Below, in pieces: positions 1 through 64,000 of a stretch of 64,000 nucleotides of DNA. The translations under genes and the position numbers were made by a program. The stretch is from Branchiostoma floridae (Eukaryota > Chordata > Leptocardii > Amphioxiformes > Branchiostomatidae), in contig NC_049985.1 of NCBI RefSeq assembly GCF_000003815.2, positions 2,473,639 to 2,537,638 of the forward strand. The letters run 5' to 3'. The notes under the pieces were generated by a model that did no database searches, was not told the origin of the DNA, and saw only the letters and a list, made by a program, of their open reading frames with translations. Each line of letters starts with the position of its first letter. Position 1 is the first letter of the stretch.

Positions 1-522
1 CACCTGCGCTCAAGTACCGGAGTTATCAATCAAGGATTGAGGTGTCTTAGTATTCCCTAGAACAATTCTAGAGTGGAATTCGTTGCCACCATGTTCATGT
101 ACTGTGGTAGTATCCTCATAAGATAGCTTCAAACCGTGCTTGCAGCTAAATGCAAAGGTTAGGTACATTTTGTATGACAGGTTATTCTACATGAATAACC
201 AGCTGCTGTTGTTCTGTGTGGCTGTAATATATGTGTAGCATACCAGAGGGCAGTTATATGTGTATACAGATAAAGAGATGGAAATGAATTGGATATGTGT
301 TGAGGAAAGACCCAAATGATAAAACAAGAGTAGCATTGCACTGAATGCCAGAAGGAAAGAGTAAGCAAGGCTGACCAAAAAACAGACAACAAATAGTGGC
401 AAAAGACTAGAGCACTTCAACATCCTGAGGGTTGCCCAAGACAGGAAGAGTCTTTTGTTGCTAAAGTAAAGAAACCTTCAATACTGTCCCAAGTTGATGA
501 CTCCCTCTTCCTCCCTTCCCAG
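1..522 (+). other. HERC2 intron, 3' part
   Basis: This is intronic sequence ending in a pyrimidine tract and AG at 521-522, just before the first recognisable RLD2 exon. I see no other gene, RNA or named repeat in it. Confidence 0.7.
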
Positions 523-3500
523 TCACTGCGGAGGGTAAGGTCTACGCCTGCGGAGAAGCGACCAATGGCAGACTAGGGCTGGGCATCTCCACGGGAACGG
601 TGTCCGTCCCCCGACAGTTGTCGTCCCTCAGCCAGTATGTGGTCAGGAAAGTGTCTGTCCACTCAGGTAAGGAGGATGAGCAATTGTGATCAAATCAGGG
701 CTCCAGCCATCTGAAATTTTTTCCTTCTTCCCAATGACCCTTTAGGCTGTGTAGATTTGATTATAATTATACCTCTGTCATTAACTCAACCTTGTTCGGG
801 GAGTACCTTGCAGTATTCCTGTGAATCACTAGATGGTGCACACATTCAAATAAAAGCATGATGGGACCTCATGTGATGATGCCCCTTTCAAACCATCATG
901 GATGACATACCCAGTTCATCAATTTTAGGATGTATAAAAAAGGTTTTCGACCATACTGTACATTGTACAAAACAGCTGCAAAATGAGAAAATATATGCCA
1001 TGGATTGAAAAAAAATGGCTAGTACTAATATGGTAGAATGCCAAAGGCATGCAGTCACAGAGTCAAGGAAAAAGATGTGAAAAAAAAGATTCTGAAGACT
1101 ATATTTTTTTGGTATGCCATGCTTTGTGTGTTCAGTCATATGAACTTTTTTGTGCTGTCTGTACAAAAAAATGCATTTTCCCTTTTTCATGATTTCCTTG
1201 TGTTGCATGTGTTCCAGGTGGCCGCCATGCCATGGCTCTGACGGTGGACGGAAAAGTCTTCTCCTGGGGGGAGGGAGACGACGGCAAGCTGGGACACTTC
1301 AGTCGGATGTGAGTACTGAACTGTCTTTTGTTTCCTTGATATTTATATTTGATAGTTTAACCTCGTTGAGTTTTTCTGCTTCGAGGTACATGTAGTTTTC
1401 GATTTTGACTAATGAATTGTAATCTGCCAATCAATCAATCATTTCTCCAACAGAACCTTTGACAGACAAAAACTGATAGTCTCGTAGTCCGAACATATGG
1501 GAAACTAGTTGATTGATTGATTGAAATTGATTGTCCAATAAATTGATTATTAATTGATATGTAGATTGACTCATTGGTTTGTTGGTTGGTTAATTGATCT
1601 ATTGGTTGATAGATTGATTGATTCATTGATTTGTGTTTCTCCAACAGGAACTGTGACAAGCCCAGACTGATTGAGGCTCTGAAATCCAAGCGTGTGCGAG
1701 ACATCGCCTGCGGCAGTTCTCACAGCGCAGCGGTTACCTCCAACGGAGAGCTCTACACCTGGGGACTGGGGGAATATGGGCGGCTGGGCCATGGGGACAA
1801 CACCACACAGCTCAGGCCCAAACAGGTAACAAACAAACAAACAAACAAACAGCTGGGGAAGGGTGATCATAGGGCAGAATTTGGGGTTTCTTTGGGAATG
1901 TCATCTGTTGCTTGCCATTAAAAAAATAATGTTAATCTCCCTCTCCTCCTCTCTGTGGCAGGTAAAATCGTTGGCCGGCCAGAGAGTTATCCAGGTCGCC
2001 TGTGGCAGCCGTGACGCCCAGACCCTGGCGCTGACGGACGAGGGGAACGTGTACTCCTGGGGGGACGGAGACTTCGGGAAGCTTGGGCGGGGAGGCAGCG
2101 AGGGGTGCAACCAGCCCCACCCCGTGGAGCGGCTGGGAGGTCAGGGGGTCATCCAGATTGAGTGTGGGGCGCAGTTCTCCCTGGCACTCACCAAAGCTGG
2201 CCAAGTCTGGACATGGTACGTGCTCAACCTTCTTTTATCATAGAGAACTTTTAAAGTTCGGAACGAGGTAGGAACGAGGTAGTTCCATTTTAGGCCTGTT
2301 TTACGTCCCTTCCGAAAGACGAGAGCAATCCCTTACAATGTCCGAGCCGAGCCGACCCTGGGATCAAACTCAGGCCCACAGATCCATGGAATTGGATCCA
2401 GATGGCCAAGCAGCAGGGTTGCTTAAACCACTAGGCCACGGAGACATTTATAGATTTTTAAGAAATTTGTTTTTGCATTGAATGGCCGGATGGCATAGCT
2501 GGCAGATGCGACGTCATGCGAGTTCAATTCCTGGCATTTCTGGTTGGATGTTAATACATGTATGTGCTTAGGAAAAAGTTTTGTAAATGGTAAAAGGTTG
2601 TGGAAGGAGAAGAATGGGTTCCACCTTCCAATACCGTGCCCTAGACACAGTGAGTTAACAACCCACTGCCCATATGGACACAGAAGGCTATGGAACTATA
2701 CTAAACTTTTTTTTAATATCATTTTTGTTTCATTAATAGATAAATATCGCGTGTATTTTCAGCCAGTAGGTACCCAATTTTTTCTAGTAATGGGGCTGAT
2801 TTACGTGATCGAGCCACCTGCTCGAACACGGGACCCCCGTTTTATGCCCCTTCCGAAAGACGGATTCATTTGGTGAATTCTTGGTCGGGCTACAGCATCC
2901 GGTTGTCCTTGGTGGTCTCCCATCCAAGAACTGTCCGGACTGCACGTTGCTAAACTTCCAAGATCGAGGGGATCGGGTGTATCAACGCACCACACAGCCA
3001 TAGACTTAATCTATGAAAGATCTGTGAACTGCTGCCTATTTTCCAGTGACGTTAGGGAGCCAACACAATATACAACATGACTTCAAACTTTATTGCACTA
3101 GAACTGCATGGAAAACTATAACAATGGTGCAGAGGCCAATTCACAACTAGCTACACGCTCACTGGTCAACAATTCCGTAAACAATGCGTACCTTGGCTAC
3201 ATTACATATTACAAACTAAGGCTTAGGTGACATTTCCGAAAGGGTATGTTTTAAGAAACGAAATATGAAAATGTACAGTTGTATACCTGGAAATATATGC
3301 CAATCATAGCCTGAATTGATGAATCTTATTTTGACATCTTGTGTATTTTGATGTTGTTTATATAAGTTCTGTAACTCCCGAAAGCTGTCAAGCTGGGTCC
3401 TGATTTGGAAATGTGACCAAAGCCTAACAAGGGATCAGCCAGATTCAGCCCTTAAACCACTCTGCCCAACACCTCGCAGGTTTCTAACTTCAATTGTTTC

Positions 3501-6500
3501 ACAGCATATAATTTTTGTAATTTTTAGTTTTTTTATTTATTTGCAAATCCATGCCCATAGGCTAATTGCAAGGGTACAGACAGTAAAAAGTAACAAGTGT
3601 CTATTCTATACAGCTACACAATCTATATGCATGATTCTGCATTCTTTACTGGGAGATTTGACTACTTCTTTGGAGGCAGTGGCTGATGAAAAGTCATATA
3701 AGGGCCTTCTTAGTGACAAAGGTGTGAGCTTTGTGGGGCGTTCTGGGGACATCCTTCCCCGGAAAATGTTAAAATTTATAACCCTCAGAAACGTTGTCTC
3801 CTTCCTGAAGATTTAATGAAATTTAATGAAACATTGCCAACATTTTGTACCTTCGTAGTTAAACTACAGAAAACTACGCTGGTTGAAACACAGCGTCGGG
3901 GCCCAAATCATAGGGTAGGGGCCTTTATATTCTACTGCACTTGCGAGAAACCTGCCCTTGTCAACTTGGACTGGGCAAGAGCATTAGGGATGGTGTTGGA
4001 GTCACGGTTAGGCTAAGGGTTGACCGGGGTGTTGGTCAGATAAGCCATGGGCCGAGTTGGTGAAAGGCTGAAGCGTCATACATCTAAATAACAATACCAA
4101 GACGGTGGATAAAGTCTTGGGTAAAGTAATACAATATTTGTGTTACAAATCACAGTTCAACTTCGATTTAGACTGACATCTACAGTGTACCAGCACAGAT
4201 GAACTTTCAATTTAAGGCCAAACCAATTTGTTTCCTTGATTCCCAGACATTTTAATTTGAAAATGATAGCAAGCAGATAAGGGCAGGAAGGAAAACAATA
4301 TGATATCTATTCATGGCATGAACCAGGGCCTTGAGCTTTGATTACGTTATGTATTTTCCAGTTAGGCATATTGTTTTAAATATGAAAACCAAAAATCAAA
4401 TTGGTGTTGCCTAATAACAATACCAAAGATTTACATAATGAAAATATTATTTCAACACGTTATATTTTTTTAAAGATAAGTACTTTGTAAAGCTTCAACG
4501 CTTTGTCAGTAGCTTTTGTACGCATGTTAGGGTTGAATGGATTTAAGGTCGGACAGAAGGACCATTTTCTGTTTCAAACGTTGGCTAATGACCAACCAAG
4601 GAAGCTTCCATATCTTCTCGTATTTCAGTTTAAATTGGCAGTACTGACGAAAGGTAGCCAATTTATGCAGGCCTAGGGTCTGAAACGTGGTATCCTACGG
4701 GGAAGAAAATGTTGTTTGCAACGCCTTTTGTGCCTGAAGCTTGTCTCTGACGTGGAAGGTATTCAGCTGCTGATTTTTCAATCAAGTTTGTAATAACTGT
4801 TGTAAGTAGCCACCTTTGTACCTGTAGTTTTGGGTGTCCATCATTCTCAGTCTAACACATAGCAAGAATTTTCTAGTAACTGCTTCATATAACAGAGCTG
4901 GCATCGTACACGTGTGTATTTTTCTATCAGGATAGGTATCGTTAACATGTATGAGTCAGAACATTCCCGTTATTCATGTCTGATGTGAAGCAGAGATTAA
5001 TATAATTGCATCTCTAAATAAAGGACATTGCCAAGGGATAGGTATCAACATGAAGCTTTCCAGCTAAAACAGTTATCACAAAATTCTTCCAATTAAGTTT
5101 AAGTTGCCAGTAAATTGTAACTAGAATCAGACTGAAAGAGAGACACTTCTGATCATTTCTGTCTTAATTGAGTCGTTCTAATGTCCTGTGCAAAGTACAA
5201 TATTACGAAGTAAATGTTTCACTTACAGAATGATATTGGTACATCAATTCACTAAAACAACACTGAATCCAACTGAATATGGCTCGTTCTCAGTGAAATG
5301 TGCAAAGTAGCCATTGGAGTTTCAAAAATAGCTCATTTTTCAGTCACACCTATACCCTATTGTTAGGACAATTCCTCCATTAATGATAGCCAAAAAATGC
5401 CAGCTTAGTGTTTTCCCACCTGTGGCTATAATTTCTTCCGAGCCATCAACGAATACTAATTATGTTGTGGTATATCTTTTGTTAAAGTTACAATTATAGG
5501 TAATGGGAAAATAAAGAAAGAAAGACTGATTTTGTATGTAGTTTGCTTCATATCAAGTCCTAACGACTGGCGACATCTTGTTGCACATTTCACTTGAGAA
5601 GCAGCTATAAGTGTTAGACTTTCATAATTATGTCATTTTAGGCAACACAAAGAGTAAACAACATCCTTGCCTAATCGATAGTGCAACACTCATCAAAACT
5701 AAACGTCAAGACATTACAATATTAATAATTAATGGGCATTCCACTCCAGAAGAAAGTGTTCCAATAGATAATGAATCTGTTCAATAAATACATTATCAGC
5801 TGACCTTATGTGAGATTCCAATTACGCGATGTATGTTTTGTAAATTTAAACAATATGGCACTCAATAAACCCAAGCAGACCCTATCCATGCATTCTCTAT
5901 ACATATGGATACTTCCTTTATCATGCATATTTTCTGAATACACAAGGAGCACTAAGCACACCAAGAAGGACAATTTCTCATCAGTAGATGTCAAAGATTA
6001 CAGAACAAGATGAGTTTTTCTTAGTGCTGCTGAAATTAGTATTGAATTGTTACCAAACTTTAGTCTGGCATTGTCAGGCACATTGTATTCATCCATAGGC
6101 TTAGATTGATTAGAGGGTACTAGCTAAGGAGAGTTTAGTGAAATACTGAATCCTTTATAATGCGTGTTGTGCAACATTATCATATAACGTGAAGTACTAT
6201 GCATTTGTTCCTAAAATTGATATTCATCGGAAAATAATGCTCCCTTCTGGAGTACAATGCCCCTTTAAAGATAAAGCAAGGTCAGTTTTCAGTCCTCATG
6301 ATGGAACTTTTTTTGTGCCTGTTGTACATGTATCTGATAAAGGGTATACTAAGCTGCTACCCTCCAATTATTATGGATTTCTTAACTTTTCTTTGTATTG
6401 CATACCCGGTAAACCATCTTATGGCACAACACGCAAGGTTCTTACTGAAATGTACAGGCTGCATAAATTATACAGACAGATTTATTTGATCCACTCACAC

Positions 6501-9500
6501 CGGGAAGGACCCCTACTCATTTTGATATGTGTGGTGGGTGCTTTTACGTCCTGTCCGAGGGACGGCCCTAACCAAAGCTAGGTACTCATTTTCACCTGAG
6601 TGAAGTGAGGAAATTCATGTTAAGTGCCTTTCCCAAGGGTACAACGTCAGAGCATATGAGAGGACCTGAACCCAGTACCTCTGTGCTATTAGCCAAACAC
6701 CCTACCATTATGCTACGCGACGCCACAAATTCATTGAGTAAGACGCAGTTTCAAAAGATGCGTGAATTTAACATAAATTTAGAAGACTTGGGACAATCAT
6801 GCATGTCCTAGCTTTCAATGACTGTACAGAGGTTTAATTTTGATAATGTTTCAGTATAGCAAGGGTAATCAGTGCCTAGAATTATTCTGAGTGCACACTT
6901 TTGTTCGCTGTACAATGTAAGTGATGAAATTCTAGTCTGCATTCCATATACCGAGGCTGTGTTGTACATGGTTGGATAGACACATGGTAAATAAATTTCA
7001 CAAAGATCTTAAGCATAGCGTTTTAGTTTTTAAGTAAACAAGATCAAGAACTTGCTTTTTGCCATTTTGTGTTAGCAGAAATCCAGAGACCTGAAAATAC
7101 ACTCATCTTCAGTGTGCTCAGTTGCTTTCCCATTCATCAGTAGCAGCAGCAGTACAAGGGGATGAATTCCTTCATGAAAGAAATGCTAATCGATTTGCAC
7201 CTAGTTTCATTCATTACAATCAGTGACATGTGATTTTCTGACAACCACACAGCTAGTTATAGAATTGGTACAACAAGCCTAACTCTGCTCATTGGAATGG
7301 GCATAAATAAATGAATCCAATTTATAGGATTGGTACAACAAGCCTACCTCTGCCCATTGTGATGGGCATAAATGAATAAATGAATTCAAGTTATAGGATT
7401 GGTACAACAAGCCTACCTCTGCCCATTGCAAATTGGAATGGGCATAAATGAATAAATAAAAGTATTCAAGTTATAGGATTGGTACAACAAGCCTACCTCT
7501 GCCCATTGGGGTGGGCATAAATGAATAAATATATTCATTATTTATTTATATAGGATTGGTACATCAACCCTATCTCTGCCCATTTGGACGGGCATGAATA
7601 AATAAATAAAAGTTGTAGGATTTGTACAACAGGCCTACCTCTGCCCATTGGGGCTGCGCTGGTCATGCCCCTTGTCCAAGTTCTTCAGTTTTCTTAATCC
7701 AAGTCAAAAGTCTTTTGAAAGTACGTCCACATACACTTGCATGACCACAGTTGTTCTTGGGTAATTCTGTTCGTAAATCTTGGATAGTTCTGTTCCTAAA
7801 TCTAAAGTTATGTTCCTAATTTGTCTAAATCCATTCTGCTGACCGCTTTGTTTCACTGTTTTAAGACAGCGTTCCTTCTTTTGAGTGTCTCGTATTCAGG
7901 GTTGGCTTTTCCTGCGCTGACACCACAGTGGATTTTCCAAAGCTAGCGCATCCAGAGTGTTTCCTACTGTTGCCTCATCGGTCTTGGTGTCCAACATCGA
8001 TGTAGGAACGTCCGACGATTCTTCATCCAAGTGGAGTTGTTCGGAAAGGGCTTCCATGATGTCCTCTCTGGAACGTGGTGTTGGTTCGGCATGCACCTCT
8101 GCCCGGACTTTTATCTTGAATGGTCCCTCTGAAGCGGTCTGATGGCCATGGTTGTCTGTACAAGACGCTAGTTCTAGTCTCATGTCTACCTGTGCACCCT
8201 TCAATGTCGGCATCGGGCTCCCTACAGGAGTTTGAGCTGGCGTCAATTCTGAGGCTGGCGTATATGTACCTTGCCCAGGACTGGAGATAGTTGCCATCTC
8301 CATGTCCTGATACTGCCGTGCTGGCGGTACCGCAAGTGGTGTGTTGGTTGGGAAACCACACAGCTCTTTAAAGGCTCTGCGAAACTTAGGCAGCCGAAAG
8401 CTGTAGATGATGGGGTTGGCCATGGACGATAGTGTCAGGTACAGAAGGATGGACACATGTTCAGCAATGATCATTGAAGGTGATATGTCCTCTTTGCTGA
8501 TCAAAGCCCGTCCTATGGCCACCTGGAAACCAACAGTGACTGCGGATACAGTCAGAACGATAGCATGTGTCACCATCAGTTTGAATGCCTTGGTCTGGAA
8601 GACCAGCAGGTTGCGGTTCTCATCCCTTTCCTGTTGTCTCCTGGCTTCCTTGAAGACGAGGCAGTAGAGCATTGCAATGAAGAGAGTGGCGAGGCTACAG
8701 ACAAGGAAGTTGATGCTTCTCAAAATGGAAGTGAAGGTGACACTGCTCACAGGTTCCCATTCACATGTCAGACTGTTTTTTCCTCCAAAAGCCACAGATG
8801 CTATTCCAACGAACAAGGAGTAGGCCCTGACTGTCAAGATGCCAGCAACCACCCATTTTGTGGTGACTTTGTCGTGGTAGTGTAGGGGGTTGCACATGAA
8901 GTGGTACAGATCTACCGCCATCATGACAAATGTACCACACATAGACAACACACATGGCGGCCCTACCAGTAATCTAGCTTTGCACCACAGATGTTCCCCG
9001 CCAACATCTTGCTGCAAAAGCGCATACACGCGGATCGGAATCAGGCAACTTGTGAAGATGATGTCGTCCACTGCAAGATTGCAGCGAAGGTAATTGCTCG
9101 GCTTGTGCAGATACCCTTTTTTCCAGACCACGAAAATGAGTAGCAGTCCGCATCCTACCGACAGTACCAGGCTGATGATGAGGTACGTTACCTGGAGAGT
9201 GCGAGATGTTGAGCCGAGGGATAGAACACGGTTGATATCATCTTCGTCTGACGGACCGTCAGTTTCTTCTTCCATATTGAAAGCCAAATAGCACAAAAAT
9301 AGGCCACTCAAGCCAGGAATGGTGCACTGCTTTCTCGATAGCTGAACAGACTACTGAGGCAGCAGTATGCAGAGTGGCAAGTACTGGCTAAAGATAACCA
9401 ATTTATGCATCGCGCTGAAGGTGATGTCCTAATGAGAAGAAATTGTTGCTTGTGACCTCTTTCTGTGCACGAAGGTTGCCTCTGACGTCAAAAGGTTAGC

Positions 9501-12500
9501 AGCTGATCTTGACATGAAGTTTTTAATAGCTGTTGTAGTCAGCAGACTTCCTGCCTGCAGATTCGGGTGTCTATCAGCCTCAGTCTAACAGGTGGCAAGA
9601 ATTTTCTTATAACTGCTTCAGTGTTTTTATTCCATTGAGGACAGGCTAATTTCCTGATAACATCTACATGTATGTTATTTTCATAATATATTAGCTTCTT
9701 TTTTCTATGAAAGTTAACTTTCTGATTGTTTATTGCCTTCGTTAAATATGTACATAAAATGGAAAAAATATCGCAACAGCTAAAAACAAAATAAGTAACC
9801 ATAACAAAAAGTGGGAACCCTTATACCTGTTTCTGTAATATCACTACCACAAGTACTTACCTGTCAGTGTATTTGCACTTGTCTGTTCTCGTTTAAGTTT
9901 TCTTGTATTGTATTTTTTTTTTTTTTATCTCAATAAAGTTTGGAAAAAAAAAACTTTCTGATTAAGACTTTTTAATATAAGTTCGAAACTGGTAATTGCA
10001 CGTTTTTCCAAAGATATTAGGAAGCCAACACCTGCACAAGACACCAAACTTCATTGCACTAGAACGGCATGGCAAACTATACAGTACAGAGACCAATTCC
10101 CAAGCAAGTACACAGGTCAACGATTCTGTAAATGTACCTGAACTACGTTACATGACTTACAAGGGGTCAGGGCAATATGGCCCTTTAACAACTCAAGAGC
10201 ATGAGGGCTAGGGTTACTGTTGGGGTTAGGGTTCAGGTTAAGGTGTTGACAGGGGTGTTGGTCTTATTAGCCATAGTCCAAGTTGGTAAATTTAGGGCGA
10301 AAGAGTTTTGTGTTACTGCTTGCAGGTTCCTTAAGAATAAGATCAAAAAGACTCTCCAGTGCAGTCCACAGTTTTATTTCCCTCTCTCTCTCTCTCTCTC
10401 ACTTCTTACACTGTGTGTCTTACTCTGGAGCTCCTTCCAGACTGTCAGACCTCCCTTCCTTCTCCCCCTGACCTACTTCCTCCATGCAACCCCCATGGAG
10501 GCTGATACACTATACCTTATATACCTTTAAGTTAACATAACATCATGATTGTATGGGACAGTTACATGTACCGGTACAGAGATGTAGGTACAGGTCCAGA
10601 CCTGTACCTGTACCTGTACCTGAACAAAACTCCTCGCCTGAAAGATCTGTTGCATCTAGGTGTCACTTTGGTCATGTTTGGTATGGCATGAGACCGTGTA
10701 GTTAGGAGATTAAAACATTTTTCTTTAAGATGGCTCTGATTTCAAGTTTCGGCGCTGCATTTTGCGTCTTTTCCATTGCTAACGTTTCGTCTTTGTGGTA
10801 GTATTCAGGCGTCTTCAGTCACAAACTAAGCATATACATGTACATGTACTTGGTGAAAGTTTATATCAGTATAGTACCAGTACTTCATGATCCAGTATTT
10901 TGGAGCTGTACCGAATCGCTTTTTGCAATACAGTACCGTTACACAGTGCCGGTACGCAGCCTTACATACACCCTGGGGGAAGGAAGGGAATACCACACTA
11001 AAACCGTGTCTGCATTTTTTCTTAAACTATTCTAGGCATACAACATCTTACATCTGAATCACAATACTGAGATTAGAGTTGGACAATTAAAATTTTGTGT
11101 GTTGGAACTTACAATTCAACTTCGATTTAGAATGACTTCTGCCAACACAGATGAACTTTCAAGTTAATAACGTATAATAAATGAATCAAAGCATATCATA
11201 TTATGGGTTGACAAAAGAATCATTTTCTGTATGAAGTCAGGTTGACTAATATATGCTTGTACTTAAAATATTAAAGTTTGACTAATACATGCTTGTAGTA
11301 AAATGTTAAAGTTTGACTGATACATGCTTTTGCTTAAAATGTTATCGACTAATACATGCTTGCACTTAAAATTCTAAAGTTTAATTTGGCAGTATACTCG
11401 ATGTACAGTACTGTCTAAAGATAGGCAGTTTATGCAGGGGCTGAAACTTCATCTCCTACTGAGAAGAAGATCATGTTTGTGTCACTCTTTGTGTACGAAA
11501 CCTGCCTCTGATGTAGAAGGTATTCACAGCCGATCTTCAAGTTAAGTTTTTAATAGCTGTTGTAGTCGGCAACCTGCCTACCTGTAGATTTGGGTGTCCA
11601 TCATCCTCAGTCTAACACAGCAAGAATTTTCTAGTAACTGCTTCATATAACAGAGCTGGTGTTTTTTTCTACAAGGCTAAGCAACGTAAACATGTATAAA
11701 AACATTCACCTCTGATGTGAAGCAGAGAATGTATCTCTCAATGAAAGACATTTTTTTAGAAGTATCAACAGACTAAAGGGCTTTCCAGCAGGAACAGTTT
11801 TTACAAAATTCTTCCAATGAGTTTCAGTTTAAGTTGTGTGAAAATTCTTGCTAGAACCAGACTGAAAGGGAGACACTTAACTTTTATCTGCATGGAATAG
11901 TTAATATGTTAATATAAGTCTTCTGTACAAAGTACTTGTAAGTCATGTAAATTGGTGCATTATCAGTACTTCAGTTCACTAAAACAACACTGAACCCAAG
12001 CAATATAAGGATTTTTCTTCATGAAATGTACAAAATGCAACTTAAGTTTCAAAGATGGGTAATTTTTCAGTCAGACGTTACCTATTTTCTCCATTAAAGA
12101 TGGCCCAAAAATGACAGCTTATTAGTTTCCCACCTGTGGCTATAATTTCTTCCGAGGCATCAACCTATACTAATGTTGTGGTGCATCTTTTGTAAAACAT
12201 AATAGGCGTGGTGGGAAATTACAGAAAGACTAAAGTTGCCTTTACTTTACCTCTTATCAAGTCGAAAAAGATTTGGGACAGCAGTTTGCACATTTCAGTG
12301 AGAAAAAGCCATGACTGTTACACTTATGAATTACATCATTTTAGGCAATACATAATGAACATTCTTTATGGTCAAGCACTCACCAAAACTAAAAGTCAAG
12401 ACATTCCAATATTTACTATGAACAATAAGAAATTGATTTAAGAAAAAAAAACAAGACTTTTTTCCTCTTCGGGGATGGTCAGATAGACTAAAATAGGCAA

Positions 12501-15500
12501 ACATGTTCTGGCATTTGATGACTGTACAGTTGGAGGTTTAATTTTGATAATGCTTCAGTACCTAGAATTACTCTGAGGGCACAGATATGTACTTGTCCTA
12601 GTTGATGAGACTGTTGGCTAGTTAAGTCTGCATTCCATACTACGACACTGGGTCTGCATAGTCTGTGGTTCGACAGACACAAAGCAAATAGATTTCCCAA
12701 AGATATTCAGTGCAGACAGCATTTTAGTTTCTTATTTATCCAAAAAAAAGGCAAAAGCTTGCTTTTTGGTTGCATGTTTTCCCATTTCATGTCAGTAGAA
12801 ATCCATAGACCTGAAATACGCTCATTTTCAGTGTCAGTACTCAATTCCTTTTGGTAGCACTACAAGGGGAGGAATTCCTTCATGAAAGAACTTCTGCCCA
12901 TTGCAAATTGGGATCGGCATAAGTAAATCAATAAATTATTGTTATAGGATTGGTACAACAAGCCTAATTCTGCCCATTATATATTGTGATAGGCATAAAT
13001 CAATCAATCAATAAATCAATGTTACAGGATTGGTACAACAAGGTTACCTCTTCCCATTGCAAATTGGGATGGGTATGAATAAATAGATTAATAAATTGAT
13101 TAATGTTGTAGGATTGGTACAACAAGCCTACCTCTGCCCATTGTGATGGGCATAAATAAATTAATAAGTCCAAGTTATACGATTGATACAACAAGCCTAC
13201 CTCTGCCCATTGGCATAAATAAATTAATAAATTCAAGTTATACGATTGGTACAACAAGCCTACCTCTGCTCATTGTGATGGGCATAAATAAATAAATAAA
13301 AGTTGTAGGATTGGTACAACAAGCCTACTTTTTGCCCATTGGGATTGGCACAAGCGAATAAATGAATTCAAGTTATAGGATTGGTACAACAAGCCTACCT
13401 CTGCCCATTGAGATGGGCATAAATAAATAAATAAATAAAAGTTATAGGATTGGTACAACAAGCCTATCTCTGCCCATTGAGATGGGCATAAATAAATAAA
13501 TAAATAAAAGTTATAGGATTGGTACAACAAGCCTACCTCTGCCCATTGAGATGGGCATAAATAAATAAATAAATAAAAGTTATAGGATTGGTACAACAAG
13601 CCTATCTCTGCCCATTGGGATGGGCATGAATAAATAAATAAAAGTTGTAGGATTGATACAACAAGCCTACTTCTGCCCATTGGGATGGGCATGAATAAAG
13701 AAATAAATAAAAGTTGTAGGATTGGTACAACAAGCCTACTTTTTGCCCATTGGGATTGGCACAAATAAATAAATGAATTCAAGTTATAGGATTGGTACAA
13801 CAAGCTTACCTCTGCCCATTAGGATGGGTGGTGATACGCTGCACTGGTCATGCCCTTTGTCCAAATTCTTCAGTTTTCTTAATCCAAGCCAACTTGCATG
13901 ACCACAGTTGTCCTTGGGTAGTTCTGTTCCTAAATCTTGGATAGTTCTGTTCCTAAATCTTGGGTAGTTCTGTTCCTAAATCTTGGTAGTTCTGTTCCTT
14001 AATCTTGGGTAGTTCTGTCCCAAAATCTTGTGTAGTTCTGTTCCTAACTTGTCTGAATCTATTCCACTGCCTGTTTTGTTTCACTGTTTCAAGAGAGCGA
14101 AGTTCCCTCAGATTCGGGGTTTCCTTTTCGTGCGCTGGCTTGTGTCTTCTTGCCATGCTATCTTTGGATGCCCTGGTGGATTTTCCAAAGCTAGCGCATC
14201 CATAGTATGTCCTACTGTTGCTTCATCGGTGTCGGTGTCCAATGTAGGGATGTCAGATGATTCTTCATCCAAGTGCAGTTGTTCGGGAAGTGCTTCCCTG
14301 ATGTCCTTATCACTGGAACGTGGTGTTGGTTCGGCATGCACCTCTGCCAGGACTGTCATCTTGTATGGTTGCCCTGAAGCCGTCTTATGGCCATGCCTTC
14401 CTGTTGCCGCATTGGTCTCGGTGTCTAACACTGATGTAGGAACGTCCAACGATTCTTCATCCAAGTGGAGTTGTCCAGGAAGGGTTTCCATGATGACCTC
14501 TCTGGAACGTGGTGTTGGTTTGGCATGCACCTCTGCCTGGACTGTAATCTTGAATGGTTGCCCTGAAGCGGTTTTATGGCCATGGTTTTCTGTACGAGGC
14601 GCTAGTCCTGGGCTCATGTCTGCCGTTGTTGTCTGCTTCTGTGCTTGGTCGGAAGGTGGGTCCTTTGGTAGTGTCATCAGGATCTCTACAGGGGTTTGAG
14701 CTGGCGTCAGTTCTGAGGCTGGAGCATCCTGCCCAGGACCCGTGATGGCGGGCATCTCCACGTCTCGATGCCGCCGTGCCGGTACCGCAGGTGGCGTGTT
14801 GGTTGGCAAACCACACAGCTGCTTAAAGGCTCGACGAAACTCGGGCAACCGGAAGCTGTAGAGGATGGGGTTGGCCATGGACGATACCGTCAGATACAGG
14901 AGGGTTGACATCTGATTTGCGATGATCATGTGATCTTTACTGATCAAAGCTTGTTTCATGGCTACCTGGAAACCAACAGTGACTGCGGCTACAGTCCAAA
15001 CCATAAGATGTGGCAGCATCAGTTTGAATGCCTTGGTCTGGAAGACCCACAATTTGTGGTTCTCATCCCTCTCCTGTTGTCTCCTGGCTTCCTTGAAGAC
15101 AAGGTAGTAGAGCACTTGGATGAAGAGAGTGGCGAGTATGATTACAGAGAAGTTGATGGCTTTGAAAATGTCAGTGAAGGAGACGGATTCCAATTCACAT
15201 GACACGCTGTATTTGGGCAGTCCGTCAAAAGCTACAAACGCTATTCCAAAGAACAAGGTGTAGGCCCTGATTGTCAAGATGCCAGCGACCACCCGTTTTG
15301 TGGTGACCTTGTCGTGGTAGTGTAGGGGGTTGCACACGAAGTGGTACAGATCTGTAGCCATCATGAGGTATGTACCAACCATAGATGCCAGACATGGGAG
15401 CCCTACCAGTGATCTAGCTGTGCACCACAGCCGTGCACTGCTGACATCTTGCTGCAGAAGTGCGTAGATACGGATGGGAATCAGGCAACTTGTGAAGATG

Positions 15501-18500
15501 ATGTCGTCCACGGCTAGATTGCAGCGAAGGTAATGGCTCGGCTTGTGCAGATACCGTTTCTTCCAGACCACGAAAATGAGCAGCAGTCCAAATCCTACCG
15601 ACAGTACCAGGCTGATGATGAAGTATGTTACCTGGAGAGTCTGAGATGTCGAACCAAGAGATAGAACACGATTGATGTCATCTTCTTCTGATGGACCGTC
15701 ACTTTCTTCTTCCATATTGATAGCCAAATAGCACAAAAACAGGACTCTTAGGAATAGTGTACCGTTTTCTCGATGGCTGAACAGACTACTGAGGCAGCAG
15801 TGTACGCAGTGGCAAGTACTGTCTAAAGATAGCCAATTTATGCATATTGCACTGAACGTGATGTCCTCCTTAGAAAAAATGTTGTTTGTGACTTTTTTGT
15901 GCACGAAGGTCGCCTCTGACGTCGAAAGGTATTCAGCGGACGATCTTTCAATTAAGTTTTTAATAACTGTTGTAAGTAGCAACCTTTGTACCTGTAGATT
16001 TGGGTGTCCATCATCCCCAGTCTAACACATAGCAAGAATTTTCTGGTAACTGCTACATGTAAATGTTTTTATTACCTTGTCGGGCTTGCGCTCGACAAGG
16101 TAATGAGCCCCATTCTTTGCATGCATGGTTCAGTCAATGGTTCAATCAATGGTTCAATGTTAACCCAGCCCTTCCAAAGGCCCTTCAAAAGGCCCTTTTC
16201 TCTTTGCCCAATTTTATGGCTTAGTTAGACAAGGGTACATTGCAGGCCAGTATCAAAAATGTATTTTAGACGTATGTGGTCCAGCGTAAATAAATCTACG
16301 CTTTAACCCATGTTTATCATAAAGATATATCAAAAATTGCATCAGAAGGAATTTATTTTGTAATAAAGAATAATGCATACTCATTGTGGGTCAAAAAGTT
16401 TTACAATACCGGTTTATTGTGCCAATAATTCATCTGACATAGATTATGTTAATGAGGTAAATTTCCCTACACTGAGGGATTCTTTTGCTGTATTTTATAC
16501 TGAAGTTGCTAGGTGTCGCTCTTTGCAATGGGAAAACAGGCTATATGTCAGTATTGACACACCGAGATGCTAGTCAACCAATCAAAGCTTGTAACATGAC
16601 TTTCCGACATTATTTTACACAAGCAACAGTTGGTTAGACATTGTTCGGAAGATTAGACATAAGAATCTTTGAATCTTGGATAAACGGACGTATTCAAGTT
16701 ATGCCCTACATTTGGATACCTGTTAATACGTGCTGTCAACATCAATGTCGGCCGTAGCGTAGTGGATAGTGCGTTCACCCGGGAATCCATATTACCAGCT
16801 CCGACCCCGGTTCGAGTCCGCACTGGAATTTTTTTTTTTTAATTGTCCTTTTACCTTTTTAAACATTCATTTGATATAAGAATATTTTAGTCTTGGGACC
16901 AAAACCATCAAAACCCACCTTTGGGACTTTTTGGTCTGCATTTTGTTAGTACGTTTATTTTTTACAGCCGCAGATCGGCAGAATCCACCCGCTACGTTTT
17001 TATTTTGGACGGTACACTTATTTTTTTTTTTCAATTGGACCAAGGACCCCTGAAATAATAAAATGTGGGTTTTTTTAACCATATTTCTGCGGTATTTTTG
17101 CTCAAAATTCACGTGTTTTTTTTCGGTCGAAGCGGCGCGGACTTCCCCGCCGCTATGTCATCCAAACATCCTAGCGGTTACGCCGGTACTCAAAACATAT
17201 CGGTCGATCACGCTATGACGCTACAAAGTTCTTTCACATTAAAAATGATGAAACAACTATAGCTTCACATCACTTGTAATATAAGTTTTGAGGCCGCAAA
17301 TTCTCCCAAACGGCAGGAATTCGTCGGTAAACACAGCTGAAAACGTGTTCCAAAACCGAGCCAACATGATCACATGTGGTGTTTGCATGGTACTACATAT
17401 ACTAGAACTAGTAGTTAGCTCATTTGCATACTTGTGACTGGCTACATGCGGCCTTTACCGTAAACGCGTGAAAATGAGCGTATTTTGGGTTGATGATGGA
17501 CACAGAATGCCATTTGTATTTTCAGAGTGTTGACTGTCAAATATAATCGTAAGATTTTCTCATTTTAGTGGTTTCTAGTGTTAAAATGAAAAAAAATAGT
17601 GCACTGAGTGTGTCAATAGCCTGTTTAGGCTATTGACACACTGGGTGTGACACTGGGTGTGTCAATAGCCTCGCTCATTGTAAAAATGAAACAACGTTTA
17701 TTTTTCTGGTTGTCTCTGATTATTTTGATGTGATCCTGATGTTTACTGATGAACACTGGTGAAGCGCCGAGGTACCTTTTCCTGACGATATTCCTACTAC
17801 CCGACAAGGTACAGCTTTTTTAAAGCACTTGTTCCATCAAGGACAGGCTAATTTCCTGATATTAAATGCCTACGTGTATGTTATTTTCATGTATTAGTTT
17901 CTTTTCTCCATAAAGTTGAAATTCTGAGTGAGATCGCGTGGCGTAATCGGCAGCTTGTTTGACTTAGGACCGAGAGGTCCAGGGTTCAACTCCTGCCGTG
18001 GCACCGATCTTGTGCCTGTGGGAAAGGCACTTTACACAACTTTCCCTACTTTATTCAGGTGTAAATTAGTACCTAGCTTCGGTTAGGGTCTTTCCTTGGA
18101 TAGGATGTTAAATTGAGGTGCCGTGTTTTGGGAGAACCACATCCAACTCATGTTAAAGAACCCACCACATCTTTCGAAAAATAGTAAGGGCATGCCACTG
18201 TGTGCAATAGAGCAAATACTTCTGTCTGGAGTTGGTGATTCATGTCAAATTACCCGGATGGAGGCCTGGCGTCCCTCCATACCGTATCAGCCACATGGTG
18301 GTTACATTGTTCACCCAGACGGGACACCTGGCACATCCTCATGTTGTCTTCAGCCAAAGGAAAGGGTTTGCCACCCTGTAAGGTGCAGTATAGCCCAAAC
18401 GGTGCTGTAATACACTGTATGACTCTCTACTACTAACATTCTGATTAAGACTTTTAATGAAAGTTCAAAACTGGTAAATCGTTGTGTCTCAGCAATCATC

Positions 18501-20410
18501 CCTCTGACGCACAGTCGGCTATGTTAACATTTATTGGAACATTCTTGTTATTCATGTCTGACGTGAAGCAAAGAATGCAGGAAATTGGAGAGGTATCATC
18601 TACCTAAAGTATTCCAGCAACAGCAGTTATTAGAAAATTCTTCCAATTCATAGATGTCAATCAAGGAACACGTGCCTCAATGCAGCCATCAACATGTGTA
18701 GTGCGACGGTGCTGGAGTTTTGACTACATCTCCAATCTCCATGAAGCGAACAGAAATATTTTGAATGTAAAAGTTGAGCTCCTTCCAACACCACATGATG
18801 CATTGGGCACCCATCTCCATTTCTGAAGATTTTGGGCCACACAACTACATTGTACAATGTCTGTGGGATCGCTACAGCAGGGAGCTACTCCACTGGCAGT
18901 GGTCTGTGTATTCAAATACCATAAATGATACTCTTTCCCAAATGCTAGGTGCTATAAGGCCATGCCAATTTTATTGGTTGCCAAACACCCTGCAGTTTTA
19001 AGCCACAAAACTGCACTACTTGACAATGTGTGAATGAATAAAAAAACTATATTGTACAAAATATAGTTGCCTGTGCATCATTCTGTAACAGATGCTTAGG
19101 GGTGACGCTCATCACCATTTCTGTAGCCCTTGGGCCACACATTTGTGCAAGCCACTACAGCAGGGGGCTAGTCTGCAGGTAGTGGAGTGTGTTTGAGTCC
19201 CATACTTTTCCTCATTAGTGAAAAGTACTAAGCAGAGAAAGCAGCATGTACCATTTTCAAAGTCTTTGGTTTGACTTGGCCGGGGATCAAGCTCACGACC
19301 TTCCGAATGCAAGGCGAACACTCTACCCACTTGGCCATTGGATGAGAATGATTTACTTATAAAACAATGCAACCTATAGGCTGAATTCTGTGATACATGA
19401 CAAGTATACTACAATACATTACAAGCTCACTTAAAATCTTTAGACAGACAAATAAGAAATGCCTAAAAGGCTCTAAACAGCATGATAAACATTCTATGCC
19501 AAAAACGAAATCAAGACAATCAGTTCAGTTCAGTTCATCCTCGTAAGAGGTGCCATTAATGATGTCCAACCATGCATCTCTGTCTAGCATGGCGGCTAGC
19601 AGCTTGTGGTCCTTCAGACCGACGTCCTCCTCCAATACTTGCCTAAGTGTCAGGTTTGACACTTGACAATGCAGACACTTGGCAATGCAATCAAGACAAT
19701 GCTATTCCTTTTTGTGTGTTCAGGGGAAAAGGAGACTACTTCAGGCTGGGCCACGGCAGTGATGCGCACGTGAGGAAGCCCCAGATCGTGGAGGGACTGA
19801 GGGGGAAGAAGGTGATCCATGTGGCTGTGGGGGCGCTGCACTGTCTGGCCGTCACAGACACTGGACAGGTAAATATAGCAGTTTAGTACTGTTAATTCAT
19901 GTATCTTCTCAGGGACATTGTTATACCTTTAAGAGAGTTTTTCACCAGCTTTGAATCGATAGAAGTGGTTCGTTCAACGGTTCATTTGGTTTGGATGGAT
20001 GGATTTATGGATGGTTTGGTTTGATTTGGATGGATTGTCCAATAAGCTTGTCACAACTTGGGTCATTACAACATGAAAAAGATCAGAGGACTGAATTTGA
20101 AAGCTTGTTGGTAAGTGCTTTATTTTGGGTATGTTCATAAAGTTTATAATTGTATCATTATCTTTGACTTGATGTTTGTTTCAGGTGTTTGCGTGGGGAG
20201 ACAACGACCACGGTCAGCAGGGGAACGGCACCACCACCGTGAACCGGCGCCCGTCCCTGGTGCAGGGGCTGGAGGGGGTAAAGGTCACCAGGGTCGCGTG
20301 CGGGTCGTCTCACAGCGTCGCCTGGACGACCACGGACTCGGCGGTCCCGTCCCGACACGAGCCCGTCCTGTTCACCATGTCCAGGGACCCCCTGGGGGCG
20401 TCGGCTCTCG
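523..20410 (+). CDS. HERC2: HERC2 RLD2 propeller exons (first six exons in the window)
   Basis: These exons (523-666, 1218-1308, 1648-1825, 1962-2215, 19724-19868, 20185-20410) encode about 346 residues of repeated RCC1-type blades. Recurring strings include [46 protein letters not shown] and [14 protein letters not shown]. The order and wording match the second RCC1-like domain of vertebrate HERC2. RLDs are seven-bladed beta-propellers that act as protein-interaction or GEF-like surfaces. Intron phases are mixed: the codon at 666/1218 is split after one base, the one at 1308/1648 after two, and 1825/1962 falls between codons. The propeller is split by the 17.5-kb intron 2216-19723, which holds the nested receptor genes. 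Confidence 0.95.
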
Positions 20411-23400
20411 GTGAGGCGTGCTGAGAAATTTCTGGTGTAATGCTAGTTCACGTTTATCTGTGATAATGATGATGATGATGACCTTTATCCGTGGGGTAAC
20501 CCATATCCGTTATTTTTAAAAAGGTATTTAGTGATATTTTGACCTTTATACGTGGGGTAACCTATATCCGTTATTTTTAAAAAGGTATTTAGGGACATCA
20601 AGTCAAACGACTGTTTCAAACTGCAATATTTTGAAAATACGTTTGAGTTTGCTAAGAAATTCATGGTTTAGAACTTGTCATGTACATGTAATATTATGCT
20701 AATTCACCTTTGTCCTCTGTTATAGACGAGGTATTTAGGAATATCAAGTCAACGGACTGTGGTTCAAAACTGCAATATTTTGAAAATTGCAAAGCCACCA
20801 ACGTGCATGTGACCAACGTGGACCAACCCCCTAGATGATCTTCGTTCGCAAAGTCCACCCAAGAAGGAGAAGAAGATTTTGGAAATACTACTACAGTCAA
20901 GCCTGTCTATAGCGGCCACTCAAGGGACCGGACAAATTTGGCCACTATAGACAGGTGGCCTCTGTATAGAGGTGGTAACTTGTAGATAAAATACCCAAGG
21001 TACCGACAAAAAGTGGCCACTATGGACAGGTGGCCCCTCTGTAGAGGTGGCCCCTAATACAGGTTTGACTGTATATGAAAATCTTATTACTTGGATGTCT
21101 AACCTTCATCAAAGTTCATAAACAATTTTATTTCCAGGTGTGGAGCCTGAGACAGATAACATGGGTGCGAGCTCTACCAGCCAGCTTCCCTCCAAACCTC
21201 ATCGACCTTCCCTCGCCAGGATCGTACTCTCCCTGGAGACCAACGTTGCTAAGCAACAGGCTCTGGGGCACATCCTGTCCGCTCTGCAGATCATCTATGC
21301 AAGGTACTTAAACATGTAGTCAATCCTAGGGACACCCTATGCTTTGATGCCGCTCTATTCCAACATTTCTGAATTAACTTTAGATTAGGGGTGCTGGAAC
21401 CTAGGGAACATATCGGGGTGTCCGATAACAGGAAAACATTTGCACAAACAGACCTCTTTTCATATGCTCTGCTCAGACAAATGCCATGTAGGTGCGCACA
21501 ATCTTTCTTTCACTGTCCCTTGCTTTGTGGATACATTTTTCACATCATAATACTATCTTCCACAACAGGGAGGCACAGGTGAGTGCCCTGGCTGTGCCTG
21601 AGTCCTATGCTGTTAAGGATAACTCCCAGGAACAGCCCGAGAGTCTGGAAGAAACCAAGCCAGAGAAGACACAGGAAGTGTCCGTGGAAGACATCGACAT
21701 TAGCATATCCAAGGAGGAGCCCAAGCACCCCCCTCTGTCTGGAAGTGGTAGCATCCCAGCTCTCAGTGCTTCTGCCTATGTGGCAGAAGCCATTACATCT
21801 ACGGAGGAGGTAAAACAATATTTCACCCATTTTTTTTCTGAATACGGGAAATATTTTGACTACATGTAGGAAACAAACACCTGTTGTTTTTGTTTCACCT
21901 TGTAGTGCCTGGTGTCACATAGGGAAGCAAGTTTCCTTGCTGTTTCAGTAATGGTAATGATAGTTCACCTTTATTCGCAGGGTAACCTATATCCGTTGTA
22001 CCTAAAAACAGGATATGTAGGTATATCACGTTGATGGATGGTGGTTTTAAATTGCATTTTTTTATGTTGAATGCAGTTTGAGACCACCGTCCGCCAACTT
22101 GATATACCGAAATACCCTGGTGTTAAATACAACGGATAAAGGTTACCCTGCTAATAAAGGTGAACTAGCGTTATATTTTTACAGGGGAGTGTGGGAAAGA
22201 GGCCATCTCTGCTGGCCTCACACATAACACTTTTTATATGTCACTTCAAAATGTTCATCTCATTGTTAAAAAGTGAACCGTCTGTACTGATTGTTGTTCC
22301 CCAGGTGACCAGTGGTTCGGACCAGGACCCGGCCCCTCCTGTCGCTGACCTGGATGAGTTCACGGGGAAGCTGAGCGCCGACGACGCCCGAGTTCTCGTG
22401 GACCTCCTGAAGTTGGCGGTGGCGGGGCGGGCGGGCGAGTCTGGAAAGGAAGCCATCTCCGCTGTCCTCACAGCCATGGGCAAGTTCAACCCTCAGGTAG
22501 GCCAGTTTTTTCTGTTAAAAGTTAAAGTCCTTGCACCAAATGGCTCCTTCTATTCTGTAATTCTGGGCCACACAGCTTTGTGCAGTCACTACAGCCTGTG
22601 GCTAGTCCACTGATGAATCAACAGTAGTCCACTTTTTAGATTCACTTCAACATGAGTGCTAAATGTAACATGATGCCTGTTGTACCAGGGGAACTTTCCC
22701 CAGTATAATGAACCTGTAAATTCTGTACAATCATACTTTCTTCTCATGACCAGTGGAAGAAAAGCGGACTGTTCATTGAGCCAAACTAGTTCTAGTTTAA
22801 TGTCAATTTTTTGCTTAAAGTACGTGTACTCCTTGAGTATTGATTTGCATGAACATGTGTGCATCCTGATACTACAAATGTAATAGCATTTAAAACTGTA
22901 ATTGTCTCTATCTCCAGGTGGCTGAGATGTTGCTGGAGCTATGTGTGACTGAGCTGGAGGACGTGGCATCAGACACGGAGGCCAACAGGAACGCCATGCA
23001 GCCCGTGGTACAGGAGAGCCCACACCCGTACGGGGACGATACTTCCATCAGTGGGCATGTTAGGATCGCAGGTGGGTCCTGGTTTGGTTTCTAGGGCTCT
23101 TGTAGAGGGTCATTTCAAGTCCTGGATAGATTTTGTTTCCTTTGGAAAAGGCTTTTTATATAGATGAGTTTCCTCACTTCGCCCATGTAAAAATCCGTAC
23201 CTGACATCGATTGATGAGGTAAAAGGTGGTGGAAGGAAAGGGATGGGCTCTGCCTTCCAATACCGTGCCTCAGACACAGTGGATTGACAACTCACTGCCA
23301 CCATATGACCACTATAGCTACATAAAGGGCATGGGACCTCAATCAGTGCTCAAAATACTTTTTTTCAGCCTTTCTGAGTCAAAAGCCAGGTTGTGCCATC

Positions 23401-26400
23401 AACATTTCAGGTTGGCTGCCAAACTTCCAAGTAATTACTTTCTTCAAATCAGCTACTTGATATCCAGTATCTTTACTTCCAGTTATATGTAACTACTTAG
23501 GTTTCATCTTAAAGAATAAAGAAATAAAACAAAAGCTTATGCATGTAGGTAGGGGAAAACTTTCAGGTTATGCACTGTGCTACCTGGGTTTGAAATTAAG
23601 TTGCGCCAAGCAAAATCTGGTTTTATTTTGAAAGTGTGCAAGTAGGTATTTCGTGCTCTGGACCTATACCTTTACCAAAATTCAGGTCGGCTTTGTTTTG
23701 CTCTGAATGTACCCTGGCAGGGTCACATCGGAAACACAAAACTCTACAATGGACTTCCTCCAATCACTAGAACTATCCAGAATAGAAGACTGGCTCTAGC
23801 TGGCCTTGTAGCATGCCATGAGGAGATGGCTGCCAAAGTTCTCCTCTGAGAACCTGACTTGTAAGTTGAAGAGAAAAGGGGACAACCGAACCTGACACTT
23901 AAGAAAGTATTGGAGGAGGAGGAGGAGGTCGGTCTAAAGGACCACAACTGGCTAGCCGCCATGCTAGACAGAGATGCATGGTTGGACATCATTAATGGCA
24001 CCTCTTATGAGGATGAACTGAACTGAACTGAGGTCGGTATTGATGCTGTGTGTTGTTTTGTATCCAGGTGCGGAGGCGCTGCGTGTAGAGTTTGACCGCC
24101 AGTGCTCCACGGAGAGAAGACACGACCCCCTCACAATCATGGACGGAGCCAACAGGGTGGTGTCCGTTAGATCAGGTATGTTATGATAATGATGCTACTT
24201 ATCATGTACACATGTGTTCTTCTTGGACTGGAAAGTCAGTTCTTATAACTTATATCTGTTCTACTCAAATCCATAATGGTCGCATCTAAAGTAATCGGGT
24301 CGTTACAAGATGTCACACAATTGTACACAAAGGTTTAGATGCAAATTTGTTCACTATTAGTATCATATGATTCTAATAAGAGAGTTCCCCCACTTTAAGT
24401 CTTTGTCTAGTGTTGAAAAATTCATTTTTCTTATGCCCTTTGATCATACTACATCGTACAAGCACATCTCAATGAGAAGAAGCCGTACAAAATGTATTTT
24501 TAGAATTATTTTGAGTAGTTTTAAAACCCATGTTATACTGTAATTCCTGATTTTTTCAATGTGCTGTTATGTTCACGGTTTTCACGGTGACGACTATAAC
24601 GGGAACTTATCATTACTGATAACAAATAATTCACAGACTTTTTTTATGTGCACTTGACGTGACAGTGAACATTTAGTTTCGAGAACAAGTTAAATTTTCT
24701 AAGACTGTGAAAGTTTGGTACCGAGAAGACAAAGTGAATTACAGTATGTCATGATGTGTATTTTGTATCTATATGCCTGTACTCAGCCCGATAGGGCATG
24801 AATGTGCAATAAAGGCTATTATGTTTAATAAGCATGATGAAGCATGGTTTCTGAAATGTCCTGCACAGGCCGCGAGTGGAGCGACTGGTCGTCTGAGCTG
24901 AGAATAGCAGGTGACGAGCTGAAGTGGAAGTTCACAAGCGACGGTTCTGTGAACGGCTGGGGATGGAGGTTCACTGTCTTCCCCATCATGCCTGCCGCAG
25001 CACCTAAGGTACAGAACAGTAGTCATATTGTATTTTGGGGGTTAACTTCTTTTATTGCCACAAAGGACTCAAAAAATGAGAACATAAAAGTGATGGGGCT
25101 AAAATCCAATGGCCTTGAGCAGCTTGCCATTCAACGCTAACACAAGGGACGTTTGTATGTTTCATGTACTACATAATCACTGCTGTTGCAGTTATTAAAC
25201 TAGCTGTACATTTTTTTTTTTTGATGCACAGAATTCCCTCTGTTTTTCTACCTTGGAAAAAAATATCTGTTGTGTTCCTTAACATAATTGAGGTTGATGA
25301 GGCCAACTGTGTCCCAATGATTTTTCCTTCTTAGGCCTTGGTCACATACGTCGTGTGATTGTCATTATATTGATACAATTGCAAACTGACAGCATTGTTG
25401 GGATCGTTATGAATGTGTGTGAAACCCTTGTCGGCAATTGGTTCTGTCGTAGCCTGCTTGAAAATTCCACCACATACACATCATATTGATGACCAACATG
25501 TATAGCAAAAGTGATTGTGCTGTTAGTTACACACTTTAATTTTTTCTGCACCCCAGGACCTTCTGTCGGACAGATCGGTCCTGTCCCGACCTTCCATTGA
25601 CCTTGTGACCTGCCTGCTGGACTTCCGGCTGGACGCCAACTGTGTCCGCAGTATCGTGCCTCGGCTGGCCGCGGCGCTCGCTGCCTGCGCACAGCTCAGC
25701 TGTCTAGGTACTGTACACTCATACATGTCTTGTGTATCTATCTTAATTTGTTATTTGCCTGATTACATGTACTTTCCTCAGAAAAGGTATCAGGTCTTTT
25801 TCCCCACAGGTCAGTTTCCCCCAGGACGTTTCCCCCAGGACGTTTCCCCCCCAAGTTCAGGTGGGAAACATCTGGGGGGAAAAGTCTAGAAACCATCTTA
25901 AAATGGCCACCTTATTCTCACTGGGAAAGCTTGTAATAAATTAGTTATACATGCATGTACATGTATATGTATAACAACTTCAAAAGTGATAGGTTCTATT
26001 TTATATACTCAGATGTGTAGTTAGGGAAATACATGTAATCTTACTGTGATAGTGTGTTTAGATCTTTCTCCTTTTTTTCTGCCAGCAAGAGCCAAACACC
26101 ACAATGGTATCTTGGCCAAATACATTCTCAGGTCCATTGATATAAGGCTTACATTTTTGGTTGCCAACCATCCTCCTCCATTGATTCCAGTTCAGGGCTG
26201 TCCACTGCATACATTTGTAGTTCAATCTTGACTAAGCCATTTTCATGATAAATCATTTGACAATTAGACCATTTTCTGTTCTCTGTTTTCTGGTTCCAGT
26301 TGCCAGCCAGCATTTGGGAATGTGAACCTCCAGTATGGTAGTTGAACACACACCACTACCATTGGACTAGCTCCCCTACTGTAGTGATTGCCAAAAGTGG

Positions 26401-29400
26401 TGTGGCCCAGGGCTACAAAGACAAAGATGGGTACCACCCTATGCCTCATCTGGTGCTGGTAAGCAACAACAGTTGATGTATGTATCTGTGATCTTTTCCA
26501 GTTGCCAGCCAGCGAATGTGGGCCCTGCAGCGTCTGCGGAAGCTTCTCCGATCGGGGATGGGTCCGGTACTGAACGTGGATGCTTTGCTGGGAGAGGGCG
26601 ATGAGGAACAGTCCAGGGTCAGTCTTCTAGGATCTTTTCCTTTTCAACACTGTAGTTTTGTCATGTCAAAAGACTCTTTAAAAAATGGTACATACTTCTT
26701 TCTTTGCCAAGAGGAAGAGTATGGAAGCTAAACACACTACACTACCAGTGGACTCGCCACCTGTAGTGTTTAATAAATGCACCTCAGAAGGTCAGATGTG
26801 ACAGGCTGTTCAGTGTAATATATCCTGAACTGTCATGTGGTGTACCTCAGAAGCTACCGGGGTAGTGTGTTGCACCGAAGGGCAGTTGCGGTATACTGGA
26901 TACACATATACAGACACAGACATACCTCACCTCACCTATCCTATCCCTTGACCTTCTAGTGGGTCGTTGAGGCACCACGACTATTTGCTGCACTATCCTC
27001 CTACATCTGACTCTGTCTTCTGCCGCTCAGATCGCTTCAGCTAGACTTAACACAGGCACAGAAAATTCCTAAAATGACGCAAACAAAAAAAGGACCTTTT
27101 TGAAACTCAACATTGCATGTGCTGACTTCTCTGCATTTTTTACAGGCCAACACAGGGAATAGTTAGTAAATTAGACAGATTTTGCAAACTTAACATTTTG
27201 CTGACTTCTTCGATCTATTTTTCTCTGCAGGCGAACACAGGGACCCTGGCCTCTCTAGTGAAAGGCCTGCCTGAGATGCTGCTGAGGCAGTACGAGTATG
27301 AGGATCCCATCGTCAGGGGAGGCAAACACCTGCTGCACAGTTCCTTCTTCATGGTAACATCTTCGCTTAAACTTTATTGGTCCAAAAGAGACATTGCATT
27401 TACATTTTGCATTATATGTTTTTAATGATGAAAATGTTTTGGTTTGTGTGTGAGTTTTATGGCTTGTTTCTGTACAGTATCCCCCCCCCCAAAAAAATAT
27501 ATGGAGAGATTTAGATGATTTTTAGTAATCGGAGATATAGAGAAGTAGAGAGGGGTACTCTGGCAAAAAGTGAGAATAGACTTAAGGTTGTTGTGGCAGA
27601 TAGCAACACTCTTTATTCACTCACACTCTACCTTTGTCTAGTCCTATATGGTCAGTCTGTTCTAGGTACCGTTCAGCAGCACTACCTTTACATCTACATA
27701 TAAGTGGCGGGGACAGAGTATTGGAACTATGTGCCTATCTACTATGTCATCCTCTGAGCTGAGATGCCTCTATATCCTCCCCTACATATGGTATCAGCCA
27801 AGCTTTATAAGAAACTTCTAGTCTCAGGGGCACTGGTCAGTGGACACATGTTGCAGAAGCATAGATTTGGGAGGTTTCTTGGAAATCCAGCCAGGGTTAA
27901 CATATGGAGTTAACATGTAATATTGCCATACAATACATGCTATACTACAGACTGAGACATATTTGACAAAGAAAGAAAAGAGTTCAATTTCTGACTGAAT
28001 TGCGAACATCCTGCTGTTATGACTTTTTGTTTGCAAAAAGCTCTTGTTCATCTCCCTCCTTTCCTCACACCCCAGGAGCTGGTAGCGCTCGCCTGTGAGC
28101 TGGGGCTGGACTGCCTGCCCTGCTGCTCCGAGACGCACAAGTGGGCGTGGTTCCGGCGCTACTGCATCGCCTCTCGTGTGGCGCAAGCCTTGGAGAGAAG
28201 GGACACCTTCCCACAGGTCAGGAGTGGCATTCATTTCTGTTAAGTACCCTTGTCCTGCTGGTGATTTTTTGGCCAATTTGACTAACTTGACCTGTTCTGT
28301 GTTGCTGCTGCATATTTACTCCCCTATTTGAACCCAAACCGATAAGAATACAGATCAGCATGACAAGGGTTAGATATGTCCATCCCATATATAAACAGGC
28401 TCAGCAGGACAAGGACTTTTTTGTTGTTCAATCTGTAATTCTAAGCTTACTAAAATACATTCTGAATTTCAACAGTTTCATGTTATGAAGTTTAGATTTT
28501 TGGACGGATGCGGTGAAATTTTTGTCCATCTCATAAAGCAAATTTCCTTCCCAGTAAAGAGTGTCCTGGACACAACATACAAAATGTCTTGATGCACTTA
28601 TGAAAGTTAGACGTTAGGGCTATCTCCAGCACCTGTCCCTCCGTCCTGGGACGGAAATTTGCTTGTTGGCTGGAGACAGCTGTTGGCATCCAACCGAGCA
28701 ATTTTTAAGGCAAATCAATCTCTACAACTGGACAACATACCCGTTTAGAAACTTTATTTGAACCGACACACAACAACATGTTTTGCCGTGTGGCTTTCTC
28801 AGTGTTTCAGTGTTATAAAGAAATACATACTGGTAATAGAACCTACTCAATACAATAGGTAAAATAAATAAGGTGGAAAATGGAATTTGCATATCAATGA
28901 TTGATGTCTTTAAGCTCTCTCTAACCTTATGATTTCCCCTCAGCCATTCTTTGACGAGGTGATGAAGAAAGTGAAAGAGATCAGCGGGGACGGGGAGGTC
29001 AATGACCTATCCAGAGAACACGAGGACAACCAGGTGAGTTCCATTCCTCCTTCTACTTTTTCTTGCCATTTTTTGTCTTCGAGTGACTTTAGAATTTGAC
29101 ATTAACTTCTGAACCACAATGTTAACTGGAAAGGGTTGTATTTCTTGGGATGAGATGTGAAGGCATTGTCCACTGGTATGCTATGCACATCACCTTGTCT
29201 CTTTAGATTTACAGACTGAGACAACTTTATTGCACTGTTTGTTATTTCTTGCAATTGTAACAGCAGGTACAATGTATGGCAACTTGTGCATACAAGGCTG
29301 CTGAACTATTGCTAATACCTAACAAATTTAAAGAAATATACTTGTACTGCTGGCAGGGCTCGAAATACTGGGTGCATGTGCACCTAAAATTGGAGCTGTG

Positions 29401-32400
29401 CACCCAATTATTTTCTGTGGGTGCACAGGGTGCACCCAACTATTATCTTGGCTTTATGTATGTAAAGATATCAAAGTGTACTAGTATACATCATATTCTT
29501 AACATCTCCGTGTTAGAAAGATAATAAAAATGTCTGTCATGGTACTTGTTTAAGAATTGATAGCATGTAACTAAGTTTTGTTATTAGATTTTTCTGGCAT
29601 TCTACTCAAATCTAAGTGGTGCACCCAAAATTGTTTTGTTGCACCCAATTTTCTTAGCTGGGTGCACCAGTGCACCTAATCCCCAAAATGAATTTCGAGC
29701 CCCGGCTGGTATAGCATGTGTTCCTGGTGTCATTACGATTGAAGATAAGCTCTTCAGTGACCTGAAACATTTCCATTGTTGTTTCCATGACAAACGTTTT
29801 TATTGTTGTTTCCGTAGTAAAACATTTTCATTGTCGTTTCCATGGCAACCAGGTGTTCCATCAGGAGCACGACGAGCAGCTCCTCCAGTGGCTGAGCCGT
29901 CGCCCGGACGACTGGACGCTGTCCTGGGGTGGCAGCGGGCAGATCTGGGGCTGGGGTCACAACCACAGGGGTCAGCTGGGCGGGGTTGAGGGGGCAAAGG
30001 TCAAACTGCCAACCCCCTGCGATGCCCTGGCGGCCTTGAGGCCGGTACAGCTAATCGGGGGAGAGCAGACACTGTTCGCGGTAACTGCTGATGGAAAGGC
30101 AAGATGATGTCTTCTGTTCTTTAAGCTCAAGGAACATAATATCAGTCTAGATATTAAAAATGATTTTCCTTGGAAGTCAGATACGTAGTAGTCACCTATG
30201 CCGCCACAAGCAAAAAGGTGCCTTGAATTGAACTCTGGACTTTACATTAATACTTGCTAAGTTGTAACATTAAATTTATGTATTTTGTATTGTAGATTTA
30301 TGAGTATTGTTGTTAGGTCCTTTGCATACAGTCATAATTTGTATAAACTGACTGACAGTAGGTAGGTAGTAGATGCATGGTAGTAAAGATGTAATAGCAA
30401 GATCAGGGCAATTCCTATTTGGTTACCTGATACATTTGTGCAAATGTAAGAAAGTGAGCTTAGCAGCTGCGGTGCATACAACTGACTTGTTGCTATTGTG
30501 CAAACTGTGCTGGAATGGGTCTTATCTAGCACCAGGCAGGGAGAGCTTGTGTGCACTTACATGTTCTAACATTTCCCATGCCTTCTGTAGGTGTGTGCCC
30601 CAGGGTATGGCGCAGGAGGAAGACTGGGAATTGGAGGCACCGAGTCCGTGTCCAGCCCTACGCTGCTGGAGTCCATAAACTCTGCTGGAATGGGCCTTAT
30701 CTAACATTAGGCAGGGAGAGGTTGAATGTGTACATTTACACATACTAACATTTCCCATACCTTCTGTAGGTGTATGCCACAGGGTACAGAGCAGGAGGGA
30801 GACTGGGAATCGGAGGCACCGAGTCCATGTCTTGCCCAAACTGCTGGAGTCCATAAACTCTGCTAGAATGAGCCTTATCTAGCACCAGACAGGGAGAGCT
30901 TATGTACACTTACATCTACTAACATTTCCCATACCTTCTGTAGGTGTATGCCACAGGTTATGGCGCAGGAGGGAGACTGGGAATCGGAGGCACGGAGTCA
31001 GTGTCCAGCCCCACACTGCTGGAGTCCATACAGCACGTCCACATCAAGAAGGTGGCAGTGAACTCTGGCGGGAAGCACTGCCTGGCGCTGTCGTCGGAGG
31101 GAGAGGTGTTCTCCTGGGGGGAGGCTGAGGACGGCAAGCTGGGGCATGGCAACAGGAAGTAAGGACATACATACAAGCTACTTCGGTTGATTTTTGAACC
31201 AATTAAACCACCTTTTGATGACTCTTTGAAGTTAGATGCTTCCGAAAACAATTTCTTCACGTTAGTAGAGCATAGGATATTATCCTTATGTTTCGATGCC
31301 TATCACAGTATCAGACATATTCCTCAGCTGCTTCTTGACACACTGTATATGTAGATATGTAGAATTAGATGCTATCACCGTCACATGGAATGGCACATCC
31401 CACCACATACATTTATTATTTCACATTTATACATTTTCATGATCAGCACCAAGGACAGACCACTAAAATTCAGAGACTGTATTTTCTGGCTTCCTTAAAA
31501 CATGCAGAGTAGGGTTTACCTTGAAATAGATTGTAACAAGCCAAAGATAAACCGAGTATCACCATTATACATTGTACCTTTATCTATTTATTAATTGTTT
31601 CATTCACACATACACGGCAATACAATGTACATTGTATCGACAGTACAGGTGTCTACAATAACTACTTAAAAGCAGCACTATCACAGCCTCTCATGGCCTG
31701 CATACAAAATGGCAATACTGACATCAAAACTAGCTCAAAGAGAAGGCTTTGGATTGTGGCAAGAGTTTGATAAATATTTAATGTCTTTCCTAGACACAAG
31801 GAGGCAAGCTGCAAAAGAATGCATCAGCTTTTGCCTCCTGGCGTTGAGTGTGTTATCACCTAGCTGTAAAATCATCATAATGAAAATGCCTGTGATCTAA
31901 CTTTGTTACTGTCCTTCCCCAGCTCCTGCGACCGTCCCCGTGTGATCGAGTCGCTGCGAGGGAAGGAGGTGGTGGACATCGCCGCAGGGGGTGCGCACAG
32001 TGCCTGTATCACCTCCACAGGGGAGCTGTTCACTTGGGGGAAGGGCCGGTATGGTAGACTGGGCCATGGAGACAGCGAGGACCAGATGAAACCAAAACTG
32101 GTAAGAAGTGACATTAAAGAACTGAAAGGATATACTATAGTTAACAATCTTGTTCTTGTTCTTGTGTGGATACTGGGTAACACCCCTTAGTGTTGGGGCA
32201 ATCTACCCAGGGCAATCGATATGGTAGACTGGGCCATGTCAACAGCGAGGACCAGATGAAACCCAAACTGGTAAGAAGTGACATTAGGGCGAACTGAAAG
32301 GATAGTTAACAACTGGGGGAAGGGCCGGTATGGCAGGCTGGGCCATGGCGACAGTGAGGACCAGATGAAACCAAAACTGGTAAGCAAATTCCCTAGCCCG

Positions 32401-35400
32401 ATTGTCCTAGGCAAGTGAAAGTGCCTATTGCACAAGCACATGTCCTACCCCACTTGCACGATTGGTTTTCACGGTGATGACTGTTACATGAACTTGTCCT
32501 TACAGATAACAAATAATTCATCTTGGTGATGAAAACAAATAATTCGTTCACTGTGAACATTTAGTTCCGGGAACAAGTTAGATTTGCTCAGACCGTAAAA
32601 GTTTGGTATCGAAAAGACAAAATGAACAGTACCTTGAAATGAAATCTCTGTGAAAATTTACTCCATTTCTTTCTTTGTCCCAGGTTGAGGCGCTGAAAGG
32701 CGTCAGAGTGATCGACGTGGCGTGCGGCAGCGGGGACGCGCAGACGCTGTGCATCACCGACGACGACTCCGTCTGGTCCTGGGGAGACGGGGACTACGGC
32801 AAGCTGGGAAGGGGCGGCAGCGACGGGTGCAAGATTCCGCAGAAGGTGGAGGCTCTGATCGGTCAAGGCGTGGTCAAGGTCGAGTGCGGGTCGCAGTTCT
32901 CTGTGGCGCTCACCAAGTCCGGATGCGTCTACACATGGTAAGGACATTAATTGGGCAGCTACTTTTTATTTTAGTCAGTTTTACCACATTTGGATGCACT
33001 TCTTTCTCTGATTGGTCAAGGCGTGGTCAAGGTCGAGTGCGGGTCGCAGTTCTCTGTGGCGCTCACCAAGTCCGGATGCGTGTACACATGGTAAGGACCT
33101 TGGGCAGCTATTTTTTATTTTATTCAGTTTTACCACTCACACCGGGAAGGTCCCCAGTCTACTCTTCTAGCTACATTGTATATCTGGATGTATTTCTTTC
33201 TCTAATTGGTCAAGGCGTGGTCAAGGTCGAGTGTGGGTCACAGTCCTCTGTGGCGCTCACCAAGTCCGGATGGGTCTACACATGGTAAGTACACGGTACA
33301 GAAGAATGGATCTCTGTGGCACAATCAGGACCTCAACTGTAAGGTGGTTTTAGCTTGAAATATTGTAATTCAACTTGCAGTATTTCCCTTGTATGTTTCT
33401 ACTTTTGAAGCAGCCCCAGCTTCACTGGTTAGAAAAAAATATGAAGAAATTAGCAGAAGAAGAGCAAGAAGCCTTGAGAAAACAGTATGTTTCCCTTCCC
33501 CCTACATGTATGGGACAGCAAATCTTATGTAAGACACTATTTCACATTCGTGAACAGTTTCATCAGGTTGGTACGTCACTGAATAAAGAGACTCTTTTTA
33601 CACAACCAGTGCTTTATTCTCACCGACGTTTCGGTGACCGTCTGTCACCTTCTTCAGGGCAATTCTGACTGGTTCACATTGTACTGCAGGACAGATGTCG
33701 CTGCTCACAGTTCAGATGCGGTCACAAAACGACAGAAAGGCCCATGGTCTGAAAATGCACTTACTCAGGGAGGACTGAAGATGGACTTACTGTCTAAATT
33801 GATGTAAAGGCCTTACTCTGGATAATAGTCCACCCAAACTAACACCAACTGTTCTCAAACATGTTCTCAACTATAGCAAAATGGGGTGGACTTACTGTGG
33901 GAGTAACTCCCCCTCTGAGACAAGTATGTCCACCTTTAGCCTACAGTCATCCTCTTTGTGTATCATCTTTTACTCCTATGGTTCCTAGCATCTTTTAATC
34001 CTACGTTTTCCCCCCAAGCGAGAGTGTGAATGACTGCGGTGCGAGGGTACAGCCGAGTCCATCGCTGAAATTGTGCACGAACTGCAGAACCGCTCCACTC
34101 CCCTCATGTGCCTCACACCCAAACGTCGCCAGGAGACAGGCGCCACCGGGGACTGCATCACCCTTCAACCCCACCNNNNNNNNNNNNNNNNNNNNNNNNN
34201 NNNNNNNNNNNNNNNNNNNNNNNNNNNNNNNNNNNNNNNNNNNNNNNNNNNNNNNNNNNNNNNNNNNNNNNNNNNAGCAGCGACATCTGTCCTGCAGTAC
34301 AATGTGACCCAGTCAGAATTGCCCTGAAGAAGGAGACAGACGGTCACCGAAACGTCGGTGAGAATAAAGCACAGGTTGTGTAAAAAGAGTCTCTTTATTC
34401 ACTATTTCACATTGTTTTCTTTGACTACAGGGGTAAGGGAGACTACCATCGACTGGGACACGGCTCGGACGATCACGTGAGGAGACCACGTAAGGTAGCG
34501 GCACTTCAGGGAAAAAATGTCATCAGCATCGCCACAGGCTCCCTGCACTGCGTGGCCTGCACAGACCAAGGTAGGACAAGAATAATTCTAGTAGGGAGGG
34601 GGTAACACCGTAACAGTATAGGCTCAAGTAGCATACATGTTCGTATAGTCTAGTTGTGAGTAACCTTGTCTCTTGGCCAAAAAGCCTTGAGTTCAAATCC
34701 TAGATGTTTTGCTCACCCAACATGCACACTACTGGAAAAGGTTGCAGTCAATAGGCGGACATTAAGATATGGTCCTCTGTTCAGATGAATTTTTCCAGGA
34801 TAAGTAACCTGTAAATACATGTACTGTACTTTGCACCACTCTTCTCTCTGACACAACAATGGTGTAAATCAGGCAGTACTTTCTTAGCTCACTTCCTCTA
34901 CAGTTGTAAGTTTGAGTGAACAACACATGAGACCTATCTACATGTAGTATTGTATGCACAACAAGTTACATTGAATTATTTTGTGTTTGGCTTCGGAGCC
35001 TATGCAATTTTTTTGTTTCTCTTCTTCTCAAATTATGTCTGACATTTATTTCAAGAAGACCAAGGTAGGAGGCATGTTAATTTTTACTGATTGCCTTTTC
35101 CTTTTCTATGCATATGATTAGGTAATGATTGATTGATATGCGATGTTAAATTTTTAGGTTGATGCAAGCAAATCACCAGCAAGGCTCAGAGTTTTTAATG
35201 TGCAAATTAGGTCCTGCTGACATGTTCTGTACAGTACCTGTGTCCTGACCAGGTGTGTTACCTGTCCACAGGTGAGGTGTTCACCTGGGGGGACAATGAC
35301 GAGGGACAGCTGGGAGACGGGTCCACTAGCGCCATCCCTCGGCCCAGGCTAGTGGCTGCACTCCAGGGTAAGTATTCTGTTATTGCTTCCTTAGGCCACA

Positions 35401-38400
35401 TTCAATTTGTTGGTTCTCGTTCTGATTTTTTAAAGATAATGCCGAATATGAATAAATTATCAACATGAAAACAGGGTCTAGTTATGAGGGGAAAGTGTGG
35501 GCCTTGGTACACAAAGTTTTTTGGGAGCTAATATAGTCAGATGTAAGTTTTCCTCTAAGCCCTGTCTTTTTTTCATCTTGTCTGCTTGGTGAGTTTTTAC
35601 CAAAAAATAGGGAAAACGATAAACACAGCCTTGCCTGGTTCACCTCCAAGCCCTTCCTACTATATATGTTATATAATCCCCATGTCGCCGGTGTATTTTT
35701 TCATACGACCCTTGTCCTTATTGACGTGTGATTGAATACTTTTTCTCTTTAATGCAGGGGAAAAGATCAACATGTTGCTCTGCCCACAGCCATGCCTGGT
35801 CCACCTCCAAACCCTTTCTACCATAATCTCCCATGTTGCCAGTGTGTCTTTTAACACCACCCTTGTTCTTAGGGACATGTGATTGCATTTTTTTTTTTTG
35901 ATAATGCAGGGAAAAAGATCAACAGAGTGGCATGTGGCTCTGCCCACAGCCTTGCCTGGTCCACCTCCAAGCCTGTGAACGCCGGCAAGCTGCCGGTCCA
36001 GGTCCCTATGGAGTACAACCACCTGCAGAACATCACCATGCCGGTCCTACGAAACCGCCTGGTCCTTTTACACCACTTCTCCGACCTCTTCTGCCCGTCC
36101 ATCCCCATGTTCGACCTCCTGAGGGGGAAGCTGGCGGACGAGAACGGGAGCAAGCCTCTGGTTTGATTTCATTGATTTTATATATTTATTTTGCACATTT
36201 TAAAAAGACAATATAAAGCAGATTAAAGAAAGCAAGAAAACAGAAGAAAAAGCCATGTGGCTTACATGTATGCATGCATGCTCTTCCCCCGTCAAAATTT
36301 AAAAATCATAATACAATTTAACAACTTATAAAGTAGTAAAGATGGAACAGATAAGAAAATAATACATTAAACAATGATATAACCCAGTGCATTATACCAA
36401 TTAATACGGAATGGAACGAAATAAAAATGGTTCAATAATTGATAACTAAGCAAATATCAGTAGATAAATAGAAATTTAACATCTTGCGAAATGTAACAAC
36501 TTAACAAGCAAGCAAAATGTACAAATAGAAAAACAATGAGTAGGAGATTAATTAAATGTTTGGTTGTGTTATTGTGTTATGGGGTGGGCCGACTATTCAT
36601 TCTTTGCAGCCAGGGGCTGAATTGCGAGGAGCTTACAATAGGCGGGGCTAAATCACAAGGGTCTGGAGGGAGCTGCCATTCAGCGCCACTCTGGTGACCT
36701 CAATACGACAGTAATTGCCCCAGGTGCAGCCAAGGTACTGTAGGTTTTTGAACCACTCACACCGCACCATCACACATGTGGCGGGTTCTTTAACGTGCCT
36801 GGGTTATGGCTCTCCCCAGACACGGGACCTCCATTTTATGTCCTATCCGAGATTGTCTAATAGTGACTTTTTTACCAGGTGGGGCTGGACACGCTGCGGG
36901 GGGTCCTGGTGTCGTCCGGGAAGGAGGCGGCGTTCAGGAAGGTGGTTCAGGCCACCATGGTGCGGGACCGCCAGCACGGACCAGTCATAGAGCTGAACAG
37001 GATACAGGTGGGTGCGGACTTCTTTAGGTTAGTTTTGGGTTCCAAGTACAGTCAAACCTGTCCAAGGACACCACTCGGGACCAATAAAATCACATCTATG
37101 TAGAAATGTGGTCACTACAGACAGCATTATGAATGCTTGTGTCAATGGGAAAAATTATCTAAGGGATCACCAAAAAGTGCTCACATTAGCCAATTGATCC
37201 CAAAGGTTTGACTTTAGGTTTCTATCGAAAGGAATAGGAATAGGATTTTTTTCCATTTGAACCAGTCATAGACCTCAACAAGATACAAGTGGGTACAGTT
37301 TTGGTCAGATTCCTGTTTGGATCTTTGAACCTGAAATCTTTTACCTCCGTGACAAATTAAGGTATTGTTTTCGGTATGTCTGTTGGTATGTTTGTGTTTT
37401 GGAGCACGGACCGGTCATAGAGCTGAACAGGATACAGGTGGGTGCAGTCCTCTTTAGGGTAGTTTTTGTTAATATACAATGTACTTCAAATATGTTTCTA
37501 TTGAAAAGAATAGCATCAGGGATTCAAATTTTCCAATGGCATAGCAGGTACATTGAATAAAACTAGCAGCTGTAAAGCAGCCTAAGTACCATCCTCTATA
37601 TTTAGTGACCTCTGGCTCAATCCTTCCACTTGCTAACAAAGGATTGATCCAGCGGTCACAATGGAGAATGGTACTCATCAGGCTAACTGTAAAGTACAGA
37701 GATTTGAAGAAAACCTCTCAAGTCATATCAATTCATCTGGCCTACGCTAATAGAAAGATTTGAAACCAAACTGCTTCCCCATATGGAAAAAGTCACCCAG
37801 TGACGCAAAGAATTAGAATATGTATCATTATTTGGGTTGCACTTGCTTGCGATTGAACCAGTTTGAAAGAAATGTCATCACTTTTTTTATTGTCTCCTTG
37901 CAGGTGAAGCGCTCGAGGAGTAAAGGCGGTCTGGCCGGTCCTGACGGGATCAAGTCTGTGTTCGGCCAGATGTGCTCCAAGATGGCGTCCTTCACGCCGG
38001 ACAGTCTGCTGCTGCCCCACAGGGTCTGGAAGGTCAAGTTCATAGGTAGGTCAACTTAATACAAAGGTGAAGTACATTAGGTAGTTGAAGTTCTTCTATG
38101 AATAGTTTCATCAGGTTGGTACGTCACTGAATAAAAAGTCTCTTTTTTTACACAACCATTGCTTTATTCTCACCGATGTTTCAGTGACCATCTGTTACTT
38201 TCTTCAGGGTAATTGTGACCCTTGCAAACCTTGGACTTATGAAAGACTTACCATGGACCATAGTCCTCTTTTCACTGACAGTAAGTCCCATGGTCTGAAA
38301 ATGGACTTACTCAGGGAGGACTGAAGATGGACTTACTGTCTAAATTGATGTAAAGGCCTTACTCTGGATAATAGTCCACCCAAACTAACACCAACTGTTC

Positions 38401-41400
38401 TCAAACATGTTCTCAACTATAGCAAAATGGGGTGGACTTACTGTGGGAGTAACTCCCCCTCTGAGACAAGTATGTCCACCTTTAGCCTACAGTCATCCTC
38501 TTTGTGTATCATCTTTTACTCCTATGTTTTCTATCATCTTTTAATCCTATGTTTTCCCCCCAGGAGAGAGTGTGGATGACTGCGGGGGAGGGTACAGCGA
38601 GTCCATCGCTGAGATGTGCGACGAACTGCAGAACGGCTCCACTCCCCTCATGTGCCTCACACCCAACGGTCGCGAGGAGTCAGGCGCCAACCGGGACTGC
38701 TTCATCCTCAACCCACACGCTAAGGGACCCACGCACATGAACATGTTCAGGTTCCTAGGTAAGACACAAAACCCACGCCTAACACCCATGCACAACCCAC
38801 ACGCCAGGGGACACATGAACATGTGCAGGTTCCTAGGTAAGACACAATACCCAAGCACAACACCCATGCACATGAACATGTTTAGTTGCCTTGGTAAGAC
38901 ACAAAACCCATGCTAAGGGACCCACGCACATGAACATGTTCAGGTTCTTAGGTAAGTCACAACACCCATCCTCAACCCACACGCCAAGGGACCCACGCAC
39001 ATGAACATGTTCAGATTCCTAGGTAAGACACAACACCCACGCACATGAACATGTTCAGGTTCCTAGGTAAGACAACACCCACGCACATGAACATGTTCAG
39101 GTACCTAGGTAAGACACAACACCCATGCACATGAACATGTTCAGGTTCCTAGGTAAGACATAGCACCCACGCACAACACCCATCCTCAACCCACACGCCA
39201 GGGGACCCACGCACATGAACATGTTCAGATTCCTAGGTAAGACTCTGCTTCCTATGTGCCTTGGACAATCCTGTTGCTTTCTGTCTGTCAGGAATTTTCA
39301 GTTGTAAAGAAGTGACCCATTTCCCCCAGCCACATGACTTTACCCACTACTTCATTTTTTTTTTTTTAGTTTTGAAGGACTATTGACTTTGCCCTAATGA
39401 AGGCAGCTGATGAGAAGTTGCCAAAATGTTGGTAGAGGTAAAATAAAGTTTGTGTACCTAAGAAAGCTATGTTGAATTGATTTACCAGCCTGACGAATTA
39501 TTTGCTGATCAGGTTCACCTGACAGGGAACAACAGACAATAAGCGAGATAGTGAGTATGAGTTCTAATGTGTTGTCTGCCGCAGGTATCCTAATGGGGAT
39601 AGCCATCCGTACCGGCAGCCCTCTCAGCCTGAACCTGGCGGAGCCGGTGTGGAAACAGCTGGCAGGGATGCCGCTCACCGTCACCGACCTGACTGAGATA
39701 GACAAGGACTATGTGCCAGGTAAGGAAAGAGTTTGCAGGACAGAAAGGGAAACTGCCAACTACATGATTGTATAGTTCCTTACACCCCACTTGAACAAGG
39801 ACACTCATGATCAAGCATCCATATTCACGTTCCTACCAGAAGACTAGGTTCAAATCCTATCATGCTACTGATCTTGTGCTCTTAGCACTTTACAAGACCG
39901 GTCAGGATACCCTGAAGAGGGTTTTGACCAGTACTGATAAAGATAGATAGATAGATAGACATACATCACTCCACCTATTTGTTAAAAAATGGGTAGCTGA
40001 CTTCGTTTGGGAGGTATAGGATGGTCAAACAAGAGGGATGGTTTCCGCCTTTCAATACCACGCCCTAGACATGGTGGATAACAACCCAATACCTTCAGAC
40101 TCTCCAAAAGTTATGACACCACCTTTTCATGTATGTTTACCTTCTCTCTCCCCGGGACTGATGTACATGTATATCCGAGACGTGAAAAGGACAGCGAGGC
40201 GTTTGAGAACCCCCTATGGTTAAATTGCTGTTACCTTCCACCTCCCCCCAGGGCTGATGTATATCCGAGACATGGAGAAGGACAGCGAGGCGTTTGAGAA
40301 CCCCCCTGGTTTACATGCACCTTTACCTTTTATCTTCTACACCCCCCACCCCCCTCCAGGTCTGATGTATATCGGAGACATGGAGAAGGACAGCGAGGCG
40401 TTTGACAACCCCCCTGGGTTGCTGACGGTTAACATTGTTATTTATCTCCAGGGCTGATGTACATTTGCCCTCTTAGCTCTTGAGAAGCTTGTGAGGCATT
40501 TGAGAGCCCCCCTTGGGTAATTGAAGGTCAATGTTATACATATTGTACTTGTCTCCAGGGCTGATGTACATCCGAGACATGGAGAAGGACAGCGAGGCGT
40601 TTGACAACCCCCCCATGCCCTTCAGCACGTCCAGCGCGTCAGGCGACGAGGTGAAGCTGAGCCCGAAGTACTCCACCATCACCCCCGACAACCGACAGGA
40701 GTACGTACGGCTGGCGCTCAACTACAGGTCTGTGGGAGCATTTCTTTGTTTCAGTCTTCAGCTTACCTTTTTTCATGATCAGGCAACACCAAGTTATCCT
40801 TGTGGTTCCAGGACATTTCTTAGCACAAATTCAACAATCAGTCAAGATGACAACAAATGGTCAAGAGGAAAACTTGAATCTGGTTATACTCACCCTGATA
40901 CTGTATATACTTAGGTACAAATGTATCCCTCAGAGTCTATTTTCATGTGGATTTTGCAGTTACTTATCATCTTTGTAAAACTGAAACCCAACAAATTTAA
41001 TTCTTGTGGCCTTAAGGAACCTGCCTCTTGACTTCGTAGAAGGAGTTGAGTTTGAATCTTGACTCTTGATGTTGACTAATTGTATGCCACAGGAAACAAT
41101 TGCAGTCTTTAGGATAAAATGATTTGGACTTCTGTCTGTTCATTTGTTGCAAAAAGAGGAGAAATTTCCCTTGAAATCCAAGCAAGATGTACTGAACATT
41201 AGAAGAACCAGTGGAAGACAGACCCTTTGGTAAGGTCAGCTGGATCAGGAAAAAATGCAATTTTGTTTTTCAGACTGCATGAGTTTGAGCAGCAGGTGGC
41301 AGCTGTGAGGGAGGGCATGGCCAGAGTCATCCCTGTCCCCCTCCTCTCGCTCTTCACTGGGTACGAGCTGGAGACTATGGTAAGTACCTGTCACCATGGT

Positions 41401-44136
41401 TACCTGTTACTGTGGCAACCTGTCACCTTGTCAACATGTTGCCGTGACAACCTATCATCCCCATTTCCCTCCTCTTGCTCTTCACTTGTTATGAGCTGGA
41501 AACAATGGGCACCATGGTAACCTGACACCATGGTAACATGAGTGTCATCCCTGTCACCCAGTTCTCTCTTTCTTCACAATATCTGATTAAGTAAACATTT
41601 AGTTTCTTAGTAAATAAAATTTAACTTTGACTTAAGTGCTGAAGGCTTTAGTTTAGTGTAAGGTGTAGGTTTGAATTAAATGTTTTGTCCCACTCCCAGG
41701 AACGTGGCAGCTCCGACATCCCACTGTACAACCTGAAATCTGTGGTGACGTACAAGGGGACCGACGCTTACTACAGTCAGAAATGTATATGAATGAGAAA
41801 TATATAAACCATAGAACACTTGAGCTAACTATAAACGATGAATCCACTCCCAGGTTTGTGGCAGCCCTGACATCCCGCTGTACAACCTGAAGTCGGTGGC
41901 GACCTACAAGGGGATCGACGCCAACGCGCCGCTGGTCAGGTGGTTCTGGGAGGTCATGGAAGAGTTCTCCAATCAGGAGCGCTCGCTCTTCCTCCGCTTT
42001 GTCTGGGGACGGACGCGCCTGCCCAGGACGATCGCCGACTTCAGGGGCCGAGACTTTGTGCTTCAGGTAGGAATTATGGGCTGCAAGACGCTGGTCACTT
42101 TAAATTGGGAAGTGCAGTTTTCAGATTTCGAGGTGGCCATGTTGGAAATGCAATGTTTCAAATTTTTTCTCTTGTCTTTCACCCTGGTACTGCAGCAGAA
42201 CTTGCGTTTTTTGTATCTTTTTACCGGAACTGCTGTGGTCTTTATTTTTTTGTGGCAGACAGCTTGTGATGTGAGGAAGAAGTGCCACTGGTGGATGTTT
42301 GGTTCTCCTAGCAGCTTGTTTTGGAACTGCGGGAGTGTTTTTCTCAAAATCATTCAAAGAAAGGATGGATTTTCATGACATCTTTTATGATCTTTTGTTT
42401 GCTTTTGCCCCCAGGTTCTAGATAAGTACAACCCACCTGACCACTTCCTGCCGGAGTCCTACACCTGCTTCTTCCTACTGAAGATGCCCAGATACTCCTG
42501 CAAGCCTGTGCTCAGGGAGAAACTAAAGTACGTATAACTATAACTATAACACACTTACACACACACACTTGTGCACACACACGCATACATACACATTAAC
42601 ACAAACACACACACACAGATACTCCTGCAAGCCTGTGCTCAGGGAGAAACTAAAGTACGTACAACAGACGCACGCACGGACGTGCATGTGCACGTATTCA
42701 CACAGACACACACACACACACAAACACACACACAGATACTCCTGCAAGCCTGTGCTCAGGGAGAAGCTAAAGTACGTATAACACACTTACACACGCACAC
42801 GTGTGCACACACGCACGCACGCACACACAGATACACAGATACTCCTGCAAGCCTGTGCTCAGGGAGAAACTAAAGTATGTATGCCCCCTTCTACACACAG
42901 ACATTCACACTCACACACACACACATACATACGAGGGGCGTTCAATAAGTAATGCCCCAGACCCATTTCCCATAGCAGGAGATTAATGAAACTTCGCACA
43001 GTTATTAGTCTTTCTCTTCATAGGAACCACCCAGAGTTATGCATTTCTTCCATCGTTTGATGCAGCTCTGGACACCGTTTTTATAGAAGACCCCAGGTTG
43101 GTCCTCCAACTGATGCCTCATCAATGGCAGAAGAGGGACGACCAGGTCTGGGAGCTGTTTCCACAGACTTACGGCCATGTTTAAATTCACGATACCAGCA
43201 TTTTACAAGGTCATATGATGGGGCATCATCACCATAAGTTTCTTTCATTTCATCAAAAGTCTTCTTTGGTTTGCGTCAGTTCAAATACAAAAAGCGGATC
43301 ACTGCGCGACACTCAACTGGCTCCATTTCACACCTGTTCCATTTCACACCTGACTCTGTTCAAACAACAGTACATCAGAAACCTCAGTTAGTTCAGAGCT
43401 GTTTTTTGCAACAAGTAATTCATAGAGATATAAATCATTACACATGCAAAATTTCATTAAGATCAAACAACTGGAAATGAGTCAGGGGCATAACTTATTG
43501 AACGCCCCTCGTACATACAGACATCAGACATACACGCACACACACACAGATACTCCTGCAAGTCTGTGCTCGGGGGGAAACTAAATTATGTACAACACAT
43601 GCACACAGACAGGCACACACACATGCACGCACGCACACACACACACACACACAGATACTCACAGACACACACACAGATACTGCAAGCCTGTGCTCATCGA
43701 GAAACTCAAGTACGTACAACAGACACACACACAGATACTCCTACAAGCCTGTGATCATGGAGAAACTAAAGTATGTACAACAGACATACACAAACACACA
43801 CATACGCATACTTGTCAAAAAGTTAGTCTATAGGCAATTTCCCAGTTACTGTCAATATGTTATCATATACATGTAGCAAGTCGTAGATCACCTTTAAAGT
43901 AAGCTAAAATTTGATTCCATGAATTGATTCAATAAAGATAGCTTTCCTCACAGATTGTTCTCCTTCCCTGCAGATATGCCATACACTTCTGCAAGTCCAT
44001 CGACACCGATGACTACGCTCGCATCGCTCTAACTGGGGAGACCGTCGCCGAGGAAACAAGTGAGGAGTCGGAAGACGACGATATGGACAGCATCGACTCT
44101 GATTCCGAACCTGTTGAGTCCTCTGAAGACGAATAA
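523..44136 (+). CDS. HERC2: HERC2 E3 ubiquitin-protein ligase, 3' portion (33 coding exons)
   Basis: Joined exons: 523-666, 1218-1308, 1648-1825, 1962-2215, 19724-19868, 20185-20410, 21138-21303, 21569-21809, 22305-22496, 22918-23071, 24068-24175, 24869-25008, 25557-25707, 26502-26617, 27231-27353, 28076-28216, 28944-29033, 29853-30098, 30944-31158, 31923-32100, 32684-32937, 34431-34570, 35272-35367, 35910-36160, 36879-37007, 37904-38045, 38564-38758, 39585-39719, 40559-40727, 41274-41379, 41854-42066, 42415-42527, 43974-44136. Every junction has an AG acceptor and a GT donor, except a GC donor at 30099. The total is 5405 nt: two bases completing a split codon, then 1801 codons including the stop, so the frame holds throughout. 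The product follows vertebrate HERC2 from RLD2 to the C terminus, with about 73 residues after the catalytic Cys, as in human. The family is a giant ligase acting in DNA repair, centrosome and trafficking pathways. The N-terminal RLD1, cytochrome b5-like, MIB, ZZ and DOC domains are upstream of the window. Confidence 0.96.
2216..3050. repeat. Start of the 17.5-kb intron: SINE-type sequence
   Basis: Around 2280-2450 the reverse complement reads like a tRNA-derived SINE head, with an A-box-like TGGCCTAGTGGTT and a B-box-like GAGTTTGATCCC. A second SINE-type piece lies around 2790-3000, with the short motif CCTTCCGAAAGACG shared by both. I see no coding sequence here. Confidence 0.4.
4660..4905 (-). 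promoter_or_regulatory. Receptor-upstream block, copy without an adjacent receptor
   Basis: This stretch matches the sequence immediately upstream of both receptor genes (markers TGGGTGTCCATCAT, CTCAGTCTAACA, CAAGAATTTTCT, AACTGCTTCA). The expected receptor to its left (3.05-4.6 kb) is absent and I see no receptor remnants there. It may be an old promoter or exon 1 relic. The promoter role is an inference. Confidence 0.45.
7255..7655. repeat. Minisatellite 3' of receptor copy 1 (about 6 units)
   Basis: Units of about 60-80 bp repeat with the core GGATTGGTACAACAAGCC, then CTACCTCTGCCCATTG, a reverse-complementary ATGGGCA, and an A/T-rich (AAAT)n spacer. TGCCCAT and ATGGGCA within each unit can form a small hairpin. 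Apparent reading frames across it are repeat translation. Confidence 0.85.
7896..9275 (-). CDS. Rhodopsin-class-like GPCR, copy 1 (intronless, nested in HERC2 intron)
   Basis: The gene encodes 459 residues from the Met at 9275. I chose this start because the acidic MEEE(T/S)DGPS N terminus is shared with the second copy; a Met 12 codons upstream is also open. Seven hydrophobic segments are visible. Class A landmarks include NLAVDD in TM2, a Cys at about residue 98 before TM3 with a partner Cys in loop 2 (about 171), a PLHY motif after TM3, and NPIIY at about 287-291 followed by a basic helix-8-like RLPKFRRAF. The DRY motif reads DLY (about 122-124) and TM6 lacks CWxP. The roughly 150-residue tail is rich in Pro, Thr and acidic residues. 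It is transcribed antisense to HERC2. I cannot name a ligand or subfamily. Melanocortin/EDG-like receptors share NPIIY but have the Arg, so this may be a lineage-specific orphan. Confidence 0.88.
   Translation of the reverse strand: MEEETDGPSDEDDINRVLSLGSTSRTLQVTYLIISLVLSVGCGLLLIFVVWKKGYLHKPSNYLRCNLAVDDIIFTSCLIPIRVYALLQQDVGGEHLWCKARLLVGPPCVLSMCGTFVMMAVDLYHFMCNPLHYHDKVTTKWVVAGILTVRAYSLFVGIASVAFGGKNSLTCEWEPVSSVTFTSILRSINFLVCSLATLFIAMLYCLVFKEARRQQERDENRNLLVFQTKAFKLMVTHAIVLTVSAVTVGFQVAIGRALISKEDISPSMIIAEHVSILLYLTLSSMANPIIYSFRLPKFRRAFKELCGFPTNTPLAVPPARQYQDMEMATISSPGQGTYTPASELTPAQTPVGSPMPTLKGAQVDMRLELASCTDNHGHQTASEGPFKIKVRAEVHAEPTPRSREDIMEALSEQLHLDEESSDVPTSMLDTKTDEATVGNTLDALALENPLWCQRRKSQP
9395..9625 (-). 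promoter_or_regulatory. Upstream block of receptor copy 1
   Basis: The block sits 120-350 bases upstream of the receptor start at 9275. It is conserved with 4660-4905, 11435-11665 and 15830-16050. The placement fits a promoter or 5' UTR, but I see no decisive core promoter motif. Confidence 0.45.
9728..9951 (+). mobile_element. Poly(A)-tailed retro-insertion with 12-bp target duplication
   Basis: AACTTTCTGATT occurs at 9716-9727 and again at 9952-9963. The segment between ends with AATAAA (9932-9937) and an A run. The equivalent site in unit 2 (around 17925/18440) lacks this segment, which supports an insertion. It may be a LINE 3' end or a processed transcript. Confidence 0.7.
10560..10960. 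repeat. GTACC-rich simple repeat region
   Basis: This stretch has repeated CTGTACC units and related GGTACCGGTA-like pieces. A similar composition recurs at 59810-60290. No gene is visible. Confidence 0.4.
11435..11665 (-). promoter_or_regulatory. Receptor-upstream block, second orphan copy
   Basis: This block has the same markers as the copy at 4660-4905 and occupies the equivalent position in the second duplication unit. No receptor lies to its left. Confidence 0.45.
12890..13835. repeat. Minisatellite 3' of receptor copy 2 (about 14 units)
   Basis: This is the same unit as at 7255-7655, expanded to about fourteen copies. Several units in the middle (13380-13620) are almost identical, which suggests recent expansion. 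Long open frames on the - strand reading LLYQSYN are repeat translation, not genes. Confidence 0.87.
13913..14055. repeat. Short tandem repeat of ~22 bp in receptor copy 2 3' flank
   Basis: About six units of TAGTTCTGTTCCTAAATCTT type lie just beyond the receptor stop codon. Copy 1 has about three at 7755-7830. Confidence 0.75.
14108..15715 (-). CDS. Rhodopsin-class-like GPCR, copy 2 (intronless, longer tail)
   Basis: The gene encodes 535 residues from the Met at 15715, matching copy 1. The frame stays open a further 89 codons upstream, but that stretch resembles the untranslated flank of copy 1. The transmembrane core aligns with copy 1 without large gaps: NLAVDD, DLY at 122-124, PLHYHDK and NPILY. 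The same DRY arginine and CWxP are missing, so the change predates the duplication. The cytoplasmic tail contains two tandem copies of a unit of about 60 residues (starting [10 protein letters not shown], with PTPRS and LHLDEES inside) where copy 1 has one. This accounts for most of the extra length. It is a nested antisense gene in the large HERC2 intron. Its function is unknown. Confidence 0.88.
   Translation of the reverse strand: MEEESDGPSEEDDINRVLSLGSTSQTLQVTYFIISLVLSVGFGLLLIFVVWKKRYLHKPSHYLRCNLAVDDIIFTSCLIPIRIYALLQQDVSSARLWCTARSLVGLPCLASMVGTYLMMATDLYHFVCNPLHYHDKVTTKRVVAGILTIRAYTLFFGIAFVAFDGLPKYSVSCELESVSFTDIFKAINFSVIILATLFIQVLYYLVFKEARRQQERDENHKLWVFQTKAFKLMLPHLMVWTVAAVTVGFQVAMKQALISKDHMIIANQMSTLLYLTVSSMANPILYSFRLPEFRRAFKQLCGLPTNTPPAVPARRHRDVEMPAITGPGQDAPASELTPAQTPVEILMTLPKDPPSDQAQKQTTTADMSPGLAPRTENHGHKTASGQPFKITVQAEVHAKPTPRSREVIMETLPGQLHLDEESLDVPTSVLDTETNAATGRHGHKTASGQPYKMTVLAEVHAEPTPRSSDKDIREALPEQLHLDEESSDIPTLDTDTDEATVGHTMDALALENPPGHPKIAWQEDTSQRTKRKPRI
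15830..16050 (-). promoter_or_regulatory. Upstream block of receptor copy 2
   Basis: The block lies 115-335 bases upstream of the receptor start at 15715 and matches the copy at 9395-9625. Its distal end is broken by the inserted element that begins at 16071. Confidence 0.45.
16071..17814. mobile_element. Insertion (~1.75 kb) with terminal hairpin and tRNA-like core
   Basis: The left end is a 34-nt hairpin (16071-16104; arms ATTACCTTGTCG and CGACAAGGTAAT, inner GC pairs, TTGC loop). The right end has the inverted CCCGACAAGGTA at about 17803-17814. In duplication unit 1 the sequence runs straight from GTTTTTATT into CCATTGAGGACAGG. In unit 2 the same two stretches are split at 16070 and about 17832, which shows an insertion. 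Inside are TGCATGCA (16118-16125), a pol III A-box/B-box pair followed by T12 (16755-16840), and a perfect inverted repeat of GTGTCAATAGCCTG type at 17608-17665. I see no transposase. The family is unknown to me. Confidence 0.65.
16748..16840 (+). other. tRNA-like sequence with pol III boxes and poly-T
   Basis: The A-box-like TAGCGTAGTGGA (16755-16766) and B-box GGTTCGAGTCC (16809-16819) are spaced as in tRNA genes and are followed by a T run. The T-arm does not pair properly, so this is better read as a tRNA-derived SINE head or pol III relic than as a working tRNA. Confidence 0.4.
17926..18437 (+). mobile_element. tRNA-derived SINE inserted in duplication unit 2
   Basis: The head carries TGGCGTAATCGGC (A box, 17939-17951) and GGGTTCAACTCC (B box, 17982-17993). 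The body contains GGGAAAGGCACTTTACAC, typical of metazoan tRNA SINEs, and GTTAAAGAACCCACCACA. The flanking ATTCTGAG/ATTCTGAT continues the sequence found intact in unit 1. Confidence 0.65.
19112..19345 (-). mobile_element. tRNA-derived SINE, - strand
   Basis: In reverse complement, TGGCCAAGTGGGTAGAG (A box) is followed by GAGCTTGATCCCC (B box), then a body with a GCCACTACAGCAGG-type motif. Related pieces with that motif occur around 18780-18945, 22555-22640, 26330-26440 and 26630-26790. Confidence 0.6.
19515..19650 (-). mobile_element. 3' end of a non-LTR retrotransposon (5'-truncated)
   Basis: The sequence is the reverse complement of the last part of the element at 23705-24037, sharing the GGTGCCATTAATGATGTCC and CATGCATCTCTGTC motifs and the (CTGAA)n tail. 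Confidence 0.6.
20892..21073. mobile_element. MITE with TACAGTCAA termini
   Basis: The termini TACAGTCAAGCCTGT and ACAGGTTTGACTGTA are inverted repeats, with internal repeats of GGCCACTATRGACAGG. Related CAGTCAAACCTGT sequences recur at about 37047, 45297, 45600 and 49850-50300. Confidence 0.65.
21138..29033 (+). CDS. HERC2: HERC2 inter-propeller linker exons
   Basis: Eleven exons (21138-21303 to 28944-29033) encode roughly residues 346-887 of the fragment. The first part (21138-22496) includes a Ser/Glu/Pro-rich, low-complexity, probably disordered stretch (about 21590-21800) between conserved helical pieces ([21 protein letters not shown]-like; [12 protein letters not shown]-like). The stretch 24068-25008 encodes the strongly conserved [13 protein letters not shown] and [16 protein letters not shown] motifs known from the same place in vertebrate HERC2. 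Later exons carry the conserved [25 protein letters not shown] and [12 protein letters not shown] motifs. I know of no enzymatic role for this part. It may be a scaffold between the propellers. Confidence 0.93.
21962..22167. mobile_element. Fold-back MITE
   Basis: The left arm AGTTCACCTTTATTCGCAGG is the near reverse complement of the right arm ending GCTAATAAAGGTGAACT; the arms extend to about 40 bp. A diverged partial relative lies at 20440-20790. Confidence 0.7.
23705..24037 (+). mobile_element. 3' end of a non-LTR retrotransposon
   Basis: The + strand carries the broken C-terminal end of a reverse-transcriptase ORF. Translated fragments include [29 protein letters not shown], and [10 protein letters not shown] just before a stop. 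It finishes in a (CTGAA)n tail. Stop codons interrupt it, so it is dead. Confidence 0.6.
24536..24746. mobile_element. MITE with TACTGTAATTC termini
   Basis: TACTGTAATTC at the left and GAATTACAGTA at the right are inverted repeats. A diverged relative occupies 32455-32640 (shared GATAACAAATAATTC and AAAGTTTGGTA). Confidence 0.6.
29354..29704. mobile_element. hAT-type MITE
   Basis: The termini CAGGGCTCGAAAT and ATTTCGAGCCCCG are of hAT type. The interior has inverted GGTGCA-rich arms. A short GCTGG on both sides may be the remains of the target duplication. Confidence 0.65.
29853..36160 (+). CDS. HERC2: HERC2 RLD3 propeller exons
   Basis: Seven exons (29853-30098, 30944-31158, 31923-32100, 32684-32937, 34431-34570, 35272-35367, 35910-36160) encode the third RCC1-like propeller. 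Visible blade motifs include [66 protein letters not shown] and [12 protein letters not shown]. The intron after 30098 has a GC donor (AAG|GCAAGA). The donor after 36160 is weak (CTG|GTTTGA), though the frame and homology support it. Several of these exons have tandem partial copies beside them, annotated separately. Confidence 0.94.
30500..30943 (+). repeat. Echo array at acceptor of HERC2 exon 30944-31158
   Basis: About 175-bp units made of intron plus the first ~85 bases of the exon repeat before the true exon. Acceptors sit at 30590/30591 and 30769/30770, ahead of the real 30943/30944. The first copy reads in frame through [20 protein letters not shown], then reaches a stop without a donor. 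The exon-like parts differ by scattered substitutions. Confidence 0.85.
32101..32400 (+). repeat. Echo array at donor of HERC2 exon 31923-32100
   Basis: Two further copies of the exon end (TGGGCCATG..GATGAAACC..AAACTGGTAAG) lie at about 32218-32277 and 32323-32385. Each keeps the GTAAG donor. Confidence 0.85.
32938..33295 (+). repeat. Echo array at donor of HERC2 exon 32684-32937
   Basis: Two further copies of the last ~85 exon bases (GGTCAAGGCGTGGTCAAGG to ACACATGGTAAG) lie at about 33007-33095 and 33207-33290, each with an intact donor. They are open in the exon frame. Confidence 0.87.
33553..33710 (-). mobile_element. Penelope/hammerhead-like repeat fragment
   Basis: In reverse complement it contains CTGAAGA, a 6-bp stem GGTGAC/GTCACC, then GAAAC. 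These are the order and spacing of a minimal hammerhead core, as described for Penelope-like retroelements. The expected GUH cleavage triplet reads GTG, so self-cleavage is unlikely. An opposite-strand copy lies at 34276-34411 on the far side of the gap. Confidence 0.45.
34176..34275. other. Assembly gap (100 N)
   Basis: Exactly 100 Ns, the usual placeholder for a gap of unknown size. It lies between two facing copies of the same repeat. Confidence 0.99.
34276..34411 (+). mobile_element. Inverted copy of the hammerhead-like repeat after the gap
   Basis: The sequence is nearly the reverse complement of 33555-33704, with CTGAAGAAGG, CACCGAAACGTCGGTG and AAAGAGTCTCTTTATTCA. The two copies face each other across the displaced exon copy and the N gap. 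Confidence 0.6.
35610..35909 (+). repeat. Echo copies at acceptor of HERC2 exon 35910-36160
   Basis: Exon-start-like sequence (GGGGAAAAGATCAACATG and a CTCTGCCCACAGCC piece followed by GCCTGGTCCACCTCCAA) occurs at about 35757-35820. A shorter trace lies at 35617-35660, and each is followed by a repeated CCCATGTYGCCRGTGT intron piece. Confidence 0.75.
36879..44136 (+). CDS. HERC2: HERC2 C-terminal exons with complete HECT domain
   Basis: The first two exons (36879-37007, 37904-38045) lead into the domain, and the HECT exons run 38564-38758, 39585-39719, 40559-40727, 41274-41379, 41854-42066, 42415-42527 and 43974-44136. Recognisable HECT signatures are [20 protein letters not shown] (N-lobe), [31 protein letters not shown] and [16 protein letters not shown]. 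The last contains the catalytic cysteine that forms the ubiquitin thioester (codon 42466-42468). The protein ends in a Ser/Asp/Glu-rich acidic tail and TAA at 44134. All key residues are present, so the ligase should be active. The split codon at 42527/43974 (AA+A) restores the Lys-Tyr of the [11 protein letters not shown] motif. Confidence 0.95.
37020..37450 (+). repeat. Echo copies at donor of HERC2 exon 36879-37007
   Basis: ACCAGTCATAGACCTCAACA at 37261 and GACCGGTCATAGAGCTGAAC at 37409, each followed by AGATACA/GGATACA and GTGGGT, repeat the exon end and donor. Confidence 0.75.
38759..39245 (+). repeat. Nine-donor echo array at HERC2 exon 38564-38758
   Basis: The exon end (ACGCACATGAACATGTTCAG, then GTTCCTAGGTAAG) recurs about eight more times after the true donor, at roughly 38829, 38885, 38945, 39015, 39058, 39100, 39145 and 39228. 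Nearly all keep AG|GTAAG. Confidence 0.85.
39840..39962 (+). mobile_element. tRNA-derived SINE 3' part with (GATA)n tail
   Basis: GGTTCAAATCC resembles a B box and is followed by a short body and AAAGATAGATAGATAGATAG. The tail and the GTTTTRACCAGTAC motif recur at 53030-53090. Confidence 0.5.
40150..40558 (+). repeat. Five-acceptor echo array at HERC2 exon 40559-40727
   Basis: Four copies of the exon start (GGCTGATGTAYATCCGAGAC, then AAGGACAGCGAGGCGTTTGA) precede the true exon. They begin near 40153, 40252, 40360 and 40452 and most have a pyrimidine tract and AG. Their phase equals that of the true exon. Reading on from any of them meets a stop before a usable donor. Confidence 0.87.
41380..41530 (+). 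repeat. Echo copy at donor of HERC2 exon 41274-41379
   Basis: CTCTTGCTCTTCACTTG, ATGAGCTGGAAACAATGG at 41470-41508 repeats the exon end. GGTAACCTG-type short repeats surround it. Confidence 0.75.
41697..41800 (+). repeat. Echo copy of HERC2 exon 41854-42066 start
   Basis: An acceptor (CCACTCCCAG) precedes about 70 bases that read [18 protein letters not shown] in the right phase, then a stop. Most differences from the true exon are synonymous third-position changes. Confidence 0.8.
42528..43780 (+). repeat. Seven-donor echo array at HERC2 exon 42415-42527, within (AC)n
   Basis: After the true exon end, six more copies of GATACTCCTGCAAGCCTGTG...AAACTAAAGTAYGTA start near 42618, 42735, 42838, 43549, 43676 and 43734, separated by (AC)n. 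A mariner-type element splits the array. Confidence 0.87.
42932..43511 (-). mobile_element. Internally deleted mariner-type transposon
   Basis: The termini CGAGGGGCGTTCAATAAGT and ACTTATTGAACGCCCCTCG are inverted repeats flanked by TA on both sides. The - strand encodes remains of a mariner transposase: a helix-turn-helix end ([20 protein letters not shown]) joined directly to the C-terminal [16 protein letters not shown] region. The catalytic centre is deleted, so it cannot move on its own. Confidence 0.85.
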
Positions 44137-45240
44137 GCCTCCTCCCTGCACCCTCATTTGTGTAGTGGTACCACCCAGATGTCTGTCAGTTCAGTCTGGT
44201 ATAGGCTCATCCATTTTGCTAATAGGGGAGTTTAAAGCAGTATACTCCTCTGAAGACACACAAGTCTGGAATTTCCAGACAACCCCCCATCTGTGCATTG
44301 GTATCACCCAGACATTTGTCAATGCATTTCTGTAATGTGTATAGGACTCATCCATTTAATGAATATAGGGGAATTCAAAGCATTTGACTCCTCTGAAGAC
44401 ACACAAGTCTGAAGTTTTTTCAGAGCATCCCCATCTGTGTAGTGGTATCACCCAGACATGTGGGAGTACATTTCTGTATAGGATTCTTCCATTTCATTCA
44501 TAGGGGAGAAAATGCCAGTAGTACATACTAGTCTAAGTCTTCTCAGAAATTAGTTTAAGAGAAAGCAATGCTGTATCTTGTACATTGAAAATCTTTTTTT
44601 CGTTTATGAGCTAATAAGTAAGGTGATGCTTATATGTGGGATTGTGTATAGAATTAGGAGAAATCATGAGAAAAAGAATTCCAACCTTCTTTACTTAATC
44701 CTGTGGCTGTTAAGTTATAGCTTTTTTTTACTGCAGTTCAGAAAGCCGGAAACAATACCAGTATTTTGTGCAGAGTGGTGCAGTATGAAATGTTGCATGA
44801 TGGTCTACAAAATGTCTGAAAAGTGGACTCCTTTTTTCATATTGAAATTATTAATAGTAGAGATTGGGCAAAGAAGATCTAGGTGGAAAAAAAATTAAAA
44901 AATATTGTCAGATTTATGAAGAAGTGAAAACAAAGAGATATTAAAAGTTAAAGCATTAAGTATATAGTAAGAAAAGAGGACCGGACAGTGAAAAGAATTC
45001 TGTATGATATAAAAGAATATAAGTTGCAACAAATGGCAATACTTTGACTAGAATGCAGTTATGTATAGATGAACTGCGGGGTTGCGATATGGTGAATCGT
45101 AAGGCAAGGGGATATGACCACAATGATACGTGATACAGAATACAAATGTATGTTCCCTGCCCATTCTTGGTTTGTCACCAGTGGAAGATGGTGTGCATCG
45201 TGTTAACATCATTAAAGAACAGACAAACTAGACTGGGATC
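44137..45240 (+). other. HERC2 3' UTR region with echoed stop-codon segment
   Basis: Three units of about 130-165 bp follow from the last codons (TCCTCTGAAGACGAATAAG). The second and third begin CTCCTCTGAAGACACACAAG at about 44247 and 44389. From about 44570 to 45240 the sequence resembles the 3' flank of the zinc-finger gene at 47.4 kb (compare 49060-49790). ATTAAA at 45211 is a possible poly(A) signal, also present in the related flank at 49757. Confidence 0.55.
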
Positions 45241-45620
45241 TGTTTGATTTCTTGTGAGTCAGTTACCACAGCCGCAAAGTGAAATATATTATCTGTATAC
45301 AGTCCAACCTGTACTACCTGAACACCTATAGGTATACATAAAGGTGCACTCTCACTGCACTTGCATCACTGCAGGGTTTGAATGATACTCAACGAATTTC
45401 AGAGATAAAGAACAAATCTTATAATTTTGTGTATTTTGTCGTCTTCTAAGTCATACTTTTACGTATTACGTAATGCCTAAATTAAAAGAATCAGAGAAAA
45501 TAACAAAACAGTGACGCAGTGAACGAGCCCCACACTGACGCAAGCTTGACACAAGTGCGGTGAGAGCGCACCTTAAGGATCACCTGACCATTGGTATACA
45601 GTCAAACCTGTACTAGTAAC

Positions 45621-45781
45621 CTACTCTCCAAGCAGAGGTTAGGCTCCGGCTGTTTTTTTAACGTTTTTTTTTAGTCATTTTCATGGGGCTTTCTATTTTG
45701 CATTGTATCTTGTATTTCAAGAAAAATGACAGAAAGCCCGATGAAAATACAGCCGGAGCCTAGCCTCTGCTTGGAGAGTAG
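45621..45781. mobile_element. Fold-back MITE, CTCTCCAAGCAGA family
   Basis: The arms CTACTCTCCAAGCAGAGG and CCTCTGCTTGGAGAGTAG extend inward to about 32 bp (GGCTCCGGCTG). They share termini with the elements at 51006 and 60719. Confidence 0.75.
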
Positions 45782-45841
45782 ATGCGACCTAAAACGTTTC
45801 CAATGTAGCTAAAAACCTAAACTCCATTGTTATGAAATGCT

Positions 45842-46190
45842 ATACAACATATCTTGAGGGGGGAACGTATTTATTCAAAACGTATCTTACACGTTGATAG
45901 ACTTGCTTCTCAGAGTCACGGCGACAAGATATAAACCTGACATGACTGAACTGGCCTGACGAACATACGTTTTCTTTAGTGGGTAATCAGGCACAATGTG
46001 TGACCCCTGTTGACCCCTATTGACCTCCACACGGGTCACAACACTGATTTGATTTGTCTGGCGTCTGTGACAAAATCACGCTACGTGTTGCCACGTCCTT
46101 CCTGTGATTTGATTTGCTCGTCGTGTTTTGGTCGATGTTTAAGGCTATGAGAAATAAGGTAGGGAATGTTTCTTTACTTTGACTTGATCT
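45842..46190 (+). promoter_or_regulatory. Zinc-finger gene promoter-like block P1 with DR4-DR4 half-sites
   Basis: TGACC half-sites begin at 46001, 46011 and 46021 (TGACCC, TGACCC, TGACCT), which is two overlapping direct repeats with 4-bp spacers. GACGAACATACGTTTT and GGGTAATCAGG precede them. The splice donor used in the other copies has changed (GAAATAAGG), but AAG|GTAGGG remains a few bases on. It lies upstream of the first finger gene. The promoter role is inferred from position and conservation. Confidence 0.55.
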
Positions 46191-46201
46191 TCTGGCCTCA
46201 C

Positions 46202-46351
46202 TGCATGCTGTTGCTGGGGCAACGATCGCTTGGAAAAACGTAAATTTACATTATGTCCAAGGAGGCTTTTTTCACCTTGTTATGTCTAAGTCTTCGACGT
46301 AAATTACATTTACGTTTTTCCTTGCGATCGTTGCCTCAGCTATGCATGCTG
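46202..46351. mobile_element. Fold-back MITE
   Basis: The arms TGCATGCTGTTGC...GGCAACGATCGCTTGG and CCTTGCGATCGTTGCC...TATGCATGC are inverted, followed inward by AAAAACGTAAAT/ATTTACGTTTTT. Confidence 0.7.
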
Positions 46352-46441
46352 CAACGTTTGAAGCTTAATGTGATGGGGGAGGAGGGGTGGGTGTTAAAAA
46401 TCCACAAGCAGATGTAACATAGAACTTTCTCCCGACCCTTA

Positions 46442-46675
46442 CCCTGGGAGCCAGACAGGACCGAGTAGCTAGCGAGTTTTGTTTGGGGAGCCAAGGTAGT
46501 CAGCCCGCCGACCTCACATTAGCGCTCCGGGGTAGTTTAAGCCCGAAGTAGTTATTGCAGGTGGACCTTATCGGGCTTAAGCTCCCCGGGGCGCTAATAG
46601 CAGATCGACGGGCCTGACTGTCTCGGGCCACCGAATAAACTGTCCTAGCTGCCCAATCACGGCTGGCTCCCAGGG
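46442..46675. mobile_element. Fold-back element, CCCTGGGAGCCAG termini
   Basis: CCCTGGGAGCCAG at the left and CTGGCTCCCAGGG at the right, with a second inverted pair inside (AGCGCTCCGGGG/CCCCGGGGCGCT). Confidence 0.7.
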
Positions 46676-47047
46676 AACCCGGCCCGGTGCACGCAGAATA
46701 GTCAAGTCATTGCACAACAATTGTTGCGGGTACAATGTAAGGCAAGACCTTGTAACAAGGCAGTATACATGTACATTGTATAAGACAACATACAGGACAT
46801 GTAGGTTCTATTAAAGCTACATTTGTATTGACGAACCGATCTAGAAATGCTCCCAACAACAAAAAGGTGCAAATCATCAGTCAAGCCGTCCAAGAGCTAA
46901 ATACATAGAGAGGTCTTCGACCCGAAATTAGTCTTGGGCGACTGCTTTAGTTTAGGGCTTCTTTTGCATAATACATTATTAGCCCTGTGTGAATATCAAC
47001 ATAGAGCTAAAACTATTAAGCAAAAGAAGCCCTACAGCTGCAGCACA

Positions 47048-47238
47048 TACCGTAAATGCAGAAATTTTCGCGGTGGTTTTATGTATTGCAAATTTAACGC
47101 GAACTTAAAACCACCGCGAACATTTTTAAGGCAGTAAGAGACTAGTCAGTCCATGGTGCTACCACAAACTTAAAACCACCAGTACTTTTCCCGCTATCGT
47201 GAAATTAAATCCCCGCAAACTTACATGCATTTACAGTA
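47048..47238. mobile_element. MITE with TACCGTAAATGCA termini
   Basis: TACCGTAAATGCA and TGCATTTACAGTA are inverted termini, with internal GCGGTGGTTTTA/TTAAAACCACCGCG arms. Confidence 0.7.
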
Positions 47239-47453
47239 TATAGAGATGTAGTAGATGCCTTTATGTTGGTCTAACCTAGCTGTAGAAGTCTCTGTTCATC
47301 TCTCCAGGTAGCAAAATCTTTATTATGTGTTGCAAAGTTGCATTATATTGGCTAATATACATAAAAGGACAAAAAAGGTAATTGCAACAATACTGTTCTA
47401 ACTGGTTGTGATTGATTTGTAAAATAATGTTCTTTCAGATAAGTGATCAGGGT

Positions 47454-48398
47454 ATGGCTGAATCCAACTTTGGAGATCATGAAGATGTTGAACAAGAACA
47501 GACCGAAGAGAAACCCTACATGTGTGAGGAGTGTGGATACAGCACTGCAAAGAGGACTGACTTTTTCAGACATATGAGAACTCACACAGGAGAAAAACCC
47601 TTCAAGTGTGACCAGTGTGACTACTCTGCTAACCGGAAATCTCATCTGGACCGACATCGAGTAAAACACACAGGTGAGAAACCCTACATGTGTGAGAAGT
47701 GCAGCTATTGGACAGCTGATAAATCTGCCTTATCCCGGCATATGAGAACTCATACAGGGGAGAGACCATTCAAGTGTGACCTGTGTGACTATTCTGCAGC
47801 GCTGAAAAACACTTTGGACTGCCATCGAGTGAATCACACTGGTAAGCAACCCTTTATATGTGGGGAGTGTGGGTACGGAACTGCTAAGAAGACTGACTTA
47901 TCCATACATATGAGGACTCATACAGGGGAGAAACCCTACAAGTGTGACCAGTGTGACTATGCTGCTACCCGGAAATTCCATTTGGAAAGTCATCGAAGAA
48001 AACACACCGGTGAGAAACCCTACATGTGTGGGAAGTGTGGGTACAGAACGGGTGATAAGTCTGACTTATCCAGACATATAAGAACTCATACAGGAGAAAA
48101 ACCCTACAAATGTGACATGTGTGACTATTCTGCAGCCCAGAAATCCAATTTGGATATTCATCGAGTAAGACACACTGGTGAGAAACCCTACATGTGTGGG
48201 GAGTGTGGGTACAGGACTGCTCATAAATATGTCCTATTCAAGCATATGAGAACTCATACAGGAGAAAAACCCTACAAGTGTGACCAGTGTGACTTTGCTG
48301 TTACCCGGAAATCCATTTTGGAGAAGCATCGACTAAAACACAATCATCAGGTGGCAAACCCTTCATGTGTGGGGAGCGTGCGTACAGAACAGCCTTGA
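47454..48398 (+). CDS. C2H2 zinc-finger protein 1 (10 fingers, truncated 3' end)
   Basis: The coding exon encodes 314 residues from ATG 47454, the MAE/DS start shared by all three paralogs. It follows an acceptor TTTCAG at 47438. Ten C2H2 fingers with TGEKP-type linkers alternate between type A ([17 protein letters not shown]) and type B (YKCDQCDYSAA..L..HRxKH). The family role is nuclear, sequence-specific DNA binding. No KRAB, SCAN or BTB domain is visible in this exon. The last 18 residues are out of frame: a shift at about 48345-48352 turns an eleventh finger (GGKPFMCGERAYRTAL in the neighbouring frame) into junk and a stop at 48396. More finger debris follows. An upstream, probably untranslated, exon would lie near 46.15 kb. 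Confidence 0.85.
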   Translation: MAESNFGDHEDVEQEQTEEKPYMCEECGYSTAKRTDFFRHMRTHTGEKPFKCDQCDYSANRKSHLDRHRVKHTGEKPYMCEKCSYWTADKSALSRHMRTHTGERPFKCDLCDYSAALKNTLDCHRVNHTGKQPFICGECGYGTAKKTDLSIHMRTHTGEKPYKCDQCDYAATRKFHLESHRRKHTGEKPYMCGKCGYRTGDKSDLSRHIRTHTGEKPYKCDMCDYSAAQKSNLDIHRVRHTGEKPYMCGECGYRTAHKYVLFKHMRTHTGEKPYKCDQCDFAVTRKSILEKHRLKHNHQVANPSCVGSVRTEQP

Positions 48399-48401
48399 GG
48401 T

Positions 48402-48755
48402 CAGGGCTATAGCCAGCGTCCGTTTTCCCGTCAATTGACGGAAATTTGCTGCGTGTGACGGAAAAATTTTAAAACCAATCCGTCAATTTTGACGGACAAA
48501 AATCTGATAAAAGCTCCTTGGTGGAAGGCTACTGGCTGCTTGGGGACCCTGTCCACGGCCGTAAAAGCCACACACTGTTTGTTTTGCTATTGTTATGATT
48601 GTTGACAATGTGTGTCGGTGCCCTTTCGCATACGATAATCTCATTAAAACTCGTTTTTCAAGGTCTCAGTTCAGTCTCTCTAACTCCTGGAATAGTGTTT
48701 TCGCGACAATGGGAATTGGCTGACAGAAAAAAATGTCGAGCTGGCTAGAGCCCTG
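48402..48755. mobile_element. hAT-type MITE with 8-bp target duplication
   Basis: CAGGGCTATAGCCAGC at the left and GCTGGCTAGAGCCCTG at the right are inverted. CTTGAGGT flanks it on both sides (48394-48401 and 48756-48763). It sits inside the decayed finger region. Confidence 0.85.
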
Positions 48756-48797
48756 CTTGAGGTCTTATCTTAATTAACATATTGGAACTCATATGGG

Positions 48798-48976
48798 AGG
48801 GTCTGCATGCTCTTTTACATAAGGCGTAGGCAGCCTATTTTTATTTCCCTTAATTCGTAGGAAAACCATTTTATCTACGTAATTTGTAGCGAGGCGACCA
48901 AATTTAGCGTAATTGCCTTCCTTGATTTAGCGTAATACGTAGGGGGTTCGTTGTCAGGACCCCACATGTAGACCCT
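48798..48976. mobile_element. hAT-like MITE with AGGGTCTGCATG terminus
   Basis: AGGGTC/GACCCT termini lie between two copies of CATATGGG (48790-48797 and 48977-48984). It is the same family as 49942-50140. Confidence 0.8.
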
Positions 48977-49049
48977 CATATGGGAATGGGAGGAAAACAC
49001 TACAAGTGTAACCAATGTGAACATTTTGTGTGAAAAAAGCCTTTGATTA

Positions 49050-49800
49050 CAATATAGCAAAATCTTTTTGTCATATTGAATTTGACTATTGTTAGTAGAA
49101 CAACAATCACAAACAAGATCTTGGTGGAAAAAAGATATTGTTATGAAGAAATCGAAAGTTATCTAAAGACATATTATAAGTGTGTTGTGTAAAATATTTT
49201 TAGAATGTGTAAAAGAAAAGAGGATCAAATAGATGAAACTATGAAAAATACTGTATGATTAAAACATAATATAAGCTGCAACAGATGGTAATGCCAACTA
49301 GAATGCAGTTTTGTATACTGAACTGGTGTTAAAAAGATATTGTTATGAAGAAGTAGGAAATTACGTAAAGATATATTATAAGTGTGTGGTGTAAAATATT
49401 TTTAGAATGTGTAAAAGAAAAGAGGATCAAACAGATGAAAAAGTACCGTGTGATAAAAACATTATATAAGCTGCAACAAATGGCAACACGTTGACTAGAA
49501 TGCAGTTTTGTATTCTGAACTGGTGTTAAAAAGATATTGTTATGAAGAAGTAGGAAAGTATCAAAACTTTCTAAAGATATATTATAAGTGTGTGGTGTAT
49601 ACATTTTTGTATTTTAAAAATGTGTAAAAGAAAACTGACGATCAAATAGATGAAAAATACTGTATGATAAAAATATTATGATATAAGGTGCAACAAATGG
49701 CAACATGTTGACTAGAATGCACTTTTGTATTAATGAACTGTAGCATTGCAACATAATTAAAGAAAAGACAAACTGGACTTGGGATGTCTTTGATTTGTTT
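49050..49800 (+). repeat. Tandem repeats in 3' flank of zinc-finger gene 1
   Basis: About four units of 150-180 bp share AAGATATTGTTATGAAGAA, GTGTAAAAGAAAAGAGGATC and GACTAGAATGCAGTTTTGTA. An ATTAAA at 49757 may be the poly(A) signal. Confidence 0.7.
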
Positions 49801-49849
49801 TCTTTAGATTTCTCGAGTTGGTTACCACAGGCACAGAGTACTACAGTCA

Positions 49850-50360
49850 AACCTTTACAAGTGACCATCACTACATAAAGACCACCTGGTCAATGATAAT
49901 CACAGTCAAACCTGGAACAAATGACCACTTCTACATATAAGAGGGTCTGCATGCTCTTTTACGTAAGACGCAGGCAGCCTATTTTATTTCCTGTAATTCG
50001 TAGGGAAAACCATCTTATCTACGTAAATCGTAGCGAGGTGACGAGATTTAGCGTAATTGCCTTCCTTGATTTAGCGTAATACGTAGGGGGTTCTCCTGAA
50101 TTCAGCGTAAATCGTTGTCAGGACCCCCCATACTGACCCTCATATAAGGACCACCTGGCCATTGACTACATATGTTTAGTCCTCAACCTCAGTCCTGTAT
50201 ACTAGTGACCACCTCTACATCAGGATCGCCTGGCCATTTACATGTAGTACAGCCAAACCCTTTACTAGTGACCATGTACCACCTGGCCATTGATGTAGGT
50301 AAACCTGTACTAGTGACCACCTCTACATAATGACCACCTGGCCATTGTCAACCAACCTGT
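49850..50360. repeat. Array of CAGTCAAACCTGTACTAGTG repeats
   Basis: Multiple diverged copies of a unit containing AGTCAAACCTG, GTGACCACCTCTACATAAG and GACCACCTGGCCATTG run through this stretch. It is interrupted by the MITE at 49942. Confidence 0.65.
49942..50140. mobile_element. Second copy of the AGGGTCTGCATG MITE
   Basis: CATATAAG duplicates flank it (49934-49941, 50141-50148). The interior shares CTCTTTTACRTAAG and GATTTAGCGTAATACG with the copy at 48798. Confidence 0.82.
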
Positions 50361-50629
50361 TCCTATTTTGCATCAAGGATCCTACCTAGTGCCCATCTTT
50401 GCACATTTATCGGTCCCCTTGGTGGTCTTTTGGGGCAGTTTTGACTGTATTTTACCCCCATTTCAGACATATTTCCTCATGATCAGTCCAATGTTTGATG
50501 GGCCCCCTTGGAAATCAACACTGCACTGTTGTAGGGGCTACCCATCTGTCTCAAGATGAAATAAATAAATAAATAAATAAATTTCTTTTAGTCACTTGTT
50601 TACAGTGTAGCTGAAATCATAAGTTCTGG

Positions 50630-50960
50630 TCAAATTTCTAAACAACAAATTCTAAGGGGGAAACTTCATCTATATGCGAAACATAATCTTTTATTTCTAA
50701 AGACAGATTTGTTTCTCAAAGTCACGACGACCAGACATATCTGAATTGGGCATGACGAACGTACGTTTGTTTTTGTCAGTGGGTAATCAGGTATATTATG
50801 TGACCTCTTTTGACCCCAACTGACCTGTGGTGAGAAACAAGAAAGAAACCCGACGCGGTCACGTCTTTCCAGCGGTTTGATCTACTCGTCATGCTTGGAT
50901 GAGTGCTCCAGACTGGAGGAAGTAAGGTAGAAAATGTTACTGACATACCATGACTTGATT
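50630..50960 (+). promoter_or_regulatory. Zinc-finger gene promoter-like block P2 with DR4-DR4 half-sites and putative exon 1
   Basis: Half-sites begin at 50801, 50811 and 50821 (TGACCT, TGACCC, TGACCT). GACGAACGTACGTTTG and GGGTAATCAGG precede them and GCGGTCACGTC follows. A putative first-exon donor A|GTAAGG lies at 50922. A second partial copy of the donor region is at 52345-52395. Confidence 0.55.
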
Positions 50961-51005
50961 GTGACCAAAAAAATGCAATCTTTTGAACCCATGGCTGTCT
51001 ACTCT

Positions 51006-52187
51006 TAGTCTCCAAGCAGACCCAACATGCAACAGTGCCTTAGAGATCAGGGGTGCCTAAGCATTTGCACGAACCCTATGAAATTCGTACGAATATTATG
51101 TGATACACACGAATCACTATGCGAAAACGCACGAATATTATGAAATTCGCACGAATCACTATGCGAAATCGTACGAATTTTATGAAATTCGCACGAATCA
51201 CTATGTGACACACACGAGCCTTATGTGATTTGCACGATCCTTATGCAAAAACGGCGGCCGGGAGGAGGCATGATTTTGAGCGTTTCTACCCGAGATATTT
51301 ATATTTCAAGGCATGGAATGGACATTTACCGTCGCAAAGATGTATTTGATAGCCTGTGAGCTACTGTGCTGCTTCTGTTCGTCCCGTGACGACGGATAAT
51401 CCGTAGCTGCCGAGCGAAGTCTGCACCGTGAAAAGCCTGCTGCCCTCGGAACCTCCTCGCCACACGGGTGGGCGTCCTGCTGTAGAGTCGCACACCTTTA
51501 CCGCGCGCAACTCATATGGATCTCGCGATGCTGGGGACATCACTCACTCTGGAAAGCATGGACTTTTCTCGCTACTTGTGAGATGACACCACTTTCAAAA
51601 GCGGCGTTGGAGGCTGTGTCAGGCAAAAACCACCATTTAGAGCAAAATAAATGGAAAAGGAGAGGTGGCTTCTATCCGTCTTAGAAGACAATGGAAGGCA
51701 GACCGGGTGGGTTAGGCAGACCTCGCCTGCCTGGCCTGCACGTGACTTTTTTTACTTGAAGTAAGGGTGTGCNNNNNNNNNNNNNNNNNNNNNNNNNNNN
51801 NNNNNNNNNNNNNNNNNNNNNNNNNNNNNNNNNNNNNNNNNNNNNNNNNNNNNNNNNNNNNNNNNNNNNNNNTGTCACATAGTGATTCGTGCGAATTTCA
51901 TAAAATTCGTACGATTTCGCATAGTGATTCGTGCGAATTTCATAATATTCGTGCGTTTTCGCATAGTGATTCGTGTGTATCACATAATATTCGTACGAAT
52001 TTCATAGGGATCGTGCAAATGCTTAGGCACCCCTGGAGATAGTATCAAAGCTGGCAAAGGAGTATAGCCGGCTGAAGGGAGATAGCCGGCTAAAGGAGTC
52101 AAACGGGCACCGGAGGTGCCGTTATACAAGTCCCTTGCCAGCTTTGATACTATTTCTAAGGCGCCGTAGGGTCTGCTTGGAGACTAG
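51006..52187. mobile_element. Long inverted-repeat element, TCTCCAAGCAGA family (contains N gap)
   Basis: The termini TAGTCTCCAAGCAGACCC and GGGTCTGCTTGGAGACTAG lie between TCTACTCT duplicates (50998-51005, 52188-52195). The paralogous site at about 57715 (GCTACTCGGACTACAGCG) is uninterrupted. Inside is a second inverted pair (GGGGTGCCTAAGCATTTGCA at about 51050 and its reverse complement at about 52010) with 20-bp-scale ACGAATATTATG/ACGAATCACTATG sub-repeats. N gap 51773-51872. Confidence 0.8.
51773..51872. other. Assembly gap (100 N)
   Basis: Exactly 100 Ns inside the long inverted-repeat element, probably where the palindrome stopped assembly. Confidence 0.99.
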
Positions 52188-52599
52188 TCTACTCTAACTT
52201 CAGCGGGTTGGAAGCCTGACCTAATGGGGGAGGGGGGGGGATGTTCAGAATCAACAAGTAGATTTATTAAATGTTACAAAACCTTCTGCAGGTACATTGA
52301 AAGTACACCCAGACACCCAAAGTTATAGAAATCTGGTGTAGTGTTTTGGTGATTGCTCCAGACTGGGGGAAGTAAGGTAGAAAATGTTAATGTTTAATGT
52401 TAAATAAACAAACAAACAAACAAATGAGTTACCATGGCTTAGAAAAATTATTTTGACACCAAAATGCTGTCTTTTGACCTCATTATGACTATAATGTATT
52501 GGAAGCCTGACCTTATATGATCATGGGTGAATATGTTCAAAATCAACAAGTAGATTTAAATGTTACAAAACCTTCTCAAGATACTAAGAACATTCAGGG

Positions 52600-52790
52600 T
52601 CTCCCTTGGTATTGGAGTAGAAAGAGAGAGTAGAGAGAGTATATTAGTGCACAGTACAGTAGTGTATATATACTAGTAGAAAAAACTACAGTACAGAATA
52701 GTAGTGTATAGTATTGCACTTGTAGAGTAAAGTAGTTCAGAGTATAGGACAGTATAGTAGTGTTGAGAAGCATACTGCATAGATTAACCA
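52600..52790. repeat. AGTAGT-rich low-complexity tract
   Basis: This is a GTA/AGT-rich tract. A related one lies at 58010-58195, in the equivalent position upstream of zinc-finger gene 3, so it belongs to the duplicated unit. Confidence 0.6.
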
Positions 52791-53451
52791 CAGCACGAAA
52801 ACTGATATTTAATCAGCGCTTAAACCTAACGTAAAGGGCACTTAAATGCACAAAGTCAGAATACTGGACACTGAACAGGTTTACTTTGTAAGAACTTTGA
52901 ACTTTGAACTTTATTTATTTGCTTTAAGACAACAAATGTCCATAGCAATATCATAAACATAAAATATAACAATCACAATGAAAGAGGCATAAAGGAGGCT
53001 ATATACATCAGGGCACTCCAGCCATCACTGAACATGGTCGGGATACCCCGAAGGGGTTTTAACCAGTACCTATAAAGATAGATAGAACAGAGACAACTTG
53101 GGTGTTATAAACTTCCTGGTACGTTTGACCAATTGCTGACATCACATGTCCGCAAGATCACATGTTAATAATGTTGGTAACTCTTGTGAGTTTATGTTCT
53201 GAAGTGATTGGTCATCAGTATTGATCCTGAAGAAGGCGACAGTGGTCGTTGAAAATTTGATCCATGTATACTTTTGTGTTGGAAGAAAGTTTAGCATTGT
53301 ATCATGATTAATTTGTTGAATGATAATCTTTCAGATAAGTGATCAAAGACTAGTCTGTGTAACACAAACTCCGCTGTCCAGGGCTGTAACTGGCCCCGGC
53401 GGATGTTGGGCGGGCTGCTATAAGCGAGATTTAATCAGGCTAATCAAAGAC

Positions 53452-54321
53452 ATGGCTGATTCTGATGTTGAGGGTCACGAACAAGAGCAGACCAGTGAGA
53501 AACCCTACATGTGTGGGGAGTGTGGGTACAGGACTGATCGTAAGTCTGTCTTACTCAGACATATGAGAACTCACACTGGAGAAAAGCCCTTCAAGTGTTA
53601 CCAGTGTGACTATGCTGCAGCACGAAAATCCCATCTGGACAACCATCTAGCAATACACGCTGGTGAGAAACCCTACATGTGTGGGGAGTGCGGGCACAGG
53701 ACAGCTAGAAAGTCTGACTTATCCAGACATATGACAACTCATACAGGAATGAAACCCTTCAAGTGTGACCAGTGTGACTATTCTACAGCACGAAAAGATC
53801 ATTTTGACAGACATCTAGCAATACACACTGATGACAAGCCCTACATGTGTGAGGAATGTGGCTATAGGGTGGCTCACAAGTTTGACTTATTCAGACATAT
53901 GAGAACTCATACTGGAGAGAAACCCTTCAAGTGTGACCTGTGTGATTATTCTGCCGCCCGGAAAGCCACCTTAGACAACCATCGAGTAAAGCACACTGGT
54001 GACAAACCCTACATGTGTGGGGAGTGTGGGTACAGAACTGCTAAGAAGTCTCACTTGTTCCAACATAGGAGAACTCATACAGGAGAGAAACCCTACAAGT
54101 GTGAACTGTGTGACTATTCTGCAGCACAGAAATCCACTTTAGACAGCCATCGACGAAAACACTCAGGGAAGAAACCCTACATGTGTGGGGAGTGTGGGTA
54201 TAGAACTGTTAAGAAGTCTCATTTATCCCAACATATAAGAACTCATACAGGAGAGAAACCTTACAAATGTGAACTGTGTGACTATTCTGCAGCACAGAAA
54301 TCCAATTTGGAGCAACATTGA
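53452..54321 (+). CDS. C2H2 zinc-finger protein 2 (9 full fingers, nonsense-truncated)
   Basis: The coding exon encodes 289 residues from ATG 53452, with the same MADS start as its paralogs. The acceptor TTTCAG is at 53334. The exon's untranslated start is about 100 bases longer than in paralog 1. Nine complete C2H2 fingers alternate type A and B. The tenth stops after its first zinc-binding His (KSNLEQH, stop), where the paralogs read CGA. A C-to-T change made TGA at 54319-54321. The frame remains open beyond it through another finger ([19 protein letters not shown]). Role as for paralog 1: probable DNA-binding nuclear protein. Confidence 0.85.
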   Translation: MADSDVEGHEQEQTSEKPYMCGECGYRTDRKSVLLRHMRTHTGEKPFKCYQCDYAAARKSHLDNHLAIHAGEKPYMCGECGHRTARKSDLSRHMTTHTGMKPFKCDQCDYSTARKDHFDRHLAIHTDDKPYMCEECGYRVAHKFDLFRHMRTHTGEKPFKCDLCDYSAARKATLDNHRVKHTGDKPYMCGECGYRTAKKSHLFQHRRTHTGEKPYKCELCDYSAAQKSTLDSHRRKHSGKKPYMCGECGYRTVKKSHLSQHIRTHTGEKPYKCELCDYSAAQKSNLEQH

Positions 54322-54728
54322 GTAAAACACACCGGTGAGAAACCCTACATGTGTGGGGAGTGTGGGTATCGGACAGCCGATAGGTCTCACTTATCCCGAC
54401 ATATGAGAACTTGTGCTTTGGACTGTGCCTCACTGGTGTAACCGGATGAATTATGATGATGATGATGAGAACTCATACTTGAGAGAAACCCTTCAAATGT
54501 GGGCAGTGTGACTATTCTGATGCAAACAACCCTACATGTGTGGGGAGTGTGGGTGCACAACTGCTTAGAAGACTTATCCCATTTTTCTTTTGGAAAAAAC
54601 AACAGTTTATTTACTGCCATCGAGAAAAGCAGGTGACAAACCCTACATGTGTTGAGAGTGTGGGTACAGGACAGCTGTAATGTCTGACTTGTCCCAATAC
54701 ATGAGATGAAAATGCTACAAGTGACCAA
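54322..54728 (+). pseudogene. Decayed fingers of zinc-finger gene 2 with small insertion
   Basis: One further intact finger follows the nonsense codon. Then ATGAGAACT (54403-54411) is duplicated at 54465-54473 around a 53-bp insert ending in (GATGAT)n, which looks like the 3' tip of a retroelement. Degenerate pieces (KPFKCGQCDYSDA, PYMC) continue to about 54728 with stops and shifts. Confidence 0.7.
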
Positions 54729-55255
54729 TGTGAATATTTTGAGAGAGAAAGGCTTTGATTACAATATAGCAAAACCCTTTTTTCTTATGGAAATTGATGA
54801 TCTTACAAGTATTACAAATAAGATACTTGATGATATTACAAGTATCACAGATAATATTTGTTCTAGGTGGAGAAAAAATTTTACTAGGCCATACCAATTT
54901 AATTCCTTGGTTCACGGATTCGCTCGCTCCTATTTTTTGGAAAATAAATAAAAATAAAAATTACCACTCAGCAAATTGTCACCATTAATCAAACCATTCA
55001 CCAACTTTATGGCGTAGCAAAGTGGCCTTTTTATTATCAGGTCCTTAAAATGTGGGTATTATTATTGCAGTTATATTTTTCATTTATGAAGAATGGGACA
55101 AACATAAAAACTGACACTACTTTTGTAATTTTCAACAAACAGGTGCTGTTACTGTACAGTAATAATGTTTTTGTACCTTTTTTCAAGCTAAAAACTTTTT
55201 ATTCTTTATGTTTTGGATTAGCCCTTATCTTTACCCCAACCATTTTACAATTTTT

Positions 55256-55291
55256 ATTGCGTTTCGTCGCCCTCTGGCGACGAAACGCAAT
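55256..55291. repeat. Perfect 16-bp-stem hairpin followed by palindrome
   Basis: The arms ATTGCGTTTCGTCGCC and GGCGACGAAACGCAAT flank a CTCT loop. The palindrome TGCATCCATGGATGCA follows at 55320-55335. The layout resembles 16071-16125. Confidence 0.85.
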
Positions 55292-55659
55292 GTGATGGGT
55301 TTTACCTTCAGTGCTTCGATGCATCCATGGATGCATGGTGCTTGGTTTGGTTCAACACTGTGTCGCACAGGATGAAAACCTCCCATGTTTGTTGTCAACC
55401 ATTGCCTTATATGGCAACAAGAAAAGCCAGGTAGCCTTGATTTTTACGATACACATGCGACTGCATGCAACTGTTCGGAAATACCATTGCATTGTGGTTT
55501 CGGACTTCAATATCCTGGAAAATGGCCATATAACATCTATTCCACAAGATTGCACAAGAAAAAAAAAGATTTTATCAAGAAAGCGCCGACCGAAAATCGA
55601 CATAGATAATACTATGAAGTGAGGTTAAAGCATTATGTACACTCACATGTTTACACGTA

Positions 55660-55736
55660 ACAACTTAGCTCAATCGGTAACGTCACAGGTCTTCAGATCC
55701 GAAAGTCCTTGGTTCGAAACCGAGAGTGTTTTTTTT
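55660..55736 (+). other. tRNA-like sequence with pol III boxes and poly-T
   Basis: The A box TAGCTCAATCGGTA (55666-55679) and B box GGTTCGAAACC (55710-55720) are followed by a T8 run. The T-arm pairs (CTTGG/CCGAG), but the D and acceptor stems do not, so it is probably a tRNA relic. Confidence 0.4.
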
Positions 55737-57349
55737 CTTTTTAAATATTGAAGATAACATATAAATATTCTATTCATTTATTGATATCATATTTTTATAT
55801 ATCATTTTCTTTTATTATTTAAGAAAAAAATGATTTTATCAAAAAAGCGACCGAAAATAGACATAAATAATACTATGTAGTGAGGTTAAAGCATAATGTA
55901 CACTCACATATAATACACGTAACAACTTCAATCGGTAATTATATATAAATATTCTATTTATTTATTGATATTATATTTTTATATATCATTTTTTTATTGT
56001 TTTAGTATTCATTTCATATATGCAAGGCCTTTGTCATATGAACAGGACTTCATAGATTCCAAACCCGGCATTCGAATTTTTCTGTTCATGGTAATGGAAA
56101 ATACCGTGCAGCGGCTCCTATACGCGGTAAGATTTTTCTCGCAAAACACTCGCCACTAAACTACTATTCATGATGTAAACAGAGGCTCCTGATGTTGCTT
56201 GCATGAAACTCCATCAAAAACAGCGATCCTTTCTTACAGTAGCAAATGCTCCATTGTTCAGTATCGACTTCATTCAGAAGTTTTCAGACAACACGGACGT
56301 GGAAAGTCACACCGCTCGACACAAAAGTATGGAAATTTTCATGAATATTAGCAAAATTATCCAGGAAAACAAGGAAGAAATGTTGTAAATGCGGAAACCA
56401 GTATAATAGAGATGAGGTAGCTGTTGATTGGTTTGGATATTTGTTTGACATTTGGTAGTCAATTTAGATAGAATCTTGTCACAGTGCTGATGGTGCTTTT
56501 TCAAGTGTACATAAGTACCTGAGTATATTGATAGATTTTATAATGAACTTATTGTACATTCTAAAAATAAAGTTGTAAGCCTAGACAAGCTATTAGACAG
56601 TACTCCTTTCCAAAATAAAAATTTTTCTTATAGACGCAACAGCCCTTGAGTGACTTTTTCTAACAGATTTTACTTCAAGAAAAAGACAGTTCACACTCAT
56701 AAACGTAGACGAAACGCCAGCTTTTTTTAAATGCACTTGTTTTTATTTTTTTTCGCCCTATCGCTCCATATTTTTTATGAAAAAATCCGTGAACCAAGAA
56801 ATTAAATTGGTGTGGCCCTATGAAGAAGTAAAAAAAACTATGTAAAGTTATAAGGCCACAGCAAGTAAATTTTATGGATGACATCAGCGCGCGCATTAAT
56901 TTTCGCCTGATTTCAGAAAACAAAACAAGATTTTTTTTCTTCTGCAGGGATGGTCAACATGACGATAAAGTACCAAAATAAGCAAATACATTGTGTTGTA
57001 GCCTAATAATTGTACTTGTAGAAGTGACACTCGCGAGGTACCCAGGACTGTAGTTGTAGAAATGAAACTTATTGGATAGTTGTAAAAGTGACACCAATAT
57101 GGAAGCTATGTGTGTGGTTACCAACTCTGGAATGAATGCCTTGTTGGCTCTGATACCATGTTTTGTCCCTTTAATTCTATGATCACAACTTTATGGTGCC
57201 TATTTTTCAAAATGTAGCCATCTTGTTTTTTTTCACCCATCTTGTTTTTTTTTTCGCCCTATCGCACTATTTTTGCAGTCTGCAGAGGATGCCATCCATA
57301 AAATTTACTTGCTGTGGCCGAAATCATAAGTGTGTAGTATCTATTAATA

Positions 57350-57700
57350 AAAGAACCCCGAATAAAATGTATGTTACAAGTTGATAGATTTGCTTCTCGA
57401 AGTCATGACGACATCTTGACATGACTGAATTGACATGACGAACATACGTTTGTTTTTGTCAGTGGGTAATCAGGTATAATATGTGACCCCTTTTGACCCC
57501 AACTGACCTCTGAACGGGGTCACTTCCTGTGTCACTTACTGGCAAGAGACGAGAGAGGAACGCGACGCGGTCACGTCTTTCCAGTGATTTCATCTACCCG
57601 TCGTGTTTTTTTGAATTTGACTGCTCCAGAGTAGACGAAGTAAGGTAGAGAACCTTACTGACGCATTGATTTTGACCAAAAAATGCAATCTTTTTACCTT
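57350..57700 (+). promoter_or_regulatory. Zinc-finger gene promoter-like block P3 with DR4-DR4 half-sites and putative exon 1
   Basis: Half-sites begin at 57484, 57494 and 57504 (TGACCC, TGACCC, TGACCT). GACGAACATACGTTTG and GGGTAATCAGG precede and GCGGTCACGTC follows. A donor A|GTAAGG lies at 57640. The next acceptor with a finger exon is at 58590. Confidence 0.55.
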
Positions 57701-58606
57701 ACGGCTACTCGGACTACAGCGTGTTGGAAGCCTGGCCTCATGGGGGAGGGGGGCGAATGGTTGTAAAAAATAATACGTTAGATGTATCAAGGAGGTTAAA
57801 ATTCGTTCTATCCTCCTTGGATGTATCAAATGTAACAAAACCTTCTCCTGATACATTGAGGTTACACCCAAACTCGACGAACACATCTTGAAATACAAAT
57901 CTGGTGCGGGTCACTGAAAGCTCAAATCCATGGAGCTCGACAGATCATAGTTACTCAATGAGGTTAGATTGAAGCTCCGTAGTAAAGTTCAAGAGGTTAT
58001 ATCCTCCTTGGTATAGTATAATGTAATATAGCACAGTACAGTAGATTGGAGTAGTGTATAGTAGATAAAACTACAGTAGAGTAGTGTATACTTGTAGAGT
58101 AGAGTAGTGCAGAGTACAGAACAGCATAGTAGTGCTGAGAAGCATACTGAATAAACTACAGTAGTGAAGAGTACGGTGTAGTAGAGAACAGTAGTCTTAT
58201 GTCTTTGTACCCGCCTGCCTCCAGGAATTCCCAAGAAGGTTTTTGTACTTTTTTACGGTGCCAGAAGTAGCTGTGAGGTGCATGGATACAATAACTGTAC
58301 AAGTTCAAGGGTATAATAAGCCCAGAGTATGTTTTTCACACATGTATGCTACCTACTGCGTCAATATTTCAGTGGTAGTAAAATCAGTGGTACCTGTACT
58401 AATTATCAATATATTTTCTATGATTTTCAACGTGGCAGGTGGGCTGAAAAGCTCTCAGTACATCTTTATTATAACGTTGTTATGTCGCAACATTGCATCA
58501 CTAGTATTATATTCAAGTATATGTACAAGGACTGATTAGCAATTGCCACAATACTGATTGTGATTTATTTGTCAAATGGTTATCTTTCAGGTAAGTGAAG
58601 AAAGAG

Positions 58607-59275
58607 ATGGCTGATTCAAACTTTGGTGGTCATGGACAGGAGCAAGCCAGTAAGAAACCCTACATGTGTGGGGAGTGTGGGTACAGGACTGCTTATAAGT
58701 CTCACTTATCCCAACATATGAGAAGACACACTGGAGAGAAACCCTACATGTGCGGTGAGTGTGGGTACAGAGCATCTCAGAAGTCTACCTTATCCCAACA
58801 TATGAAAACTCATACTGGAGAGAAACATTACAAGTGTGACCTGTGTGACTATTCCACAGCTGTGAAATCCAATTTGAACCGACATCAATTAAATCACACA
58901 GGGGAGAAACCCTACATGTGTGGGGAGTGTGGATACAGGGCGGTTGAGAAGTCTACCTTATCCCAACATATGAAAACTCATACAGGAGAGAAACCCTACA
59001 AGTGTGACCAGTGTGATTATTCTGCAGCCCATAGATTTGCTTTGACCGTTCATCAAAGAAAACACACTGATGAGAAACCCTACATGTGTGGAGAGTGTGG
59101 GTACAGGATGGCTCATAAGTCTGCCTTATCCACACATATGAAAATTCATACAGGAGAGAAACCCTACAAGTGTAACTGGTGTGACTATTCTGCTGAATGG
59201 AAATCCAATTGGGACAAACATGAAATAAAACAGGCCAGTGAGAAACCTACAAGTGTGGGGAGTGTGGATACATGA
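58607..59275 (+). CDS. C2H2 zinc-finger protein 3 (6 full fingers, frameshifted end)
   Basis: The coding exon encodes 222 residues from ATG 58607 (MADSNF). The acceptor TTTCAG is at 58590. The fingers run A-A-B-A-B-A-B, breaking the strict alternation seen in its paralogs, so one B finger was lost or one A gained at the start. The seventh finger ends in Gln where the last zinc ligand His should be. A one-base loss at about 59246 (GAAACCTAC for GAAACCCTAC) then shifts the frame. In the shifted frame a further finger continues. It is shorter than its neighbours and may be in decay or still used as a short protein. Confidence 0.82.
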   Translation: MADSNFGGHGQEQASKKPYMCGECGYRTAYKSHLSQHMRRHTGEKPYMCGECGYRASQKSTLSQHMKTHTGEKHYKCDLCDYSTAVKSNLNRHQLNHTGEKPYMCGECGYRAVEKSTLSQHMKTHTGEKPYKCDQCDYSAAHRFALTVHQRKHTDEKPYMCGECGYRMAHKSALSTHMKIHTGEKPYKCNWCDYSAEWKSNWDKHEIKQASEKPTSVGSVDT

Positions 59276-59610
59276 CTGCGAGGAAGAGTAACTTGTCCCA
59301 ACATATGACTCCTCATACTTGAGGGAAACCCTACAAGTACAAGTGTGACCAATGTGAGTTTTCTAATAAAAAAAGGGGTTTTGGACTGTTATCAAGTAAA
59401 GCACACTTGTCAAGTGAGAAACCTGGATGTATGGTTACAGGACAGCTGTGAGGTTTGGTATATTCCAACATGTGAGAACTCCTATGGGAGGAAAGCCCTA
59501 CATGTGTGACCAGTGTGAATACATGTATACTGAAAAAAGGAAGACTCTAGACTACCATATATCAAAACACATTGGTGAGAGCCACATGTGTGAGGGCAGT
59601 CAGTGACTTA
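59276..59610 (+). pseudogene. Decayed fingers of zinc-finger gene 3
   Basis: Finger pieces in changing frames (CGECGYMTARKSNLSQHM, KPYKYKCDQCEFSNK, KALHVCDQCEY-like) with stops continue to about 59610. Confidence 0.65.
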
Positions 59611-59639
59611 CAGTCAAGTATTGAAGATTTTGACTTGAG

Positions 59640-60660
59640 GATTTCTGCCACTAAAACATATTACCGATATTCGTACCACAAAGATTGAAATTTAGTACTG
59701 GACAAAGATAAAATCATTGATATTGTACATGTATACAGTATGGGTATGAAAATCAGCACCACCTTTGAACTGTGAATAGTTTCATCAGGTTGGTATGGTA
59801 CTGAATAGGGATGGGTACCAGTACAGAAAATTCAGGTCCAAAGGATCAGGTCCAGGTCCGGACCTGAAGCTGGACCTGATGCAGTATGACTCATACCAAT
59901 AGTCCATTTCGCTACTAAGAAATCTGTTTGGTGGAGTATTAGACTTACACTGGCGTTTTAAAATCCTGCAATGCTAACTGCACCTGTACGATTGGCTGTA
60001 AGACTTGGTAGAAATTACTATAAACTCTACTCTTCTTCACTCTTGTTATTTTCTTCCACCTGCAAGCGCCAAAACGTGTGAATGCCTGATAGAATAATCT
60101 GTTAGTTTTCTAATCGGTCCAACATCCGGTCCACCTAATTTTTTCCTGTCCGTTTTTTTTGGACCAGTCCAATAAGAAAAAACGGTTTTGTACCGGTACG
60201 CTGTACCGATACCCAGCCCTAGTACTGAATATGAATGGGTGTCTGTACAAAACCGTTTTTGTTGTTGTTGGACCGGTCCAGAAAACAGAGGCATTTAGTG
60301 TCGTTTACATGACTCAGATAGAAATTTAAAATGCCAGTGACGTCGAATACACAAATCAGAAGCCTTTTTTTTCAGAATGGACCATTGTTTTGAGTAGCGC
60401 CCATTCACAAATTTTCATAGATACTTAGGTCCAGGTTCAAGTCCAGACCACATTCTTAAGATAAATAGAAAGGTTGCACAAGCTGTTGACGTTCATATTA
60501 TTTATTCATTTAGTCTATTTACACCCGCCATGTAAATTGTAATGTATGTATCACACTGCTTAACCTTCTGGGAACGCATTGTAAACATCTCAGTCATTAT
60601 ACATGTATATGTCAATAATTTCTGTTTTTGACTGCATCTGTAAGCAGTGATGCATGTTGC
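59640..60660. repeat. Intergenic sequence with inverted GTACC/GGACC repeats
   Basis: CAGGTCCA-type and GGACCGGTCC-type repeats occur, and an inverted pair (AAAACGGTTTTGTACC at about 60178; GTACAAAACCGTTTTTG at 60244). No gene is visible. Confidence 0.45.
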
Positions 60661-60900
60661 TGCGTAACAATGTGAACTAGTCAGAATTGCCCTGAGGAAG
60701 GTGACAGATGGTCACCGATATCCTCCAAGCAGAAGTTGGGTCGCAGGGATTAGATACTAATGTAGGCAAAATCCCGGCCACAACTATCTAATGCCCGCAA
60801 CCTAAAACTCTGCTTGGAGAATAGGTCACCAAAATGTTGTTGAAAAGTAAGCTGGTGTTGTGTAAAAAAAGAGTTTCTTTATTCAGCACTATCTTTGTTT
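60660..60900 (+). mobile_element. Hammerhead-like repeat interrupted by a MITE
   Basis: The copy reads CCTGAGGAAGGTGACAGATG, GTCACCGA, then after the insert CACCAAAATGTTG and a CTTTATTCAGCAC end, like 34313-34410. It is split by the element at 60719. Confidence 0.5.
60719..60824. mobile_element. Small MITE, TCTCCAAGCAGA family
   Basis: TATCCTCCAAGCAGAAGTT and AACTCTGCTTGGAGAATA-type termini are inverted. The flanks GTCACCGA/GTCACCAA look like an 8-bp duplication with one change. Confidence 0.7.
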
Positions 60901-61131
60901 TGAGGTTCTTCCCAAAAGCACAGGCTCACTGCATATGATACATTTTTGTACCTTTCTTAAGCTTCAATAAACATTCTGTTGACTGTATGTCGTGTTTATG
61001 CCATCAATGAAAACCATTGTTTACTTTCTGGAACAGATTGAACTGTAATTTTTGCAATAACATAACGTGACGTCACAGCAGCAGTGGATTGTTCATTCCT
61101 TGACAAAGGCTGGAGCTGGTCAGTCTAAGTT

Positions 61132-61384
61132 CATCCTCCTACGCAGGGACATCCAACAGCCAAACCGCCTGTCTGGATGTACCCTACTCTTTCGACCGTC
61201 ACTCTTAGTTACTGACCGCCCTGCTTATAAATATTAATGAGCTTACCCATATATACGCGAGACCCCTTTTGAAAACTGAAAGGCTATTCTCTGATTGGCT
61301 GACAGCTGGTTTTTGGGGAGACATCCACAGGAACTAAGAGTGACGGGTACATTTGGATGTCGGATGTCCCTGCGTAGGAGGATG
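61132..61384. mobile_element. Fold-back MITE
   Basis: The arms CATCCTCCTACGCAGGGACA and TGTCCCTGCGTAGGAGGATG are inverted, with a second internal pair (CACTCTTAGTT/AACTAAGAGTG). Confidence 0.78.
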
Positions 61385-61849
61385 TCTAATTTGTGTAAGT
61401 CAACTTTCTTTGTGTTGGATTTGGTCCCAGAATGACATCTGCCAACACAGATGAACTTTCAAGTTAACATCATTTACTTTGTGCAAGAGTTCAGGTACTA
61501 CTAGTATTTCTACCGAGACTATTCTAGTCTAGACTAGACTTGAACTCGGCTGAACGAGGGAGTGAAGCCTTTTCTTCGAAACCCGCCCCCTTTCAATGGT
61601 AATACACAATGTAGCCTTAAGTAAATAGGTGGCAGGAAGAATCCCCAAATTTGTTGTAAGACATCATCCTGCATGGGTGTTGTAACATCTGTGCAGACAG
61701 GGCAACTCTGAGGTCTCACTGTAACGTTATTTGTGCGACCAAGGAGGTTCTATCCCGATACTATAGATGTGTGGCGACTTAATAGTACAAGCAAAAGGTC
61801 CTTGCTTTATGCCACTTTACAATGTAGCTTTAGTAGCAATCATAACCTC

Positions 61850-62260
61850 ATTGGTTAAAGTTCTAAACAACAGATTTTAAGGAAATTTCATTATGCAAAA
61901 TGTAACGTTCTCTGATTTATAGATTTCCTTCTCAATGTAACGACGAGAAGTAGACCTTACATGTGTGAAATGGCGTGGCGAACATACGTTTCCTGTAGGG
62001 GGTAATCAGGCATAAATTGTGACCCCTTTTGACCCCAACTGACCCTCGCACAGGTCACGGGCGTCTCTCTCTGAAGAAAGGAACGCGGCGGTCGCGGTCA
62101 CGTCTTTTCCTAGTCTTTTCCAGCGATTTGATCTACTCTTCGTGTTTTGTTGACTGCTTCAGACTGGGAGAAGTAAGGTAGAGAATGTTACTGACTTACC
62201 ATGACTTCATTTTGACCCTCAAAATGCTATCTTTTGACCTTACGGCTACTCGGACTACAT
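61850..62260 (+). promoter_or_regulatory. Zinc-finger gene promoter-like block P4 with DR4-DR4 half-sites and putative exon 1
   Basis: Half-sites begin at 62020, 62030 and 62040 (all TGACCC). GCGAACATACGTTTCC and GGTAATCAGG precede and GCGGTCACGTC follows. A donor A|GTAAGG lies at 62173. No finger exon lies between it and the window end, so a fourth gene may start here and continue beyond 64000. Confidence 0.5.
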
Positions 62261-62299
62261 CGTGTTGGATGGAAGCCTGGCCTCATGGGGAGGGGGGGG

Positions 62300-64000
62300 G
62301 GGCGAATGTTTTTCTTCTTGTTGTTCAAAACTTCCTTGTTCAAAAACAACAAGCAGACGTATTGAATGCACAAATCCTTCTCCAGATACCTTTAGGGTAC
62401 ACCTAGTCTCGACGAACTCATCTAGAAATTTAAATAGAAAGCAGGTGCGGGTCATCAAGAGATAAATCCCTAGGCTAGAGAGGTCACACAGGGACACATT
62501 AACAATGGCGCCTATGATGCATTTGCTCCCGGCGGTGGATTTGTAATCTTACCTGCTAAAATCGGACAATTTTCTTTGTGAAAAAGTATCCAGCCTCCCT
62601 TCCAACTAAGAAATTATGCTTCCTGTATGTTATCCTAGACAGAAAAGGTATCGCGGGGCTTTAGTCATAGCGACAAGCCCCGCGCGCGCGGGTCGCGCGC
62701 TCGGCGCGGGCCAGCTGTACCCAATTTACCGGGCCGCGCGGGCCGTGTCACTAGGGGTCCGGCTCCCGTAATCTGGCTCTAAAGGGTAGCTGTGAGTTAG
62801 AAATTTAACTCTTGTAACTGAACAAGTGAATATATCCACAAAAAAATGCAAATTACTTCTAAGAGTACACATTTATGCAGCAAACTATGGTCTACCTCAA
62901 TGAAGGAAGCTGAAATGGCATTCCTCACCGACCGACCTGCTAAAGACCTCCAAGTCGCCCGATCACGGGGTTTCCGGAATTTTATTGACGAGAAATTGGC
63001 CTACAATTTGGTTTTTATCTGCAGATCGGGCGAGTTGGAGAACTTAATCTACGTTATGTCGAAGTTGGGTAACATTTGAACATGCCCCATCCCAGAAAAA
63101 ACATGAAAAATTCCATAACTTGACTTTCCTTGCATCAAATATCTCTCTACAAAAAATGGCGTCTTCTTCAATCCTTTCTGTATGTAAACCAATAACAGTC
63201 CAAGCCTGGGAAGGAGAGGGTTTTGATTGGAGCTCATTTAAGCGGGAAGTTTGAATGGGCGAATTGCAATGGAGATGCCATTTTCCCTCTCAAAAGCGCC
63301 CCTTGCGGCCAGATCAAATTTATGTAGGCTGTGTCCCTGTGGGTCATGGAGTACAATAGAGTAGAGTACACATAGAAACCTGCTATAGAACTGTTGGACG
63401 CCCGTTTGAGGCACTTGACATGGTTGCGTAAAAAAAAGATTAAAAAATCGCGGTGGCCCAAATCAGGCTGTCAAAGGTGCCCACGTAATCCCCACGAGTT
63501 GTTCTATCGCCTACAGTACTCGTGTTGATTCAAATATTATTTCGGGTTGAGATTTGAAGAGTCAAAGTTAGCCTTCAAACTGGCTCTTTATGCCTGTTTT
63601 CGGCCTCGATTTCGCACTGCATGGGGGTTTCCGTGCAACCGATTACGATCATATACTTCCGGGTCGTACGAGTGAGGTCATGGAACGCGGGTCACCAGGT
63701 ATCTTGACGGTCTCAGTCTGCGCTAGGTTCGGTAGAGGAGGATTCAAGTCAGGCTTACGCATATTGTTAAATTAGGTTTGTTAAGGGACTCTTGGCGAAA
63801 GTATGTTTGAACTTGCAGAACGTTTTTTAAGTTTGTGTTTGTTCGTATCGTCTCGGCCCACGTTGCGAATCTGCAACGGTTGTAAGGTCCCTTCCGAACG
63901 AACTAAGTTACTGGCATTCTCGTAGACATCAGGAGACAAACTGTGTTAATTTGAATAACACATTTATAGAACAGTGCTGTAAGAAGTGTATACAGGGAAC
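62300..64000. other. Sequence after block P4, no gene recognised
   Basis: At 62640-62760 there is a CpG-rich patch with a GCGGGGCTT/AAGCCCCGC hairpin and GCGCGCG runs. I see no coding frame with recognisable content in the remainder. Confidence 0.5.

Follow-up and report, generated by a model that had tools for sequence, protein, structure and literature searches.

Tandem copies spanning exon edges in the 3′ half of an amphioxus HERC2 gene resemble mirage minisatellites

Results and Discussion

HERC2 gene in the window

The window, a stretch of 64,000 nucleotides of the Branchiostoma floridae genome, contains the C-terminal part of HERC2 on the + strand (523..44136), comprising 33 exons that encode the region from RLD2 to HECT plus the stop codon. 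The exons at 523-29033 and 29853-44136 are termed r1-r17 and A-P, respectively. When joined, the 33 exons form a single open frame of 1800 residues with the sole stop at its end; note that the donor of r14 was chosen by the open-frame criterion from three candidate ends tried. The translation of exons A-P matched HERC2 RLD3 in PDB (3kci_A, E = 3.7e-227), and its last third matched HECT ligases. Pfam RCC1 or HECT was found in eight of the nine pieces scanned, the ninth (exon L) giving no Pfam match. The introns in the A-P half are 348-1493 nt in length, and the donor of exon A at 30098 seems to be GC. In the r4-r5 intron of 17.5 kb, two minisatellites (7255-7653 and 12890-13828) share similar consensus units of ~65-80 bp, and a 5S rRNA match (Rfam RF00001, 54.6 bits) lies on the - strand at 2887-3005, which, judging from this match, may be a 5S-derived SINE.

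Tandem copies at exon edges

Both ends of each of the 33 exons (66 in total, the stop serving as the final one) were screened with 60-nt windows, each compared with its flanks of ±1.5 kb and with 60 first-order Markov shuffles per flank as a control, and an end was flagged when the score was >8 above the shuffle maximum. Fourteen of the 66 ends were flagged. At 12 of them, tandem copies run across the exon-intron boundary, and such copies are termed echoes below; at the other two, the acceptors of exons A and J, the copies are intron-only. The 12 ends are the acceptors of r14 and r15 and the ten edges of the original prediction, which scored 46-96 against shuffle maxima of 21-30. The tandem arrays at the predicted places were also seen by self-BLAST and Tandem Repeats Finder (TRF); the copy at the donor of exon M falls under the self-BLAST cut-off and is shown by the edge-window screen and alignment. 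All ten predicted positions coincide exactly with splice edges of the gene model, and thus ten of the sixteen exons A-P do carry copies of an edge, both 5′ and 3′ boundaries being involved (four acceptors and six donors).

The arrays, all on the + strand, differ in unit and copy number. At the acceptor of exon B (30502..31030; true acceptor 30944), a unit of ~175 bp is present in three copies, with echo acceptors at 30591 and 30770. The array of exon G (35624..35973; true acceptor 35910) has an echo at 35758, that of exon L (40137..40613; true acceptor 40559) has echoes at 40252 and 40360 together with an exon-only fragment at 40167, and that of exon N (41690..41921; true acceptor 41854) has an echo at 41700. 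Among the donors, echoes lie after 32270 and 32379 in exon C (32035..32384; true donor after 32100), after 33090 and 33284 in exon D (32853..33293; true donor after 32937), and after 37288 and 37437 in exon H (36973..37466; true donor after 37007). Four edge-spanning echoes were aligned in exon J (38703..39243; true donor after 38758; TRF units of 44-86 bp), while exon M (41327..41558; true donor after 41379) is accompanied by an echo that lacks GT and is identical at 79 of 97 aligned bases. The donor array of exon O (42482..43815; true donor after 42527) comprises six aligned echoes amid CA repeats. It is split by a transposon-like, possibly mariner-like insert (42930-43513) with 69-nt inverted ends (81% complementary); the array thus probably predates the insert. 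The donor of exon I bears a possible tiny echo (23/28 bases) and was left out of the counts.

An array at the stop codon and 3′ UTR (44108..44507), which had also been predicted, consists of three copies of ~133-143 bp, the first of which enters the last coding bases. It is plain in self-BLAST from 44148 on (E = 2.7e-33 for 44151-44372), although the stop end was unflagged in the shuffle-controlled screen (29 vs 25). The extension to 44108, which lies 29 bases short of where the stop codon ends, is from alignments made without a shuffle control (102/132 identical bases between 44108-44239 and 44235-44382; 113/136 between 44227-44372 and 44370-44507).

The RLD2 half, for which no copies had been predicted, turned out to carry weaker ones. 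At the acceptor of r14 (26282..26522; true acceptor 26502), an echo at 26300 is identical at 56 of 68 bases (score 40 vs a shuffle maximum of 28), and a weak echo at the acceptor of r15 (27122..27243; true acceptor 27231) is identical at 58 of 75 bases (33 vs 21). The acceptor of r3 (1442..1671; true acceptor 1648) probably carries an echo as well, as judged from 52 identical bases of 73, with a score under the flag threshold (32 vs 24). Even so, the affected edges are denser in the A-P half (10/31 splice edges) than in r1-r17 (2/34, or 3/34 with r3; Fisher p = 0.009 or 0.029, respectively).

Excess of arrays at exon edges

Whether so many arrays at edges exceed chance was examined against a null in which segments of unit length were placed randomly on the gene, with any that fell within an exon or enclosed one entirely excluded; the chance of spanning an edge was then 0.10-0.31 per array. 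With clusters picked by hand from self-BLAST and treated as independent, each of the nine clusters located in introns of the A-P half spans an edge (p = 2.3e-6); M is absent from these nine, the 3′ UTR array is excluded, and O is counted once. When the three intron-only clusters of the r6-r7 intron were added, nine of the 12 span an edge against 2.7 expected (p = 1.3e-4). For the unit lengths, the 430 of H was set to 200, and J was taken as 135. The test leaves out the arrays of the 17.5-kb intron, the match between exons r2 and r4 (1230/2023), the 20529/21955 match (offset 1426), and the short TRF arrays under the BLAST cut-off; thus, intron-only short arrays such as 29765-29848, 38507-38556, and 43322-43352 stand outside the count. 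For arrays above the BLAST cut-off, edges are favoured ~threefold beyond placement and purging. With nine seen and 2.7 predicted, part of the bias to edges lies beyond what survival would give.

Divergence and codon pattern of the echoes

Thirteen edges (the ten predicted ones plus r3, r14, and r15) were queried for copies, and 25 copies scored ≥34, of which 23 include the edge. At this threshold, r3 and r15 yielded no copies and M yielded one exon-only fragment. In the 23 edge-bearing copies, the exonic parts are 92.8% identical to the true sequence (967/1042) and the intronic parts 86.3% (943/1093), the intronic difference of the echoes being 12-14%. By eye, echoes farther from the exon were not steadily more decayed, with O as a possible exception. 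The arrays of r14, B, C, D, G, H, J, L, N, and O contain 2, 3, 3, 3, 2, 3, 5, 3, 2, and 6 distinct versions, respectively.

The analyses of codon pattern omit r3 and r15, and M enters only the relic-model test described below. The exonic differences at codon positions 1, 2, and 3 number 14, 12, and 49. When only distinct events are counted, third positions account for 43 of 68, against 23.8 expected from a base- and CpG-matched shuffle, whose highest value in 20000 rounds was 42. At sites where another echo has the base of the exon, 31 of 50 differences are at third positions (18.9 expected, p = 0.00025); nested duplication times could be behind part of this excess. A model in which both copies are neutral was rejected (p = 3.5e-7). 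We considered the third-position excess as proof of constraint on echoes, but this argument is weakened, since some of the excess is to be expected whenever a slowly changing exon is paired with a neutral echo. With such a relic model, 34 of 78 events are nonsynonymous against 43.1 expected (p = 0.026, ranging 0.007-0.086 when any one of the eleven arrays is dropped), and the strict version of the model is only mildly rejected. Gaps number four in exonic and 50 in intronic parts (p = 1.2e-5), or three and 19 without O and J (p = 0.006). As low-complexity sequence raises indels in introns, both the gap contrast and the relic test are suggestive only. The predominance of third-position differences hints that the units may recently have been true exon edges, although the codon pattern is only suggestive in this respect.

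Splice sites carried by the echoes

The original prediction held that the copies carry spare acceptors and donors, and this is borne out: GT or AG is kept in 22 of the 23 edge-bearing echoes, or in 22 of 24 when the echo of M, in which GT is lost, is added. The echoes of r3 and r15 also keep AG but, being under the threshold, are outside the former count. By a matrix made of this gene's own sites, 17 of the 23 echo sites score either above the true site or at most 2 below it, and six are more than 2 lower. In 22 of the 23 cases, an exon extended to the echo site would run into a stop, the exception being the echo of J after 38893 (135 nt), which stays in frame without a stop. The open frame across the 33 exons fits the use of the inner sites.

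Comparison with mirages and other known systems

The original prediction regarded repeats anchored on splice junctions as no known feature, but repeats of this kind, called mirages, are described for a few lancelet genes (PMC3087553; PMC3902484). In amphioxus, they occur in Adh3, the globins BflGb6 and BflGb9, and PGBD5 (PMC3087553; PMC3902484), and the latter report names Adh and TnC alongside PGBD5. The published units are 150-160 and 157 bp in the globins, 10-72 bp in Adh3, and 60 and 108 bp in PGBD5 (PMC3087553; PMC3902484), where the splice sites are covered by 2 x 60 bp and 3 x 108 bp repeats (PMC3902484). The splicing of Adh3 and the globins is apparently regular (PMC3087553; PMC3902484).

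The HERC2 arrays share with mirages the tandem boundary-spanning copies at both 5′ and 3′ boundaries, overlapping unit lengths, and AG or GT in many but not all of the units. They differ in density, as ten of sixteen exons in one half and the stop region are affected here, whereas the globins and PGBD5 have one or two boundaries per gene as far as the cited portions describe them. Altogether, we regard the HERC2 arrays as a further, dense case of a peculiarity already known, not as a new kind; on those descriptions, they are denser than the globin and PGBD5 mirages. Our literature search for Branchiostoma, HERC2, and tandem repeat found no paper, and no genome-wide survey of mirage-like repeats was among the literature matches listed. 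The striking pattern is thereby placed in a known but little-studied class of repeats. The edge excess, the codon-position pattern, and the number of versions are tests usable genome-wide, which could show how such repeats arise, why splicing ignores them, and whether they change introns.

Two further systems are comparable. In amphioxus VCBP3, introns contain complete or partial exons resembling the adjacent exons, some with canonical splice sites (PMC2632668); unlike in HERC2, the data are not shown there, and tandem boundary repeats are undescribed in the part of that paper on these introns. Intron gain by tandem genomic duplication likewise involves a duplicated segment with splice signals, but no new intron is seen in HERC2, and the echoes sit within existing introns. 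Exons r3 and C are both 178 nt and exons r4 and D both 254 nt (RLD2 and RLD3, respectively), which speaks against a new-intron origin for two introns: those following C and D seem to predate the echoes inside them.

Origin of the arrays

The units are tandem, imperfect, and edge-spanning, with splice sites largely intact on the intron side. We consider it probable (roughly 80%) that the arrays are mirage minisatellites, that is, real tandem duplications with units mostly of ~60-200 bp across an exon edge and mostly silent echoes. Enlargement of introns by tandem duplication, one of the explanations originally offered, is supported. We propose that duplications would arise at many places and that selection would remove those inside exons or containing a whole exon. 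Edge-spanning duplications would survive if, by exon definition, the two splice sites nearest each other on either side of an exon are paired: splicing would then take the true inner site and leave the spare outer ones silent. Where introns are long, splicing favours the pair of sites with the shortest distance over the exon (PMC9225289), a rule that we assume to apply to this animal, whose A-P introns may count as long. Arrays might then grow, shrink, and swap units via unequal exchange or gene conversion. Survival does not fully account for the edge excess over random placement.

The arrays could instead be fragments of the other haplotype set beside exons by the assembler. The third-position share of the differences (49/75) is allele-like, and the assembly does hold one likely duplicate error: ~33776-34175, which adjoins an N run (34176-34275), copies ~38322-38738 (most of exon J and the intron preceding it), with ~200 identical bases followed by error-like changes towards the gap, and looks like an assembly duplicate. 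Published discrepancies point the same way, as one mirage was misassembled in the draft (PMC3087553) and the copy number in PGBD5 differs between two assemblies (PMC3902484), and so the copy numbers given here may be off. Joined haplotype fragments, however, would show at most two versions per site, and they fit poorly with seven of the ten arrays, whose shared columns hold between three and six distinct versions, more than the two alleles of one animal would yield; this argument assumes a single animal, and a pooled sample could differ. In addition, the echoes are short, in register, and tandem, their intronic divergence exceeds the 4.39% SNP rate given for a lancelet diploid (PMC4284660), and the PGBD5 repeats were upheld by re-examined Sanger and new Illumina data (PMC3902484). 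An assembly origin is thus improbable.

It is hardly probable, too, that the echo sites constitute a splicing-control device, acting as decoys or alternative exon ends. The canonical dinucleotides, the site scores close to or above those of the true sites, and the one echo of J that would extend its exon in frame are what such a device would offer, but young copies would also have near-intact sites. Nearly all extensions introduce a stop, the echoes occur at unrelated exons with differing units, and for published mirages no effect on regular splicing is reported (PMC3087553); a control device is not needed. The enrichment at edges would be consistent with slippage or duplication that starts from the splice-site sequences, but the alignments terminate at scattered points in the introns and 13-87 bp inside the exons, away from the splice sites, and the four junctions inspected by eye share no motif, which makes this origin very improbable.

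Within the preferred reading of the arrays as mirage minisatellites, we tentatively raise a further idea, which is doubtful at present: the arrays may act as conveyor belts, in which unequal exchange between highly polymorphic alleles shuttles units back and forth between the working edge and the silent echoes. If true, selection would clean units while they are at the working edge, and the echoes would store recently functional exon ends that can be returned. This would explain the codon-like pattern and few indels in the exonic pieces of echoes, as well as the intact spare splice sites and the outlasting of other arrays by those at edges.

Other repeats in the window

Downstream of HERC2, three C2H2 zinc-finger open frames (47412-48398, 53320-54321, and 58595-59275) contain tandem units of 84/168 bp. 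An N run (51773-51872) is flanked by tandem arrays with units of 20/42 bp at 51077-51205 and 51878-52020, which by eye are the reverse complement of one another.
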